Source of the DNA: Pyropia yezoensis | Taxonomy: Eukaryota; Rhodophyta; Bangiophyceae; Bangiales; Bangiaceae | Length of the DNA: 64,000 nucleotides | NCBI GenBank assembly: GCA_009829735.1 | Contig: CM020619.1 | Coordinates: 11,088,375 to 11,152,374, forward strand | Direction: 5' to 3' | Part shown: positions 1-64,000 of the stretch, in pieces | Numbering within the stretch: the first letter of the stretch is position 1 | How the letters are laid out: every line of letters starts with the position of its first letter | Program-made: the position numbers and the translations under genes | Notes under the pieces: generated by a model | The model's database searches: none | What the model was told of the DNA's origin: nothing | Seen by the model: only the letters and a program-made list of their open reading frames with translations

Positions 1-793
1 GTGCCCGTCACGGGCGGCTCGGCGGCAGAAAATGACGTGGCCGGCGGGTGGCGGCTGCTCGTCAGGGGCGGCGCGACGGTGTCGGTGTTGACGGCGCTGG
101 TGGGCTTTCCCGTGGGGAGGAGCGTTGCCGCGTCGTGGGCGCTGGCAATGCCCTATGACGAAACGGATGTTGGCATGACGGTGACGTCCGCGGCGGGCCG
201 GCGGGTGGCCACCATTGACGGCGCGCCTGCGACGGGGGTAGTGGCGGCCTGGATGGGGGGGGCGCTCGACGCGGCAGCCGCAACGGCCAGTGGCAGCGTC
301 CTTGCCGAAATGTCGGTCCGCCCGCTGGGCGTGCCGCCCGGCGACGGAGGCGGCGGCGGCGGCGGCGGCGACGGCGGCGGCGGAGAGGGCGGCGGCGACG
401 GCAGCGGCGACTGCGGCAGCGGCGGCCCCCGCCCGACGCTGGCGGTGCACGCGGCGGCGCTGGCCCCCCCCTCCAACGGGGACGTGTCGTTCTTCAAGGC
501 CGTGTTGGCGGGAGACCGGCTGTCGGTGCTGACTCCCTGGAGTGCCTCGCTTACGGCCGCGGCCGCCGTGGCGATGCGCGACGCGTGGGCGGCCGCCGCG
601 GCGGACATCCTCGCCGGCCGCCCCTCTGCGGCGGGCCTGCTGCTCTACTGTGGCGGCATGGCCATGTGCGCTCGCGGTCGCGGCGGAGGCGGTGCCGCTG
701 CTCGGCGTGACACTGTTTGGGAAGCAGGGGGGGTGGGGGGGGGGGGGGGGGGCGCATGCCAAACTCGCCAATGGGGTGGTGCTGTTTGGGTGA
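1..793 (+). CDS. FIST-domain protein, 5'-truncated by the window, with a frame change
   Basis: This is the C-terminal part of a FIST_N/FIST_C sensory protein, a family thought to bind small ligands such as amino acids. Frame 1 reads VTGGSAAEND, then GFPVGRSVAASW and VTSAAGRRVATIDGAPATG. These correspond to the family's GG.A.D segment, the PVG.....W strand and the 'EG..V.E.DG.PA' turn. FIST_C follows with GDRLSVLTPW and LLLYCGGMAMC (family pattern: LLFSCAGR). A Gly/Asp-rich low-complexity insert lies at about residues 115-141. From about position 675 the homology continues one frame over (VPLLGVTLFGK, then LANGVVLFG and TGA at 791-793), which matches the usual FIST_C end. The N-terminal ~100 residues lie outside the window, so position 1 is not a start. 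The frame change has no splice signals. It could be an assembly indel or a real lesion. Confidence 0.7.
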
Positions 794-1238
794 GCGCGCC
801 GCGCCTATCGGGGGGGAGAGGGACCATCGTGTAGGGGTGCGCCTGGCCCGCACGCGCCACGCGATGCTTGCGTGCTGTTAGCGGACATTGGAAAAAGCTG
901 CTTTAGAGTACTCGTGCAGTAAAGGTGTATCCCACGTAATAAAACCTCTCGGCACCCCACGGCTTTGGCCGGACACAGGCATGCAGTCATGACCCGATTA
1001 TATGGCACCCTTGCGCTCTTTGTAGCCCCCGTTCCAGCGATGCAGTGCCGTGGCGTCAGCTCACAGACGTCGCCGGCTCGCCGGCGATCGTTCCCCCTTC
1101 CACTGCGATCACTGTGAATTCAAGCCCAAAATCAATGTCGATCGCGTGATTCTGAGGCCGAGCTCGACTACATGCGTTCGGTCGACCGCATGCAGCAGGG
1201 CCCAATTCTGTACTTGACTTGTTTGTGGATGACGTCAC

Positions 1239-1880
1239 TATGGCGTTCTGAGCCCCTGGGACCGTTGGAACCCGGGAGACTGACTTGGGACCCGGCTTGC
1301 AGCGTAAGGTGGAACCACGCGCTGGCCGAGGATCCCTGTATCGGTGGCCCGGGGCAGTGGCGACACGCCCGGTGCCCTGATTGGTCACCCGGAGCGGTGG
1401 ACTTGCCGGGTTGGGGCATACTGACCATCGGGTTATTTGTTTCATTTTTCGCATTTGTTTTCCTAGCGTGATTTCGTGTCTTTCCCCTTTTTCCCACTGG
1501 GTTTTTTTGGGGGGATTGACATTTGTGTGTGGGGGGATTTCGCTTGCTTTTCGTGTGTTGGCCCGGTGAGCGGCCGGTGCCTTGCTGGCACTTGGCTCGC
1601 TGGGGGCGCCCTCTGGGGGCCTCGCTCAGGGCCCCTGGAGGGGCCAGGGGGGGAGGTGGAGCGGTGCTCCGGGGTTCTCCCCGGGGCCATCTTGTAAAAT
1701 CAACAGTGCTTTGGGTTCCTTCTCCCTCGGGCTTTTGTCCTGTTTACCTTTGCCTCGTATCGTGGCGGGCGAGTGGATAAGAAAGGGCTCTTACCTGTTC
1801 CTTCCTGGGCTTCGGATTGTGGTCTCTGTGTGTGTGGTTGTGGTTTCTGGGTCCGGGAATCTGGGTCCCATTACGCTACA
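1239..1880 (+). mobile_element. Solo LTR-like copy A of a dispersed LTR-retrotransposon family
   Basis: This 642 bp block is homologous along its whole length to the reverse complement of 59272-59906. The two share stretches such as TTTTTTGGGGGGATTGACAT, CCATCTTGTAAAATCAACAG and CTCTTACCTGTTC. The ends follow the LTR pattern TGT...ACA, imperfectly at the left end of this copy. It is flanked by the 5 bp direct repeat GTCAC (1234-1238 and 1881-1885), the target-site length of Copia and Gypsy elements. No internal gag-pol region adjoins it, so it looks like a solo LTR. Roughly a quarter of positions differ between the two copies by eye, which suggests an old insertion. Copia versus Gypsy cannot be decided. 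Confidence 0.7.
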
Positions 1881-2125
1881 GTCACGTCTGCTGCCGCGAG
1901 CCGGGGCGACTCCAAGTCAGGGCGGATCCGTGCAGCGGGCCATTTGACTTAGCGGTGACTGTGTCGGACCAGCCCCCCCCCCCTCCACCCCCACCAACCT
2001 TTGCAACCTGTGCCGCCCCCCCCCCTCCACCCTTCCCAACCATAGCCGCCCCTACCCCGACTCCCCCCCTCTGATGGAAGTGGCGCACACAGGGAACACG
2101 TCCGCAAGTAAAAAAGAAAAGCAGG

Positions 2126-2731
2126 TCATTGACTGTCGCCGGTGGACGATGCGCCGTCGTCCATACCCTCCAAGGCGTCCGCCCCCCCCTCCTCAAACAG
2201 CCCTGGCTCGCCTCGCCCAGCCGCCTGGCCGCCCCGCTCTGCCCCTCCGCCGTCACCCATCCCAGCAGCTCCCCCGCCGCCCCGCCCACCGTGCGTGTTG
2301 CCCTGGTCGACCCCACCGGAGCTAGGTTGACCGACCGGGGCCGCTCGCGCCTCAGACGCGGTCCGCTGCTCCCTGAGGGGGCCTGCTCCCCAGGGTACGT
2401 CCGACAGGTGCATGGGGTCCCCCCCCAGAGCCGTGGCGGTGGCTGCTGTTGCTGCGCGAGCGGCAATCTTGATGACCCGCACCGTCTCACGGGACGGGTT
2501 TGGGCAGACCTCCTCTGCCGCGGCCGCCGCGGCCGCGGAGGCCAGATCGCCCACACGCTGCCATTCCAATAGGATCTGGGAAGGGTCCGGGGGGGGGGTT
2601 GGGTCAACTACAACAGAGGCGCAGAGGGTAGCACAAGCACACAAGAGAACAAACTCAAAAACAAACGCGCACAGGGCAATATCCATTGCGAATATACATA
2701 TAATATCCATTGGGAAGAGGAACACCGCCAA
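2126..2731 (-). CDS. Doubtful small ORF with a hydrophobic N-terminus
   Basis: A 201-codon frame begins with a hydrophobic, Cys/Phe-rich stretch (CAFVFEFVLLCACATLCAS) that could be a signal peptide or membrane anchor. It continues into an Ala-rich segment, then a Gly/Ala/Glu-rich tail. I recognise no domain. It lies inside a candidate transposon (984-3179), and the opposite strand and other frames also carry open frames because the DNA is GC-rich. It may not be a gene. Confidence 0.2.
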   Translation of the reverse strand: MAVFLFPMDIICIFAMDIALCAFVFEFVLLCACATLCASVVVDPTPPPDPSQILLEWQRVGDLASAAAAAAAEEVCPNPSRETVRVIKIAARAATAATATALGGDPMHLSDVPWGAGPLREQRTASEARAAPVGQPSSGGVDQGNTHGGRGGGGAAGMGDGGGAERGGQAAGRGEPGLFEEGGADALEGMDDGASSTGDSQ

Positions 2732-3122
2732 AAAGAAAAAAAGCGACGGGAACGGGGTACCTACAAATGGTCGGCGACCCTAGCTCACAACATACAACGG
2801 AAAATAGAAACCACGTGAGGCACGCGACAGATCCCGCGGCATTCACCCCCCAAGCATGTAACCTGTCCCAGCACCGTCGAACGGCGCCCGCGCGTGCGAT
2901 ACAAACGGTAGGAGAAGCACCAGGGTGAGGATGGTGGGGGTGGCCGCTGGGGTCGACGTCGCTGGGGTCGACGACGCTGGGGTCCGACGGCGGGTGCACC
3001 TGTGGCCCCCGATTCCGTGCCCCCTTGCTCTCCTCGTCATTCCATTCCATTCGATTGCACTGTATGCCGAACGATCGCAGAGACTGGCGATCGAGACCTT
3101 GAAGCAGGACGGTCGCGATGCT

Positions 3123-3156
3123 CCCAGTTATATGGCAGGGTGCCATATAACTGGGA
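3123..3156. repeat. 34 bp palindrome
   Basis: CCCAGTTATATGGCA, a short centre and its reverse complement form a nearly perfect hairpin. It abuts the right inverted end of the candidate element ending at 3179. It resembles two transposon ends lying head to head, or a foldback terminal structure. Confidence 0.6.
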
Positions 3157-3182
3157 CGCTTACAACCGGGTCATGACTGTAT

Positions 3183-6100
3183 GACGCAGGCATTGTACAG
3201 AGCAAGTGATTACACCAAACGAAATATTTAACAGCTCATAATCTTCCGAGCAGAAGAGAGAAGACAATGGGAAAACCGATGCTGTCGACGTACTTGGACC
3301 CTTTCGCCCCATCCGTCCGCTTCTCTCTCCCAATGAAACGCAGCCAATTGCATGTGCCGGGATCCTCCCCTCCAGCCGGCGCCTGCTGCGGTGCCGGAGA
3401 GGACGCCCCCCACCGCACTCCCTCCCCCATCCCCTCCCTGCAACGAACCCCCTCTGCGCCGTCCTCCCCACATCCTCACTCCACCCTGCCGCTCGCCCTC
3501 CCCGTCGCCTCCCACGTGATCACTATCCCCGGGGGACCACCGCAACGCGTCACCGGCGCTGGCCGTCTGCCCGCCCGAGCTGCCGGTGCCGCCACCAATG
3601 GCCGGCTGCCCTCACCCTCAGCCACTGCAGACCGCCACCACCGCCACCGACGGCAGCCCTTCCTCTCCCTCCTCCGCTGCCGCGGGCTGCTGTGCCTGCT
3701 TTTTTCTTGCCACCGCCGCCGGCTGCCCCTCCCCCTCTTGCCGCTGCCGTGAGCTGCTGCGCCCGCCACCCCGGCGCCTGCTGCCGCTCCCCTCCCGCCG
3801 CCGCTGCGGGCCGGTGCCGGGGTATTCCCCAAGCCTGTTGTTGTCGGCTGCCGATACCGCGGCGTGGCCGCCGTCCTGTCCTTCGATACTGCTCCACGCC
3901 TTGCGGTTCCCCGCTGCGGTGACGGCGGCCGCCGCGGCGTCCCCCCGATGTGGCATCGACCACCCGCGCTGTGGGTGGCCGCCGCCTCGCAGAGCGCCGG
4001 CGCGGCGACCTGTCGCTGAACTCTGAGGGGACCGTCCATGCCATCCCTTGGGTGGCCACCACCCCCTCATCGATAGCGGGTCACGACCTCCGCCCCACCC
4101 GCACCCCTGTACAACCGGACGGCGGGGGAGCGGCGGGTGCAGCAGCACCGATTCCTCTGCCGCGCGGCGGTGCACGCCGCTGCCGCCCGTGGCGGCGGGG
4201 GGGAGTGCTACTCGTCGACGGGGCGGTCGTGGAGGGGTGGCGCGCATCCGCGCGTCGTCAAGCGCTCGCCGCTGTGGCGCACGTGGCGGGCTTGTCGCGT
4301 GTGCGCTCGCCAGGGGGGGCGTCGCCCACTGCCGGCGGCGGAGGAGTGGGGGCGCCGCCGCCGCACGCCTCGGACGGTGGTGGGGTTTGTGCGCCACGGT
4401 GGGCCGGGCGAGAGCGTAGCTGGCCGGCTACGCGGTGGAGCACGCCGCTGCGGCTCTGTGGTGGGGGGGAGAAGAGGGGGAGGGATAGACGCCGGCCGCC
4501 GCTACCGCTGGAGCGGCCCCTGCTGCCTGCTGCCGCTGACGCCGCCGCCGCTGCCGGGGCGGCTGCCGGGGCGGCGGCCGCCGCCGTCAACGCTGGTGCA
4601 GCGCGCCCCCTCTACGGCCGCGCTGTGGGTGGTCGACTGTGTGGCGCGGCTGGTGCTCCTCCCTAGCGACCGCCGGCTGGCGCGATGGCTGTGCGCGACG
4701 CGCGGCGCCATCGCCCTCGAGGGCGACGCGGTATGTGTGGGTAGCGCGCGGCGGTCCCTCTTTCGCCGTAGCGAGCGTTTGTCGCTCGCTGGCTGTGCGC
4801 GGATTCCCCTTCGTCCGCGCCAGCGGTCTGGAACGGGTTCGCTTTGTCATCTTTGCTGCTGGCTCTGTGGTTAATCCTTTCAATGTAGACACAGTGTTTC
4901 CCTACCATGTGTGTGACGGTCAGAAGAAACAGAGTCTATATGAAAGAAGTGCAAGAAAAATAAAGAAGGAAACGAACATGGCTATACATGCCCAAATCAA
5001 ACGCGCAGGATGCGGGATGTGTTCTCCTCAGCATGGTGGGGGACCGAACACAGCGCGAGATACGCGCGGGGTGAAGCACAAGAGTGCTGCGGTTCTGTTG
5101 CTCTGGCGCGCAACGGCGGCCGGTGTCGGCGGGCGTCGCGACCAGGTCGCCACGTGGCACGCGGGGCCCCCGAGCAAGGACTGGGATCGCCGCGCCCGAG
5201 TCTCCAACCCACCCATCACCCGCGGGTCCAGCCGTCAACCCGCAGCGCGGCGCCGCGGCGTGCGGCGCGTGCGCGGTGTGGCGCGGCCCATGGCCTGCGG
5301 GAGCGCAGCGGCCGGCGGGGCGGGCTCGGCTCGCTCCCCCCGTTGCCGCCTGCCGCGTCGGCCGCTCAGCGGTTTTGCCCGAGCCCGCTGGTCTGATCCC
5401 CGCTTCCCCCCACCCCACCCGGCCAGACGCTACGGCGTGGCGACCTGCAGCGGCCGCGGGGCGGAAAACAAGTCGAGGGTGCGGCGATGCGGCGGCGGCG
5501 TGTGCCCCGGGTGGCCGAGTCGGGCTCCCGCCCCGGCGGCGGCTGGGGGGGGGGGGGTGGGTGAGCCCCCCGCCCAATCGGTGGGCGCCGGCCGCCTGGT
5601 GCCCCCCCCTTGTCGGTCCCGCCCCCCTCTGTGGTCCCTCGATGGCCGGTGGCGGGGAGGAAAGTCGTCAAGGAAGTCGTCCCGCGACGCGGCGCCCCCC
5701 CACCACCCCCCCTTTCCGCGCAATGCTCCACACATCCCGGTGGGGGGGGGGGGGGGCGGCGCTGCGTAGGGGGGGGGGCGGGCGCCGACCACCACAGTAC
5801 ATGAGAGCGCACGCTGTGCGGGCGACGGAACCGCTCCCGCCCCCCCCCCCCTCCCCCGGCGCTTCCGGATGTGCGCGCGCCCTCCTCTTCTGCTCGCATC
5901 GACGGCTGTGGGAGTTTGCGGTGTGGCGGTTGGCTGGCGCGCGCGGCCGGCTGCTGTGGGGGGTGCGTGTGTGGCGTGTGAGCGGGGTGGCCAACCGGCG
6001 GTCGCGTGCGTGGGTGGGGGGCGCCTCAGCGGGGGCGTCTGTGCGCGCGGCGCGTCGGCGGGAGGGTGTGGTGGCGGCGGTTGCCGCGGCGGCGGCGGAC

Positions 6101-6824
6101 GTTCTCTTTTTGTCCGTCGCCCCGACCTTGCCCGGCTGTGGCTGTGACGCGCGGCGGGGACGGCTGGCCGGCGTGAGCGCCCTTGTGTGGGGGGTGCGTC
6201 GGTGGGGCGGTTGCGGCGGCCGTCGGCGGCGGCGGCGTGGTTCCGGTGGTCTCCGGCACAGACGCCGCGCCGGTGGGCGTGTCGTGTGTGGCGGCAGGCC
6301 GGCTGGGCGCTGTGCGGGAGCGCACGAGTGCGGGCGGCGTGTCGGCCGGACGCTGCGGCAGCGGCGGGTTGGTGTTTCTCTTCTTGGGGCGTCGGGCGCC
6401 AGTGCGCGGTTGTGGCGTCGCGGCGGCGGCCGCTCGGCGGGTGCGGCGGCGGTGCGGCGGTGCGGCGGTGCGGCGGTGCGGCGGCGGCGCGGCAACGCTG
6501 CTGCAGTCGACGGTGTGGTGTTGGTGTTGCGGGGTGGCGGCGGGGAGGCGGGGTGGCGGCGGCGGGGCGCAAGCGCGTGCGCCTGAGGCGTCCAGACGGC
6601 CTGAGCACCTGTTGTGTGCCCAGGTGGTTCCTGGCGGCTGGCTATTTTACGTGTGCGGTGGGCTGTAGGACGGGTACTGAGGTGTGGCTGGTCACGGTGG
6701 CTGCCGGTCAACGGGGTGGGGCGAGCTACAGGACCGCCACGGTTGGTGACGCGCCTTGCTGACGGGAGTCTTGAAAGGTGGCTCCCGACCACACCACCCC
6801 GGGTGGTGCAGGGCGACAGCGGCC
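3183..6824. other. Intergenic GC-rich low-complexity DNA, no convincing gene
   Basis: Both strands carry several open frames of 100-500 codons, but they are Arg/Pro/Ala/Gly-rich mirrors of each other with no recognisable domain or consistent start. The stretch 4840-5010 is AT-richer and may be a UTR or spacer. Poly-C and poly-G runs occur near 5550, 5745 and 5840. A (GTGCGGCG)n-like tract lies near 6450-6490. The last ~60 bases form the leader of the gene that starts at 6825. Confidence 0.5.
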
Positions 6825-9800
6825 ATGGCGTCGTTTCAGTTCTTCGTGACGTCTGTCTTTTTGCCGCGGGTGCTACCAGCGGCGGCACCCGCCGACCCCT
6901 TTGACGGGGTTTTTGTGCGGGCGGTGGCCAGGACGCTGCGCGCCTCGGCGGGCTCGTCGGCGGCCGCGGCGGGGGCGCATGCGGTTTTTGCACGGTGGGC
7001 GGAGCTGGTGGGCCCGACCCTCAGCGGCGAGGAACTGGGCGCGGCGCTTGCTGCGCTGCGCGTTGGGGATGTGCTGCCCATCTATGCCAAGGCCCAAAAC
7101 GCGGTGGTGACTGTGGAGCGCACCGGGACGGGCGAGGCGGCGGTGGGGGTCTTCCAGGTGTCGGCGTCCAACTCGGAGGTGACGAGCGCAGAGGGCGACC
7201 TGGCCGCCCGCTTCCCCGCTGTAACGGTACGGGTTCCCGCGGAGCGGGTGGCAGGGGAGGGTGGGGAATTTGGGCGCCAGCTGGCGGGTCTGGCCGTCAT
7301 CATCTGCGAAGAGCAGTACCCGGTGGCGACCAAGCGACGGGGTCAGGGGGCGGCGGTCCCCGAACGCCGCGATGTGCCGTCGCCGACGTTTGTCACCGAG
7401 TGGCTGCTCGGGGTGACGGCGGGCTGCCGGGTGCCCGCCTCGGATGGGGTGCAGGTCGTGAAGAAAATTCGCGACACGGTCGGCTGGGCCGACGCCGAGC
7501 TGCCCTGGCGCCGCGCCGGCGAGTGGACGGCAGTCAAGGCCGTGCTGCACGTGTGGTTTGTGGGCCACCTGGGAGCTGTTGCGGGTACCAACGCGTACAA
7601 AGCTGAGATGCTGGCGGTGATGACGGCAGCGCTGGAGCGCGGCAGCACCGACTCGTCGCTGGAGGGCGAGGTGCTGCTGCATATGGCCGCCAAGGTGGCC
7701 CGCCGGGCGGCTAAGCTGCGTGCTCGTCTAGACGCACCCAGCGGCTCCGGCGGTGACGGTGACGGCGGCGCTGGTCTGGCGCATGGCAGCGGCAAGATTG
7801 TATCGGCGCCCACGACAGCCCACTACGAGGCGGTGCTGCAGCGAGCTTCGGCGGCGGTGGTGGCGGCGCGCGCTGTGCTGGACGGTCGTTGGACGACGGC
7901 TGTGGCGGACCATGCGGCGGACGCTGCCGTGGTACTGTGCGCCGACGAGCTACAGTTTTTGGAGGACACGCGCCTGAGCCTCAAGACGGCGGCGCCGCAC
8001 TTGAGTGTCGCTCTGGCCCCGTCGCGCAGCCTGGCGTTCCCTACCGTGGCCACGCCTGTCAGCACCCGCCGGGTGCAGGGCACTCCCCAAGCGCCCTTTT
8101 TTCCGGGCTTTAGCGGCCTGGCCGAGGACGACCAAGCCCAAGCGCTGTGGGACTTCGAGACGTGGGTCACCCACGTGTGCCTGGACCTGGTGCTAGTCAC
8201 TGATGCCACCGTACCCGAAATGTGTGCGATGCTGGTGGACTACCTGCAGGTGGCGACCCCCTTCTACGCCGCTGACCCCGTCGGCCACAGCGCTTTCGTG
8301 TTGACTGCCTACACCCTGGCTGCCACGATGGACGCTGCTGTCTGCACCGCGTACCCCCTACTTAAGGAGCATGCGCCTGGCGTGGACTTGCTTTTTCTCA
8401 CCCAGCTCCTGCTGCCGCACGCGGAACAGCTGCGCCAACTGGCGGCCGTAGAGGCCTACTTTCTCGGTCGCGCCGATGGTGCGTCCAAACCGGCGCTGCT
8501 GGCCACCGCCAAGCCTACGGCTGATTCGTTTGCCGTCCGGTTCGCGCGGCAGAATGCGGGTATGTGGGCCGTGCACGGGCAGATTCTGGTGCAGATCGAG
8601 GCGAACTTGGCAGCCAAGGAAGCCGAGGTGTTGCGTGCCCGTAGGATGCACGAGGACCTACTGGAGCAAGCGGCGACCCTGTCTTGCACGTTCATCACCG
8701 GCAAGAAAGGGCGCAGCAGGCACAGCTATTCGTGCACCAAGTGCTCACTGACGCAGCGTGCCTCGAGAATGCAGGTGACGTTGTATGAAAAGCTGCTCCC
8801 GGACGACACGGTTCAGCAGCTCGCGGTTGTGTATGACCTCTGCGTCCCGCGGGAGCTGTCGCACCTGGCTGACGCCCTCTACGTGTTGCGGCGTGACGTA
8901 TGCGGCAGCAAGCCGACCGATTTTTCCTCGCAGAGCACCTGGTCGGACCACGGCGAACTCTCTCGCTGGGTGAAAGAGAAGGCGGCACTGGTGAAGCTGG
9001 GGAGCGCTACCAAGCCCTTTGGACGATCTCACTACAACAGCGGGCTGCACCCCTCGTCCTCTTTGTCCGACTTTGTCGTTCCGAACGGCTGCAACGCTGT
9101 GTGGTGGTCGCCAGCCAGCAACTCTTACGCCACGCTGGACAAGCACGACGGCCGCTCTGTCGAGATTGGGCTGAAGGTCCCCGACGGGCCGTACCACGCG
9201 TTGCAGGTACGGGTTGGGGGCGGAGTGCAGGGGAGGTGGCGGGGGGAGGTGTGCACGGCGGTGTGCCTCAGTGTACCCAAGTGTCTGAAGCCCCCGGGGT
9301 GTCACTCGGCTGTTCTCCAACCCAGGACTGGATGCGTCTCAGTACGCCTGTTTTTACGGTGTGTGCGCCGCGCTGACCACCGAACCTCTTCTGTTGCGAC
9401 CCCGGCTCTTTTTGTTTTCTCTATTTGTGGCGTTGGCTGGGTTGCTTGGTAATTCTCGCGCAGTGGACGGTCAGTGGCACGACACACAACGCCAACGAGG
9501 TACTGTGCCGGCAGAGCTCGTGCCCGCCCGAGCTGGGCTTGTCCGAGTTCGTTACATTTGGGAGTTTGCGGGCTGGCGGCCACCTGCAGCTGCGGAACAT
9601 CTTGCACGCGATATCGGCCCTCTCCCTCTCCTTTGACACCCCAGCCGTCGGCGTCCTGCTATTCCAGGCGCTGTGGGAAGCCGGCCCCCCTATGGGTTCA
9701 CATGGTGAGTCTTGTGCGGTGTGGCGGCGGGAGGCGCACGCAGACGGTGGTCTCGGGCCGTTTGCGCGCGAGTTGGTAGCCACCGTGTCGGGCTGGCTGA

Positions 9801-12800
9801 GCACGGTTGTGGACAACTGGGAGCACCACCGCGTGTTATTGGTCATTGTCACCATCCTCGGTCGGGTGCTGGCCCTGGCCGGGCGTCAGAGCTGGTCGGC
9901 CGATGCTGCCGATGCGCTGCGTACCTGCCGCCAGGTGGCGCATGACTGGGCCGGCAGGGTGGAGGACGCCATCACCGCGCTCCCCGCAGATGCCCCCATG
10001 TCCAAAAGCGCTCGGCTGCGCGAGCGGCTGGTTGACGTGGCGGCGACGGGCGCTCTCACGTGTGACGTGGACCCTGAGCATCTATCCTTGGTGTTGAGCA
10101 CACAAGAGGACGTTGTCCAGTGGCTCCGCGCGGTGGCACGCATCCACGACAACACCCTGTTGACGAGCGGGCAGACGGACTCATCGCACAGCGCTGAGTC
10201 TATGCGCCGCCGCGTACTACTCCGCCGGGTGTGTCGTGCAGGGCTGCGCCTGTACCCGGTTTTGCGGCGGGTCCTGTCCGGTTCTGCGCTCACGACCTTT
10301 GTGGAAAGCCACTGGGCCGATGGCAGCCGCGGCTCGCCGGGCGAGTGGACGCCGTACACCGCACCAAGCGAGCGCTGGTACCACACCATGTTTGTGATGG
10401 GTGCTGCCGGGGCGCAGGACACTGTTTTGCAGTTGGACATCTTGCGTGGCGCGTTTTTGGTCAACGGCGCGCCAGTGGGCCGTCTGCCCAGCAACATATC
10501 GGGGCACTGTGACTTCACGCGGGTATTTGGGCGCACAATTCTGGAGGTGCAGCCTGCTGCGGGTCGCCCTGGCGCCTACGTGACGGCCAAGCCGTGTGGT
10601 GGCTCGTTCTTTTCGTTCGGACTGGAGGCGGACGGTCGCCTCATTGTTGTAGAGCGCCGCCCGGATGGCCGCGAGCTGGCGCTCTTCCCTGCTCGCTTCC
10701 TGAGCGGCGACCTGCCGCGTGCTATGGTCGACCGGCACAGCCACTGGCTCTCTGATGGGGTCATGCTGTTTCGCCCCATCTCGGCCACACGTAGCGATTT
10801 TGCGCCCAGTGGCCTTGCAGCTGCCTGCCCCTACTTGCTGAACCTGCGCACTCGCGGGTTGACGCAGGCCCCTGGTGGCAGCGTGCTGGTGGACGTACGT
10901 GGCTCGTCCTTCAAGCACCTGTACGATGCTGCGCTGTGTCGGCTGGCGGACAGACGGGACGTGCATGTGTGGCGTGCCCCAGTGAGTGGCTCAGTAACCG
11001 TGGCGCTTCCTCTCCTGCGGCTTCACCTGGAAGTTGAGGTCAAGTGCAGCGGCGCCGTGTTGCTCGCTTCTCGGGAGCTTCCGGGATATTGCGTTGCTGC
11101 CTCTCAAGGTATCGGCACCTTGACGGGCTTGGCCCACGGGCTGGTGCTGGTAGATGGCGCCCCAGGCGTTCATGAGGTCCCTCACAGGCGCTTGCTGATT
11201 CCACATGGGCCGCTGCTCCACTCGACCGTCCGATCGTCATCCACGGTGGCCGTCGACGTCAACGCGTTGTGCGAGCCGCCGTTTTTTGTCTACGATGTGG
11301 CAGACCGGCTGCAGCGGCTCTGGCCGACCGCGCCCAGTCGTACGGCGCTGCTTTACCTGGTGCTTCTCCACGTGTGGACGTCCGGTACGCTGCCCGACCC
11401 CTTTACGGGTATGGCAGGCGCTGAGGCGGGCTTGCGCTTGCTGCAGGGAGGCAGCTGCTGGAGCAATTCCCCGGCGTCTCCGCGAGATGTGGAGCTTCTG
11501 GCGGCGATCAAGGCGGTAGCGCCTCGGCGGTCTTTTTACCCCACCCATATCCGCGGTATGGAGCGTACCGCTTTCCCGTCTGATTTTGTGGCTGGCCTCG
11601 TTGGCGAGGCCCTGTGGTTTGCTGTGCTGGCGTTAGAACTGGATGGCGCCGGTTTGTCCTTTTTGTTTCCTGGCTCCGCTGGTCCGCCACAAGTGAAGGA
11701 TGCGCAGCTTTGGCTGAGCACCAAGGCCTACTGGCGCGGGCGAGACGCGGTGGGACCTGAGCAGCGGCTGACCGCGGCGACGGAGAAGCGGTTGACTTTG
11801 ACTGCCCCGGCGATCTCCGAGGGGCGTTTGTGGCAGCCGTTTCGGCCTTCCAACTCGGTGACGTTTCTTGCTGTCCGCACCTTGGCTCGTATTGTGGAGG
11901 CTGACCCTGAGGACGTGAAGCCTGTGGCGGAGCTCCTCAGTAGCGTCGAGCACCTCGATGGGGCCCGCCTGGCGCTCGGCAGGGTGCGCGATCATGGCAA
12001 CATCGTGACATCGTGGAGGGATGTGAAGGGTGAGCGCCACTGGTTGGGCATATACGAGTACTGCCGCCAGGCGGGGTCGCCTGTCCAGGTGCGGTACTTC
12101 TTGTCGCTGCTTGTCTGGCGGGGGCAGCTCACCCAGGCCGATGCCGGCACGCTGCAGCTGATCTCGCAGCGCCGTGGTGAATTTTTCCCCCCACCCGTCG
12201 ATGAAGGCTTCTTCGAAACGGCTGATCGCGTCTACAAGTCCTCCACGGTCACGTCGTTGATCTCGGCATGTGGCGTTGCCTGTGACCTGCGGGGGGTCGA
12301 GGAGGAAGACGAGCCCAGTGTGTTGGCAAGGCATCGCCATCGCCGGGAAGCCGCTGTGGAGGAGCTGGAGGCGGTTGTTTGTGCCGCCTGGCCAGTGGGC
12401 GCGATTGACCTGGGCGAGCATTCGTCGTGCCACAACTATGTTCAGCTGGACGCTGCATCTTCCGCTGTGAGCAAGCAGCTCGATCAATGGTTCCGCAACC
12501 GCCGGCTCTACCTCTGGTTGCGCGGGGTAGACCTGCGGGTGTCTGGCATTGTGCGTCGGCGCCCGCCTCCGCTCCGCCCTTTTTCCTCTAGTTGTGGGTC
12601 TACTCTGGCACCACCGTCTGCCGTCCGTTTTGCGATTCCCTCTGCGGCTTGGCGTGTTGGCGCCAACCCGGTGTCGCCCAGGCTGCTCTCGATTGCGCGT
12701 GCTGTGTTCTCCACTGGGCAGTTTGAGGACGGTGATGAGAACGAGGTGGACGGGGGGGCGCTCCCCCCGCCGCCCGCGCCGCCGCCAGTACCTGCTTTTC

Positions 12801-15800
12801 CGGCGCTGCTAGAGCCCGCGTCCGCTGATTCGGACGCGATTGTACGGCACTCGCGGGCGGTGCTGCGCAGCAGCTGGAGCAGTTGGCAACGACTTCAGTC
12901 GCAGCGCTCGTCGGCGTGTGACACCGCTGAACCTTCCCGACGAGGGAACTGGCAGCGAGACATCGACCGAGCGCTGTCTGCCCGTCGCAGCAACTGCAGT
13001 GCGCAGGCGCAGGACCTGTGGGCAGCTGTGCAGGAGGGACTGTCACCGCAGTCAAGGGAAGAGTATGCACTTTTTGCTGCTGGCCTGTGGTCTCGCCTTG
13101 CTCCTTCCCTGCTCCTGCCCCGTCTCCTGGACTCGGATGCCGGCGAAGCGGACCTGGCGGCTTTGCTCGGTGCCGCCGCTGTATGCTGGACCCTTGCTGC
13201 CCGCGCGGAGCGGTGTCTGGCCCTGTTGGGCCAGGGGCCAGAGGAGGAATTTGCCCTCCGCCGGGAGCTTCAAAACAAGGGCAGGCGCGGCTGGTCTCCG
13301 GTTGACCGGCCGGAATGGCTGTTGTTGGAACTAGAGCAGGGCTGGCTTGTGCGCGACGTGCAGGCGCAGGTGGCCAACCGCATGATCACCCCCAAGGGCG
13401 CCGCTGATGCGGATGTGTCTGGTGGGGAGGACGGGGCGGCTGCCTTTGCGCCCGGCGACAACCTGGTGCTGCAGCTCAATATGGGGGAGGGCAAGACCGC
13501 ATGCATTGTCCCTCTGTTGGCGGCAACGCTGGCCAACGGCCAGCAGCTTTTTCGGTGCACGGTCTTGCGCGCTTTGCTTCCCAGCAACGCCAACTCGCTG
13601 ACGGCTGTTCTAGGTGGTCTGCTGGGACGCCGCGTTTGGGCCTTCCCCTGTCGGCGCGACCTCCACCTGGGCGAGCATGAAGCGCTGCAACTGTTGCTGG
13701 CGTACCAGCGCTGTGCCGCGGAGCGCGGTATCGTGGTCACTCTGCCCGAGCACCGCCTCTCTTTTCAGTTGATGGGATTGGAGCGGTGCTTTGCCGGCTG
13801 CACTGAGGACGCTGTAGCCTTGCGCAGCGTCCTTGAATGGCTGTCGGGCAACGTGCGGGACTGTATTGACGAGTCCGACTCCATCCTGGATGTACGGTAC
13901 CAGCTGGTCTATGCTATTGGGGACCTGCTGTCGCCTGGTGGGGGTCCGCTGCGTTGGCGCGTCCAGCAAGGGGTTCTGCGACTGGTGCGCCGCCACGCGG
14001 AGACGCTCCTGGCAGAGTATGGACAAGACGCGGTCGAGCTGGACTGGAAGGTTGAGGGCGGTAGTGCGGCATTTCCTCACCTGCGGATCCTTGACGCCGC
14101 TGTCTACCCCCGCCTGTGTCAGCTGGTGGTCGATGATGTGCTTGCGGGCCGTGGCCTGGACAAGCAGCTGCAGCTTCCCCTTCTGCGGAGTGGGGAGAAG
14201 GACCTCATTCGCCGGCTCCTGCTGGAGCCGCGCGTCGCGCAGGCCGACGTGAACGCGGCTCTGAGGGCGGTTTCGCCTGGATCTTCGCGAGACACCCTCT
14301 TGTCGCTGCGTGGCTTGCTGTCTTTCGGTGTTTTGCTCATGGCACTACAGAAGCGACACCGGGTCAACTATGGTGTGCGCCCGTCGGCCATCGAGGCCGT
14401 GGCCAGAGGCGTGTCGAAGCGGGGGCCCGAGCACCGCCTCATGGCTGTACCGTTTCGTGCCAAGGACGTGCCGGCCGAGCGCGCTGAGTTTGCCCACAGC
14501 TGCTTGGCACTCATTCTCACCCACCTCAGCTACTACTCGAGCGGGCTGACCGACGCCCAATTGGACGACTGCTTTTCGCGGCTCTTGCGGCTGGACAAGT
14601 GCGCTGCTGAGGCCGAGTATCTGCTGTGGATCCAGGCGTTGGACGGGGATCCATTGGCGCCATCGACGGCCAACGTCGCCGTGCCTGCCAGCGTGCGCTC
14701 TCTCGGTGGCGTTAACCTGAGCGACTACTCCCAGCGCCTGGTCCTATTCCCGCTGCTGCGTCGCAACATGGCGACGATCGACTTTTTTCTCAACAGCGCG
14801 GTCTTCCCCGTCGAGGCCAAAGTCTTTCCCGGCCGCCTCTCGGCGTCAGCCTGGGACCTGTGTCGCCCCGTTGGCAGCCCAGTTGTTGGCTTTTCTGGGA
14901 CCAATGAGACCGCGCTTCTGCTGCCGCCAAGCATCGCCCAGCGCGACCTGCCCGACCTGCAGCACACGAGCGGAATGGTCGTCGCCGCCCTTCTCATGCC
15001 CGAGAACCAGAGGTACACGGCCATGCCTCCATGCGCGTCCGGACGTGATATCCTGCAGCGAATCTGCGAGGGAAGTCGTCCAACGCGCGTGCTGCGCGTA
15101 CTGCTAGACGTGGGCGCCCTGATGAAAGGCCTTGACAATGCCGGCGTGGCTGCCGCATGGCTGGAGCTCACGTCGCCTGACGACATTGATGCTGCCATTT
15201 ATTTTGACACCTCCAACCTTTGCGTAGCCGTTGACCGCAGCGGGCTGGTCACCGCCCTGGCGGTGTCGCCCTTTTGTCACCGGATGGGCCGGTGCGTCAC
15301 ATTTTTGGACGAGTCCCATACTCGTGGCACGGACCTACGCTTCCCGGCGGGTACTCACGCGGTCTTGACGCTGGGGCGGGGGATCACCAAGGACCGCTTG
15401 GTGCAGGGTGCCATGCGCATGCGCAGGCTGGGGCAGTTCGCGGGTGGCCACACCGTGTCGTTTGTCGCGTCGGCAGAGGTACACGCCACCATCACAGCAG
15501 ATGACCAACAAGAGGGGCGGACACTCGGCAGCGCCGACGTGGTGTTGTGGGCGCTCCGCAACAGTGAGGCGTTTCTGCGAGATGGCTTTCACCACTGGGC
15601 AACCCGCGGGCTGGACCGCGCTCGGGCCATCGCGGCAGAGCGGGTGGGTGCCGCCGCAAAAGCCGCGCCCACGCTGCGCGTGGTTGGCGCTCTGCACGTG
15701 CAGCGTGACCCGGTTGAGCTTGTCGCTCTCTACGGCTGGGAGCGGCGGGATGTGTCCGCGGCCACGTCGGTTCGCCTGCGCTCGGCGGCGCTTGTCTCCG

Positions 15801-16876
15801 AGATGGGCAAGCGGCTGCCCTGCCAGCAGCGCCAGTCCGTCCGCTCCTCCATCGCCGCGCTGGCGTCGGTGGTGACGAGCCGGTGCGACGCGTATGTCGG
15901 CTCGGCCACGCGGCTTGAGATGGTGCAAGACGAGGAGCAGGAGCGGGAGCTGGAGCAGGAGCTGGAGGAGGAGCTGGAGGAGGAGCGCCCCGGCCTTGCG
16001 GAGCCGCGGCTGCCCGTCGTACACCCCGACGTGCAACGGATGGCGGCGGTTGGCGGGCCTGTGAGCACGAGCAGCCGCGCGTTTGTGCCCCTGGCCACCG
16101 CCTTTCACGGCACCACGTTCGAGGACCTCGTGGAGGATGCTGCGTGGACGGGACCCCTGTGGTGCACTGCGGAATTCACGCGGGTGCTGGCCGCTCCCGA
16201 CGGCCGCAAGCTCGACGGCTACCTGCGGCCGCCGACGTGGCTGCTGGCCACCGCCCACGCGGTGGTACTGCTCCACCCGCACGAGGCCAACGCCATTGTG
16301 CCGACGCTCCGGCGCGGCAACGGCGTCGCCCGCCTCCACCTCTTTGCGCCGCGTCGCCGGCCGTCGCAGCGCTGCTTGGCGCTGACCCCCGGCGCGGTGC
16401 TGCCGCCGCCGTCCAGCCCGGGTGGCGTATCCCCCCTCCTTGGCGGGTGTGGGGCGGCCGCGCTTGTCCGGGCGGCCCTTCTCGGCGGTGCCCTCTACTA
16501 CTGCTGCCCCACCGAGGCAGCCGTCACGGCCGCGACGATTGGTGTGGCGGCGCGCCCCCACTCGGCGGCCGTCGCGGCCGCGTTTGCCTCCCCCGCCGGC
16601 CCCGTCGGGCGGGACGGCTTTGTCGACGCCGGCCCCGACCGGGCGCGGCTCCTGCCCGCCGCCGCGATGGCCGCCGCCGCCACGGGCGACGGCGGGGTAT
16701 TCACTCGCAGCCCGCTGGTGCTGCTCCGGAAGCTGATTGATGTCCGCCACGCGGAAGGGGGTGGCGCCTCTCATTCCCACGCGGCGGGCGTGTACGACCG
16801 CTGCGCAGCGCCGGTTGTGTACGCGGCGCCGCCGCCCGAGTCGGACGCGTCCACGCACGCGGGGGGGTCGGCGTAG
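6825..16876 (+). CDS. Giant DUF6606/DUF3638/DUF3645 helicase-like protein, two exons
   Basis: Exons 6825-9206 and 9464-16876 give about 3264 residues, the usual size of this eukaryotic family. Its biochemical role is unclear; it is often linked to ubiquitin or DEAD-like ATPases. The DUF6606-like N-terminal region has KKIRDTVGW and PWRRAGEWTAVKAVLHVW near residue 225. The join at the intron restores the family motif QWTVSGTTHNANEV, followed by FGSLRAGGHLQLRNIL. DUF3638 carries a Walker-A-like NMGEGKT at about 2134-2140 and an IDESDS acidic motif at about 2262. DUF3645 carries GFSGTNET (about 2603), LDESHTRGTDL (about 2742) and ITKDRLVQGAMRMRRLG. A Glu-rich coiled-coil-like stretch lies near 2949. 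The start ATG has a favourable CGGCCATGG context, and the stop is TAG. The C-terminal ~300 residues are Ala/Pro-rich and not recognised. Confidence 0.9.
9207..9463 (+). other. Intron of the DUF3638-family gene
   Basis: The donor CAG|GTACGG and acceptor CGCGCAG|TGG bound a 257 bp phase-0 intron. It contains in-frame divergence and a stop in the upstream frame. Removing it joins HALQ to WTVSGTTHNANEV, which agrees with the family. Confidence 0.75.
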
Positions 16877-17911
16877 GGGGATGTCACGTGGGGGCCCCGC
16901 TGATTTGGCGGCGGCTTTGTGGGGTGCGGGTTGGTGCCGTGGCGGGGTTGGGGGCGGGTCTGGTTGTGTGCTTGCACGGCGGGCCAATCGGGCGGGTGGG
17001 CGACGGACTGCGCCCGGTTTTTCTCTTGTTTGCGTCTTCTCTTCTTTGTGCTTGATGACGCCCGTTCGTTGCTGCTGTTGTGTTTTGACCTAGGGAAGGG
17101 GGGCTCAGGGTTCCAAGAGGGGGAGAACGCCTCCCGTCCGTGGGGGTCAGTCATTCACGCATGGTATTCCTTTTGCGCCACCGGAGTGTGCCTGCCCTCT
17201 ACTGCCGCTGCCGACACTACCGCGACGGCCACACCCGCCACCACCTCGTCGCCGACCCACCCGCCGTGTCCCACCCCGCTCTCGCTGCCAGACCGGCCCG
17301 CTCGCTACGTAGAGCTGAACTATCTATGGAAAAGATCGTTATCCCCCCCCCCTTCTTCCCCACCAGCCGCCGTGCCATCGCCGCCACAACCCACACCGCC
17401 ACCGCCATAGCCACCGCCCACCGCCACCACCCATCGCCACCGCCGCTCCAGTCGCGCCCGCAGCCCGCGCACCAGTCCAGCTAACCGGTGGCGTGCGCGC
17501 GCGCCCAAAGAACGGGGAGCGACGGGGAGACGGGGGGGGGGGGGCGACGAGGTTCACAGCCGCCTGCTCCCCCAAGCCTTTGTCCACGCAATCCCCCGGC
17601 GCCCACACCGCGCGCCCCTCCCCGTCAGCAGTCAAGGCCGCGCGCTGCCCCAGCGGCGGGGGGGCGCGCGAGGCCACGACAGGGGAACGGGACGGGGGGG
17701 GGAGAAGAACAGGACGGGACAGTGCTTGGCCCTCACACGGGATGCGCACCCCGACAATGGGGGGGAGGGGGGGGAGTTGGTGTGCTCGGCGCAAGGCCCG
17801 CCGCCCCCCCCGCGGGTGGAGGTGGGGGCGTTGCGCCAACAGACCGCGCCACTCACGGCGTTCCCCTCGCCGTCGGCGGCAGTCGCGGCGGTTTGGTAGG
17901 CAGCGGCGGGT
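16877..17911. other. Intergenic, no gene seen
   Basis: GC-rich spacer between convergent genes, presumably holding both 3' UTRs. It contains G tracts near 17530 and 17690 and CCACCG-rich DNA near 17390-17450. The open frames are short or mirrored on the other strand. Confidence 0.5.
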
Positions 17912-17969
17912 CGGTCAGTGGGGGTGGCCGACCACGGGGTCGGTCAGTGAGGGTGGCCGGCCACGGGGT
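17912..17969. repeat. Two tandem 29 bp units at the 3' end of the DUF6920-like gene
   Basis: CGGTCAGTGGGGGTGGCCG and what follows is duplicated with two differences (17912-17940 and 17941-17969). The stop codon of the neighbouring minus-strand gene lies inside the second unit. The duplication therefore gives two alternative frames the same ending. Confidence 0.7.
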
Positions 17970-18280
17970 CTGTCAGCCCCCCCACCCACCCCCCCGCCCC
18001 GCGCAGCACCCGGTAGGCCGTGACGACGCCCCGCCAGTAGACAAACGGCCCGTCGGGGAGGAGCCACGCCGCCTCCCCACAGCGGGGCAGCCGCAGCGGG
18101 GGGTCCCCGTCGGCCCCCGCCACGGGGCCATAGTCCCCCATCGTGGCGCGCCAGGGGGTGCCCGCCGCGCCGCCGCCGGGGAGCGCCCGCGGGCGCGCCG
18201 CCGCAGACGCCTCCACAACGTCCCCGTCGGCGTTTAACCGCAGCCGCACCGTCGCGACGGGCGCGTCGGCGGCGGCACCG

Positions 18281-18317
<37 letters not shown>

Positions 18318-19146
18318 TGCTGTAGGTGCTGCTGTCCCGCAACTTCTCGGCGCAAACCCCCCCCGCCCCCACCGCCGCGCTCCCCCCCCCCCGCCGGAGC
18401 GGCAGCGACACATCCACCGCCGCGGCGTCGCCCGGCACGGGGGCCCACCGGAGGTCGCGGCAGTGGAGGACCGTGGCGGGCGACCAGGGGAGCTCTGCGA
18501 GCAGCCGCTGCGCTTCGCCCACGTCCGCGTCGGCGCCCGCCGCGGCGGCCAGCCGCAGCCACCCCCACCCGCGGACGTCCAGGCTGCCCCGCCCGCCCAC
18601 GTACGCGTCCACGGCCGTGACGGGGATCCGGTGGAGGGAGCCAGACGCGACCCACACAAAGGCCGCCGTCGATACGCCAAACGTTTCGGTGGCGGTGAGG
18701 GGCATCCACGCGGCGGTGGGGGACAGCCGCATCTCGCACGTCTGGGTCAGTTGGTAGGCCCGCGGAAGGGAAGTGGGGGGGGGCGGGGGGGGCGGGGGGG
18801 GCGCGTCCGCCGAGACGCCACCGTCGCCGCCGCCGTCGTCGCCGCTGCCGCCGCCACGATTCCCGCCGCCGCCTCCACCGCCGCCACCACCACCACCACC
18901 GCCACCGCCGCCGCCGCCGCCGCCGTCCGCGCCCAGCGCGCGGCGGGCGGCAGCGGCGATGGAGGGCGGGGGAAACGCGGCGGCCGGCGGCGGCGGCGAC
19001 GACTGCGGCGGCGGCGGCGGGGAGGTGAGGGCGTCGTGCAGGCTGTCGATGCGGCGGTGGCAGCGGCGGCGGCCAACCGCCGCGGTGGCCGCCACGGCCG
19101 CGGCCGTCGCGGCGGCGGCGGCGGCGGCGGCGGCGGCAGCCAGCAT
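17944..19146 (-). CDS. DUF6920/DUF6544-type protein with Gly-rich inserts
   Basis: The last ~230 residues match the DUF6920 (formerly DUF6544) family. They include AQRLLAELPWSPATVL (family: YLAELPWFPSALL), DLRWAPVPGD (family: VRW..VDD), a VRLRLNADGDVVE strand, TPWRATMGDYGPVAG (family: TPWEG...DYE..GG) and EAAWLLPDGPFVYWRG (family: EV.WLLPEG..PYWRG). The family's function is unknown. The chosen ATG at 19146 opens an Ala-rich hydrophobic stretch of ~25 residues, ending in GRRR, that could be a signal anchor or transit peptide. The frame also extends upstream without a stop. A poly-Gly insert (about residues 60-85) and a second one (about 285-297) reflect GCC repeats. The upstream neighbour ZnF-UBP gene is on the same strand 1.6 kb away. 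Confidence 0.75.
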
Positions 19147-19194
19147 GGCGGCGCGCCGCCGCGCCGCGGCCGCGCGGGGTCGGGCGGGGGGGCG

Positions 19195-19305
19195 GCGGCG
19201 GCGGCGGGTGGCGGCAGCAGCGGCGGGTGGCGGCAGCAGCGGCGGGTGGCGGCAGCGGCGGCGGGTGGCGGCAGCGGCGGCGGGCGGCGGCGGCGGCCAG
19301 CCTTT
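19195..19305. repeat. GGCGGGTGGCGGCAGC short tandem repeat
   Basis: About five degenerate 18-21 bp units (GGCGGGTGGCGGCAGCAGC) lie just upstream of the chosen start of the minus-strand DUF6920-like gene, probably in its 5' leader. Confidence 0.65.
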
Positions 19306-20763
19306 GAGTGGGAGCGGGGTGGGTTGCTTTCGCGACGGGGATGGGTTGCCCCCGCGACGGGGAAAGAGAGGCGGGAGCGGGGAGAGAGCGCAGCGCGTGG
19401 TCGGCCAATGCTCAGGCAGGGTCAGGCTGGGGGGGCGTGGTATGTACACTACGGTACATACATACGGGGTGGCGGCAGACCAAAGATGGTGCCCGCGTCG
19501 GGTGGGGCCGCAGCGATGCCGCACGGGACGGGCCGCGCCCCGCTCGCCCTTTTGACGCCCAGTGCGAGGGGGGGCGGTGAGCCGCGCCCGTGGGGGCCCG
19601 GTCCGCTCCACCCCACTGGCCAGCCATTTGAGGTGGAAGCGGTGGCGGGGCTGGGGCGGAGATCACCCACCTTGCCCATCGATATGTCGATACAGTATGT
19701 GTGTACGTACCAATACGGTTGGAAGGCCTCGCGGGGGCGGCGGGGCGCTGGGGGTTTGTCGCGGGGGATTGGAGGTGGTGGTGGCGGCCATGGGGTGCTC
19801 GCCGACCCCACCCCCCCCCTTTGTCGGGGCAGTGCCCCTCCCTGGGCTGCACGCTCTTTCCCACCGCCGCGCAATGGTGGGGGGTGCGCTCCCTCCTGGG
19901 GATGGGGGGTAGTGAAGGTGTGCCCTCTTGGTGGGGTGGGGGTAGGCGGGGGGGTAACGGGGGAGGGGTGCCGGTGGCCTATCTGCTTGGGTCTCTCCCT
20001 CGCGCCCGTCGCCGTAGGCCCGACATGCGGGCGGGCGGAGGCGACGGGACGGAGCTGAGTGGCCGCCTGGCGTTGAGGTGGCGCGTGGCAGGGGTAGATT
20101 GGATGTCAGCGCCTGCTGCCGGGGGTTGCTCTGGGGCAGGCGGGGGGGGGCGGAGGGGGGAAGTGGATGACGCGGACGTCACCGGGGGAGCGGTATTGGC
20201 TTGGTTCGTCCCCGCTTTTTGCTTGGCCGACGCCGACGACGCCAACGACGCAGACGGCGCCGAACCCGCGGTGCGACACTCATCCACGGTCCGCCCGCCC
20301 GCCCGCCCGCCCGCCCGCCCGCCCGCCCGACGGGTGCTCGGCGGGCGTCCCCGCCGCACAGGCCCCGCGCGTCGCCGCACAGGCAGCGGGCGGGCCGTGG
20401 AACGGACAAAGGGGACCCCAGCGAGACGGGGGGGGGGAGGCGTGGTGGCTTGGTCGGCCAGCCACCCACCCCTCTCGCCCCTCCAACAGCGCCACCACGC
20501 GTCACCCCCGGCCGCTGCCGCTCACACCCCGCCCCGCCCTCATTCCCAGCGAGGCACGAGGGAGACACTGGATGTACTGTACATACATGCCACGCACCGG
20601 CGGGTGGCGGCCGCGTGGCGCGGCCAGTGGCGACGCGCCACGCGCGCGCCCATGCCGGGGGGGCAGAACCCCCTTCTTTGGTTCCACAAAACCACAGGCG
20701 CCGACCGGCTTGGGGCGGCGCCGCTGCCCAAAGCGGGCCACTCCACCGCGCGTGGGCGCGAGC
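19306..20763. other. Intergenic, with a (GCCC)n microsatellite at about 20292-20329
   Basis: GC-rich spacer with no convincing coding signal. It contains short AT-containing blocks with repeated ACATACATAC/GTACATACAT words at 19443-19470 and 20577-20590, and a pure (GCCC)n run of about nine units. Confidence 0.55.
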
Positions 20764-21552
20764 TCACGCAGGCGGCGCCCCCGTCCCTCCCTGTCGTGGG
20801 TGCTCTGCATCGGGTCGGGTGGCAGGCGCGGGCGAGTCGCCCCCCGCGCGGTCGCCACCGCGGCCGCCGCCGCCGCCGCCGCCGCCCCCCCCGGCATCGT
20901 CCTCGCCGCCTGCAGTCGCTGCTGATGCCGCCTCCGTCGCCGCCAGTATGCCACGGAGGACGGTCAAGGGGTTGGCGACATCGGCGCCGCCGCCGGTGGT
21001 ACTGGCGGCAACACCGCGCCGCAGGTCCACGACCACCGCCCCCCGGGGGGCCCCAAACTTTGCCACGTGCAGCGCGTCGAGCGCAACGTCCACCCCGCCC
21101 CCGCCGCCCGTCACGTAGTCGTCACACCCAAAGCACCAGGTGCTCAGGTCCGCCGCGCTCGTGGCCACCACCGCCGCCGTGCTGCCACTGCCACCGCCGC
21201 TGCCGCTGCCGCCACCACACCCACCACACCCCCCCTCCCCACCCACCGCCGTTGCGTGAATGGCCATGCACCCCGCCACGTACCGGGAGCACCGGACGGT
21301 GCCACACGCGAGGCACACCCAGTTCTCCCCCGCCCCCACCCCGCAGCCGGCACAGGGGGCGACGAGAATCGATGCCGCGCCGGCCGCGACGGCCGTCTGT
21401 GGCGGGGCGGGCGCCTTGGCGCGCGGCGCGCTTGCGCCGGGCGCCGCCGCGGCGATGGCGGCGGCGGCGGTGGCGGCAGCGGCGGCCAGATGGGGGCAGT
21501 CACGGGGGTAGACGGCGTGGCCGGGGGGGGAAGGGGGGGGAGACAGAGACAT
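20764..21552 (-). CDS. ZnF-UBP (HDAC6-like) ubiquitin-binding zinc-finger protein
   Basis: This 262-residue protein is essentially one UBP-type zinc finger, the fold that grips the free C-terminus of ubiquitin in HDAC6, USP5 and BRAP. Visible zinc ligands and pocket residues are DCPHL at 18-22, CAGCG at 67-71, ENWVCLACGTVRCSRYVAG at 76-94, CMAIHA near 95-100 and STWCFGCDDYV at 137-147. The signature Trp of the pocket is kept. The usual Tyr after WC is Phe here. An Ala-rich linker (22-64) and a Gly-rich insert (104-126) interrupt the fold. The tail after about residue 175 is low-complexity. No deacetylase or protease domain is attached. The start ATG at 21552 was chosen because the upstream in-frame Met adds only unsupported sequence. 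Confidence 0.8.
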   Translation of the reverse strand: MSLSPPPSPPGHAVYPRDCPHLAAAAATAAAAIAAAAPGASAPRAKAPAPPQTAVAAGAASILVAPCAGCGVGAGENWVCLACGTVRCSRYVAGCMAIHATAVGGEGGCGGCGGGSGSGGGSGSTAAVVATSAADLSTWCFGCDDYVTGGGGGVDVALDALHVAKFGAPRGAVVVDLRRGVAASTTGGGADVANPLTVLRGILAATEAASAATAGGEDDAGGGGGGGGGGRGGDRAGGDSPAPATRPDAEHPRQGGTGAPPA

Positions 21553-24500
21553 GACGGGCGATGAAAAGGATGAGCGGGAGCGTATGGGCAGCGGCATAGG
21601 GTGCCGTGCCCAAGCTCTTGCTCTTCCGCAGACGCGAAGAAAGCGAACAGCGCCAAGGGAGCGAACGAGGAGGTGGGGGGTAGAACGCGACCAACCGAGA
21701 AGCAAACAGCGCATCTGTACTCGGAAGTACTTTGAGTAGCTTTGATGACTTATATGAATTAGTTTACCTCCACGTCGTGGTGAGACTACCCCGAAAGCAC
21801 CTCATGACTCTACCCATTTTTTTCCCCTGCCGCGAGCCTCGTCGCTCTCGGAAGAAGGGTGCGGCACTCCACCCCATGCGTCAGTGGAGGACTCATTTTT
21901 GCTCATGGGTAGCCTTCCTGGTGATTGTCACGAGCCAGTGTCTTGCTGGGGGGAGCGAAGCCGCCTTGGGGGGACGACGAGAAACGACGTGAGCAAGCTC
22001 TTGGACGCTACCGAAAGGCCTCACACCCTCGAGATGAACAGTGTAGTTCCCAGAGGGATCGGGTGTCTCGGATCCGCACACGCCGAGTCGCCTTTGCCAC
22101 AACCAATACGAGGCCGATATGAATGGTGACCATTGTATGGCCTGCTGGTTTTCACGCGATGCTGCAGAAGTCGCACCCAGTCGACCTCGAGGCAAGGGCC
22201 TGCTCCCTATGAGGTCCTGACAGTGAGGGCGATACTCGACAGCCTCCCGTGCGGTGTCGACCTGGCATGGGGTCAGCATCTGGCTCGTTAAGTCTCCGAC
22301 ACACGAGTCGTCGATGGTGGTGGGATGCATATACGTTTCATCATGCCTTGCTGGAAACAGCAGACGCGCCGGCGTGCCGACAGTGGGTCTCTGTCAACGC
22401 CGGGTGCGAATGTGCCTTCTCCAGAAACCAGCGCTGATTGGCCTCAGTGGACCTTGCCCGTCCTCCGCGAACAAGCTCACGGGCAAATGGACAGCAGGTC
22501 CATCTCGATGTCAACTGTGAGTGACGTTCAATCTACCCACAGACGAACGTTGTGCAGTCCTTGCGCAAGTCAGAATGAATATTGCAGCGGCGAAAGGCTT
22601 TGTATGTTTGAATCCTGTGCCCAAAATATGACCGTGACTTCAACAGCAGAACCCACGATTGGTGGACTGCTCGGTGCACGGAGCGGACATGTTGAGCGAC
22701 CGAGACCCACCCCTGTCGACAGGGGGGGAGACTTGGGGGGTGCCGCCCCGAAAGGGGTCCTCGCCTCTGCCACGGCCATGGCGGCCATGTCTGGCTCCTC
22801 CTTGTCCTCCTCTTCCTCCTCCCCCTCCTCCCCCTCCTCCAACACCTTCCCCTCCTCGGATGTCTCGTTCCGGGCGGGTGGGCGGCCTGACGCCCTCCTG
22901 CCATGGACGTCACCCGCCGAGAGACTTTTCATGCGATCACGTCAAACTCAAAAGCCAGCACTCCTCGACTAATTTTCGCAAGCGCGGCCGCCTCGAGGGG
23001 CGATAAAAAAGGGGCGCAGCCCGACGGACATTTCATACGTCCTGTGCCATCTGCACTCCGAGCTGTACAAGAATAAACTTCAGAACTTCTTTAAGCCCGA
23101 ACGTCCTTTCGTGTCGGACCCTTTCCGTCCCATTCTCGAACACCAGAGCGCAAGTCACTGTCAACGCACCACAACTAATGCGCGAGCCCATTTCCACTGC
23201 CGCGCGACACACGTCGAGGGGGCATTTGTAGTGGACGGTCGTGGCACCTTGTCATGTGCTCGACCGGGCCTCAAGACTGCCTCGCGCCGGCCCATACCAC
23301 CAAACATCTTGCCAGTGCCGCATCAATGGGCGGGAGAGGTGACCTTGAAAAATCTTCCCGCGCCGCGACTCTGCTTTAAACCCCTGCCCCTGCCCCGCCC
23401 GTCCGCCAATCGCACCTGTGGTTCAAGTATGCGGCAAGAACACGGATCGCTGTCGCCACTGGAAAGCGGGCTTTGCGTGGCTGCCGGGGAGGCGGCCACG
23501 CCGACTGCCATCCCCAGCCGCTGTCGGCCACACGCACACCACGCCTCGTCACGGAGGGATAAATGGATGCCTGTTTGTGCTTGGTGTTCAAGGGCGGGGG
23601 GAAGGGCGCTCGGTGCCGCTCCTTCTTCGTGATGTCCACCCCCACCAGTGGGGACCGCAACGTTCCATCCCATGAGCAAGTTCACCTCAAGAGGTCAACT
23701 TGGCAGGGCCTGGCTCGGCCAGTGTTGAAGAAAGCCATGTCCCAAGAATTTGGACGTTGTCGTGCCGACATCCAGCCCGCGGTGCCGGCCGCACGCCTCG
23801 TGCCGTCTGATGGGTGACCTCGAGGCTCGCTGCGGGGGCGCGGTGTCGGCTGCTGGCCACGGAACGAACAGACCCGCCGCCGACCTCCTGCCGGCTTGTG
23901 TGGTGCCACCTAGCGCCGTCCGGCGAATCACACCCATGCAGCAGCGCTGCGCTGGCCTTCGAGACGTGGTCTCGCGGATGGGTTGCATGCGTGTCCTGTG
24001 GGCCGTGCGAGTGTAGTGGGGGTCAGCCGTATGAAAATTGAGTGGCCCAGAGGCCTGCGGATCCGCGTCGCCCCTTCCACGCTCCCCCCAGGCTCTCAGC
24101 TCGCAGAGGACCCCCTCCCGGGGGCCACACGCCTGGCTGCCGTGTGCCCCTACCGTCTTATTTGGGAGTCCCTCCCACTTTCCTTTGAGACCGAGGTTAC
24201 TTTATTGTTTGTGTAGGCCCTCCCGCCCCCCCCCGGGGGCTCCCCCCCCACTACAACCGCGGCAGCGGGCTCAGGACTGAGATTCCGCCTCGACAATCCG
24301 CACCGCGCACTGAAACAGACAACCATGATAGCGGGGAGCGTTCGCGGAAGGGCTCAACACCGTTCCCTGCTTGACACATCCGGACCGCATTCCCAGTGAA
24401 GAAAACCAGGTGGCCGCCAACCGTGATTGGACGATGGAGAGCGGAAGGCCTTGTGGGTACTGTAGTGGCTGGTGGTGCGGGCGGGGGCGGGTGCGCGGCC

Positions 24501-26594
24501 GCGCGCCGGCAGCACACGAGTGCGTAGTACCGTCATCAGCTCCCCACCGGTGGCGTGCGTGCGGCACGCGGCACGCAACAAGCGGACAGCCCCCCCCCGC
24601 GGCCCACCCCCTATTCCGTTCCGCTGGGCCCTCCCCGGTCGCGCATCGTTCCCCCCGCCGCGCACCCTTCCCCCCCACCCTCGCGCGGGCGCCGTCAAGA
24701 ACCTGCTGCACCCCGCTCCATCCACCCACTCGCGCAGGCCCCGCAGGCACCATGTTGTTTGTTCCCCATTTGCGGCTGTTTTTTGTTCTTGCTGGTTTCT
24801 TTTCTCTCGCTCCACCCCCCCCCACCACCCCATGTGGCCCCTCTACCCTCCACTGCTCGCTCACCCACACCCTGCGTTTCCTGACACGCCGCGCCTCCCC
24901 AGGCCAGTCTGTCCCATTTTTGCAAACAGGCAAGGGGGGGACCCCTCCCCACGCTCGCCGTGGGCAACCCCACCCACCCCTTTGGACGTGCGACGAGAGC
25001 GTGGCCGCCAGGCGAGTCGGATGGCGACGCGCTCCTCCCGCCCTCCCCCACCACCCTCCCCCCCTGCCACACCCCGTTCGACTGCCCCCGCGTGCACGTT
25101 GGGCGGGTCTTTGGCCTTGGCAGCACGGCGAGTGCCCTGGGTTTGCCCATCCCCCCCATCCACACCCTCTCGCCCAGTGCCGCGCGCGCGCGCCACCCCG
25201 TTCCCACCGCCGTCGCCCACTGACGCGCTGCCACAGACAACGGCCGCAGCGGTCGGTGTCCCCCCCCACCACCCCTCCCACCACCCCCCCTACCACCACC
25301 CCCCCTGCCTGAGCCCACCGGCGGCGGCGGCTGCCAGCGCGCCCACCCCCCCTCCCCCCTTCCCCCTCACCCCCACCGCCAACCTCCGTTTCGTTCCTCC
25401 CCCGACGCACACTCACGCTCACACCCCCCTCCCCCCCACCACCACGCCCACTCCCCCGTGTGCCGTGCCTCCTGTCCCCGTGTGGCATTCCCTGCGGAGA
25501 GGGGCGAGCCCTGCCTACCTCCCTACCTACCCACTCCCCCCCTTCTCCCTTCCCCCTTCCCCCTTCCCCCCCACCTTTGCGGCGCCCACGCGCCGTTCCC
25601 CACCCCTGTTTGCGGCGGGCTCTTCTCGCGGACGTCGTCGGTCCGTCGACCCGTCCCGTCTCCCCCCCCCCGCCCTCTAGTCGCCCACGGTCGTGTAAGC
25701 GTGGCTTGGTGGCGCGGCGCGTCCCCCACTCCCCCCCCGCCCACCCGCCCGCCCGCCCTCCCGCTTGACCGCCCCGCCACCCCCCCTGGTCATTGACGGT
25801 CGTCATTGACGGTCATTGACGGGGCTCTCGTACCCCCCTGCGCCGCGCGCTCCCTGCCGCGGCTGCTGCTGCTGTTCGTTTTTTTTTTTTTTTCCTTGAC
25901 CGGTGGTGCTGCACGGCCTCCCCTCCCTCCTCCCTCCCCCTTCCACGCTAAGCCCTGGTGTTTCCCCTTTTTTTCGCTGTCTTTCTTCCCCACCGTGCCG
26001 ACGTGAGGGTGGGTGGTGCCGCCGTCCTCCACCCACTCCCCCCGCCACACACACACACGCCCGCCTGCCGGGGGTGCGCGACGCTCCTTGCGGCATCACC
26101 CCCCCCCCCCCCCCCCCCCCTGACCGTTGTGGAACGTCGCTCGACGCAGAGGGGGGGGGGGAAGGAGGGGGGGGGTGGTCTGGTCTGGGCGCCGGGGGAC
26201 GGCGGGGACACTTCCCCATCACCGGCAGGGTCCCCCCCAGCCGCGGCGGCCGACGCCACCCCGCTAGACGCGCCCCCTACGCGGGAGTGGAGCCGCGCCA
26301 GACGTGTCGGCCGCCGACGGGGGGGCTGGTGGCAGCTGGCAGCTGGCAGCGGCGGGCGTGGTGCACCCCCCCCCCCGCCCACCTCCTACCCGCTCCTACC
26401 CCCACGCCTCGGCGCTCCCGGCTTGCCAGTCCTCCTCCCCCGCGGGCGCCGCAGCGCCACCCGCCCTCACCACACCACTCGCTCCCCCGGGCCGCGCACG
26501 CCGCGGCAACTGCGCGCGCACACTCTCGCGGGACGCACGGCGGGAGGGGGGGAGAGGAGGAGGAGGAGTGGGCGACGGCGGAGTGGTGGGGTGC
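21553..26594. other. Long intergenic stretch; AT-richer block at 21.7-24.2 kb, then C-rich DNA
   Basis: The block 21700-24220 has a more balanced composition and no coding frame that I can support. It may be degraded repeat DNA. At 23002-23077 a TATA-like GATAAAAAAGG is followed 65 bp later by AATAAA, a spacing reminiscent of an LTR or a compact promoter. From 24220 to 26590 the DNA is C-rich on the plus strand, with poly-C runs (C20 near 26101) and no recognisable domain in the long mirrored frames. Confidence 0.5.
25788..25822. repeat. Triple GTCATTGACGG repeat
   Basis: The word TCATTGACGG occurs three times in tandem within 35 bp, about 800 bp upstream of the TATA box of the zinc-finger gene. 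It could be a factor-binding cluster; that is inference. Confidence 0.5.
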
Positions 26595-26600
26595 TATATA
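26595..26600 (+). promoter_or_regulatory. Probable TATA box of the C2H2 zinc-finger gene
   Basis: TATATA in a GC-rich surround (GGTGCTATATAGGCGC) lies 304 bases upstream of the ATG at 26904. It is the only strong TATA-like word in this promoter region. Transcription would begin near 26625-26630, leaving a leader of about 275 bases. Confidence 0.5.
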
Positions 26601-26903
26601 GGCGCGGTGGCTGTTGCGGGGGAGGGACTGCTCGCCCGGGTGGTGGCGGCACGCGACGCGACGCGACGCGGTGGTGGTGACACGCCCCTCTCCCCTTTTC
26701 GGCGTTCCCTCCTTCCAACCCACCCCTATCCACCTACCCACCCACCCACCCACCAACCCACCCGCCCACCCACCCACCACCCCCGCCCCACCCCCGCCTT
26801 TGCAACGGCCGGCCGCTCCACTCCCCCCGCACCGCCCAAGCGGCGGCGGGTGCGTGGGTGGTCCCCCTCCCCGCCCTCCCCCCCCCACCCCCTGCTCTCC
26901 ACC

Positions 26904-28643
26904 ATGACGTCGCTGTCGTCACCGCCACCGGCGGTGGCCGCGGCGCCCCACCGCGCCGCCGCGGCCGCTGTCACAGCCCCCGCCCCTGCCTCCGCCCCCC
27001 CCCCCCGCCCGTCGGCGGGAAAGATGCGCATTGACTTTTTGACGCTCCCGGCCGAGGACACGCCGGCAACGTCGTCGGCGATGGGCATGGGCGCGGCCGG
27101 CCGGCGGTCGCCGCCCCTCCCCCGCCTCGGCGCCCTGCCCCGCCTGTCGCCGCTGTCGCCACTGTCGGCCGCGGCGGCGGCGTCGGCGGCCGCGGCGCAC
27201 CCACCGGCGGCTGGGCCCTACCCGTCGCCACGCGGGGCGTTGGTGTTTGGCGCAAGCGGCGGCGGCGGCGGCGGTGGTGCGCCCTCCCCGCCCCTGTTGA
27301 GGCCGCTCCCGTCGTCATCTTCGTCCATCACGTCGGCGCGCATCGGGCCGTGGGTGGGGCCACCGCCGCCGTCGACGGGGGCGTCGGCCATGGCGGGCCC
27401 CCTCACACTGCCACCCCGGTGGGCCAAGGGCGGTGTTGCGGCGGCCTCGTCGGCGGCCGCCGTGGCCGTGAGCGGCCCGGGGGGAATGGGCGGCGGGCGC
27501 GATGAGATCTCGCCTCGGGGCATTATGGATGCGCCCCACGCGTTTCCGTCGCCACGCCGCGGCGCGGCCGCTGGCGGTGGCGAGGAGGAGGACGTTAGCG
27601 GTGGCTGTGGTGGCGGCGGCGGCGCCGTGTCGGACGGCTCGGACGTGCTGGCGTGGCACCAAGCACCGCCATACGCTGCGTACGCGGCGTCTGGCAGCGG
27701 CGGTGGTGGTGCCCTCTACGCCCACCACCCCCATTCCCAGGGTCGGTTGCACGGTGGGTATGGTCCGCCGGGTGGCGGCATGGGGGGCGGCCCGCTGCTG
27801 ACGCCAATGGGCGGTGGCGCCCCCCTACCCCTGGGCGTTGCCCGCGGCATGGTGGGCGGCGGCGGCGTTGGCGTTGGTGGTGGCGTTGGTGGTGGTGGCG
27901 GCGGCGGCTGTGGGGGCATGGGCATCCTGCCCAGGCCGTTTACGTGCAACAAGTGTGGAAAAAAGCTGCGCAAGAAGGAGCACCTTAAGCGGCACGTGCA
28001 GCTCATCCACGAGCGCCGCCGGCCATACGGGTGTGCCATTTGTGTGGTGGCGTTTGGGACCAAGCAGAACCTCCAGACGCACCTGATGACCAAGGTCCAC
28101 AGCCGCCGGGCGGCGGCGGCCGCCGAGGAGGAGATGGGTGGTGGCGGTGGCGGCGGTGTCGGCGGTGACAGTAGCAGCGGCGGTGGCGGCGCGCTCCTCC
28201 ACCGGGGGGGGATGGGCGGCCCCCTGGGGGGGGGACACCTGCTTGGTCCAATGGCTGACGGCAGAGGAGGCGCCGGCGCGATGCGCATGGCGCCGCTGGG
28301 GGGTGCCGACATGGCAGGCATGGCTGCCGGCTGGGCCAGCGGCGGCGGTGGCGGCGGCAGCGGCTACCGCCTCGGTGCCCCCCCGCCCTCGGAAGGGGGC
28401 TTGATGCGCGGGCCGCCGGGGCTGTATGGGGTTCCCCCAGCGTCGGCGGCGGCTGCGGGGCGGCATCCCCCACCCCCGCCCCACCGCTATCTGGTCGGCG
28501 AGGCCGCGCCCATCGGCCTGGCGGGGGGCCTTTCCGGTCGGGGAAGCGGCGGCGCGTATGGGCACCCCCACCCGCCAGAGAGCGGCGGCCGCGCGCCGGG
28601 AATGATGCCCTACCGCCCTAACCACGAGGCTCTCAGGCGATGA
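26904..28643 (+). CDS. C2H2 zinc-finger protein, two fingers in a Gly/Ala/Pro-rich background
   Basis: The protein has 579 residues, probably nuclear and nucleic-acid binding. Residues about 345-403 hold two adjacent fingers. The first is RPFTCNKCGKKLRKKEHLKR with two following His (C-x2-C-x12-H-x4-H). The second is YGCAICVVAFGTKQNLQTH (C-x2-C-x12-H-x5-H). They are joined by the linker ERRRPY, like the canonical TGEKPY linker. Everything else is low-complexity, with Gly runs before and after the fingers. The only non-repetitive patch is KMRIDFLTLP near residue 40. The ATG context CCACCATGA is good, and the frame is open further upstream through repetitive DNA. The stop is TGA. Target and role cannot be inferred. 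Confidence 0.75.
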   Translation: MTSLSSPPPAVAAAPHRAAAAAVTAPAPASAPPPRPSAGKMRIDFLTLPAEDTPATSSAMGMGAAGRRSPPLPRLGALPRLSPLSPLSAAAAASAAAAHPPAAGPYPSPRGALVFGASGGGGGGGAPSPPLLRPLPSSSSSITSARIGPWVGPPPPSTGASAMAGPLTLPPRWAKGGVAAASSAAAVAVSGPGGMGGGRDEISPRGIMDAPHAFPSPRRGAAAGGGEEEDVSGGCGGGGGAVSDGSDVLAWHQAPPYAAYAASGSGGGGALYAHHPHSQGRLHGGYGPPGGGMGGGPLLTPMGGGAPLPLGVARGMVGGGGVGVGGGVGGGGGGGCGGMGILPRPFTCNKCGKKLRKKEHLKRHVQLIHERRRPYGCAICVVAFGTKQNLQTHLMTKVHSRRAAAAAEEEMGGGGGGGVGGDSSSGGGGALLHRGGMGGPLGGGHLLGPMADGRGGAGAMRMAPLGGADMAGMAAGWASGGGGGGSGYRLGAPPPSEGGLMRGPPGLYGVPPASAAAAGRHPPPPPHRYLVGEAAPIGLAGGLSGRGSGGAYGHPHPPESGGRAPGMMPYRPNHEALRR

Positions 28644-29953
28644 GAGGGGGTTGGGGGGGGGGGCGCAGTGGGCATGCCCGTTTCCCCCCTCCCGACCCCC
28701 GTAGGAGGGGAGATCGTCAAAGGGGCTGTGGGGGAGTGCACGTGACGTTAACGTCTTGTTTCTTTTGTTTGTTTGTTGCGTTCTCTTGTATTGATCACTC
28801 ATTGTTATTGTGTCTTTGTTGTTTTATTCCGTCCCTTTGCCGGCCCCCTTTGACCACCAGCCCGTCACGGTGTGTGTGTCGGCACCTACCAACACGCAAC
28901 CCCCCAGTCGCCAGCCGCTGCGCGTCACGTGCCGTTTCCCGCGCACGCCACCCCGTCCCACCGCCAAGGGGTGGTCGTTGGGACGCAGACACCACAACGA
29001 CAAAAATGAAAAGGGGCAGGGCAGAGGCAATGTGAGACACGCGGCACACCCAGGGGGCCCCCCATCCGCCCCCGGTCGCACACGCCGCGGTGGTGGCGCA
29101 CTCGCCGGCGGGCGTGCCAGCGCCGTCCGAGACCGTGCCCCCCCACCACCACTGCCGGCCTCGGGGCCCCTCCCTCGCCCCCCCCCCTCCCCGCCCCCAA
29201 CGCGGCAGTAGCCGCCGCCAGAGAGGCGGGGGCCGGCGTAGAAAGAAGAAAAAAAATGGGGGGGGAGAAAATGGGGGGGGGGGCCAGGGGGTGCCCATTT
29301 GGGACGAGCCCGCAGCTCGCCCGCCAGCCCCCGGCGAGTGGGAGGGCGAGCGGCCGGGAAGGCGCGGACGGGGAGCCACCCCCCTCCCTCTCCTCTCTCC
29401 TCTCCTCCCCCCCCCCCCCACGGCTGGCGGTGGCGGGGGTCTAGTGTCTACCGGGTCCGCCCACGGCCGCCCCGCGGGACGGCGGCCAGGTGTCTGGCAC
29501 CCGCCCGTCGGCGGTCGGCGGAGACGCGGTGGCGCGGCCGCGCCGGCCACGGGGGCAGCCTGATTGCCCACTGGTGAGCGGCGGGTGGGGGGGGGAGGGG
29601 GGGGGGGCGCTGCATGCATGGGAGAGGACACTGCATGCATGGGGGCCTCATGCAGACCAGGCCAGCGGCAGCGGCCGTGTGCCTTCTGCCCCCCGCCGTC
29701 GCCGAGAGGGAGGGCGGTCCTCTGGAGAGGGGCAGAGGAGCCCCCCTCCCGCCCACCCGCCCACCCCCCCCATTACGCCATCTTCCAGCATGGCACGGTC
29801 CGCCGGCCACGCTCACGGCCGCGGCCGCCGCACCTACCCGGACGGACCTTGCAGTCCACCCCACCGATGGAAATGGACCATAATTGAAGTGATATTCAAC
29901 GTAATTGTCCACGTGTTGACCACGCCCCGGATCCCGGATCACCGCGACTGAGC
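28644..29953. other. Intergenic, no gene seen
   Basis: It begins with a T-rich stretch (28750-28830) that is a plausible 3' UTR of the zinc-finger gene. GC-rich mirrored frames follow. Near 29870 the DNA becomes AT-richer and leads into a MITE. Confidence 0.5.
29610..29643. repeat. Two CTGCATGCATGGG repeats
   Basis: The 13 bp word containing CATGCATG, identical to plant RY elements, occurs twice 21 bp apart. Any regulatory meaning is speculative. Confidence 0.4.
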
Positions 29954-30076
29954 TATAGTGCGTCCCCTAAAACGTGGACGTGCTCGTGTCGTGATCATGT
30001 CAAGTATCGGCCACTGGACCAATCAAACCCACACTGCACGACCCGTGCACGTCCACTTTTTACGGGACGCACAATA
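29954..30076. mobile_element. Foldback MITE with ~39 bp inverted ends and TA duplication
   Basis: The left arm GTGCGTCCCCTAAAACGTGG (from 29958) and the right arm (inverted, to about 30072) match over about 39 bp with only about six differences. Both end at TA (29954-29955 and 30075-30076), the Tc1/mariner-superfamily target. The unpaired centre is ~45 bp and non-coding. No autonomous partner with these ends is in the window. The 61.1 kb Tc1 element has different termini. Confidence 0.75.
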
Positions 30077-30127
30077 AGGTGCCATCGCCGACGAAGCCGC
30101 CGTGGCCTGCCCTGTGTCGCCACCCAC

Positions 30128-30287
30128 ATCGTCTGTTCCCACCAGAAGTCCATCGAGTCCCCTCGAAGCCCCTCGAGTCCCATCGACCCATCGAAGGCTG
30201 CTTTCGATGGGCGTTTCCAGCCCCTCGAGAATCCCATCGAAGACCCGTTTTCGATGAGACCCTCGACGGGGCCACGTCCAACTGCGC
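30128..30287. repeat. Cluster of CCCATCGA/CTCGAGGGG-type boxes, copy 1
   Basis: The DNA starts with ATCGTCTGTTCCCACCAGAAG and continues with about ten degenerate 8-12 bp units of the form CCCATCGA, CCCTCGA or TCGATGGG. The same start and box set occurs inverted at about 41081-41252. The boxes are partly palindromic. Confidence 0.65.
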
Positions 30288-30537
30288 ACTGACTGCTCGG
30301 TGGGCTTTTCTCGGGTTTCTGAAAAACCCATCTCGGGACATCCGAAAGACGCGAGTGTGTGCCATCTGCGACCCCACTCATTGGCCAGACTTGAGCTGTC
30401 AGCAGCAGGCCGTCGGCCGCTCGACTTCGCTGTGGCTCGTGCACCCAACTCGTCGAGGTCACCGAACCCACGCGCACTGAGGCTTGTGTCCGTGACCACG
30501 TTGACGTCGTAGCTGCTTCCGCTGCACTTGATATCGG

Positions 30538-31227
30538 ATGGAGCCCCACTCTGCTGCCGCGGGTGCCGCGGTGGTGGCCACCTCGGCGGCCGCAGCCGTC
30601 GCCGCGGCGCCGGCGGACGTGGGGGTCGCGATGACGGTGCCGCCCCTGCAGTGGCCGCCACCGCACTACCCCGCGCCGAAGCTGGAAGCGCCGCAGACAG
30701 TGGCTGACGCTGTTGCCGCGGCGGTGGCCACCTCGGCGGCCGCAGCCGTCGCCGCGGCGCCGGCGGACGTGGGGGTCGCGATGACGGTGCCGCCCCTGCA
30801 CTGGCCGCCACCGCACTACCCCGCGCCGAAGCTGGAAGCACCGCAGACTATGGCTGACGCTGTTGCCGCGGCGGTGGCCACCTCGGCGGCCGCAGCCGTC
30901 GCCGCGGCGCCGGCGGACGTGGGGGTCGCGATGTCGGTGCCGCCCCTGCAGTGGCCGCCACCGCACTACCCCACGCCGAAGCTGGAAGCGCTGCAGACTG
31001 TGGCTGACGCTGTTGCCGCGGCGGTGGCCGCCTCTGCGGCCGCGGCCATGGCGGCTACGTCGGTGGACGACGGGGCCTCGGTGCCTCCGTCGCAGTTCAT
31101 GTGGATGCTTCCCCTCGACCCCGCGCCGAAGCTGGACACGCCGCAGACTGTCGACGTTGGGGCCTCCGTGCTCGTGCTGCCCCCGCACTATCCCCCGGTG
31201 CGCGGCGAGTCACGTCCCTTGGTTTGA
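30538..31227 (+). CDS. Ala/Pro-rich protein made of ~50-residue repeats
   Basis: A 229-residue frame contains three near-identical 50-residue units, each with VATSAAAAVAAAPADVGVAM, then VPPLQWPPPHYPAPKLEAPQ, followed by a diverged fourth and a fragment. The DNA unit is exactly 150 bp (30571-31020). Substitutions between units are mostly conservative, and the frame stays open through the diverged fourth unit, which favours this strand. The opposite strand is also open (Arg-rich), so coding status is not certain. No known domain. It lies between a box cluster and the DDE transposon. Confidence 0.45.
   Translation: MEPHSAAAGAAVVATSAAAAVAAAPADVGVAMTVPPLQWPPPHYPAPKLEAPQTVADAVAAAVATSAAAAVAAAPADVGVAMTVPPLHWPPPHYPAPKLEAPQTMADAVAAAVATSAAAAVAAAPADVGVAMSVPPLQWPPPHYPTPKLEALQTVADAVAAAVAASAAAAMAATSVDDGASVPPSQFMWMLPLDPAPKLDTPQTVDVGASVLVLPPHYPPVRGESRPLV
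30571..31020. repeat. 150 bp minisatellite, three copies plus a diverged fourth
   Basis: Units begin at 30571, 30721 and 30871, with a partial one from 31021. They are identical except for a handful of substitutions, which implies recent duplication or homogenisation. Confidence 0.85.
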
Positions 31228-31402
31228 CCAATGGTATCTGTCCTAGAAAGTTCGTATAGATGGACAGGGAGGACATGCGGGGGGAGGGTCCATGGCGCAC
31301 TGGTGGTAGGGTGCGCATCCTGTGACTGCACCTCCCCCCCTGCAAAGTGTCGTCCTTGACTGAGCAGAAGTGAAACAAACTAAACAGAAGCTAATAGAAG
31401 TG

Positions 31403-34400
31403 CTATGCAGACGACGACCATGTATAGAACGCGTTGATAAAGTAGCGCATCGCCAAGCGGTCTGCCAAGGGAGCATCCATCCCTGCGGGCTCGGCATGGA
31501 CGTCCACACGCCGGACCAAGTCGGCAAAGTCAGGGACGACATGGACCACTCGCCTGATACACGCCACGGGCAACACTCGCAAGCGAACGTCCGTGTCCCC
31601 TGCAAGAACTCTCCAAGCCAGCCTCGTACACCCGCGGGAGACCAGGGGGTAATTCGCAACACCCGGGACGGCTACCATGTCAGCAATGAGGGCGACATCC
31701 CCCTCGGGTCGCCGCAAAATAGCACGCACCTCCGCCACCGACAAAGTCGCGGGAACCTCGGCCGTAGAGTACAAAACAGAGCCGTACCAAGGCGCACCAC
31801 GAAAGGAAGGGGACGCGTAAAGCAGCTGCTTGACAGTTCAGCCGCACTCAAAAACGGCCATGAAGTGGAGACGAGAGCTGATGCGCACCCGCGCGTCTTC
31901 AGGCAGCCCCAGAGCGGCCCCTATACCTTCCAGCCCAGGCCGCTGGGCAATGACTGACAGAGGCGTTAGGCGCAGGTGGTAAGGGGAGGCCCGCGCAGCC
32001 GCGCTCGCGTCTGCACCTCGAGATGATGCTGCCGCATCTTCATCAGTTGCGCCGGCCGCCCTACCCCCCCTACTCACGCCGTCGCCGCGCTCCGGGATGT
32101 CGTCATCATCATCGAAGTCCGTTCCATCGCTTTCACCCCCCTCCTCGCCGTCGCAGCCCACCAACAGGGATGCGGGGTCCTCGTCCTCAGCGGCATTGCG
32201 ATGCAGGACGATGCGGGCCCCCTGCACCTGCACTACAAGCTGGCGGGTAAATTCAGCGATGGTCTTGCTCGTACGTGCGTAGTACGGCTTGTCTTCCTTG
32301 TGGAGCTGCTCGTTGAGGCCCGCTTTTCCATTGTTGATGTTACCGTGCATGCGAATGGCCCCCATCACATGGCACAATAGCCTGTGTACCTTTGTCGAGT
32401 GCTGCGGACCCAAGATTGGGGTCATATAGAGCGTCACAAAGCGCTCAGCGCGATCCGCGATGCTCTTGCCCACGTCCAGGGTGAGGGGCAGCGGGGAGGT
32501 GGAGCACGTGTACCCACTCATCTCGGCGTGTAGCACGGCAAACTCTGCGAACATGGCCGTGATGGCCTCGTCAATGGGGGTTTGCCCCCACACAGCGTGG
32601 TAGGCGGGCCAGTCAAACTGGCTCCCCCCCGCGCCGTCAGCAGGGTCCTCGTTCTCGGCTCCTTCGTCCTGCCGTTCTTCGAGGTGGAACGCAGCCACAC
32701 GAGCCGCGAGATCCGGGACAGCGTCGTCAATTCCGTCGCCGACAGGTAGGGGTGCACCATCTTCCCGGACCAAGGACGTTCCGTTGACGACACTGTCGGC
32801 GACGTGCAGGGCCCCGCGAGTGCGCCAGGCGCCGGCCACCAAGTGTGGCATCACCGACACGCCTTCTCTCTGCTGCTTCCCCGTAAAAACCGATTGTGAC
32901 TCATCGTTCTTGACGAGGTACCTGCACAGAACCATGTAGGCAATCACATGCAAAATGGAGATGCATACTTTGGCGGGTGGAAGCGCACGAAGGTTCTACA
33001 AAACCAGCAATCCTGTCAGGGACACAAACACTCCACATGGTTGCAACCGCAGTACAGGCTCCGCGCGCGCCCTCAAGGCACCACACTGCAGCCGGCAAAC
33101 GGCGACGCACAGGTTCTGACTGCTGAGACGCAACTAAGGCAACACAAAAGGTCGCACTGGAACGCCCGTGGTGGGAAGGATGGTGCCAGTTGGGCAGGGG
33201 GGGATCGCTGCAGACGTACCCTGGAGCCGTCCGACACGCTTTGCTGCGGCGGCCGACTTGGCCAAGCCGCAGGTTGCAGACGCGACGTGTGGCGGCGTCG
33301 GTTCCCGCCAGGGGAAGGTCACCACCGCACATCTTAGGGAACGTCTCGACCAACCACTGCACCAGATACCTCGTCACCCCCAAGTCAAGCACCTGCAACG
33401 CCATCGAGCACATCAAAGCAAGTATCATAGCGAGCAATGCATGAAACGCCAGTCCTCGATCTTCACCAGACCTGTCCGTGAAAAGCGAATGAGCAACAAG
33501 ACGGGGCACACGCGGTCCGTACGTACATGCAATGCGTCAAACCCCACCATCTTGTACAACAAGTAAGGAGATGTGGAGAGGCCATCCATGGCGGCCAAAG
33601 CCGGCACAAAACCAGTTAAGCTGTCCACGGCTTCAAGAGTCTCACATCGCGCTCGCTCCCGGTTGTTTGACCTGTGGCCAGCGGCCTCCAGCTGACGCTC
33701 AAGCGTCTCTACAACATCGCGCTCCGTAGCGCTGAGAGCTTCGGATGATCCAGCAACGTCGACCTGCACGTCACACTGAGAGCAGGGTCTCTGGCACTTG
33801 CCCGCCTTCATGCACAGTACGGCACGCTCTTCAGGTTGATCGCACACGTACAGCAACACTCTCGGAAAGGCCATCAGCTGCCGGCCACCCACGCACACCT
33901 CCGCACCGAACCGGCTTGCCGCCATCGCCGTCCGCATACAAACGTACAAAACACGCTGCAAGATGCCGCAGCGGCGCAACCGAGAGCGCTCTTGAGCTGC
34001 CGACTCGACCTGGATGCGCACGAGGGGGATGTAAGCCACGGTCATCCATTCAATCTTACGCGATACGTCGTTGACTAGACGAACCCGGACAGGATAAAGT
34101 TTGTGGGCTGGGGGGCGACGAGACCAAGCAAAGTTGAAAGCCGAACGCAAAACATTGACAAGAAGTAGACAAGTCAGCTACAGACCGCGGAAGAGATCCC
34201 AATACACAGCGTCGAGGTACCCATTCTGCCACACAAAAAGCAGGCGCTCGTACACACGCAAAAAAAAAAGGACTTACCACTGGACCATGACAATCTCGTG
34301 CTGTCGCTGTACAAATGAAGACCCAACACGAAGCTGGTGCTGCCATGAGTGTCGACGACATCGCGCTCGCACAAGCGGAACGCATCACCATCCATTGGGG

Positions 34401-35377
34401 TCTCGAATGTTCGTTAGCGGCGCAGGCGCGCCGTCACCGCTCCACAAGCGGATAGCGGCACCTCCTTCGCGAAGCCTGTCAATGACCACCTCGAGTACGG
34501 ACCGGAAGTACACCTCGTACACGGTGCCCCCCTCACGAATGCTCAGCTTCTTCCACCCAGCGCCGAGCACAGCATCATCGAGGTCGTCACGTAGAGCATT
34601 CGTGAAAGAGGAAATGGTGGGGAAGACAGCCTGAAGAGAGAGGTTGTCCCTCGGCGCCATGGGATCGAGCGAGTCGTGGCTGTCCCACACCTCCAAAAAG
34701 TTGTATAGCTGCCGCTGCTCCCTCACCGACAGGCCTGCTCCCCCGACGCCGAGGACAAACTGCTGCAGGGCCCTGAGACGACGAGTGCTAAACCGCCCGG
34801 GCATGCTGTTCTTGCGGCGCTCCAAAACGGGGACAGCACGGGCAGCGTCATCCAGGACCTCATAGAGGCGGAATACACGGGTCGACAGGGACTCGTACGG
34901 GACATTAACGTCCATGCTCCCCGCGTCAGCGTCACGCCCGCGGGCATCACCCCCCTCCTCGATGTGCTCTCGTAGCTCGCCGGTCATCTCCAGCAAGCGG
35001 TACAACTGGGCACGAATGGCGGCGTCGTAGGAGCCAGAATCGTCCGCCACCAGGGCCCCCAGGCCAGCTGTCGCCCTGCCGTAGACCGGCGGGTCTCCAG
35101 CATCAGTCTCACCGCCATTCTCTGCGAGCGGCCTCGCCTCATTGCTACGCCGCAGCCGCCTACGAGCTGGAGGACGAGGAGGAACGCCGTCAAGTGTGGC
35201 GGTTGCTTCGTCCTCCTCCAGCGTTGTCGACCGTGACCTCTTGTTGCCCGGTACGCCATTGCCGTACGTTCGCCCATGCGCGGCCGTCTGGTGCCATACG
35301 AAGCCCCCCTTGCTAAAGGTCTCGAACTGGCAGACGGCACACACCAGCAGCCTGCTCCGCTTCTTCTCGCTTGACAT
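31403..35377 (-). mobile_element. Multi-exon zinc-finger DDE transposase gene (CACTA/Plavaka-like), tentative family
   Basis: The frame opens at 35377 with MSSEKKRSRLLVCAVCQFET and a C2H2 finger (C-x2-C ... WHQTAAHG). Later segments read LGLHLYSDSTRLSW, then HKLYPVRVRLVNDVSRKIEW, VLLYVCDQPEERAVL with a CxxC pair, and PYLLYKMVGFDALH joined to VLDLGVTRYLVQWLVETF. This order is typical of Plavaka/CACTA-type transposases. The far end has KVHRLLCHVMGAIRMHGN and NEQLHKEDKPYYARTSK, then ASPSFRGAPWYGSVLY. Two introns are well defined: 34277-34108 (GTAAGT...CCCCAG, phase 1) and 33526-33393 (GTACGT...TTGCAG, phase 0). A third probably starts at 33219. One in-frame TGA (31838-31840) precedes the last segment, and a frame change near 34390 is unresolved. 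I could not find the terminal inverted repeats. Confidence 0.65.
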
Positions 35378-37357
35378 GGCGGCACCATTGGCAGTCTCTG
35401 CGCACAGGAAAGGTCAAGAGATCTGCCCAGCAGGATACGGTAAAAGGCGCGTCGCAAGGCAATTGTTAGGGGCGTGTCTGAAGGATCACGTGACACAGTT
35501 ATCAAGCAGGGCTGTTCACACACAGGCACACCCCACACACAAAATGACACCCAGGAGGAGGCACGCAGTCCCACTTACCATTCAGAGCTTGCCAAGGTAG
35601 CACTCGGAGCGGAAGCGTGCCCCAGAAGCACCGTAAGCGGGTCTGCGGGCGTGAGCAGAGAGCACGGGTGTGGGGTCGGAGCGGAGCGACGCCCTTAAAA
35701 AATAGCTGTGAAGCCAGGTCTGTCGCATTCAAGCAGGGGATCCAAAGAACGACGCAGTGGCTTCGTCGCTCGCCCTCTCTACCCCTCGCGTCAGCTGTCC
35801 GTCCTCCGTGGCCTGCCGCTGAACCCCGCGGTAATCGAAAGTGTGTGGTGGACACGCCAAGTGTGCGCATGCGTCGGCGTTGCGGGGAGAGAATGGGACG
35901 CGGCCACAGCCGTGCCCAGACCGGTCGCAATCTACGCTTGCAGACACCCCCTCCTCCTCCCCCCCCCACGCCCGCCTTCCCCCTCTCGCCACCCCCCATC
36001 TCAGCCCCGCTCCTTGCCATCTTTACGGGACCGCACAGGTTGTCCAAAACGCACATAGTGGTCGCCGAGCCCGGTAGTCCTGACTGGCCCAACTGGCCGT
36101 TCGTTGACGAGGGATGCGTGTTGGCCGTGAGAAGAGGGGGGCGGCGGGGAAGAGTGATGGGACGGCGCGCAGTTCAGCCAATCTCCCATGGAATCTGCCT
36201 CACCGACGCTCCCCCACCGGCCCCTCCCCACCCCCGCCTCCGCGCCCCCCACGCGTCCCCCCGCCCATCGCAGCTCTGCACAGGTCCGCGAAGGCCGTCC
36301 CACACAATCAGAGCTCTGGTCGTGTATGCAAGTGCTCACAGGCCTACCTGGCTGGTCCGGTGCCGACGCCGACGGATCCCATCGACGCCCATCGACGCCC
36401 GTCGAGTCCCGTCTTGGGCCAGTGCGACCTCTTCCGTGACCGTCGACAACAAAACTTAGTAAGGATGACGGAGTCATTGCCTTTGAAATGGAGTTCGATA
36501 TCGAATCGACCAATCGCCGCATGACACGGTATGTATTTGAGTGCCCTTCCAGTACTGTGGATATCTAATGCAACGGAATCGCTGCGTCCACCAACCTTGC
36601 ACGATCTGCCGCCATCGTTGACAGCCGCCCCTACAGCTGCTGCTCAACCGTCGTCGCGGACGGGTCGATGCGAACAGGCGCCCCCTGCGCCGCATGGGCC
36701 CTGGCGCTGGCGCCTGCGGAGCAAGCAGGGCTCCCCGTCCCATGTGGGACTGTGGTGCTCGGATTGCAGCGTCTGGCGGGGCGCCCAGCGCATTGCCATC
36801 TGTGGTAGGTTGGCACCCCCCTGCGAGCGGTCCGAGGCGAGGGGAGGGGCTGTGTGGTCCCAGGTCGCCATTCCCCGAGTGGCTGGGAGTGACGCACGCC
36901 TTTCTTCGTGGTTGTGGTGCTGCGTGTGCGCCACAGGTTACACAGCAGGTGGACCGTCAATGCATTGGGAGGTGCGCTCAGCGCCGAGCAAACGTCTCAT
37001 GACCGTCAATTGCTTCCTGTGGTCCAGTGAACGTCCTTTTGCGGATTGTCTTTCACCAGGTTTTGCCCCACCTGCGGCCATGTGCCATCCCCCCCGCGCG
37101 CCAATACGCATCATCCTGGCAGGTGAGTCAAGTGTTCATGGTGCTGTGTTTGCTACAAGAGGTGGGCGGCTTTGATCGCCTACTCTTGCCACTGTGTTGG
37201 TCGTGCATCGAGAGTGTCCCTGACCATACTGCGGGTGGGTTTTCTTAGTGACCTGCTGCCCCCCCTTCGCTCCCGTGCCCCCCTCTTCTCGTCCCTTTTA
37301 CCCCACTTCTTGTCCCTGCTTCTTCCCGGCCGACCGTTCTACTACTCCCACGCGGAA
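35378..37357. other. Intergenic; may hold the leader of the next gene and a small box cluster
   Basis: No supported coding frame. Three CCCATCGACG/CCCGTCGA boxes at 36379-36411 belong to the box family seen at 30.1 and 41.1 kb. A good donor-like CAG|GTGAGT occurs near 37121, followed by a pyrimidine-rich tract (37250-37340), so an intron in the 5' leader of the 37358 gene is possible. Confidence 0.45.
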
Positions 37358-40300
37358 ATGCCTTTGCGGCGCTCGCTCCAGCTTGTCAATGATCTGCCCT
37401 TCTCGCAGCCAGAGGTCGGACCTGACGGGGAGGTGGAAGCTGCCGCGGTGTTGGCGGCAATGCGGCGCGGACAAGCACAGCTGCGGTGGGCGACACAGAA
37501 GGGCGATTCAAACATGTCCTCGGACTTGCAGCCGCCTCCCCCGTCGCCTGGTGTGAGCTCGGCTCGACCGCCTCGCTCTGCCCAGCCTGCAATGGGAGGT
37601 GCAACGCGCGGGATTGTGCTGCCCCCCCGCCGAGCTGCCACACGCATCGCTGACGCCCTCACGCTTCCCCACCAAACCGGGGCAGCGGCTAATGGAGATG
37701 TGACGCTTACTGGCCGGGCTGCGGCGGTGGTTGCGGGCGTGCGGACGCCCCCTGGCGGAGGCCGTGCGCGCGCCACCGGTGCCGTGGCGCGCCCCCGCCG
37801 ACGAGGGGCTGCGGCTATTGGCGGTTTTTCAATCACCCGCCAAGCAGGGATGGGGGCCACGGGTGGTGGTACGCCCCCCTCCCGAGCGAGTGGGGTAACG
37901 GCAGCGCGAGTCGTCAAGCCCACTCGTCTGGCTTCACCGCCGGTAGGCGGGAGGCGCGTGGTTGGGACGCCAGCGGCATCTCCGAGTGGGGGCGCCTTGA
38001 CAAGCGCCCGCGGACTGGCGGCGAGAAGGGAGTCGCTCGGTGCAACAGGCTCCACGGCGGCAGCGCCTCGGACGCCGGCTGTCAGGAAGGGAGGTAAACC
38101 GCCCTCTGGCGACTCCTTCGTGTCTGTTCTGGACGCCGCCCTGCGTGGCGTGCAGCACACGGCTGCGCCCGTGGCACCGCAAGGAGTCGCTCGCTCTGTG
38201 ACCGTGCCACCTGGGTCGCCATCGCCGGTCGCGGCGGGTGGGCCCCCATCTTCATCTGCGGGGGCGCACCGCCCCTCGATGTGCAGGGCTCCTGTGCAGG
38301 CCAACCTCACCGCTGCTGCTCCTCTGCCTCGCGCGCTCTCCTTCGTAGTCCCGGAGCGAGGTCTCCCTGACCCGGCGGGGCAGAAGTCGCTGACGCCGTC
38401 GGTGGCCGCAGCCCCGCCCAAAGCTATCAAGGGCATCCGGAAGCCCACCAAGCCGCGCACTAAACGCGGTGCCAAGAACGCTACTGCTTCACCTCCTCCT
38501 GTCCAGCCTGCTGTCTCCGCTGGCACGCCTACTGCCGCCTCTCAGACTGGGTGGACGCCGATAGCGGATCCCCCCCCTGTGCATCCTGTCGGTGAGCGTC
38601 CTATTCCTACGGTCGTCACTGTTGCCACTATGACCAAGGTCTTTGCCGAGGGACTGCGACCTGTTTGCGTTCACTTGGCGGGGCTCAGCCAGAAGCTGGC
38701 TGAGGTGCACACCTCCGTTAACCGGCTTTCGACCAACCTACACAGTCAGGGCGTTGGAAACGAACGCACGGCCCAAGCCGTGGTGCAGTTGCAGGGCGCA
38801 GTGAAGGGGGTCTACGAGGGGGTCATCAGCCACACCAAGAAGGAGCCAGTCGCCGCTACTGCGCTCCGCGGCAGCACTGGAATGTTGGACAACTGCGAGG
38901 ACCAGCTGGAGCTGGCCACCATCAACGAGTTGGAGGTCGGCAATGTGCGCGACGTTGCCAAGAAGGCGATGATCAACGAGATGCTGGGGGCCAAGGAGAG
39001 CTACAGGGCAATGCCTAACCGGGTGCGTGCCCTGGAAATTCTTTACGATGCTTGCTTGGCCGTTCGAGGTGCCAGCCAGGACGAGGCCGTTGCCTACCTC
39101 AGCAGCCAGCGCGTCTTCTTGACGACGGCTGGCACTCCAACAGAGAAGCGGATTCGCGTTAGCGAGAAGCTTTACCGTATCAGCAGCCATGTGGTGGAGG
39201 CGCTGCAGAAGGTGGCGATGGTTGCGTACTTCAAGTCGTTGGGCGAGAGCATCGAGGCGATGACACCTGCGACTGCCGAGGCGTGGCTGCGGAATAACAA
39301 GTACGCGCACTCCGCCACCGCTGACCCCGCTATCAATGCCGCCCTGAAGGCCATGTTTCGACGGAACGGTCATCATGCGCGTGTGGTCACACCGAAGGAG
39401 GTGGGGGATGGCGAGTATGTTGACGCTACCGTCGGGCACGTTGGCCTTATCGCGCATTGGGCGCGAGGAGTGTTTGAGAAGGTGGCAGGTGTCCGCAAGG
39501 CGCGGCGTACTGGGAACGATGACGGGGCATATGACGGCTGGAGAGCAGAGGTCCGGAATGTGAGTACGCTTCTGCCCTGGCACGGTGCGGTTGCTGGTGG
39601 TCTTCGACTTACTGACGGGACTGAAGAGCACCGCGCCATGAACGTGGCCGACGACGGGACCTATGTCATCGAGTGCTCGGAGGATGAAGAGCTGCCTGAT
39701 GGGTCGGCTGGCTCATCCGGGCAGCAGTGGGACAGCAGCCAAGAGTTGATGCCAGGTCGTGGTCCTGTGAGTGCCTTTGCAGGTGTTGATGACGGTCTTC
39801 TCGGTGATAATGTTTTTGAAGGTGAGGGGGACGTTGGCGGTGGGGACGGTGCTCTGGGTGCCGAGCGTGAGGAGGTTGCGGAAGCTTTGGGGGTGGCTGA
39901 CGGCGCGGAGGTGGATGAAGAGTGGGAGGGCGTTGAGGGTGAGGAGGGTGCTGATGGATGGGAAGGAGCTGATGATGAGGAGGGTGCTGGGGGTGGGGAG
40001 GGCGTCAACGGCACGGACGCTGCTGCTGCTACTGTTGCAGGCGATGCTGCTGAGGTAGGCTACGCTCCCGCAGGCGACGCTCCCGCGGCCGGCCTTCCTG
40101 TTGTGGCTGGTGATCCTGCGGTTGATGGCATTGTCGCCGAGGAGGGTATCGTCGCTGACGCGGCCACCGCCGATGCCGCGGCTTGCGGTGCTGATGCGGA
40201 TGGTGTTGGTGATGAGGTGGACAATGCTTACGCGGCGGCTGGCCTTGATGCGGCGGCTGGCAATGAATCTGCAGGTGCCACTGACGATGCAGCTGGGGCT

Positions 40301-40471
40301 GAAGCTGCAGCACGCGATATTGCTACCGCTGGCGCTGAAGCTGCGGCTCGAGCTGAGCCAGTGGACGGGGCTGACGGTGACCAGCTTGGTGTCCCGCCTC
40401 CTGGCCTACTGCCTGAGAGCTTGGCGTATCCGGACGGGTTTGCGGAGTACCTGGAAGAGGTACCGCTGTGA
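37358..40471 (+). CDS. Unrecognised 1037-residue protein with a central helical domain
   Basis: I do not recognise a family. Residues 1-30 (RRSLQLVNDLPFSQPE) look ordered. About 50-420 are Ala/Pro/Gly/Arg-rich with basic patches such as KPTKPRTKRGAKN. About 424-770 are non-repetitive and mostly helical by eye, e.g. ELATINELEVGNVRDVAKK, LYRISSHVVEALQKVAMVAY and HVGLIAHWARGVFEKVAG. About 770-1037 are acidic (Glu/Asp/Ala/Gly) with GADAA-type repeats. The start was placed at 37358 (GGAAATGCC). The frame is open back to 37172, where an alternative Met would add a hydrophobic stretch. It is not flanked by transposon ends that I can see. It may be a host gene or an accessory gene of an unrecognised element. 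Confidence 0.6.
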   Translation: MPLRRSLQLVNDLPFSQPEVGPDGEVEAAAVLAAMRRGQAQLRWATQKGDSNMSSDLQPPPPSPGVSSARPPRSAQPAMGGATRGIVLPPRRAATRIADALTLPHQTGAAANGDVTLTGRAAAVVAGVRTPPGGGRARATGAVARPRRRGAAAIGGFSITRQAGMGATGGGTPPSRASGVTAARVVKPTRLASPPVGGRRVVGTPAASPSGGALTSARGLAARRESLGATGSTAAAPRTPAVRKGGKPPSGDSFVSVLDAALRGVQHTAAPVAPQGVARSVTVPPGSPSPVAAGGPPSSSAGAHRPSMCRAPVQANLTAAAPLPRALSFVVPERGLPDPAGQKSLTPSVAAAPPKAIKGIRKPTKPRTKRGAKNATASPPPVQPAVSAGTPTAASQTGWTPIADPPPVHPVGERPIPTVVTVATMTKVFAEGLRPVCVHLAGLSQKLAEVHTSVNRLSTNLHSQGVGNERTAQAVVQLQGAVKGVYEGVISHTKKEPVAATALRGSTGMLDNCEDQLELATINELEVGNVRDVAKKAMINEMLGAKESYRAMPNRVRALEILYDACLAVRGASQDEAVAYLSSQRVFLTTAGTPTEKRIRVSEKLYRISSHVVEALQKVAMVAYFKSLGESIEAMTPATAEAWLRNNKYAHSATADPAINAALKAMFRRNGHHARVVTPKEVGDGEYVDATVGHVGLIAHWARGVFEKVAGVRKARRTGNDDGAYDGWRAEVRNVSTLLPWHGAVAGGLRLTDGTEEHRAMNVADDGTYVIECSEDEELPDGSAGSSGQQWDSSQELMPGRGPVSAFAGVDDGLLGDNVFEGEGDVGGGDGALGAEREEVAEALGVADGAEVDEEWEGVEGEEGADGWEGADDEEGAGGGEGVNGTDAAAATVAGDAAEVGYAPAGDAPAAGLPVVAGDPAVDGIVAEEGIVADAATADAAACGADADGVGDEVDNAYAAAGLDAAAGNESAGATDDAAGAEAAARDIATAGAEAAARAEPVDGADGDQLGVPPPGLLPESLAYPDGFAEYLEEVPL

Positions 40472-41598
40472 CCGGCTTTCACTACAACGGGGGAGTGCTC
40501 GTCGGGATGCGCGGATTGATTGAGGACGTTGCTCCTCATGGGGCGGGGTTGTTGCGGCAATGGATGGCCTTGTTGGCTGCAGTGCTTTTGTTGGGACGTT
40601 GAACGGCGGGGGGATGGCCGCAGAGGGGCTTTGTGTTTCTGGTGGCATTAACCGTACTCTGTGCCAGCTGGCGGGCTAGTTGGGCCGGGGTCGACAGAGG
40701 TTACCTACGAGGGAGGCTGATTAGGAAGGAGGGGAGAGGTGGGGAGGCGACAGGATGTCGCCAGCGCCGTTGGATCGCAGATATTTTGTTGTTCATGCCC
40801 AGCGAGCTGCCCTGCGAGAGGAGCCGGCACCGTGCGCACCGTTACGTGCAACCGTAGCACCTTGGCACCTCATCCCATCTCCGCTAGTGACGCCAGTGCG
40901 TCGTCGGCAGCGCACGTGCTGCGTGTCCTTCGATAGGCTGCCCTGTGAGCGCGTGCAGCGGGGCTGGGACGGGAAAACGTGCGTCCACTAGCGCGGAAAC
41001 TAAAATACAGGTCGGCATCTCCTCCGGATCTCGTGAGGAAGCACGAGTCGATGGACGTGCTTGCGAGACTGTAAAGGCCCGGTCCTCGATGGGAAGCCCC
41101 ATCGAAGCCCCTCGAGCAAGTGCCCATCGAGTTCCCCTCGAAGGCCCATCGAGAACAGCCCTCGATGACCCTTTCAAGCCCCGTCGAGTCCCACCGAGCT
41201 TCCATCGAATGCGCGGTCTCGACGGGCTTCTGGTGGGAACAGACGATCTCTTCCACTGACCCTCCCGGGCACGGTGGCGCCACCCCCATCGCCCTGCCTC
41301 CCCCTCTTCCATTCCACCCCGCTGCCCCACTCCGCCGCCAAATTCCCACTCTCCTCTCCTTCCCCGTTCCTCCACTTCCATCCCCGACTCCTTCCCCTCC
41401 CTTCACGCCCCGGTTACTCGACCCACCGCGCCAGCAGCAGGCCGGTCGGCACAGACCACCCGCGGGGGAAGTGGGGGGGCGGGCGGCGCCGACGTGGTGA
41501 AGCGCCGCCCGTGGACCCCACAGTCCCGCCCGCCCGCCCGCCCGCCCGCCCGCTCGCCTGCCCCTGTTGGGCGCGCCTCGCGGCCGGGGCGCCCTGCG
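40472..41598. other. Intergenic spacer, includes box cluster copy 2
   Basis: No coding frame supported. 41081-41252 holds the inverted copy of the CATCGA-box cluster. 41260-41560 is C-rich and ends in a (CCGC)n run before the exonuclease gene. Confidence 0.5.
41081..41252. repeat. CATCGA/CTCGAGG box cluster, copy 2 (inverted relative to copy 1)
   Basis: Roughly twelve boxes of CCCATCGA, CCCTCGA, CCCGTCGA or their complements end at CTTCTGGTGGGAACAGACGAT (41227-41247). That word is the exact complement of the start of copy 1. Spacing between boxes varies from 6 to 15 bp. Confidence 0.65.
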
Positions 41599-42611
41599 AT
41601 GGGCCGCCGCACCGCCGCCGCTGCTGCGCCCGCCCCCCCCCTGGTGGCACCCGCGTCGGCAGCCGCCGCGTTTGCCATCCCCGCCGCCGCCGCCGCTGCC
41701 GCCGCTGTTACCGCTGCCGCCGGCTGTTTCCGGGTTGGCTGGCGGCCGCGGGGCCTCCCCACCGCCCGGCGCGCGGTGGTTGCCAGCCGCCCCCCCCCCG
41801 CCCTGACCATGGGCGCTGCAAGGGGCGCGGCCGCGGCGGCAACGACAGCGGCGCGTGGCGCGGGGGGCTCGCCCCCCCCCCCCCCCCCCTGCCCACCCAC
41901 CACGCTCATCACGTGGAATGTGGCGTCCCTGCGGGCGCTCCTCCGCAAGCACCCCACCGCCCTGGAGCGGCTGGTCACCGCCCCCCTTCCCCCCCCCCCC
42001 GGATCCCCCGCGGGCACCCCCCCGCCCCCCCCCCCCGACGTGGTGGTGCTCCAAGAGACCAAACTCCAAGCCACCCACGAGGCCACCATGCCCCCCCTCC
42101 CGGGCTACACCGCCCACTTTTCCTCCTCGGGCCCGCCCGCCGCCCGCGGCTACGCGGGCGTTGCCATGTACGTGCGCGACGGCCTGGCGGCCGCCACGGC
42201 GGTCACCGCCGGCGTTGGGTGGGCGCCTGCCGACGCAGAGGGGCGGTGCCTGACCGCCCGTCTGCCGGGCGGGCGGCCCGCGGTGGTGGGGGTGTACGCG
42301 CCCAACGCGGGGGTGGGGCTTAAGCGGCTGGCCTTTCGGGTGGCGTGGGACGCGGCGCTCGTCGCGCACGTGGCGGCCGTGCGGGCCGCCGCGGGGGGGG
42401 CGGGGGTGGTGCTGGTGGGGGACCTCAACGTGGCGCCCGACGTGCGGCTGGACGTGTGGGAGGGGCGTAAAAAGGGGCGGGTGGCGGGGCTGACTGCCGA
42501 GGAGCGGGCGGGCTTTGCGACGCTCCTCACGGGGGGGGGGGGGGGGGCTCCCCCGCCGGCATGGACGCTGCTGGCGACGACGGCAGCGGCGGCACTGACA
42601 GCGGCGGTGGC

Positions 42612-42645
<34 letters not shown>

Positions 42646-42896
42646 GCCTCGTCGACGCCTACCGCGCGCGGCGGCCCGACGGCGCTGCCTTCACGCACTG
42701 GAGCTACCGGGGCACATACCGCCCCGGCGACGGGGGCGACGGCACCTCCCGCGGGGGGTGGCGGCTGGACTATGCGCTCGTCGATGAGCAGCTGTGGGCG
42801 GCGGGGGGGGACGCCTGGGGCATGTACGACGTGCCGGGCTCGGACCATGTGCCGGTTGTGGTCACGCTGGGGGGGGCGGGTGCCGGGGGGGGGTGA
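41599..42896 (+). CDS. Exonuclease III / AP-endonuclease family protein, frame broken at a G17 run
   Basis: DNA base-excision repair enzyme of the EEP superfamily. Motifs in order: TLITWNVASLRALL (Asn107, metal site), VVVLQETKL (Glu153), RGYAGVAMYVRD, AVVGVYAPNAG, VLVGDLNVAP (Asp275, Asn277). After position ~42547 another frame gives YRARRPDGAAFTHWSYRG, GWRLDYALVDEQLW and GSDHVPVVV (catalytic Asp-His). The switch falls at 17 consecutive G (42531-42547), so an assembly error or a homopolymer lesion is likely. No splice sites are obvious. Residues 1-~100 are Ala/Pro-rich and could be an organelle transit peptide, so a plastid or mitochondrial location is possible. The upstream in-frame Met at 41494 is less likely because it reads through a simple repeat. 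The stop is TGA. Confidence 0.75.
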
Positions 42897-43337
42897 GCCC
42901 GGGGGGGGGGGGGGAGGGGAAATGAAGCAGGTTAGGGGGGACCCGAGGCACCGTGAGGCTTCACCCCCTCTTGGGAGGTCCCGCCGTTTGGGAAGTGCCG
43001 TTGGGCGAGGCGCGGGGGCGTGCCGCGGGCGGGGAAGCGGCCTCCCACTTCCATGGCCCTCCCCCGGACGGCTGCGCGTCACCGTACGTGTGGCGCCGCC
43101 GCCGCTGCCGCGCGTTTCCACCTCGTGTCCCTACCACGTCAACTGTCCTTCCCCCCCCCCCCGGCTCCCCCCCCCCCTTGTTGTCCTCTTCTGGGCGTCA
43201 CCAAACACCGACGCTGACGGCGGCGACCGGACGGGCGGTGACGGCCGGCGGGGCGCAGCGGGTACGCGCGGCGGTGGGGGGCGCCGCCACGGGTGGGGCG
43301 TCGCACCGCGTGGAACCCCTACAACGCCCCTGCGGGT

Positions 43338-43369
<32 letters not shown>

Positions 43370-43700
43370 GTCCCGTGCGTCGGCGGCGTACAGCACGGGA
43401 GAGAGAGCGCCCCACCCCCCCCCCCCGCGGCGGATAGGTAGCGTGCACCAGGTCGCGCGAGAGGATGATTGAAAAAAAAAAAAAGAGAGTCAGAGTCAGA
43501 GGAAAAGTGGCGCATACTACACCCATGGGGCCTCCCCCCCACCCCCTTCTTCCGCTCCCCCTCCGCCCGTCAGACCCTCCTGCTCGGCTCCCCCTCCCCC
43601 CGTCCGGCTTCCCTCCTCTGCTCCTCCTTCCCCGCTCCAGGCCCCCCTTCTCCGCTGCCCCCACCAGTACAGGCAGCCGACTTGCGCCCGGCGCGGGGCG
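42897..43700. other. Intergenic, no gene seen
   Basis: Starts with a G13 run directly after the exonuclease stop. It contains a CCG repeat near 43340-43370 and an A12 tract near 43470. Presumed 3' UTRs of convergent genes. Confidence 0.5.
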
Positions 43701-45278
43701 TCAGCCTTGCAGCTCACAGTCGGGCAGGACGGTGTAGCTGCGGCCACAGCTGTCAACAAGCACCCCCCCGACCGCCGCAGAGATGTCCTGCCCGTCGCAC
43801 GCATCCGCGTACGTGCACGTCCTCCGCCTAGGCGGGGGGGTCGCCACCGTCGGCGCCGCCGGGGGTGCGGGCGCCGTCACCGTCGGCGCGGGCGCGGCCA
43901 GCGCCCCCACCCCACCCCCCGGCGGCGTCACGGTCGGCGACGCCCCAAACACGCCGGGGGAGAGGAAGGGGATGAGCAGCGGCACCGGCGCCTGGCGGGG
44001 AAGGCCGTTGCCGGCGGTGCAGTCCGAGCCGACGCCCCACGAGTTGCCGCAGCTGTCCGTGACGCGGACGTCAAAGAAGCCGGCCAGGATGGTGCCGTCG
44101 CACGGGTCTTTGAACGCGCACGGGGGGGGGGGGCGCGACGGCATCGACGGCCGCGTCGGCGACGGCACTTGCGTTACCGCCGGCAGCGACGGTGGCGACA
44201 GCGGCGGCGTCTGCGTAACCGTCGTCCTCGGCGCCGTCCTCGGCGTCGGCGTCGGCGTCTGCGTTACCGTCGGCAGCGACGGCGGCGACAGCGGCGGCGT
44301 CTGCGTTACCGCCGGCAGCGACGGCGGCGACAGCGGCGGCGTCTGCGTTACCGCCGGCAGCGACGGCGGCGACAGCGGCGGCGTTTGCGTTACCGCCGGC
44401 AGCGACGGCGGCGACAGCGGCGGCGTCTGCGTTACCGCCGGCAGCGACGGCGGCGACAGCGGCGGCGTTTGCGTTACCGCCGGCAGCGACGGCGGCGACA
44501 GCGGCGGCGTCTGCGATACCGTCGGCAGCGACGGCGGCGACGGTGGCTGCGTCTGCGTTACCGTCGTCCTTGGCGCCGTCCTCGGCGTCGGCGTCGGCGT
44601 CTGCGCTACCGTCGGCAGCGACGGCGGCGACAGCGGCGGCGTCTGCGTTACCGCCGGCAGCGACGGCGGCGACAGCGGCGGCGTCTGCGTTACCGCCGGC
44701 AGCGACGGCGGCGACAGCGGCGGCGTTTGCGTTACCGCCGGCAGCGACGGCGGCGACAGCGGCGGCGTCTGCGATACCGTCGGCAGCGACGGCGGCGACG
44801 GTGGCTGCGTCTGCGTTACCGTCGTCCTTGGCGCCGTCCTCGGCGTCGGCGTCGGCGTCTGCGCTACCGTCGGCAGCGACGGCGGCGACAGCGGCGGCGT
44901 CTGCGTTACCGCCGGCAGCGACGGCGGCGACAGCGGCGGCGTTTGCGTTACCGCCGGCAGCGACGGCGGCGACAGCGGCGGCGTCTGCGTTACCGTCGTC
45001 CTCGGCGCCGTCCTCGGCGTCGGCGTCGGCGACGGCGACGGCGACGACGGCGACGGCGACGACGGCGACGACGCCGCGGTGGCGGGGCTGAGCGCACAGT
45101 CGACAAGGACCGCCCACGTGGCGCCGCAGCCGTCGGTCAGGAGCCCCCCTGCGGGCGCGCTCATCGGCTCCCCCGAGCACCTGTCGTCAAAGGTGCACGT
45201 GGGGCGCCCCGACTGGGCCGCCGCGGACACCACGACGGCCGCCGCCAGCGCGGCCGTCAGGGCCACCCGGATGGCCAT
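43701..45278 (-). CDS. Secreted Pro/Ser/Thr-repeat protein with three four-cysteine modules
   Basis: 525 residues. A clear signal peptide (MAIRVALTAALAAAVVVSAA, cleavage near AAQS|G) points to the secretory pathway. A first Cys module follows (CTFDDRC ... LLTDGC ... LVDC). Next comes a long mucin-like region built on a 14-residue unit, AVTQTPPLSPPSLP, about 19 copies, interspersed with TPTPTPRTAPRTTVTQT. Two more Cys modules stand near the C-terminus (CAFKDPC ... VTDSC ... GSDC and CTYADAC ... LVDSC ... LPDC). All three have the spacing C-x5-C-x16-C-x9-C. The repeat region suggests a heavily O-glycosylated or hydroxyproline-rich cell-wall protein. A carbohydrate-binding role for the modules is a guess. 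The stop is TGA. Confidence 0.8.
   Translation of the reverse strand: MAIRVALTAALAAAVVVSAAAQSGRPTCTFDDRCSGEPMSAPAGGLLTDGCGATWAVLVDCALSPATAASSPSSPSPSSPSPSPTPTPRTAPRTTVTQTPPLSPPSLPAVTQTPPLSPPSLPAVTQTPPLSPPSLPTVAQTPTPTPRTAPRTTVTQTQPPSPPSLPTVSQTPPLSPPSLPAVTQTPPLSPPSLPAVTQTPPLSPPSLPAVTQTPPLSPPSLPTVAQTPTPTPRTAPRTTVTQTQPPSPPSLPTVSQTPPLSPPSLPAVTQTPPLSPPSLPAVTQTPPLSPPSLPAVTQTPPLSPPSLPAVTQTPPLSPPSLPAVTQTPPLSPPSLPTVTQTPTPTPRTAPRTTVTQTPPLSPPSLPAVTQVPSPTRPSMPSRPPPPCAFKDPCDGTILAGFFDVRVTDSCGNSWGVGSDCTAGNGLPRQAPVPLLIPFLSPGVFGASPTVTPPGGGVGALAAPAPTVTAPAPPAAPTVATPPPRRRTCTYADACDGQDISAAVGGVLVDSCGRSYTVLPDCELQG
44160..45030. repeat. 42 bp coding minisatellite
   Basis: The unit GTTACCGCCGGCAGCGACGG plus 22 more bases repeats head to tail, with a longer variant (about 90 bp, carrying GTCCTTGGCGCCGTCCTCGG) inserted at regular intervals. 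This gives a higher-order pattern that is almost duplicated at 44515-44605 and 44780-44870. It encodes the 14-residue repeats of the secreted protein. Confidence 0.85.
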
Positions 45279-46286
45279 GATTGGGGGGGAGGGAGCGGAA
45301 GGGGGGTCGGCGGGTGCAAGGGAAGGGGGGAAGGGGGCGGTGTGGGGGGGCGGGGGGGGTTTGGAGCGCCCTAAATTCGTACAGGCAGGGGGGGCGGACG
45401 GGAAGCTCCGGGTAGGGTGGCGACGGGGGGGGGGGGGCGGGGGGCAGACGGAGGGATGGCGGGCGGATGGAAGGGGTGGGTCGGCTGGCTGCCTGGCGAC
45501 CGCCGCTGCCCAGCTCTTGTAGTGCCCCCGCGTCCCGCCTGGCCGCCTCCCCATCCGGATGGATAGCCACAACCCTGCCGTCGGGGACCAGCTTCACCCC
45601 CCCCTTCCTCCTCGACACCCCCCCCCCCCCCCCCCCCCTTGCCCCGCCTGCCCAGCCACCGACGCGCCCACCCCCCCCCCCCCCCCACCCTCTCCCCATG
45701 CCCGCCGCCGCCGCCGTCGGCGCCGCCGGCAGGGACGGGGCAGGCCGCCCGTCTGGCGTCCCCGCCCGGTACGGGGCGGCCGCACCCACTGGCGGTCAGG
45801 CGGCGGCGGCGGCTGTGGCCTAAAGACTGGCGGGCGGGCGCCCGTCTGCGACGCGCGCCCCCTGGTCAGCGCGTCGCTGCCCGCTGTCCGCTCGGAAAAA
45901 GCGGGGGGGGGGGGGGGGGGGGGGGGGAGGGGGGGGGGAGGGGCTGCGAGGGGGGGGGGTGGGAGGGCGCGGGCCACCCCCCTCTGGCATTGGTGGGCGG
46001 TGCCCCCTCTGGCATTGGTGGGCGGCGCCCCCTCTAGCATTGGTGGGCGGTGCCCCCTCTGGCATTGGTGGGTGGTGGCATTGGTGGGCGGTGCCCCCTC
46101 GGCGGCGATCGTCGTACGACGCGTCGGCGCGCACCACTTGCGGGAGGGGGCGGCGGGTTGGCGGGGACGGTAGGGGGGGGGGGGTTGGGGAAGCGTCGCC
46201 TCCTCTCCACCAGCGCCTCGCCCTCAGCGAGTCCCGCGGCGCCTCTAGATCCAGAGCACGGCAAAAACGGCACAACCAACGAGGCA
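45279..46286. other. Intergenic with extreme poly-G/poly-C tracts and a minisatellite
   Basis: Contains C runs of 18 and 16 near 45620 and 45675, and an almost pure G tract of about 45 bases at 45902-45958. A minisatellite of 25 bp units lies at about 45977-46100 (GCCCCCTCTGGCATTGGTGG plus GCGGT, about five copies). No coding frame supported. Confidence 0.6.
45977..46100. repeat. 25 bp minisatellite, about five copies
   Basis: GCATTGGTGGGCGGTGCCCC recurs at 25 bp spacing, and the last unit is shortened to 16 bp. Confidence 0.75.
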
Positions 46287-48608
46287 GGAATTGCAAAAAA
46301 CGCGTCTCACTGATATTCTTGTGAAATTGGGCAGAGAAAACCCAGGGCGGGGGGGGGGGGCGGCGCGTGCGCCGGCGGCCCCGCGCCAGCTGGCCAGCCG
46401 CGGCCGGCTGCCCTACGCTGATCTCGCGTGCGGTCACGCGTGCACATCGGAATCACTGCTTGAACTGATTCAGATGTGTCTTTCGGGTTATCCTCGCCCG
46501 TGATTCTGTCACATCACTCAAGATACTGTGTCGTGCGAATGGGCTGTCTGTGACCGCGCCACGCGTCACTGAGCAGCAGTGTAGGCCATGGAGACCGGTC
46601 CGAACGTCGCGTCCTTCACGACTGGAACGTCTCCGCGCTATGGCGGCCCCCGTGAACCCTCTTGGCTGCCCCTCCCCTCACTACTACGGTGTATACTGCC
46701 GCTTCTGTGATTGCCGCCCTTGCCCGTTCGCCGGCTCGCCGCCCCGTTCCCATCTGCTGCCGCGCGTTGTCACCGCTGTGTGCCAGCCGCCGTTCCCTAA
46801 ACGCCACGGCTGGCAAGCATCCCCGAGACGCCGCCGCCGCGGACCTTCGCGATTGTCCCACCCTCAGCTCATTCAGTGTCGGCTACCACCGCGACTGCCC
46901 CGCCGTCACCCCCCCGCCCCAGTCACCGGCTGGTCCCAGCGCCCTCTCCGTCGCTAGCACCTGAACACACACCCCGTCTCTGCCAGTATTAGCGCTTTGA
47001 TGGAAACAACCCCGTGGACCTGGTCCCGCAGTCGTCCGGAGGGCCGTCATCCTGCCTTGGAGCTTGCGCTGCGCAGTACCCCACCGCTGTCAATTGCACG
47101 GCCATGAGGCACGTCGTCACCGAGAAATTCAACTTATGCACAGCCAAATGGTGTCTACGGCCTCGTTTGAGAGACCAAAGGTGCGGCCATCCCCGTCACC
47201 AGGAGCAGAACAGGATGTTCAAGTGCGCACGATTGCTAGATCGGGAACAAACCCAGAACGAGCAATACGCAGTTTCTGCATTCGGCGATGTGGTCATCGA
47301 CTGTAACAACAGCAGCTCAAGAGGTCCTCACGAAGGCTTCACTTTACTTCTCTGCTCATGGTCCTGACGCCATGAGGCTTCTCAGCGACCTGGTGTTGGC
47401 CTGTTGAGACACTGTGCTACGAGTGTTCTCTACATTGATTCCTCGGTGTGTGCGTAGTGGTGGCTTGTCGCAGTACTACGGAATGAACCCCAGGACCAAA
47501 CCAAGCAAAATCGAGTGTCACCGACGACCGACGTACCAATACAGGTCGACCCAGAAAGGGTCGCTGAAAACACTTGTGAGGTCAGAAGTGTGCGGTGATC
47601 AGCAGAAGTGTCTCTATGAACGGCCGCCAGGCAGCAGCGGCGGTGGCTGTGGCGAAGGGCGACGGGCAGGCGGCAGCGGGAACGGGGTTGGCGACGGAAC
47701 AGGTAGCAGGGAGGCCTGCCGGCGGCGGTGGGGCCGGTGGTCAGCCGGCAGCGGCGAGGGCGGCGACCGGCCGGCGGCGGCGTGGGCGGTGGCCGGCCGG
47801 CAGCCGCGGGGGCGACCGCCAGCCCACGGTGGCAGCAGACCAAGCCAGCTGGCGGTCGCGGCGACCAAAGACAGCCAGCCGTGGCACCGGTGGCGTTGGC
47901 GGGGCAGAATCCAGCCGGTGATGGCGAGGGTGGCCGCCAACCGGCCGTGGCGGGGGGGGCGTCGGCCGTCCGGCGGTAGCGGTGGAAGCCACCAGCCGGC
48001 GGCGGCGGCGGAAGCGGAAGCGGCTGGGTGGCAGCAGATAGAGGGCGGCGGGGAAGGCACTACGGAGCCGGCGGCCGCGGTCGCCGCCGCGGGGGAGCGA
48101 TGGGCAGCTGGCGGCGGCGACGGCAGCCGCGGCCGGGGGGCAGCGGCCAGCCGAAGGCGGCGGGTGCGGCGGCCAGCGGGTGGCGGCGGCGGCGGAAGCG
48201 CCGGGGGGGCAGCGGCTAGTCGGAGGTGGTGATGGTGGCGGTCAGCTGACGGTAGCGGTGGCGGTGGCGGGGGGGCGATGGCCAGGCGGCGGTCGCGATG
48301 GCGGCCGCGGTGGGTGGCCGGTTGGGCGTGACGTCGACCACGTTGCATTCTGAGTGACACGTTGCGCCTCACGAGACCGGTCTAGACTTTTGTGTCCGGG
48401 CTCAGACATGGACGGTAATGTCGGATCAGTCGTGTCCGAGCGTTCTGTCTGTGCCGGACCTCTCGTGCTCTTGATCTCGAGGGGGACTCGGCTGAACGCC
48501 GGTAGCGGCGGTTCTATTGCGCTCCATGCTCGCGATTCTATTGGCTGATAGATTTCCTCTGGCTGATGTTCACCAAGATCTTAGTGAGACGCGTTTTTCC
48601 CGATTCCT
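46287..48608. mobile_element. Possible element bounded by ~45 bp diverged inverted repeats
   Basis: AAAAACGCGTCTCACTGATA (near 46295) recurs inverted near 48598 as AAAAACGCGTCTCACTAAGA. Weaker similarity continues on both sides (GGAAT before, TTG.TGAA after). Both read inward, as terminal repeats would. The 2.3 kb interior has no transposase: 46400-47580 is mixed-composition DNA, and 47620-48310 is a degenerate GGC/GGCAGC-rich tract. Two opposed copies of a small repeat would look the same. Confidence 0.35.
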
Positions 48609-49525
48609 TCCCGCAACCAACACACCCCGCCCTTTCCCCCCACCGCGTGCGCCCGTCCATGGCCGGGCCTGTCGACGTTTTTTTTTTGTTTTTTTTTTTG
48701 ATGCCAGACGCCCAACGACGGCGGCGCGCGCAGGTGAATCCGCCGGCGCCCACCCCCACCGCCGGTCCACACACATTAAAAAGGCGCGGAGCGCAACACA
48801 CAGCCTCGGTCATCGGCGTGCACTTGTCGAGGCGGAACAATGACCTCTTACATACCTAACCAACCCATCTTTTCCTCGCAAAAAACTCCGTTCGGAGACC
48901 TGACCGGTACATATCTAGGAATCTATAGAGTACAACCTCCACAGTACGGGATGGATATGCCCCGAATATGAAAACATGCTTGAGTACTGCTCACTGCTGA
49001 ACGGCATCTTCGCAATTCAGAATGAACGACTTTCAAGGCAAGAACGTGTGATCTCCTCGGGTCTTCGAACAGGCCAGCTCTCTATGCCGTCGGACGGTGC
49101 GCCCCCAATCAACACTCTGCTTTGATTTCGGGGCCTCCGGTTAGGGCCAATAGTAATCAAACATGTCTGCTCGCAAAACTCGGTTGGAAAAGCCCCTAAA
49201 ATATTGTTAATACTTTCGGGTTTTCCGCTCAGGAGCTGTTTATCAAAGGTTGCGCCCCCCCCCGAAATCAAACCTTCTCTAGATCGTCCGATGACATAAA
49301 GAGGCGGCCTTCCAACACGCAGGTCCAACCGAGGCAAACACACGTGGCTGCACCAGCTAACGATTGAGTGGTCTACGCGCTCCCACGTACCCCACGTGCA
49401 CTGTAAAGTCCAGGATCAACAGAACCCCACGTCTCCTCCGACTACCGCCCCCAAGCAACTGACGCCCACCACTCACGGCAGCCCGCTGAACATCACCGCC
49501 AGCTCCCCGCGTCTGCCGCCTAACC
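48609..49525. other. Intergenic, AT-richer, includes a foldback repeat
   Basis: No coding frame. A TTAAAAAGG TATA-like word lies near 48775. 49078-49304 can fold on itself (separate entry). Confidence 0.45.
49078..49304. repeat. Candidate foldback MITE
   Basis: CTCTCTATGCCGTCGGACG at the left pairs with CTCTTTATGTCATCGGACG read inverted from the right. Inside, TTTGATTTCGGGG at 49128 pairs with CCCCGAAATCAAA at 49261. Total length is 227 bp. No target duplication could be identified. Confidence 0.4.
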
Positions 49526-49945
49526 ATGGGCCGCAAGAAGCGGCCTGCCGTTCGTATGGACCCTGGCAAACCCCGTCGTCGCCGCGCGCCGGCTACCATA
49601 CGCGCCCGACTGGCTGCGGCGGATGCCAAGGCCAAGCCCGTCCGCAGGTATCGCTCAGTAACAGTGGCACTGCGCGACATCCGCAAGTTCCAGAGGACTA
49701 CGGAGCGCCTCATCCGCAAGGCGCCGTTCGAACGCCTCGTCCGAGAAGTTCCTCAAGGCTAATAACGTGACGCGCGCTTCCAGGCGGGCGCTTTCGATGG
49801 GCTGCAGGAGGCCTGTGAAGCTTACCTCGTGGGGCTCTTTGAGGACTGTGTCTTGTGCGCCGTCCACGCCAAGCGTGTCACCGTGATGGTCAAGGACATG
49901 CACCTGGCGTGCCGTGTCCGCACCCCCCCGTATCTACGGATGTGA
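49526..49945 (+). pseudogene. Divergent histone H3 with two consecutive in-frame stops
   Basis: A single frame aligns with histone H3 over its length and without gaps through the tail up to HRYRPGT (here RRYRSVT). Clear blocks are [19 protein letters not shown] (H3: VALREIRRYQKSTELLIRK), [24 protein letters not shown] and [15 protein letters not shown]. Where H3 has QDFKTDLRFQ this copy has QG, TAA TAA (49760-49765), then RDARFQ, so the reading frame is kept but the protein would stop before the second helix. In the tail, K4, K14 and K36 are retained, while K9, K18 and K27 align with Arg. The C-terminus (VRTPPYLRM) differs from RIRGERA. Loop 1 has ordinary H3 length, unlike most CENP-A. It lies tail-to-tail 58 bases from the Helitron's protease frame and could be a captured or relict copy. 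Confidence 0.75.
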
Positions 49946-50003
49946 TGAGAGTCGGATCGTTTGAGGGGAGTGCTCGCCAGTCACCGCGGAGCCCTTCTGA
50001 CCT

Positions 50004-50687
50004 TCATTGTTTGACAGGGAGGAGGAACATCATCTGGTTGGCACGGCTCCGTAGGGCTGCGTCGGTCTTATGCAAACGCTGCGTAGCAAATGTGTATGTA
50101 AACAGCGCCACTCTCTCAATACGCCCGCGCAGCAAGTCAAAAGTAAGACGCGAGCGCAACCGAGGCATAATGCTGACGTCAAATGACAAAGGAACGTCGT
50201 CACACAGCAACTGTGCAGTGTGCACGACAAATATTCGGCAGTCGTCATTGTTGGCGTGCCCCTGCTGGGGAGATGTGCCATCCATGTACACTTCTGACAA
50301 CCTGCGCCGCAACGTTCGCCCACCACGTCGTGCCTCTCCCTCCAGCCACAGCGCCAGTCTCATGCCAACTCGCTCGGAGTGAGAGCCCTTCGAGTCATAC
50401 TGCACGATCCCGCCGTCCTCTGGGTAGACCGCAGCCAGCGTCCAATGCGCCACTCCGTCGAGGACAGGAACGAAAATAGCACGTTGGGCAAAGATGTCGG
50501 ACCCGCGCTGATGTAGAACTGCTGCGTTGTGATCGAGATCAAACCCGTCCCCATTCACCGTCATAACGAAGTACGGCCCAAGAAGCGTACAGCTCGCTGA
50601 CACCACCATAGTTGCCCGACGGAGATCGTGGCGCTGCTGCAGCAGCAGGAAGAGCGCGTGAATGCCTTCACTAGTCAGCCACCCACC
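50004..50687 (-). CDS. Ulp1/C48-type cysteine protease domain at the Helitron 3' side
   Basis: The frame opens with GGWLTSEGIHALFLLLQQ (Ulp1 family: WL.D..I..YL..L) and carries the catalytic set in order and spacing: His in VAHWTLAAVY, Asp in VQYDSKG, the oxyanion Gln in SPQQGHANND and Cys in NNDDCRIF. The usual DCGV is DCRI here. Such domains cleave SUMO or related conjugates, or act as element-encoded processing proteases. It follows the Pif1 C-terminal segment on the same strand, in a different frame, after a stop at 50691-50693. A short intron or frame lesion must separate the two. The stop is TGA. Confidence 0.75.
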   Translation of the reverse strand, partial: GGWLTSEGIHALFLLLQQRHDLRRATMVVSASCTLLGPYFVMTVNGDGFDLDHNAAVLHQRGSDIFAQRAIFVPVLDGVAHWTLAAVYPEDGGIVQYDSKGSHSERVGMRLALWLEGEARRGGRTLRRRLSEVYMDGTSPQQGHANNDDCRIFVVHTAQLLCDDVPLSFDVSIMPRLRSRLTFDLLRGRIERVALFTYTFATQRLHKTDAALRSRANQMMFLLPVKQ

Positions 50688-50690
50688 TGG

Positions 50691-52418
50691 TCAAAATGCG
50701 ACCAGGCCATACCGTCGGGCACCGCCAACGACAGGTAGACGCGCGACGGTCTCGTTCATGCTACTCTCAGAGGCGTCGGATCCCATGACCTGCGCGAGGT
50801 GCAGATGCTCCCTGGCAGATAGAGCGCACACGACATGGGCACCGAAGTCGTTCGCGGGCTTCTGCACAGGTGCTGCCACTGCGGCCCGCCCTTGCGCTCC
50901 ACTGTCGGTTGGACGGACAGCTTCCAACACAAGATTGCAGGGACGTACGGCGGCGGGAGAAAGGACCACAGGACGGGAGTCCGGCGTAGCTGCCACCCTA
51001 CGACAAGATGTCTGCGACAGGCGCGGCCCCCACACACGTACGGGCTCTCGAGAGGCAGCACAGAGCCGCTCATCCTCAACAATGAGGGCCTTCTCCGGAC
51101 CGTACCTCTTGACAGCCTCCCGGGTGTGTTTTTGAAGCAGAACCAGCTGCTTCAGCATCTTGAGACGCGACAGGACGAACTAAGCCGTGCACGATGGGCA
51201 ACGGTTACATGGCCACGCGGGAATGCACAGCATGCTCACCGTCCGCCCTTGCAGCTTGTAGGGTGTCATAGCCAATCCTGGCGTGATGGGAATCTGTTCC
51301 AATTGCGCCATCACACCCTGCCCGCCCGCCTCTTTTGGAAGCTGAATGCGGCTACGAAACTTGCTCATCACAACTGGGAATGATCCCGAAGCACAGTCGT
51401 CAGGAACGCTCGGTAGCGCCGGCCTCGTAGTTTCGACACCGTCCACCTTCACCCCTACAATCTCAGCCGACATAGATGGCACGAGGATGACACCACCACC
51501 GTCTACAGTCACAGACCGAAAGGTAGCACCACGCGGGAACTGCACCGCCTCCACGACGGCGCGGGTCCCGTTTGCGACGCCCAGCTCGGTCGCTAGGTTT
51601 TTGGTGACATGCACAGGCAGACCACAGTAAACATCCAGTAGCATCTCAAGCTCCCCTGTGGCTTGGCTGGGCATCTCCAGCAGAGCCTGTTGTTGAGCCA
51701 CCGTTAACTTACGCCCAGCAGCACGGACCACCGCAAACAACTGAGCGACGCGTCGCGGCATACCGCGACCCGCCCCACCTAACAGCAGCTGAGTGATTCG
51801 AGTGCGGACCTTGTTGGTGAAGACCACCACGGCAGGCTGCTCTGCCGGTAGCTCCTTCGCTTGCCGTTCAGACATGACCCGAGTGTTCAGCTTGGAGATG
51901 CAATCGTCCGTCCACACGCCCCTGCGAACCGCACCAACCATCGCTTGGTACTCCTTGTCGCCGCTCTGACGCACGTTCTCGGTCAACCCGATGACCGTCG
52001 AGAAAAGGCGCCAGAGGTGGAATCCCCGCCGCTGCACGTGCATCCGAGGAGAGAGTTGGACGTCACCTGCTGCACCATCTTCTTCGTGACCATCACCCGG
52101 TGGATGGGCTACTACTGCAGTCGGGGGCGCATCCACTTCGGCTCCACCGTTAACGAGCTTGGCCTGCCCAGCACCGCTCCCAAAACCATCCACGGGGCCG
52201 CCTCCGTGTGGGGTGGTAGCACGAACGACCGTTACGGCACGACCAGCTTCGGGTGCACTCACTGCCTCGCCCTCACGCGCGCGACCTCGGTATGCATCAA
52301 TGCGCGCTGTCACAGCTGCACGACGCTTCAGTACGGCGGTGTAGGGTCCACGGCGGGCACGCACGCGCACTCGCGGGCGCACGCCGCACGCACCCCACAC
52401 CCACACCACACCACACAC
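50691..52418 (-). CDS. Helitron Pif1 helicase, C-terminal half and linker
   Basis: From about 52030 downward the frame reads RGFHLWRLFSTVIGLTENVR (Pif1 motif III-IV region: LW..F..V..L.EN.RQ). VVVFTNKVRTRITQ, LPVHVTKNLATELGVANGTR and ITPGLAMTPYKLQGRTV (motif V: A.TI.K.QG.T) follow. Motif VI is split: ...PSCTA, TAG at 51180-51182, then FVLSRLKMLKQLVLLQ, matching the usual (Y)VALSR...L..L.LL. Homology on both sides of the TAG is in the same frame. Beyond it a ~155-residue linker (RVWGPRLSQTSC and on) leads toward the protease. The 120 codons before RGFHLW are low-complexity and probably belong to the interruption rather than to the helicase. Confidence 0.75.
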
Positions 52419-52610
52419 ACTCTCGACGGCGGTGACGCACTCGGGGGAGGTGGTGTGGAAGCCGGGGAAGAAGAAGGGTGTCGGGGGGTGGGTGGTTGAA
52501 GTGGGGGTGAGCTTGACGTCGGTGAAAAGGAGTTCTCAGGTACAGTGGTTCTTTGCTTCCGTTCTTCGGTCTACCCTCCCCAGGTCTCCCCCTCTCGCCC
52601 TCGGTCACTC

Positions 52611-52618
52611 CGTATAAA
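52611..52618 (+). promoter_or_regulatory. TATAAATA box inside the helicase interruption
   Basis: A consensus TATA box in CACTCCGTATAAATACCCC, on the strand opposite to the Helitron genes. No supported gene lies downstream. Confidence 0.35.
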
Positions 52619-52920
52619 TACCCCTGGGGGGTCCTCAGAAGGCCCTCCGTGTGGTCCTCTCGCGGTTGGGCACAAGTTTCCCTAGAATCGCCGGTGTGCG
52701 GCGATCCCTCTCTTACAGAGCTCGTCTGAGGGGGTCCACGCCCCCCCTCGGGGTCGGTGTGCCCGTGGACGCCCGTAGACATGATGGTTAGAGGATAGAA
52801 GCTTCGGATGTCATGGATGGCAGGCTCTCGTTGGTCGGGATGGCAGATGGCAGCCAGCCGCCTTGACACTCTGAGGCCGGGTGCGCTGTCCGCGCTCGGC
52901 CGCCTCGGCGATGTCTCGCT

Positions 52921-53046
52921 TGAATTGACACTGGCGCTACGTTGCGCTGTCGGCGCCAGTTCTTGGTCAGCGGGTGGATGCCTTGCTCGAATTGACACTG
53001 GTGCTACGTTGCGGTGTCGGCGCCAGTTCATGGTCACCAGGTGGAT
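52921..53046. repeat. Two 67 bp tandem units, each with a hairpin
   Basis: GAATTGACACTGG..GCTACGTTGCG..TGTCGGCGCCAGTTC occurs twice, starting near 52922 and 52989. Within each unit ACTGGCGC or ACTGGTGC can pair with GGCGCCAGT. Confidence 0.7.
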
Positions 53047-53274
53047 ACCGTGTCAGCATTTACGGTGTGCGGCCACGTAGCATTGACAGCCATCGTCCGG
53101 TTGCATCGTCATCACGGGGGCAGGCGGGATTGAACCTTGAACCTTCCAGATTCGAAATGTGAATGAAGACCAATCGTCCAGGGAACGCTCTTGCAAATGA
53201 TGACATCCGTTACGATTTGAGATCCGGCCTCTGGGGGAATTCCAAGTTGCGACTTGGAATTGCAATGTAAGGAT

Positions 53275-55631
53275 TTAGTCCTTACAGGCGGCCTCATGAG
53301 CAGCCGCGCTGTCCACAAAAAGAGACGGAGCGCCGATGGGAGGCATTTGGAAGAAGTCCCCACCTTGGCAGACGTGCAAACCACCGAAGTCTGCTTGGTT
53401 CTCCATGAGAAGCCGCAACCGCCCTTCCATCTCTGCAAGCTGCTCTGCCGATAGCATCGACACCTCGTCGACGATGACCATCAGGGTCCCGCGGAAAGCG
53501 GCACAATGTTGAGGGGAGGGGGCCCCAGGAGGCTTCCGACCTTTGCCAGAGAGCTGGACCAAAGAATGGAGTGTCGAACCACCAATTGAAGACGCAGCGG
53601 GGCCCGTGAAGGCCGCGTCCAGCACCGCTCGCGGCCACTCCCAGCTGCGGCAGAAGAACGACACTGCCTCGATGACCCGCGTCTTGCCAGTGCCCCGCTC
53701 ACCGCAAACATAAAACAGCAGTTGACTGCCGGAAGTGGAGGCCGCAGGTGCAGACATTCCAGGCCTGCTGACCTCCTCCGTGTCGGTTTCCGAAAAGAGA
53801 AGACGCTGCCGACGGCACCAATGCTTAAACATGGAGGGGGGTCCACTGGTGTTTCCGCAGACACGCCAGCAACCCTCAGCGGTTGAGTTACATCCGCGAG
53901 CGAGTCCGCGAGAGTCTCCACAGTAACACAAGACGCGAAAGTAGGGTCGCCGTTACTGTCGTCAGCTGCTTCACACGTCCCATCGCCGACTTCGTCAAGA
54001 ACCTCGCCTGAACGAATCCGAGAGCACAGGGCGGCCGCCTCCTTCTCTACGACAGCGGGGTCAATGCGGTCACATGAGGAGACGGGCGGTGGAGCATCCG
54101 CCGTCGTAACGTCTGACGCATCAACGTCAAGACCCTGTCCCGACTGTATCATGCCGCTCCATCCGAGAGCTGCCTTGGACGCCACACATAAGAAGGCGGC
54201 TGCAGCGCGGCACAGTGCAGAGCTCAAAAGTCCTAGCGCCCCTGATGACGGAAGACGAACGACCAATGGGTCCCTGGGAAGCTGTGAGGCGTTTTGGACG
54301 TCCTCCATACCACCCGCAGCGCAAACTTTAGCCGCTTCTGCAAAGTCCAGCGGTCCGCCATCGCCGAAGCCGTCCCCATTCCCCATCTGTTCATCCGCCC
54401 TGTCTGCGTCGCTGGCAGCGTCACAGCCTCCCTCCGCAGAACCCCCCCCCATTGCAGCTTTTTCCGCCGCCGCTCGGTCGGCCTCATTATTGGTCTCAAA
54501 CCAGGACTGCATCACGTCCATTAGCACGATGGACGCAGAGTCAAACACTGTGCGCGCGTATGATGCCCACCAAAACTCGCCTTCCGCCACGAAATCGTCG
54601 CGGGACCGCCATGGCGCAAACAGAAGCAGAGCAATCATGCCATATGTACCTTGCTGGTCGGCATCGACCAACAGCTCCCTGTCAGGAAGGCGAGGCCCGT
54701 AGATGCGAGGTACGCATCGCTGGCGACGCCGACAAAAACCGTGAGAGTGGTAGAGTGGGTGCTCCTCAAGGTAACGCATGGTCGAAGAGCGCTCGGCAGG
54801 GTCCTGCTCGGTCGATGCGTCCGAGAGATCATCAGCGTCGACGGCAGGAAGACGCGACAGATCTGCAGCTACGACGCTTGGTGGCAGCTTGACTTGCTCC
54901 GAAACCTCCACAAACTGGTACCAGTTCAACGAGCTTAACACGGTCGGCCGACACGCGTACTCGGTGAACGAGTCAACAGCGACAACTTCTCGGACGGTTT
55001 TTCCACCCCCCTCCCTGCTCTTCACACCACTGCCAGCTCTGCTGCCAACCACACGGCTCGACTGGCCGTCCAGGCTGTCTCCAACAACGTCTCCATTGAG
55101 ACGGCGCTGCGTGCGCAACCGAAGCACGCCGCTGATGGACTCACCGTGCATCCGATGCAGAGCCTGTGCCAACAGAAAGCAGCCAAACGAGTGCGAGCAG
55201 ATCTTTCCCGGGTAACCAAGCACGAGCACTGCCGCCAAGGGCGCAGGTACCTGCATGCGCGAGGAGGAGCTGTAGGCCATCGACAGTACCCGCCGCGTCG
55301 CCGTGTCGACGTCCTGCAGGGGCCCATCAGCCTTCTCAGCTAACAGCTTCTTCTTGAACTGAGCCAACACGTCCGCCGTACCATTCTCCACATCCTGTTG
55401 CGCCGTCGTCGCGTACTTGAGTTTATAGTACACATCTGCCGTCGCCCTATCGTTAAAGAGCACGCGCAAGTCGACATTGCAGCGGCAAACCACATAAATC
55501 AAGGTGTTGCAGGGGTTCAGGTACTCGCATCCCAGAGCGCAAGCTTCTCGGCGTCCACCGGATAAGACGAAGCCCAGTCCATGGTGTCCAAAGTTGACGG
55601 TGATGGAGAGACAACGGCTGCCGCGCTGCAC
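53275..55631 (-). CDS. Helitron Rep tail, linker and Pif1 N-terminal ATPase
   Basis: The frame begins with NFGHHGLGFVLSGG and CEYLNPCNTLIYVVCRCNVDL (Helitron Rep: NPYN..L...WR.N.D) and the tyrosine motif DVYYKLKYATTAQ that would carry the Rep nucleophiles. A ~450-residue linker follows (YQFVEVSEQVKLPPSVVAAD, HPLYHSHGF, PWRSRDDFVAEGEFWWASYA), as in other Helitrons. After a frame change near 53830, the Pif1 ATPase appears: FYVCGERGTGKTRVIEA (Walker A), LMVIVDEVSMLSAEQL (Walker B) and HVCQGGDFFQMPPIG. The frame ends at TAA just after the donor-like GTAAGG. The overlap with the Rep frame (55517-55631) marks another frame change or splice. Confidence 0.75.
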
Positions 55632-57505
55632 GCGCTCGGCTTCATTGAAGCCGTCGGTCCCCTGCGCGCTGAGAGGAGAGGGGCAGAAGGGAGACAGATC
55701 GAAGATGCTTGGCGCTCCAAGATATCGGATGCGGTCACACGACTACCGCACCCGTCCACGCTGCAGACGGCAACGACTGGCTCGTGGGCGTACTTGCCAG
55801 CCGCTCTCTGAGCACACTCTGGGATGTCCCGCGCAACCATGCTGCCGCCACAGATTGTGCATGGCACAAATGGCTCCGAGAGCGGCAACGACGCTGTCAC
55901 GCAGCTTTCTGCCCATAGCATGAACCGATCTTTGAAGCCGGGGTGCGATGCTATCGCCTCTTTGACACGGTCCACAGTCGGCGGCATCCCCCGCAACCAT
56001 ACGAGGTTGTGCGCGTGCAGTGCTCCTGGTCCCTGCGTCTCCATAACACCAAAGAAGGCCTTTGTCACTCCGAAGACGCCTCCGCCCTCGACAGACCTCC
56101 CGACAGACTCACACGACCCAAGCAGCTCCCGCACGACGATGCCCAACATCTGCCCGAAGTAGCACGCGTCGGCGACAGGGTCCTTGCTCACAATCCTGAA
56201 GCGCGCACCTCGTGAAGGCATGGCTTGCAGACCACCGTCGAAGAACACGTCGGCGTCCACAGCTACCTCGTAATACATGATGGAAAGGGAGCTCACGTCG
56301 TCTCGCTTAACGGTGAAGAAGACATGGGGAAACCCGTAGAACTGGGAGAGGGCATAGGCTTCCTGTCTCCACACGCCGCGCTCCTTGTTCGAGTTTGGGA
56401 AGCGGCTCAATGTCGCATACACCTCGTTCATTAGAAGAGCAGACGGGTCCCCTCGCGGAGCCCGGACGGCGCGCTGACCACGCCGTACGGCAGCTCGCTC
56501 ACGCCCCTTGCCAGCGAGGGGATCACGAAGCTCTCCAACAGACACCCCTTCGATGGGGGCATGCATGGCTGGCCGCATCCGCACATGAAGAGCGCCGCGA
56601 GACATCATAGAGGCCCGTCCGACAATGTCAAACGCCAGCAACCGAACGAGAGGGTGCTGCGCAAACTGACGGCTCCCATCGAGCAGCATTCGATGAAAGT
56701 ATACAGCCAGTGACATCTGCCCGGCTCGCTTCTCGTCTGGTCTACCGCGGCCGTACGGATAGAGCTCCGGCAGGCACCTTGTCACCGTCCCAGCCGCCCT
56801 GCCAGGCACGATGGGCCCGCCACGACGGACAACAAAGTTGTCATCAAACACTTGAGTCTCACGGTCACGCGTGGAAGGTGGCGTGACATTCACTAGCGCC
56901 GATGAGCTCAGCGCCAGCTCGCAGTCAGTCGCTGGCGGATCAAGGCGGATCTCTCCAGGTTCCTCAAAGGATCTCAACAGCACCCCCGCCACGTCCGAGC
57001 GCGCCCGACAAATATCCGCTTCCATGTGATCAGACGTGTCCATCTCCCCGCCAACAAAGGTCCCGTCCAGCGCGTCCCCATCGCGGGCCGGAGAAACGCG
57101 TTCCAAAGCCTCGTTGTCCACCTGCACGTTCGCATACTAAGAGTTATTGGATATGAGGAAGGCGAGGACGTCTGACACCACCTTACGTCGAGCGTTGACG
57201 AGGCGCCGAGACGCAATCATGGCCGCGGGAGCAAGATGACCAGCAAAGACGATCCGGATGACGCCGTCGCAAGCACCTTCACCAACCAGACAAAAAAAGA
57301 GAGTGGCTGCAGGATCACTGACGATATCATAGAAGTGAAAGTGTCCCCGCAGCGCCCGCTGCCGCCCGCCGGATAGCACCATGACGCCCGCCTTCAACGC
57401 GACGAGCGCAACAAGGTTGGCTTCCACTTGGGACATCTCAGACAGCGACGCCGGCAGCACCCCGGTGGCGTCTGAGTTGGCCAGAGACGGCTTGGGCATG
57501 TTCAC
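55517..57505 (-). CDS. Helitron Rep: leader, Helitron-like N domain and HUH motif
   Basis: The leader MPKPSLANSDATGVLPASLS plus GGRQRALRGHFHFYD matches the Helitron pattern SLAN.LW.G..P.EL...QRALKGH. One TAG (57137-57139) lies between ISNNS and YANVQVDNEAL, a stretch that is normally continuous. RCLPELYPYGRG, MSLAVYFHRMLL, LSQFYGFPHVFFTVKRDD and GVMETQGPGALHAHNLVWL follow. The last is the HUH metal-binding motif (here HAH) with its usual E.Q..G.LH context. A Cys-rich tail (CTICGG ... CSVDGCG) resembles the zinc-binding segment after Rep. Rep nicks and rejoins single strands during rolling-circle transposition. The in-frame codons before the first Met (RRPGVN) also fit, so an upstream exon is likely. 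Confidence 0.85.
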
Positions 57506-59271
57506 TCCAGGTCGTCGCAGACTACGATGACAGGTCCATCAGGAATTCTGCCCGGTTGTCTAATTGTTTGAGCGCGCCACTCCGCTTACCTCTGAAGGGC
57601 CCGGGCTCCATTCCTGCTCTCCGATATCTGCTTTTTCGTTATTACACAGAATGGTGCACGGCGTCGCGCGGGCCGATTTTGGATGGGGCCTTGGGAAGGT
57701 CTACCCGTTAGGTCAACCAGCATCGAGGCACTTCTTGCTCAAAGCACTAAGTGCCTTGAGGCAATGTCGTGCACTTCCGCCCCTTCTCGGGGCATGACCC
57801 CGCCCGACGCCACGCACACGGGAGACGCCTTCCCCCTTGCTTCCTGGGGCCGCGCACTGTCGGCGCCTGTGGAGAACCCACTCCGCTGGAGTATGCCCTC
57901 CCGCACTGCACTCCACCAGCCAAAGGTGGAACCGCCAGAGGGAAGCGGGCTGGGGGGGGCTGCCTACCTGACGTGCCTGGTCCAGGAGAGGGGTCCACGA
58001 GAGGAAGGGGGGGGAGAGGCCCGCTACATCAGGAGCATGAGGGGCACCTGCCCAAGATGCCACAACGGGCACTGGACACATGAGGACCAGGCTTCTTGGT
58101 GGACCATCAGGCAATTCCATGACATGGAACATTTACCCCAAGAACGGCCATTTCAAAAACGGTGACCCGCACACGGAAAGAGGTCCTCAAAACAATAGCC
58201 TCCAGCCGTCCCATGGCTCCACTCTAAAACCGACTACCCTTTTTTCAAGCCGCAGTTAGCACATAGGCCCGGACCGACCCCCGAGCCGGGCAAATCAATG
58301 CGAAAGGATGGCCCCACTTCAGGGTCGACAGCGGCCGGTCCACCCAGGGTGTCCCTGAAAGCGGTACACTGTCCCGGGGACCCAAGGACCTCATGAGTTC
58401 GCACGAAACTCTGTGATCCTTCTGTCAGCATGGCGCCCGTGCACCCCGCCATGACCGCTGTGGAGCCCGGGCCCGAGCCGAGAAAGACCTCCATGTATCT
58501 CTTTTGTGCAACGTACCATAGCGCGTCCGTCTAGTGAGTATTCTACCTTGGGCGTCATTTGATGCCAAGGGCATCCTATGATTTCCACTTTCGCCCCAAG
58601 ATTCCGGTCTGTTCCAGACCACCTCGGTCTGTTCTGACGACAGAATCGGACTCAGCGTCGTCTGTTCGCCTTTGGGGTAAATCATATTCGTGAAAGTCTG
58701 CGTGAGGCGACAGTGGTGGCGATTGTTTTTCAGTTGCATTGCTCATCGGACAGCACTCTTCTGTACGCACCTCCGCCTCCCCCTTCGGCTTCTTGGTGCA
58801 TCAGGTGGCGCCTCGTCAGCCCCCAACGTTTACTGGCAGTCCCATTCACCATTCCCAAGAACGCCAGGTTCTTGGTGTCACCCGCGGAGAAAGAAGGGGG
58901 GCTTCACTGGGCAGGGGGGAGGAGGGGTGGTGGTCCCCGGTGGAAAGCCGCGACGGTGGGGATGGCGAAGGTTGAGGGGGATGGAAGGCGGATAGAAGCC
59001 GAGATCGGCGGACGACAGAGGTGGGAGGGGGCGATGGTGGGCGGCGGCGGGGCGACGCGAAAGATAGAGGCGTCAGAGACAGAAGACTTGCCGCTGTGGC
59101 GGCCCCTTCTTTGGCCCGCAGGCCGTTATTGCTCACCGCCCATGTGCCTCTGTACACCCCCGGCGCCGTGCGCAGCTTCATCGCCCAGGCGATGCCACGA
59201 AGGGTTGTACCTTCCGCAACCCCGTCCTACCCCCTTCCAGACGCACTTGATGCCCCCGCCACAGAGTAATG
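57506..59271. other. No supported gene; probably Helitron 5' flank and old repeat DNA
   Basis: Frames up to 160 codons exist on both strands of 57680-58170 but show no domain beyond an isolated CPRCHNGHW. 58600-58650 has two GGTCTGTTC words in a partly inverted context. 58880-59060 is G-rich. Confidence 0.45.
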
Positions 59272-59906
59272 TGTAGCGTTATTGGGCCTTACATACCCCA
59301 CACGCACACACACACAGGAAACCACAGACAGGCCAGGAATGAACAGGTAAGAGCCCAAGCGTGATCCACTCGCCCACCCCGTCAGAAGTAGAGGTAACAC
59401 GGACAAAAGCCCGAGGGAGCAAGAACCCAAAGAACTGTTGATTTTACAAGATGGCCTCGGGGAGACCCCGGAGCTACCCTCAAGAACGTCCCCCCTGACC
59501 CCTCCAGGGGCCCAGAGCGGGGCACCCAGAGAGGGCCCCCAGCAGGCCAAGTGGCAGCAAGGCACCGGCCACTCACCGGGCCAACTATCGAAAAGAAAGC
59601 GAAAATCCCCCTACACACAAATGTCAATCCCCCCAAAAAAACCGAGGGGGAAAAAGGGGAAAGAAACGAAATCACGCAAGGAAAACAAATACGAAATTCA
59701 AGCCAATGACAAAGGGGGTCAACACGCCCAAGATCCGGGCAGGTCCTCGAGTCGGGTGGGCCAATCAGGGCTCCGGGTGTGTCGCCACAATACCGGGCTA
59801 CCTGGCCAAGGATCCTCGGCCAGCGTGGGCTCCACGTAACACTAACGACCGGGTGCAAAGTCACCTCACCGAGGGCCCCTCTGTCTCCAAAGGCCAGAAC
59901 GCCACA
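59272..59906 (-). mobile_element. Solo LTR-like copy B, same family as 1239-1880
   Basis: Read on the minus strand it begins TGTGGCGTTCTGG and ends ACGCTACA, the TGT...ACA pattern of LTRs, and it aligns with copy A throughout its 635 bp. Flanking 5-mers TAATG (59267-59271) and TACTG (59907-59911) agree at four of five positions, fitting an aged target duplication. No internal region adjoins either side. Its orientation is opposite to copy A. Confidence 0.7.
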
Positions 59907-59911
59907 TACTG

Positions 59912-61126
59912 GCAGTCATGGGTGCTCTATAGGGGCCTTCTGGGCTCGGGGGCATTACCCTGAGTCTCTCCCTTCAGCGGAGGCACCAGACATAGCCATC
60001 GCAAGACATACAGGAGGCTCGGGAGGAGCCTATCTGAGGAGGAAAGCCCTACTTTCCGTCCCCTCAGCTCCGCACCCACCACTGTCTGCGGCAGTAATGG
60101 AGCTCAGGGAGCACCCAGGGGGTGCATAGATACTCCTCCGCCTGCTAGGGCCGGGTAAAACTGCCCGGGTTCCTGAGCAGAGGACGAAGAAGAGAAAAAC
60201 GCTTCTTCTGTGCTGGAATTCAACACCGTTTTCCTACGCAGGATCGCTGGAATTGACGATCTTGGGGCCCGGGATCGCGGGCATCATTTGATGGCCGACC
60301 GGACATCATTTAATGCCCGAAAACCGGTAGAAGAGACACTAAAAGTGTAGGCTGTTTTTGGTTGTTTCGCTACCCCCCCCGCTGCGACAGACACGCACCG
60401 CCGCCATTTGAGGTACCCACGACTGCCACACACGTGGGAGGAGGGCGCACGAACTGGAGGTACGGGTAGGCCGGGGGGGTGCGACGGGGGCGGCTGGGAA
60501 GCGTGACGCAGAAAGGTCGACCTGAGACTCCGAAAAGGTGCGCGGCAGCACATAAGGAGCTCTTTCGACGGCTGTACGCTCAGAGCACGTCTGCAGGGAA
60601 AGGCGGTGGTGAGCGATGGTTGCATGGATGCCACCGCATCTCACGGGGCCAGTGTGTGTGACGAAGTGTGAGGTCAGGCAGAGCAGGCCAGGCAGGTATA
60701 CAGAGGAGTACGCGGCGGCGGCGCGCCGATAAACGCCTGTGGCTCGGGGGGGCTGGTAGGCGAAGTGCATGGACGTGGCAGGAGAGCGTGGGGCGGGGGA
60801 AGGAGTGGGGGGCAAGGCCACTTCGCAGCGTGGGCGCTGAAGACGGGGGGGGTGGCGGCCGTACTGGGGCGGGCGAGCCTGGCTGCCTGCCTCCGCAGCG
60901 GAGCGGCGGCCGGGACGCAGACCGTACCCCCGGCCAGTCCACACCGCTCGACAGGGAGGGGAGGCGGCGGCGGTTGCTGGCGGTGGTGTCGCTGTGGACG
61001 CCGGGCTCGGGACGGTTGCCACAAGGACCCCCCCCCCCCCCGTGCCTGTTTGGTGGTCACAGCGGCCTCGGAGGCTGGCCGGCAGCTCGACGTCAGGCCG
61101 AGTTGGAGCGTCGGTCTGCCGCATGG
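59912..61126. other. Intergenic, no gene seen
   Basis: GC-rich low-complexity DNA with mirrored frames (60340-61120). A hairpin-like CGGGCATCATTT...ATGCCCG lies at 60272-60317. Confidence 0.45.
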
Positions 61127-62463
61127 TACAGTCGGTAAGGAGAAATTATTGCCTGATTTGATCCGAACCTCCAGTCGATTTATTGTGCACCAAGAAAAAC
61201 GTTGCCCCATTGGATCCCCCGCTCAGTATTTGGTCCCCATCCCCTTGGCGGCAATCACACACCGCACACGGCGCTTCATCGAATCCACCAGACAGGCAGA
61301 GAAGGCGTCAGGGATGGCCTCCCACTCCTCACACAGGGCCTTATAGAGGTCCTCCTTGTTCCCGGGCTGCTCCTCCCGGGTCACCAGACGGCGCTTGAGC
61401 TCGTCCCATGCATTCTCGATCCGGTTGAGGTCTGGGCTCTGGCCTACCCAGGGAAGGCACTTGAACCCGAGCTGGGCCTTGACGTCGCGGCTGTACTTGG
61501 ATGCGTGGCATGGGGCAAGGTCCTCCTGCAGCCAGGCGGCATCAGGAGCCCCAAAATAGGCCATAATGTGGTGGATGATGGAGTCGCCCAAGACCCCCTC
61601 ATACTGGGTCGAATTCATGGAGCCCTTGACGAGCACCAGGGGGTTGCGACCACGCGCCAAGAAGCCCTTCCACACCATGATGGACTGCCGGCCGCTTTTG
61701 AAGGTAGGATGGAGACAGGCGGGGCTAAAGCGCTCCCCGGCGCGCCGCCAGACACCAGCGCGCTTGTTGGCGGTGCGCACTTCAAAGCTGTTCTCATCGG
61801 TGTAGAGAACCGCCTTCCACTCGGCCCCCTAGTGCTTGTGGGTGCGGGCCTACGCCCGACGCTTGGCTTGGTTCTTGTCTGGCACGAAGGGCTTACGCGC
61901 GGGGATGGCGGAATTGAAGCCCTGCGCGCGCAGGGCACGCCGCCCCGTCCAGCGTGAGACGGGCACGGGGCGCCCACGGTTGAACACCCGAGTCAGCGCG
62001 GCGGCCGACAAAAAACGGTTGGTGTTGGCCAGCCGCACAAGAGCGCACACATCACGGGGGCCCAGAACATCCAGGCGCCTCCGCGTCTCTGGCTGCTTGG
62101 CCATACGGTGCTTGCGCGCCTTGGCAGCAAACCAGGAGACACGGGAGACAGGGATGCCGAGGGCGACGGCGATGGCTCCGTTGGAATAACGCTTGGTGGA
62201 GAGCTCGAAAATGGTGGCCTTCTGGCTAAGGGTGACCATTTTGCGTCTGGTAACCATCGTGCCTGTCGGGAGGTAGACCAGAGGAGCAGGGCCCCTGGGA
62301 TAGGATTTTATAGCGGCCGGAAGGGCAAAAAAGGCGCTTCACTGGTCAAAAGTCACCCCCCTCCTGATATAGAATTCGCCGCTCTCAGCGTGTGCCGCGG
62401 CGAAGTCGGGCCGCCGACAGGCTCGTTTCTGGATCGGGCAATGATTTTTTCTTACCGACTGTA
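61127..62463 (-). mobile_element. Full-length Tc1-like element (DD34E) with inverted ends and TA duplication
   Basis: The element runs from CAGTCGGTAAGG (61129) to its inverted copy ACCGACTG (ending 62461), 1333 bp, between TA dinucleotides at 61127-61128 and 62462-62463. The inverted ends match over ~33 bp (CAGTCGGTAAG.A.AAAT.ATTG and on). Size, CAGT start and TA target are typical of Tc1/mariner. It carries one transposase gene on the minus strand. Confidence 0.9.
61223..62257 (-). pseudogene. Tc1-family transposase with two in-frame TAG codons
   Basis: 344 codons, the normal Tc1 length. The N-terminus (LSQKATIFELSTKRYSNGAI, then ALGIPVSRVSWF) is a helix-turn-helix, followed by a second one (RDVCALVRLANTNRFLSAAA). 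The catalytic triad is Asp in VLYTDENSF, Asp in WLQEDLAPCHAS and Glu in SPDLNRIENAW, with 34 residues between the last two (DD34E). TAG codons at 61850-61852 and 61829-61831 lie just before the first Asp, in RRA*ARTHKH*GAEWK. Relatives have Trp at both places, so TGG-to-TAG transitions are likely. The frame is otherwise uninterrupted and the motifs are intact, so loss of function is recent or the stops are suppressed. Confidence 0.85.
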
Positions 62464-64000
62464 CAGCCGGACAACGACGTATTTCTACTGTCACTGCCAG
62501 CGACTACGTCCCAAGAGTATCCGTCTGACCGGTAATAACGACCACTGGCGCCAAGTAGCCCGCAGCTCACTCTCCCTCTCTCCCCCTCCCCCCTTCCTTT
62601 CTCTCTTCTCGCGTTGACGGAGCGTGCGCTGCCACCCGGAGTCTCGGCCTGCCAGTCCAATTGAGGGGGGGAGGGATGACAGACGGGGGGAGGAAGAAGA
62701 AGGGTGATTTGCCACCCCCGCAGCGCGCGCGCGTGGTCTGCGAGTGGGGGGTGGGTGTGTGGGCGTGGTTGGTGCGGTGGTCTGCACGGATGGTTGATGG
62801 TAGTGGTGGCGCTAGAAGAAGAGATGAGGTCCGGTAGTACAAGGAAGAACGCGTCACTGGCTGATTGCGGCCCGGCGGCGTGGTTGTTCCAGCTCGACTG
62901 TGCACCGGATGTGCTCCCGGTTGTCAATTACACATAAAATACATTGCTTTCACTGGACAGACGATCAGTCTTCCTATCAAAAGTCGACAGGTCGCTAGTA
63001 GAGTACCCCCTCCAAACGGACCGAGGTCCCTGGGACCGAATAACACATGAGCGGAAAAAAAAATACTCCCGTGCTCAGGAGAACGAGACGAGTCCAACGG
63101 TGTGCTCCGCTGCTTCAGCCGAGCATCTGATGATGAGATCCCGCTGCACTAGACTGTCAAATTTGGGCTAAAAAACCTCCATGGAGGTCCTGGTGATCTT
63201 GCTCACTTCCGATGCTCAAGACTCCGTCAGAGGTCCCACTATCGTGACAATCTGTAATGACTAAACTATGCGACTCGACGTCGAAGAGATGGGGAGGCCA
63301 TTTGAAGAACTCTTCGACGGGCATGGAAAAACGCGCTTGTGGGACGACTCCCGACTGGCCTTGTGGAAGAGAGTTGTATTACGGTGTGTACCGAGTGTGT
63401 ACCGATACTCCTCCAGACCTCCTTGGACTCTCTTCTGACGGACTGTCCGTCATCCGGCCTCCAGGACCTCTCTCCATAAGGGCTCAATGGGCATGCAGGG
63501 TGCTTTTTTCACGTGTGCTTCTGAATGACAGGATGGATATCGTGCGCTCAAAGGCTCTTTCATAGCGCAGTGCACCGACCCATCTCCCGTGTCCTACCGC
63601 GTCCTCCCGCACACCCCGCGCCCGCTCGAAGCACGCCCCTTCCCTGTTCTGTTCTCCCTTCCGCTCGCCAACACGCCCACACACCACGACCTCTAACCCT
63701 TCCACCCCCCCACTCCTATGCACACCACTGCCTAGTTCTGCCCCACTCCGCGTGTACTTGCTTCACCCTCACCCCGGGGGCACCGGTCTCGAAGGCCATC
63801 GCCTACAGACACCATCTGCACCCAGCAGCAGCACCCTGAACATTGAAGCAGAAGCCTCGCATGCCGTGGGACAGACAGGCAAGTCATGGCGAAGCGTCAC
63901 GCTCAACAGAAAACGGGCACGTCAGGGGAATGCCTTGCACGCGACCAACCCAGAAGCGTCTGCCGTGGGCCCCGCAAAACACATATAAAAAACGTTGACA
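62464..64000. other. Intergenic right edge; TATA-like word at the end
   Basis: No supported frame. 62640-62790 is G-rich, and 63560-63800 is pyrimidine-rich. ACATATAAAAAACG at 63981-63994 could be a TATA box for a gene that starts beyond the window. Confidence 0.4.

Follow-up and report, generated by a model that had tools for sequence, protein, structure and literature searches.

A decayed Helitron in Pyropia yezoensis whose Rep-Pif1 protein most likely ended in an Ulp1/SENP-type C48 protease domain

Among the accessory domains known from Helitrons are OTU proteases and VTD deubiquitinases, the latter with biochemical activity (PMC9741609). In the same account, ubiquitin probes reacted with all three zebrafish Helitron VTDs tested and NEDD8 with two of the three, and SUMO1, SUMO3 and ISG15 with none (PMC9741609), an argument against taking SUMO for granted as the target of every Helitron protease. 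For the OTU proteases of Helentrons, a role in signalling towards chromatin modification has been proposed (PMC4067079). Ulp1 domains are described from Ginger1 and MULE (PMC2836005) and from the Mutator-like KIU/Kaonashi elements (PMC13317346), and Cryptons carry a C48 peptidase (PMC3212892). Among other helpers, fungal Helitrons may carry TET/JBP dioxygenases (PMC12730594), and the RepHel proteins of Pleurotus, as far as the available text of PMC4289320 goes, are without the earlier-known accessory domains, including the cysteine protease, with other new domains reported for them. An Ulp1 domain in a Helitron is not described in the parts of the open-access literature consulted, and Repbase or UniProt, outside this search, may list one; PMC5240378 and PMC11645255, in their accessible parts, name Helitrons as well as Ulp1-type proteases but do not connect the two.

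The stretch of P. yezoensis DNA analyzed here, 64 kb in its entirety and referred to below as the window, contains on its minus strand a coding track running from 57538 to 50004 in which Pfam matches and motif positions reveal the parts of an autonomous-type Helitron protein. The track opens with a DUF6570 domain, the N-terminal part of the Helitron protein (57140-57538; PF20209, E 4.5e-14), followed in a common frame, across an in-frame TAG at 57137-57139, by Rep (Helitron_like_N; 55520-57136; PF14214, E 2.2e-13) with the HUH motif ALHAHNL at 56003-56023. A search of the N-terminal Rep piece against the PDB returned a chance match alone (E 0.55). The C-terminal part of Rep lies in another frame together with the spacer that leads to Pif1 (53484-55742); Pfam returned no match for this segment, which is assigned from its coding signal and from the position of the two-tyrosine motif YYKLKY within 55404-55436. 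The N-terminal half of the Pif1 helicase, with motifs I-III (GTGKT, DEVSML and GGDFFQMPP), occupies 53287-53757, within a Pfam PIF1 region (PF05970) of 53278-53952 that gives E 1.4e-17 for 53278-53757. The C-terminal half, at 51183-52334, is recognized from motifs IV and V (FTNKVR and TPYKLQGRT) and has in Pfam just a weak Pif1_2B match under the cut-off. Directly behind an in-frame TAG at 51180-51182 follows FVLSRLKMLKQLVLL (51135-51179), which we take to be Pif1 motif VI. The locus thus presents a Rep with HUH motif and two tyrosines and, C-terminal of it on the same strand, a Pif1-family helicase with motifs I to VI in order.

Beyond motif VI, the minus strand continues with a linker of 147 codons (50694-51134), for which Pfam gives a DUF2237 match alone, under the cut-off, and then, past an in-frame TGA at 50691-50693, with the protease domain (50007-50690) and its stop codon (50004-50006). 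An earlier, sequence-only reading had ended Pif1 at 51180, which the position of motif VI corrects, and had placed the protease directly after the helicase; strand and frame are indeed shared, but the protease lies about 0.44 kb downstream, with the linker and the TGA in between. The span it had delimited, 50004-52040, takes in the protease, the linker and, of the helicase, about the C-terminal half, whereas the whole coding track is that given above.

Judged by its profile score and motifs, the segment 50007-50690 is a real peptidase C48 (Ulp1/SENP) domain. Pfam Peptidase_C48 (PF02902) matches residues 61-185 with E 2.1e-9 and 38 bits against a cut-off of 20.7. A phmmer search of the PDB up to E 10 returned 16 sequences, comprising 13 SENPs (SENP1, 2, 3 and 5), two Ulp1-type proteases and one unrelated protein, uropepsin (E 1.4); the best match is SENP5 (E 8.5e-8). 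On the minus strand the catalytic codons are located at 50679-50681 (Trp), 50445-50447 (His), 50394-50396 (Asp), 50265-50267 (Gln, the first of a QQ pair) and 50238-50240 (Cys), corresponding to Trp4, His82, Asp99, the Gln pair 142-143 and Cys151 of the protease, which is the Ulp1 order. The sequence-only reading, which had recognized an Ulp1-type protease with WL, His, Asp, Gln and Cys in this order on the Rep-Hel strand, is borne out by these matches and codon positions, and by the protease lying on the minus strand in the helicase frame. The PDB alignments reveal two peculiarities: the residue after the catalytic Cys is Arg here versus Gly in both aligned SENPs, SENP5 and SENP1, and the loop from Gln to Cys is two residues longer than in SENP5. 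Single-sequence structure prediction of the protease did not yield a usable model (mean pLDDT 33).

In terms of reading frame, the C-terminus of Pif1, the linker and the protease share one frame that is interrupted by two in-frame stops. Over 50007-52334 these are the only stops among 776 codons, versus 14, 15, 28, 27 and 27 in the other five frames, and an open frame as long as the 162-codon ORF at 50694-51179 was retained in 41 of 5000 base shuffles. A codon score, with a table learnt from the Rep and Pif1 segments alone and leaving out linker and protease, gives 0.079 bits per codon for the linker (50694-51131; shuffle mean -0.123) and 0.130 bits per codon for the protease; neither value was reached in any of 2000 shuffles, and for both segments the other five frames score lower than the helicase frame. 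As controls, the score of the solo LTR described below was reached by 151 of 2000 shuffles and that of the neighboring histone H3 region, scored in the tested minus-strand frame, by 1735 of 2000. In its own plus-strand frame, the H3 pseudogene scores 0.083, as high as the linker, and the codon score therefore detects any coding sequence, whether or not it belongs to the element. Base composition does not decide membership either, since the G+C of the protease (0.573, against 0.60-0.61 for Rep-Pif1, and 0.663 and 0.784 for two other genes compared) equals that of a Plavaka-type piece elsewhere in the window (0.573).

A sliding coding signal starts at about 57550, changes frame at about 55650 (55600-55700, from frame 1 to frame 2) and again at about 53800, fades inside the LTR, resumes, and drops at about 50000 just past the stop codon of the protease. 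The protease ORF contains no ATG upstream of the WL motif, so a separate gene starting inside this ORF would lose that motif. Taken together, the shared frame and the coding linker speak for a single polypeptide, or at the least for parts of a single element, rather than for an unrelated neighbor; because the frame is broken by two stops on the way from helicase to protease, the fusion is deduced from the frame and not read directly. The protease is thus most likely, as judged from frame and codon usage, the C-terminal domain of a RepHel polyprotein.

That this copy is still active is very unlikely. Three in-frame stops interrupt the Helitron track, the TAG between DUF6570 and Rep, the TAG that adjoins motif VI and the TGA before the protease, and the track changes frame twice, perhaps by frameshift or across introns. 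In addition, a stretch of 947 bp in the helicase gene (52340-53286, minus strand), bounded by TGTAAGG...CCCTACA and flanked by a 5-bp duplication CCGCC (53287-53291 and 52335-52339), is a probable solo LTR that landed there. By chance, such a TGTA...TACA pair flanked by a 5-bp duplication would be expected 0.007 times per shuffle; the pair was picked post hoc among 16 TG...CA candidates that have repeats of at least 5 bases on their flanks. Joining the flanks of the LTR yields a 541-aa open frame with Pif1 motifs on both sides. Within the LTR, a 67-base repeat occurs twice in tandem, the two units being 88% alike. An alternative genetic code for the in-frame stops was set aside by judgement: TAG and TGA in the Helitron and TAA in the H3-like pseudogene all occur, and the ORF at 9377-16873, open under the standard code, was counted against it.

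In the window, no convincing candidate for the Helitron termini, whether a 3' hairpin with CTRR or inverted repeats, was found, and at E <0.005 the pieces of the Helitron protein match just themselves, consistent with a single copy that is possibly truncated. A scan for hairpins followed by CTRR gave seven entries at four places between 46359 and 48308, versus a mean of 3.3 per shuffle. With other settings there was none in the linker (0.3 expected), none in 49000-50003 (0.77 expected) and one at 46395-46410 (0.79 expected); with chance expectations as low as 0.3 and 0.77, a missing end signal in the linker or in the kilobase downstream says little. Between the two flanks there are seven perfectly matched inverted pairs of 11 bases, which look like G+C-rich noise. 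An inverted pair of 43 bases with 79% complementarity is present at 46283-46325 and 48569-48611. Support for the earlier reading's proposal of a Helitron protein with Ulp1/C48 at its C-terminus comes from the common frame and the coding signal across the linker; the ends that would frame it were not found.

Relatives were sought in two collections. In viral contigs, the protease, N-terminal Rep, C-terminal Rep and C-terminal Pif1 queries, the last with some LTR-derived residues, gave 5, 0, 1 and 19 pattern matches, respectively, none of them a relative by tblastn; the N-terminal Pif1, DUF6570 and linker ORFs were left out of this search. Two degenerate HUH-motif patterns in the same viral contigs gave one locus, dissimilar to all seven protein pieces (best E 0.35), and none, respectively. 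In prokaryotic genome contigs, the protease query gave 23 pattern matches and no relatives. Since the collections are viral and prokaryotic, the absence of relatives from them is weak evidence.

The surroundings of the track contain further genes and mobile elements. A histone H3-like pseudogene (49535-49942, plus strand) is convergent with the protease and ends about 60 bp from its stop codon; its halves match Pfam Histone with E 6e-10 and 8.9e-17, the second half is closest to H3.1 chains of the PDB, and two adjacent in-frame TAA codons interrupt it. Whether as a gene captured by the Helitron and carried within it or as part of the flank, either origin is possible. A Tc1-type transposon at 61126-62464 has DDE_3 and HTH_Tnp_Tc3_2 matches between 32-base inverted repeats of 88% complementarity, and a Plavaka-type transposase match (E 1.1e-6) lies at 33428-35413 on the minus strand, with a C2H2 zinc finger match under the Pfam cut-off upstream of it. 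An inverted repeat pair of about 600 bp, 79% identical (59307-59904 and 1241-1836), is perhaps a non-autonomous mobile element. At 6750-16873 on the plus strand, two overlapping open frames, perhaps one gene, carry DUF6606 in the first and DUF3638 and DUF3645 in the second, which has 2499 codons. Rfam at the gathering threshold and a tRNA scan of the whole window returned nothing.

On balance, we think it probable that this locus is a dead copy of a Helitron that encoded RepHel, linker and C48 protease as a single protein, and that its protease would, in active relatives, deconjugate a SUMO-like modifier in cis. The source element would have been an autonomous-type Helitron with one large protein in the order DUF6570, Rep (HUH, two Tyr), Pif1, linker and Ulp1/SENP-type C48 protease. 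In relatives still able to move, the transposon ends would be nicked and rejoined by Rep, with unwinding by Pif1. The protease, held in cis at the C-terminus, would remove SUMO or a related modifier at the site of transposition; its substrate would be either the transposase itself or host proteins of replication, repair or chromatin. That the whole was translated as one polypeptide, that active relatives exist, that the substrate is SUMO-like and that transposition benefits is what we infer beyond the coding track. Ubiquitin or NEDD8 is a possible target by analogy with the VTDs.

Alternatively, the protease could have been a gene of its own within the Helitron, encoded by a second ORF that follows RepHel on the same strand and whose product acts in trans, as OTU genes of Helentrons can be arranged. 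In favor of such an arrangement are the two in-frame stops that split helicase from protease; the linker has ATG codons shortly before the protease, and OTU proteases are carried by Helentrons as additional ORFs (PMC4067079). However, a separate gene would have no need of a linker that stays open and coding in the helicase frame all the way back to motif VI, and we regard this arrangement as unlikely. Distinctly unlikely, in our estimate, is a Helitron that stops between Pif1 and the protease, with the C48 ORF stemming from a different transposon, of which it would be a fragment, or from a SENP gene, either captured or the host's own. Common strand and frame, the coding linker and the lack of an ATG before the WL motif all argue against an unrelated neighbor, and the linker scan, which found no end signal there with just 0.3 expected by chance, adds a little; on the other side stand the unlocated 3' end in the hairpin and CTRR scans, the other mobile elements of the window, the G+C that the protease shares with the Plavaka-type piece, and the Ulp1 domains known in other transposons.

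A different question is what the protease would do as part of the RepHel protein. Clan CE proteases related to C48 process viral proteins, and the domain could by the same token cut RepHel itself, releasing Rep and helicase. Ulp1-like proteases are common to Polintons and several viruses (PMC10175614), which is in keeping with such a role, but the nearest solved relatives of the domain are SUMO proteases and Rep and Hel of Helitrons are described as domains of one transposase (PMC5148889); we give self-cleavage little credence. Deconjugation of SUMO-like modifiers is favored over polyprotein processing by the similarity to SENPs.

Compared with known systems, the locus resembles the Helitrons and Helentrons with OTU or VTD, in which a rolling-circle RepHel is combined with an extra ubiquitin-system cysteine protease, encoded either in frame with RepHel or by an ORF of its own (PMC9741609, PMC4067079); unlike in these, the protease here is of the C48/Ulp1 type. 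The AP endonuclease that follows the helicase in Helentrons was not found by Pfam in the ORFs at 50007-51179, and an Exo_endo_phos gene within 41260-43434 lies on the opposite strand, about 7 kb from the Helitron track. Ginger1 and the Mutator-like KIU/Kaonashi elements share a transposon-borne Ulp1, which in Ginger1 is the C-terminal domain of the transposase (PMC2836005 and PMC13317346), yet they have DDE transposases whereas the locus here has HUH and Pif1. CryptonF and CryptonS offer a C48 peptidase in a DNA transposon, but as tyrosine recombinase elements and, in some CryptonS, with the peptidase in an additional protein (PMC3212892). We tentatively suggest that a RepHel-Ulp1 fusion transposase is conserved in a Helitron lineage of this host group and removes SUMO in cis where transposition takes place, as a third, independently acquired class of ubiquitin-system protease beside OTU and VTD. 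If intact relatives keep the protease, Helitrons would have recruited a third unrelated deconjugating enzyme after these two, and control by SUMO or ubiquitin would perhaps be something that rolling-circle transposition generally needs or has to overcome; fusion to the transposase also points to where the enzyme acts. As far as the consulted portions of the literature go, ubiquitin-system helper proteases on transposons are known already, and what is new here is the pairing of C48/Ulp1 with RepHel.
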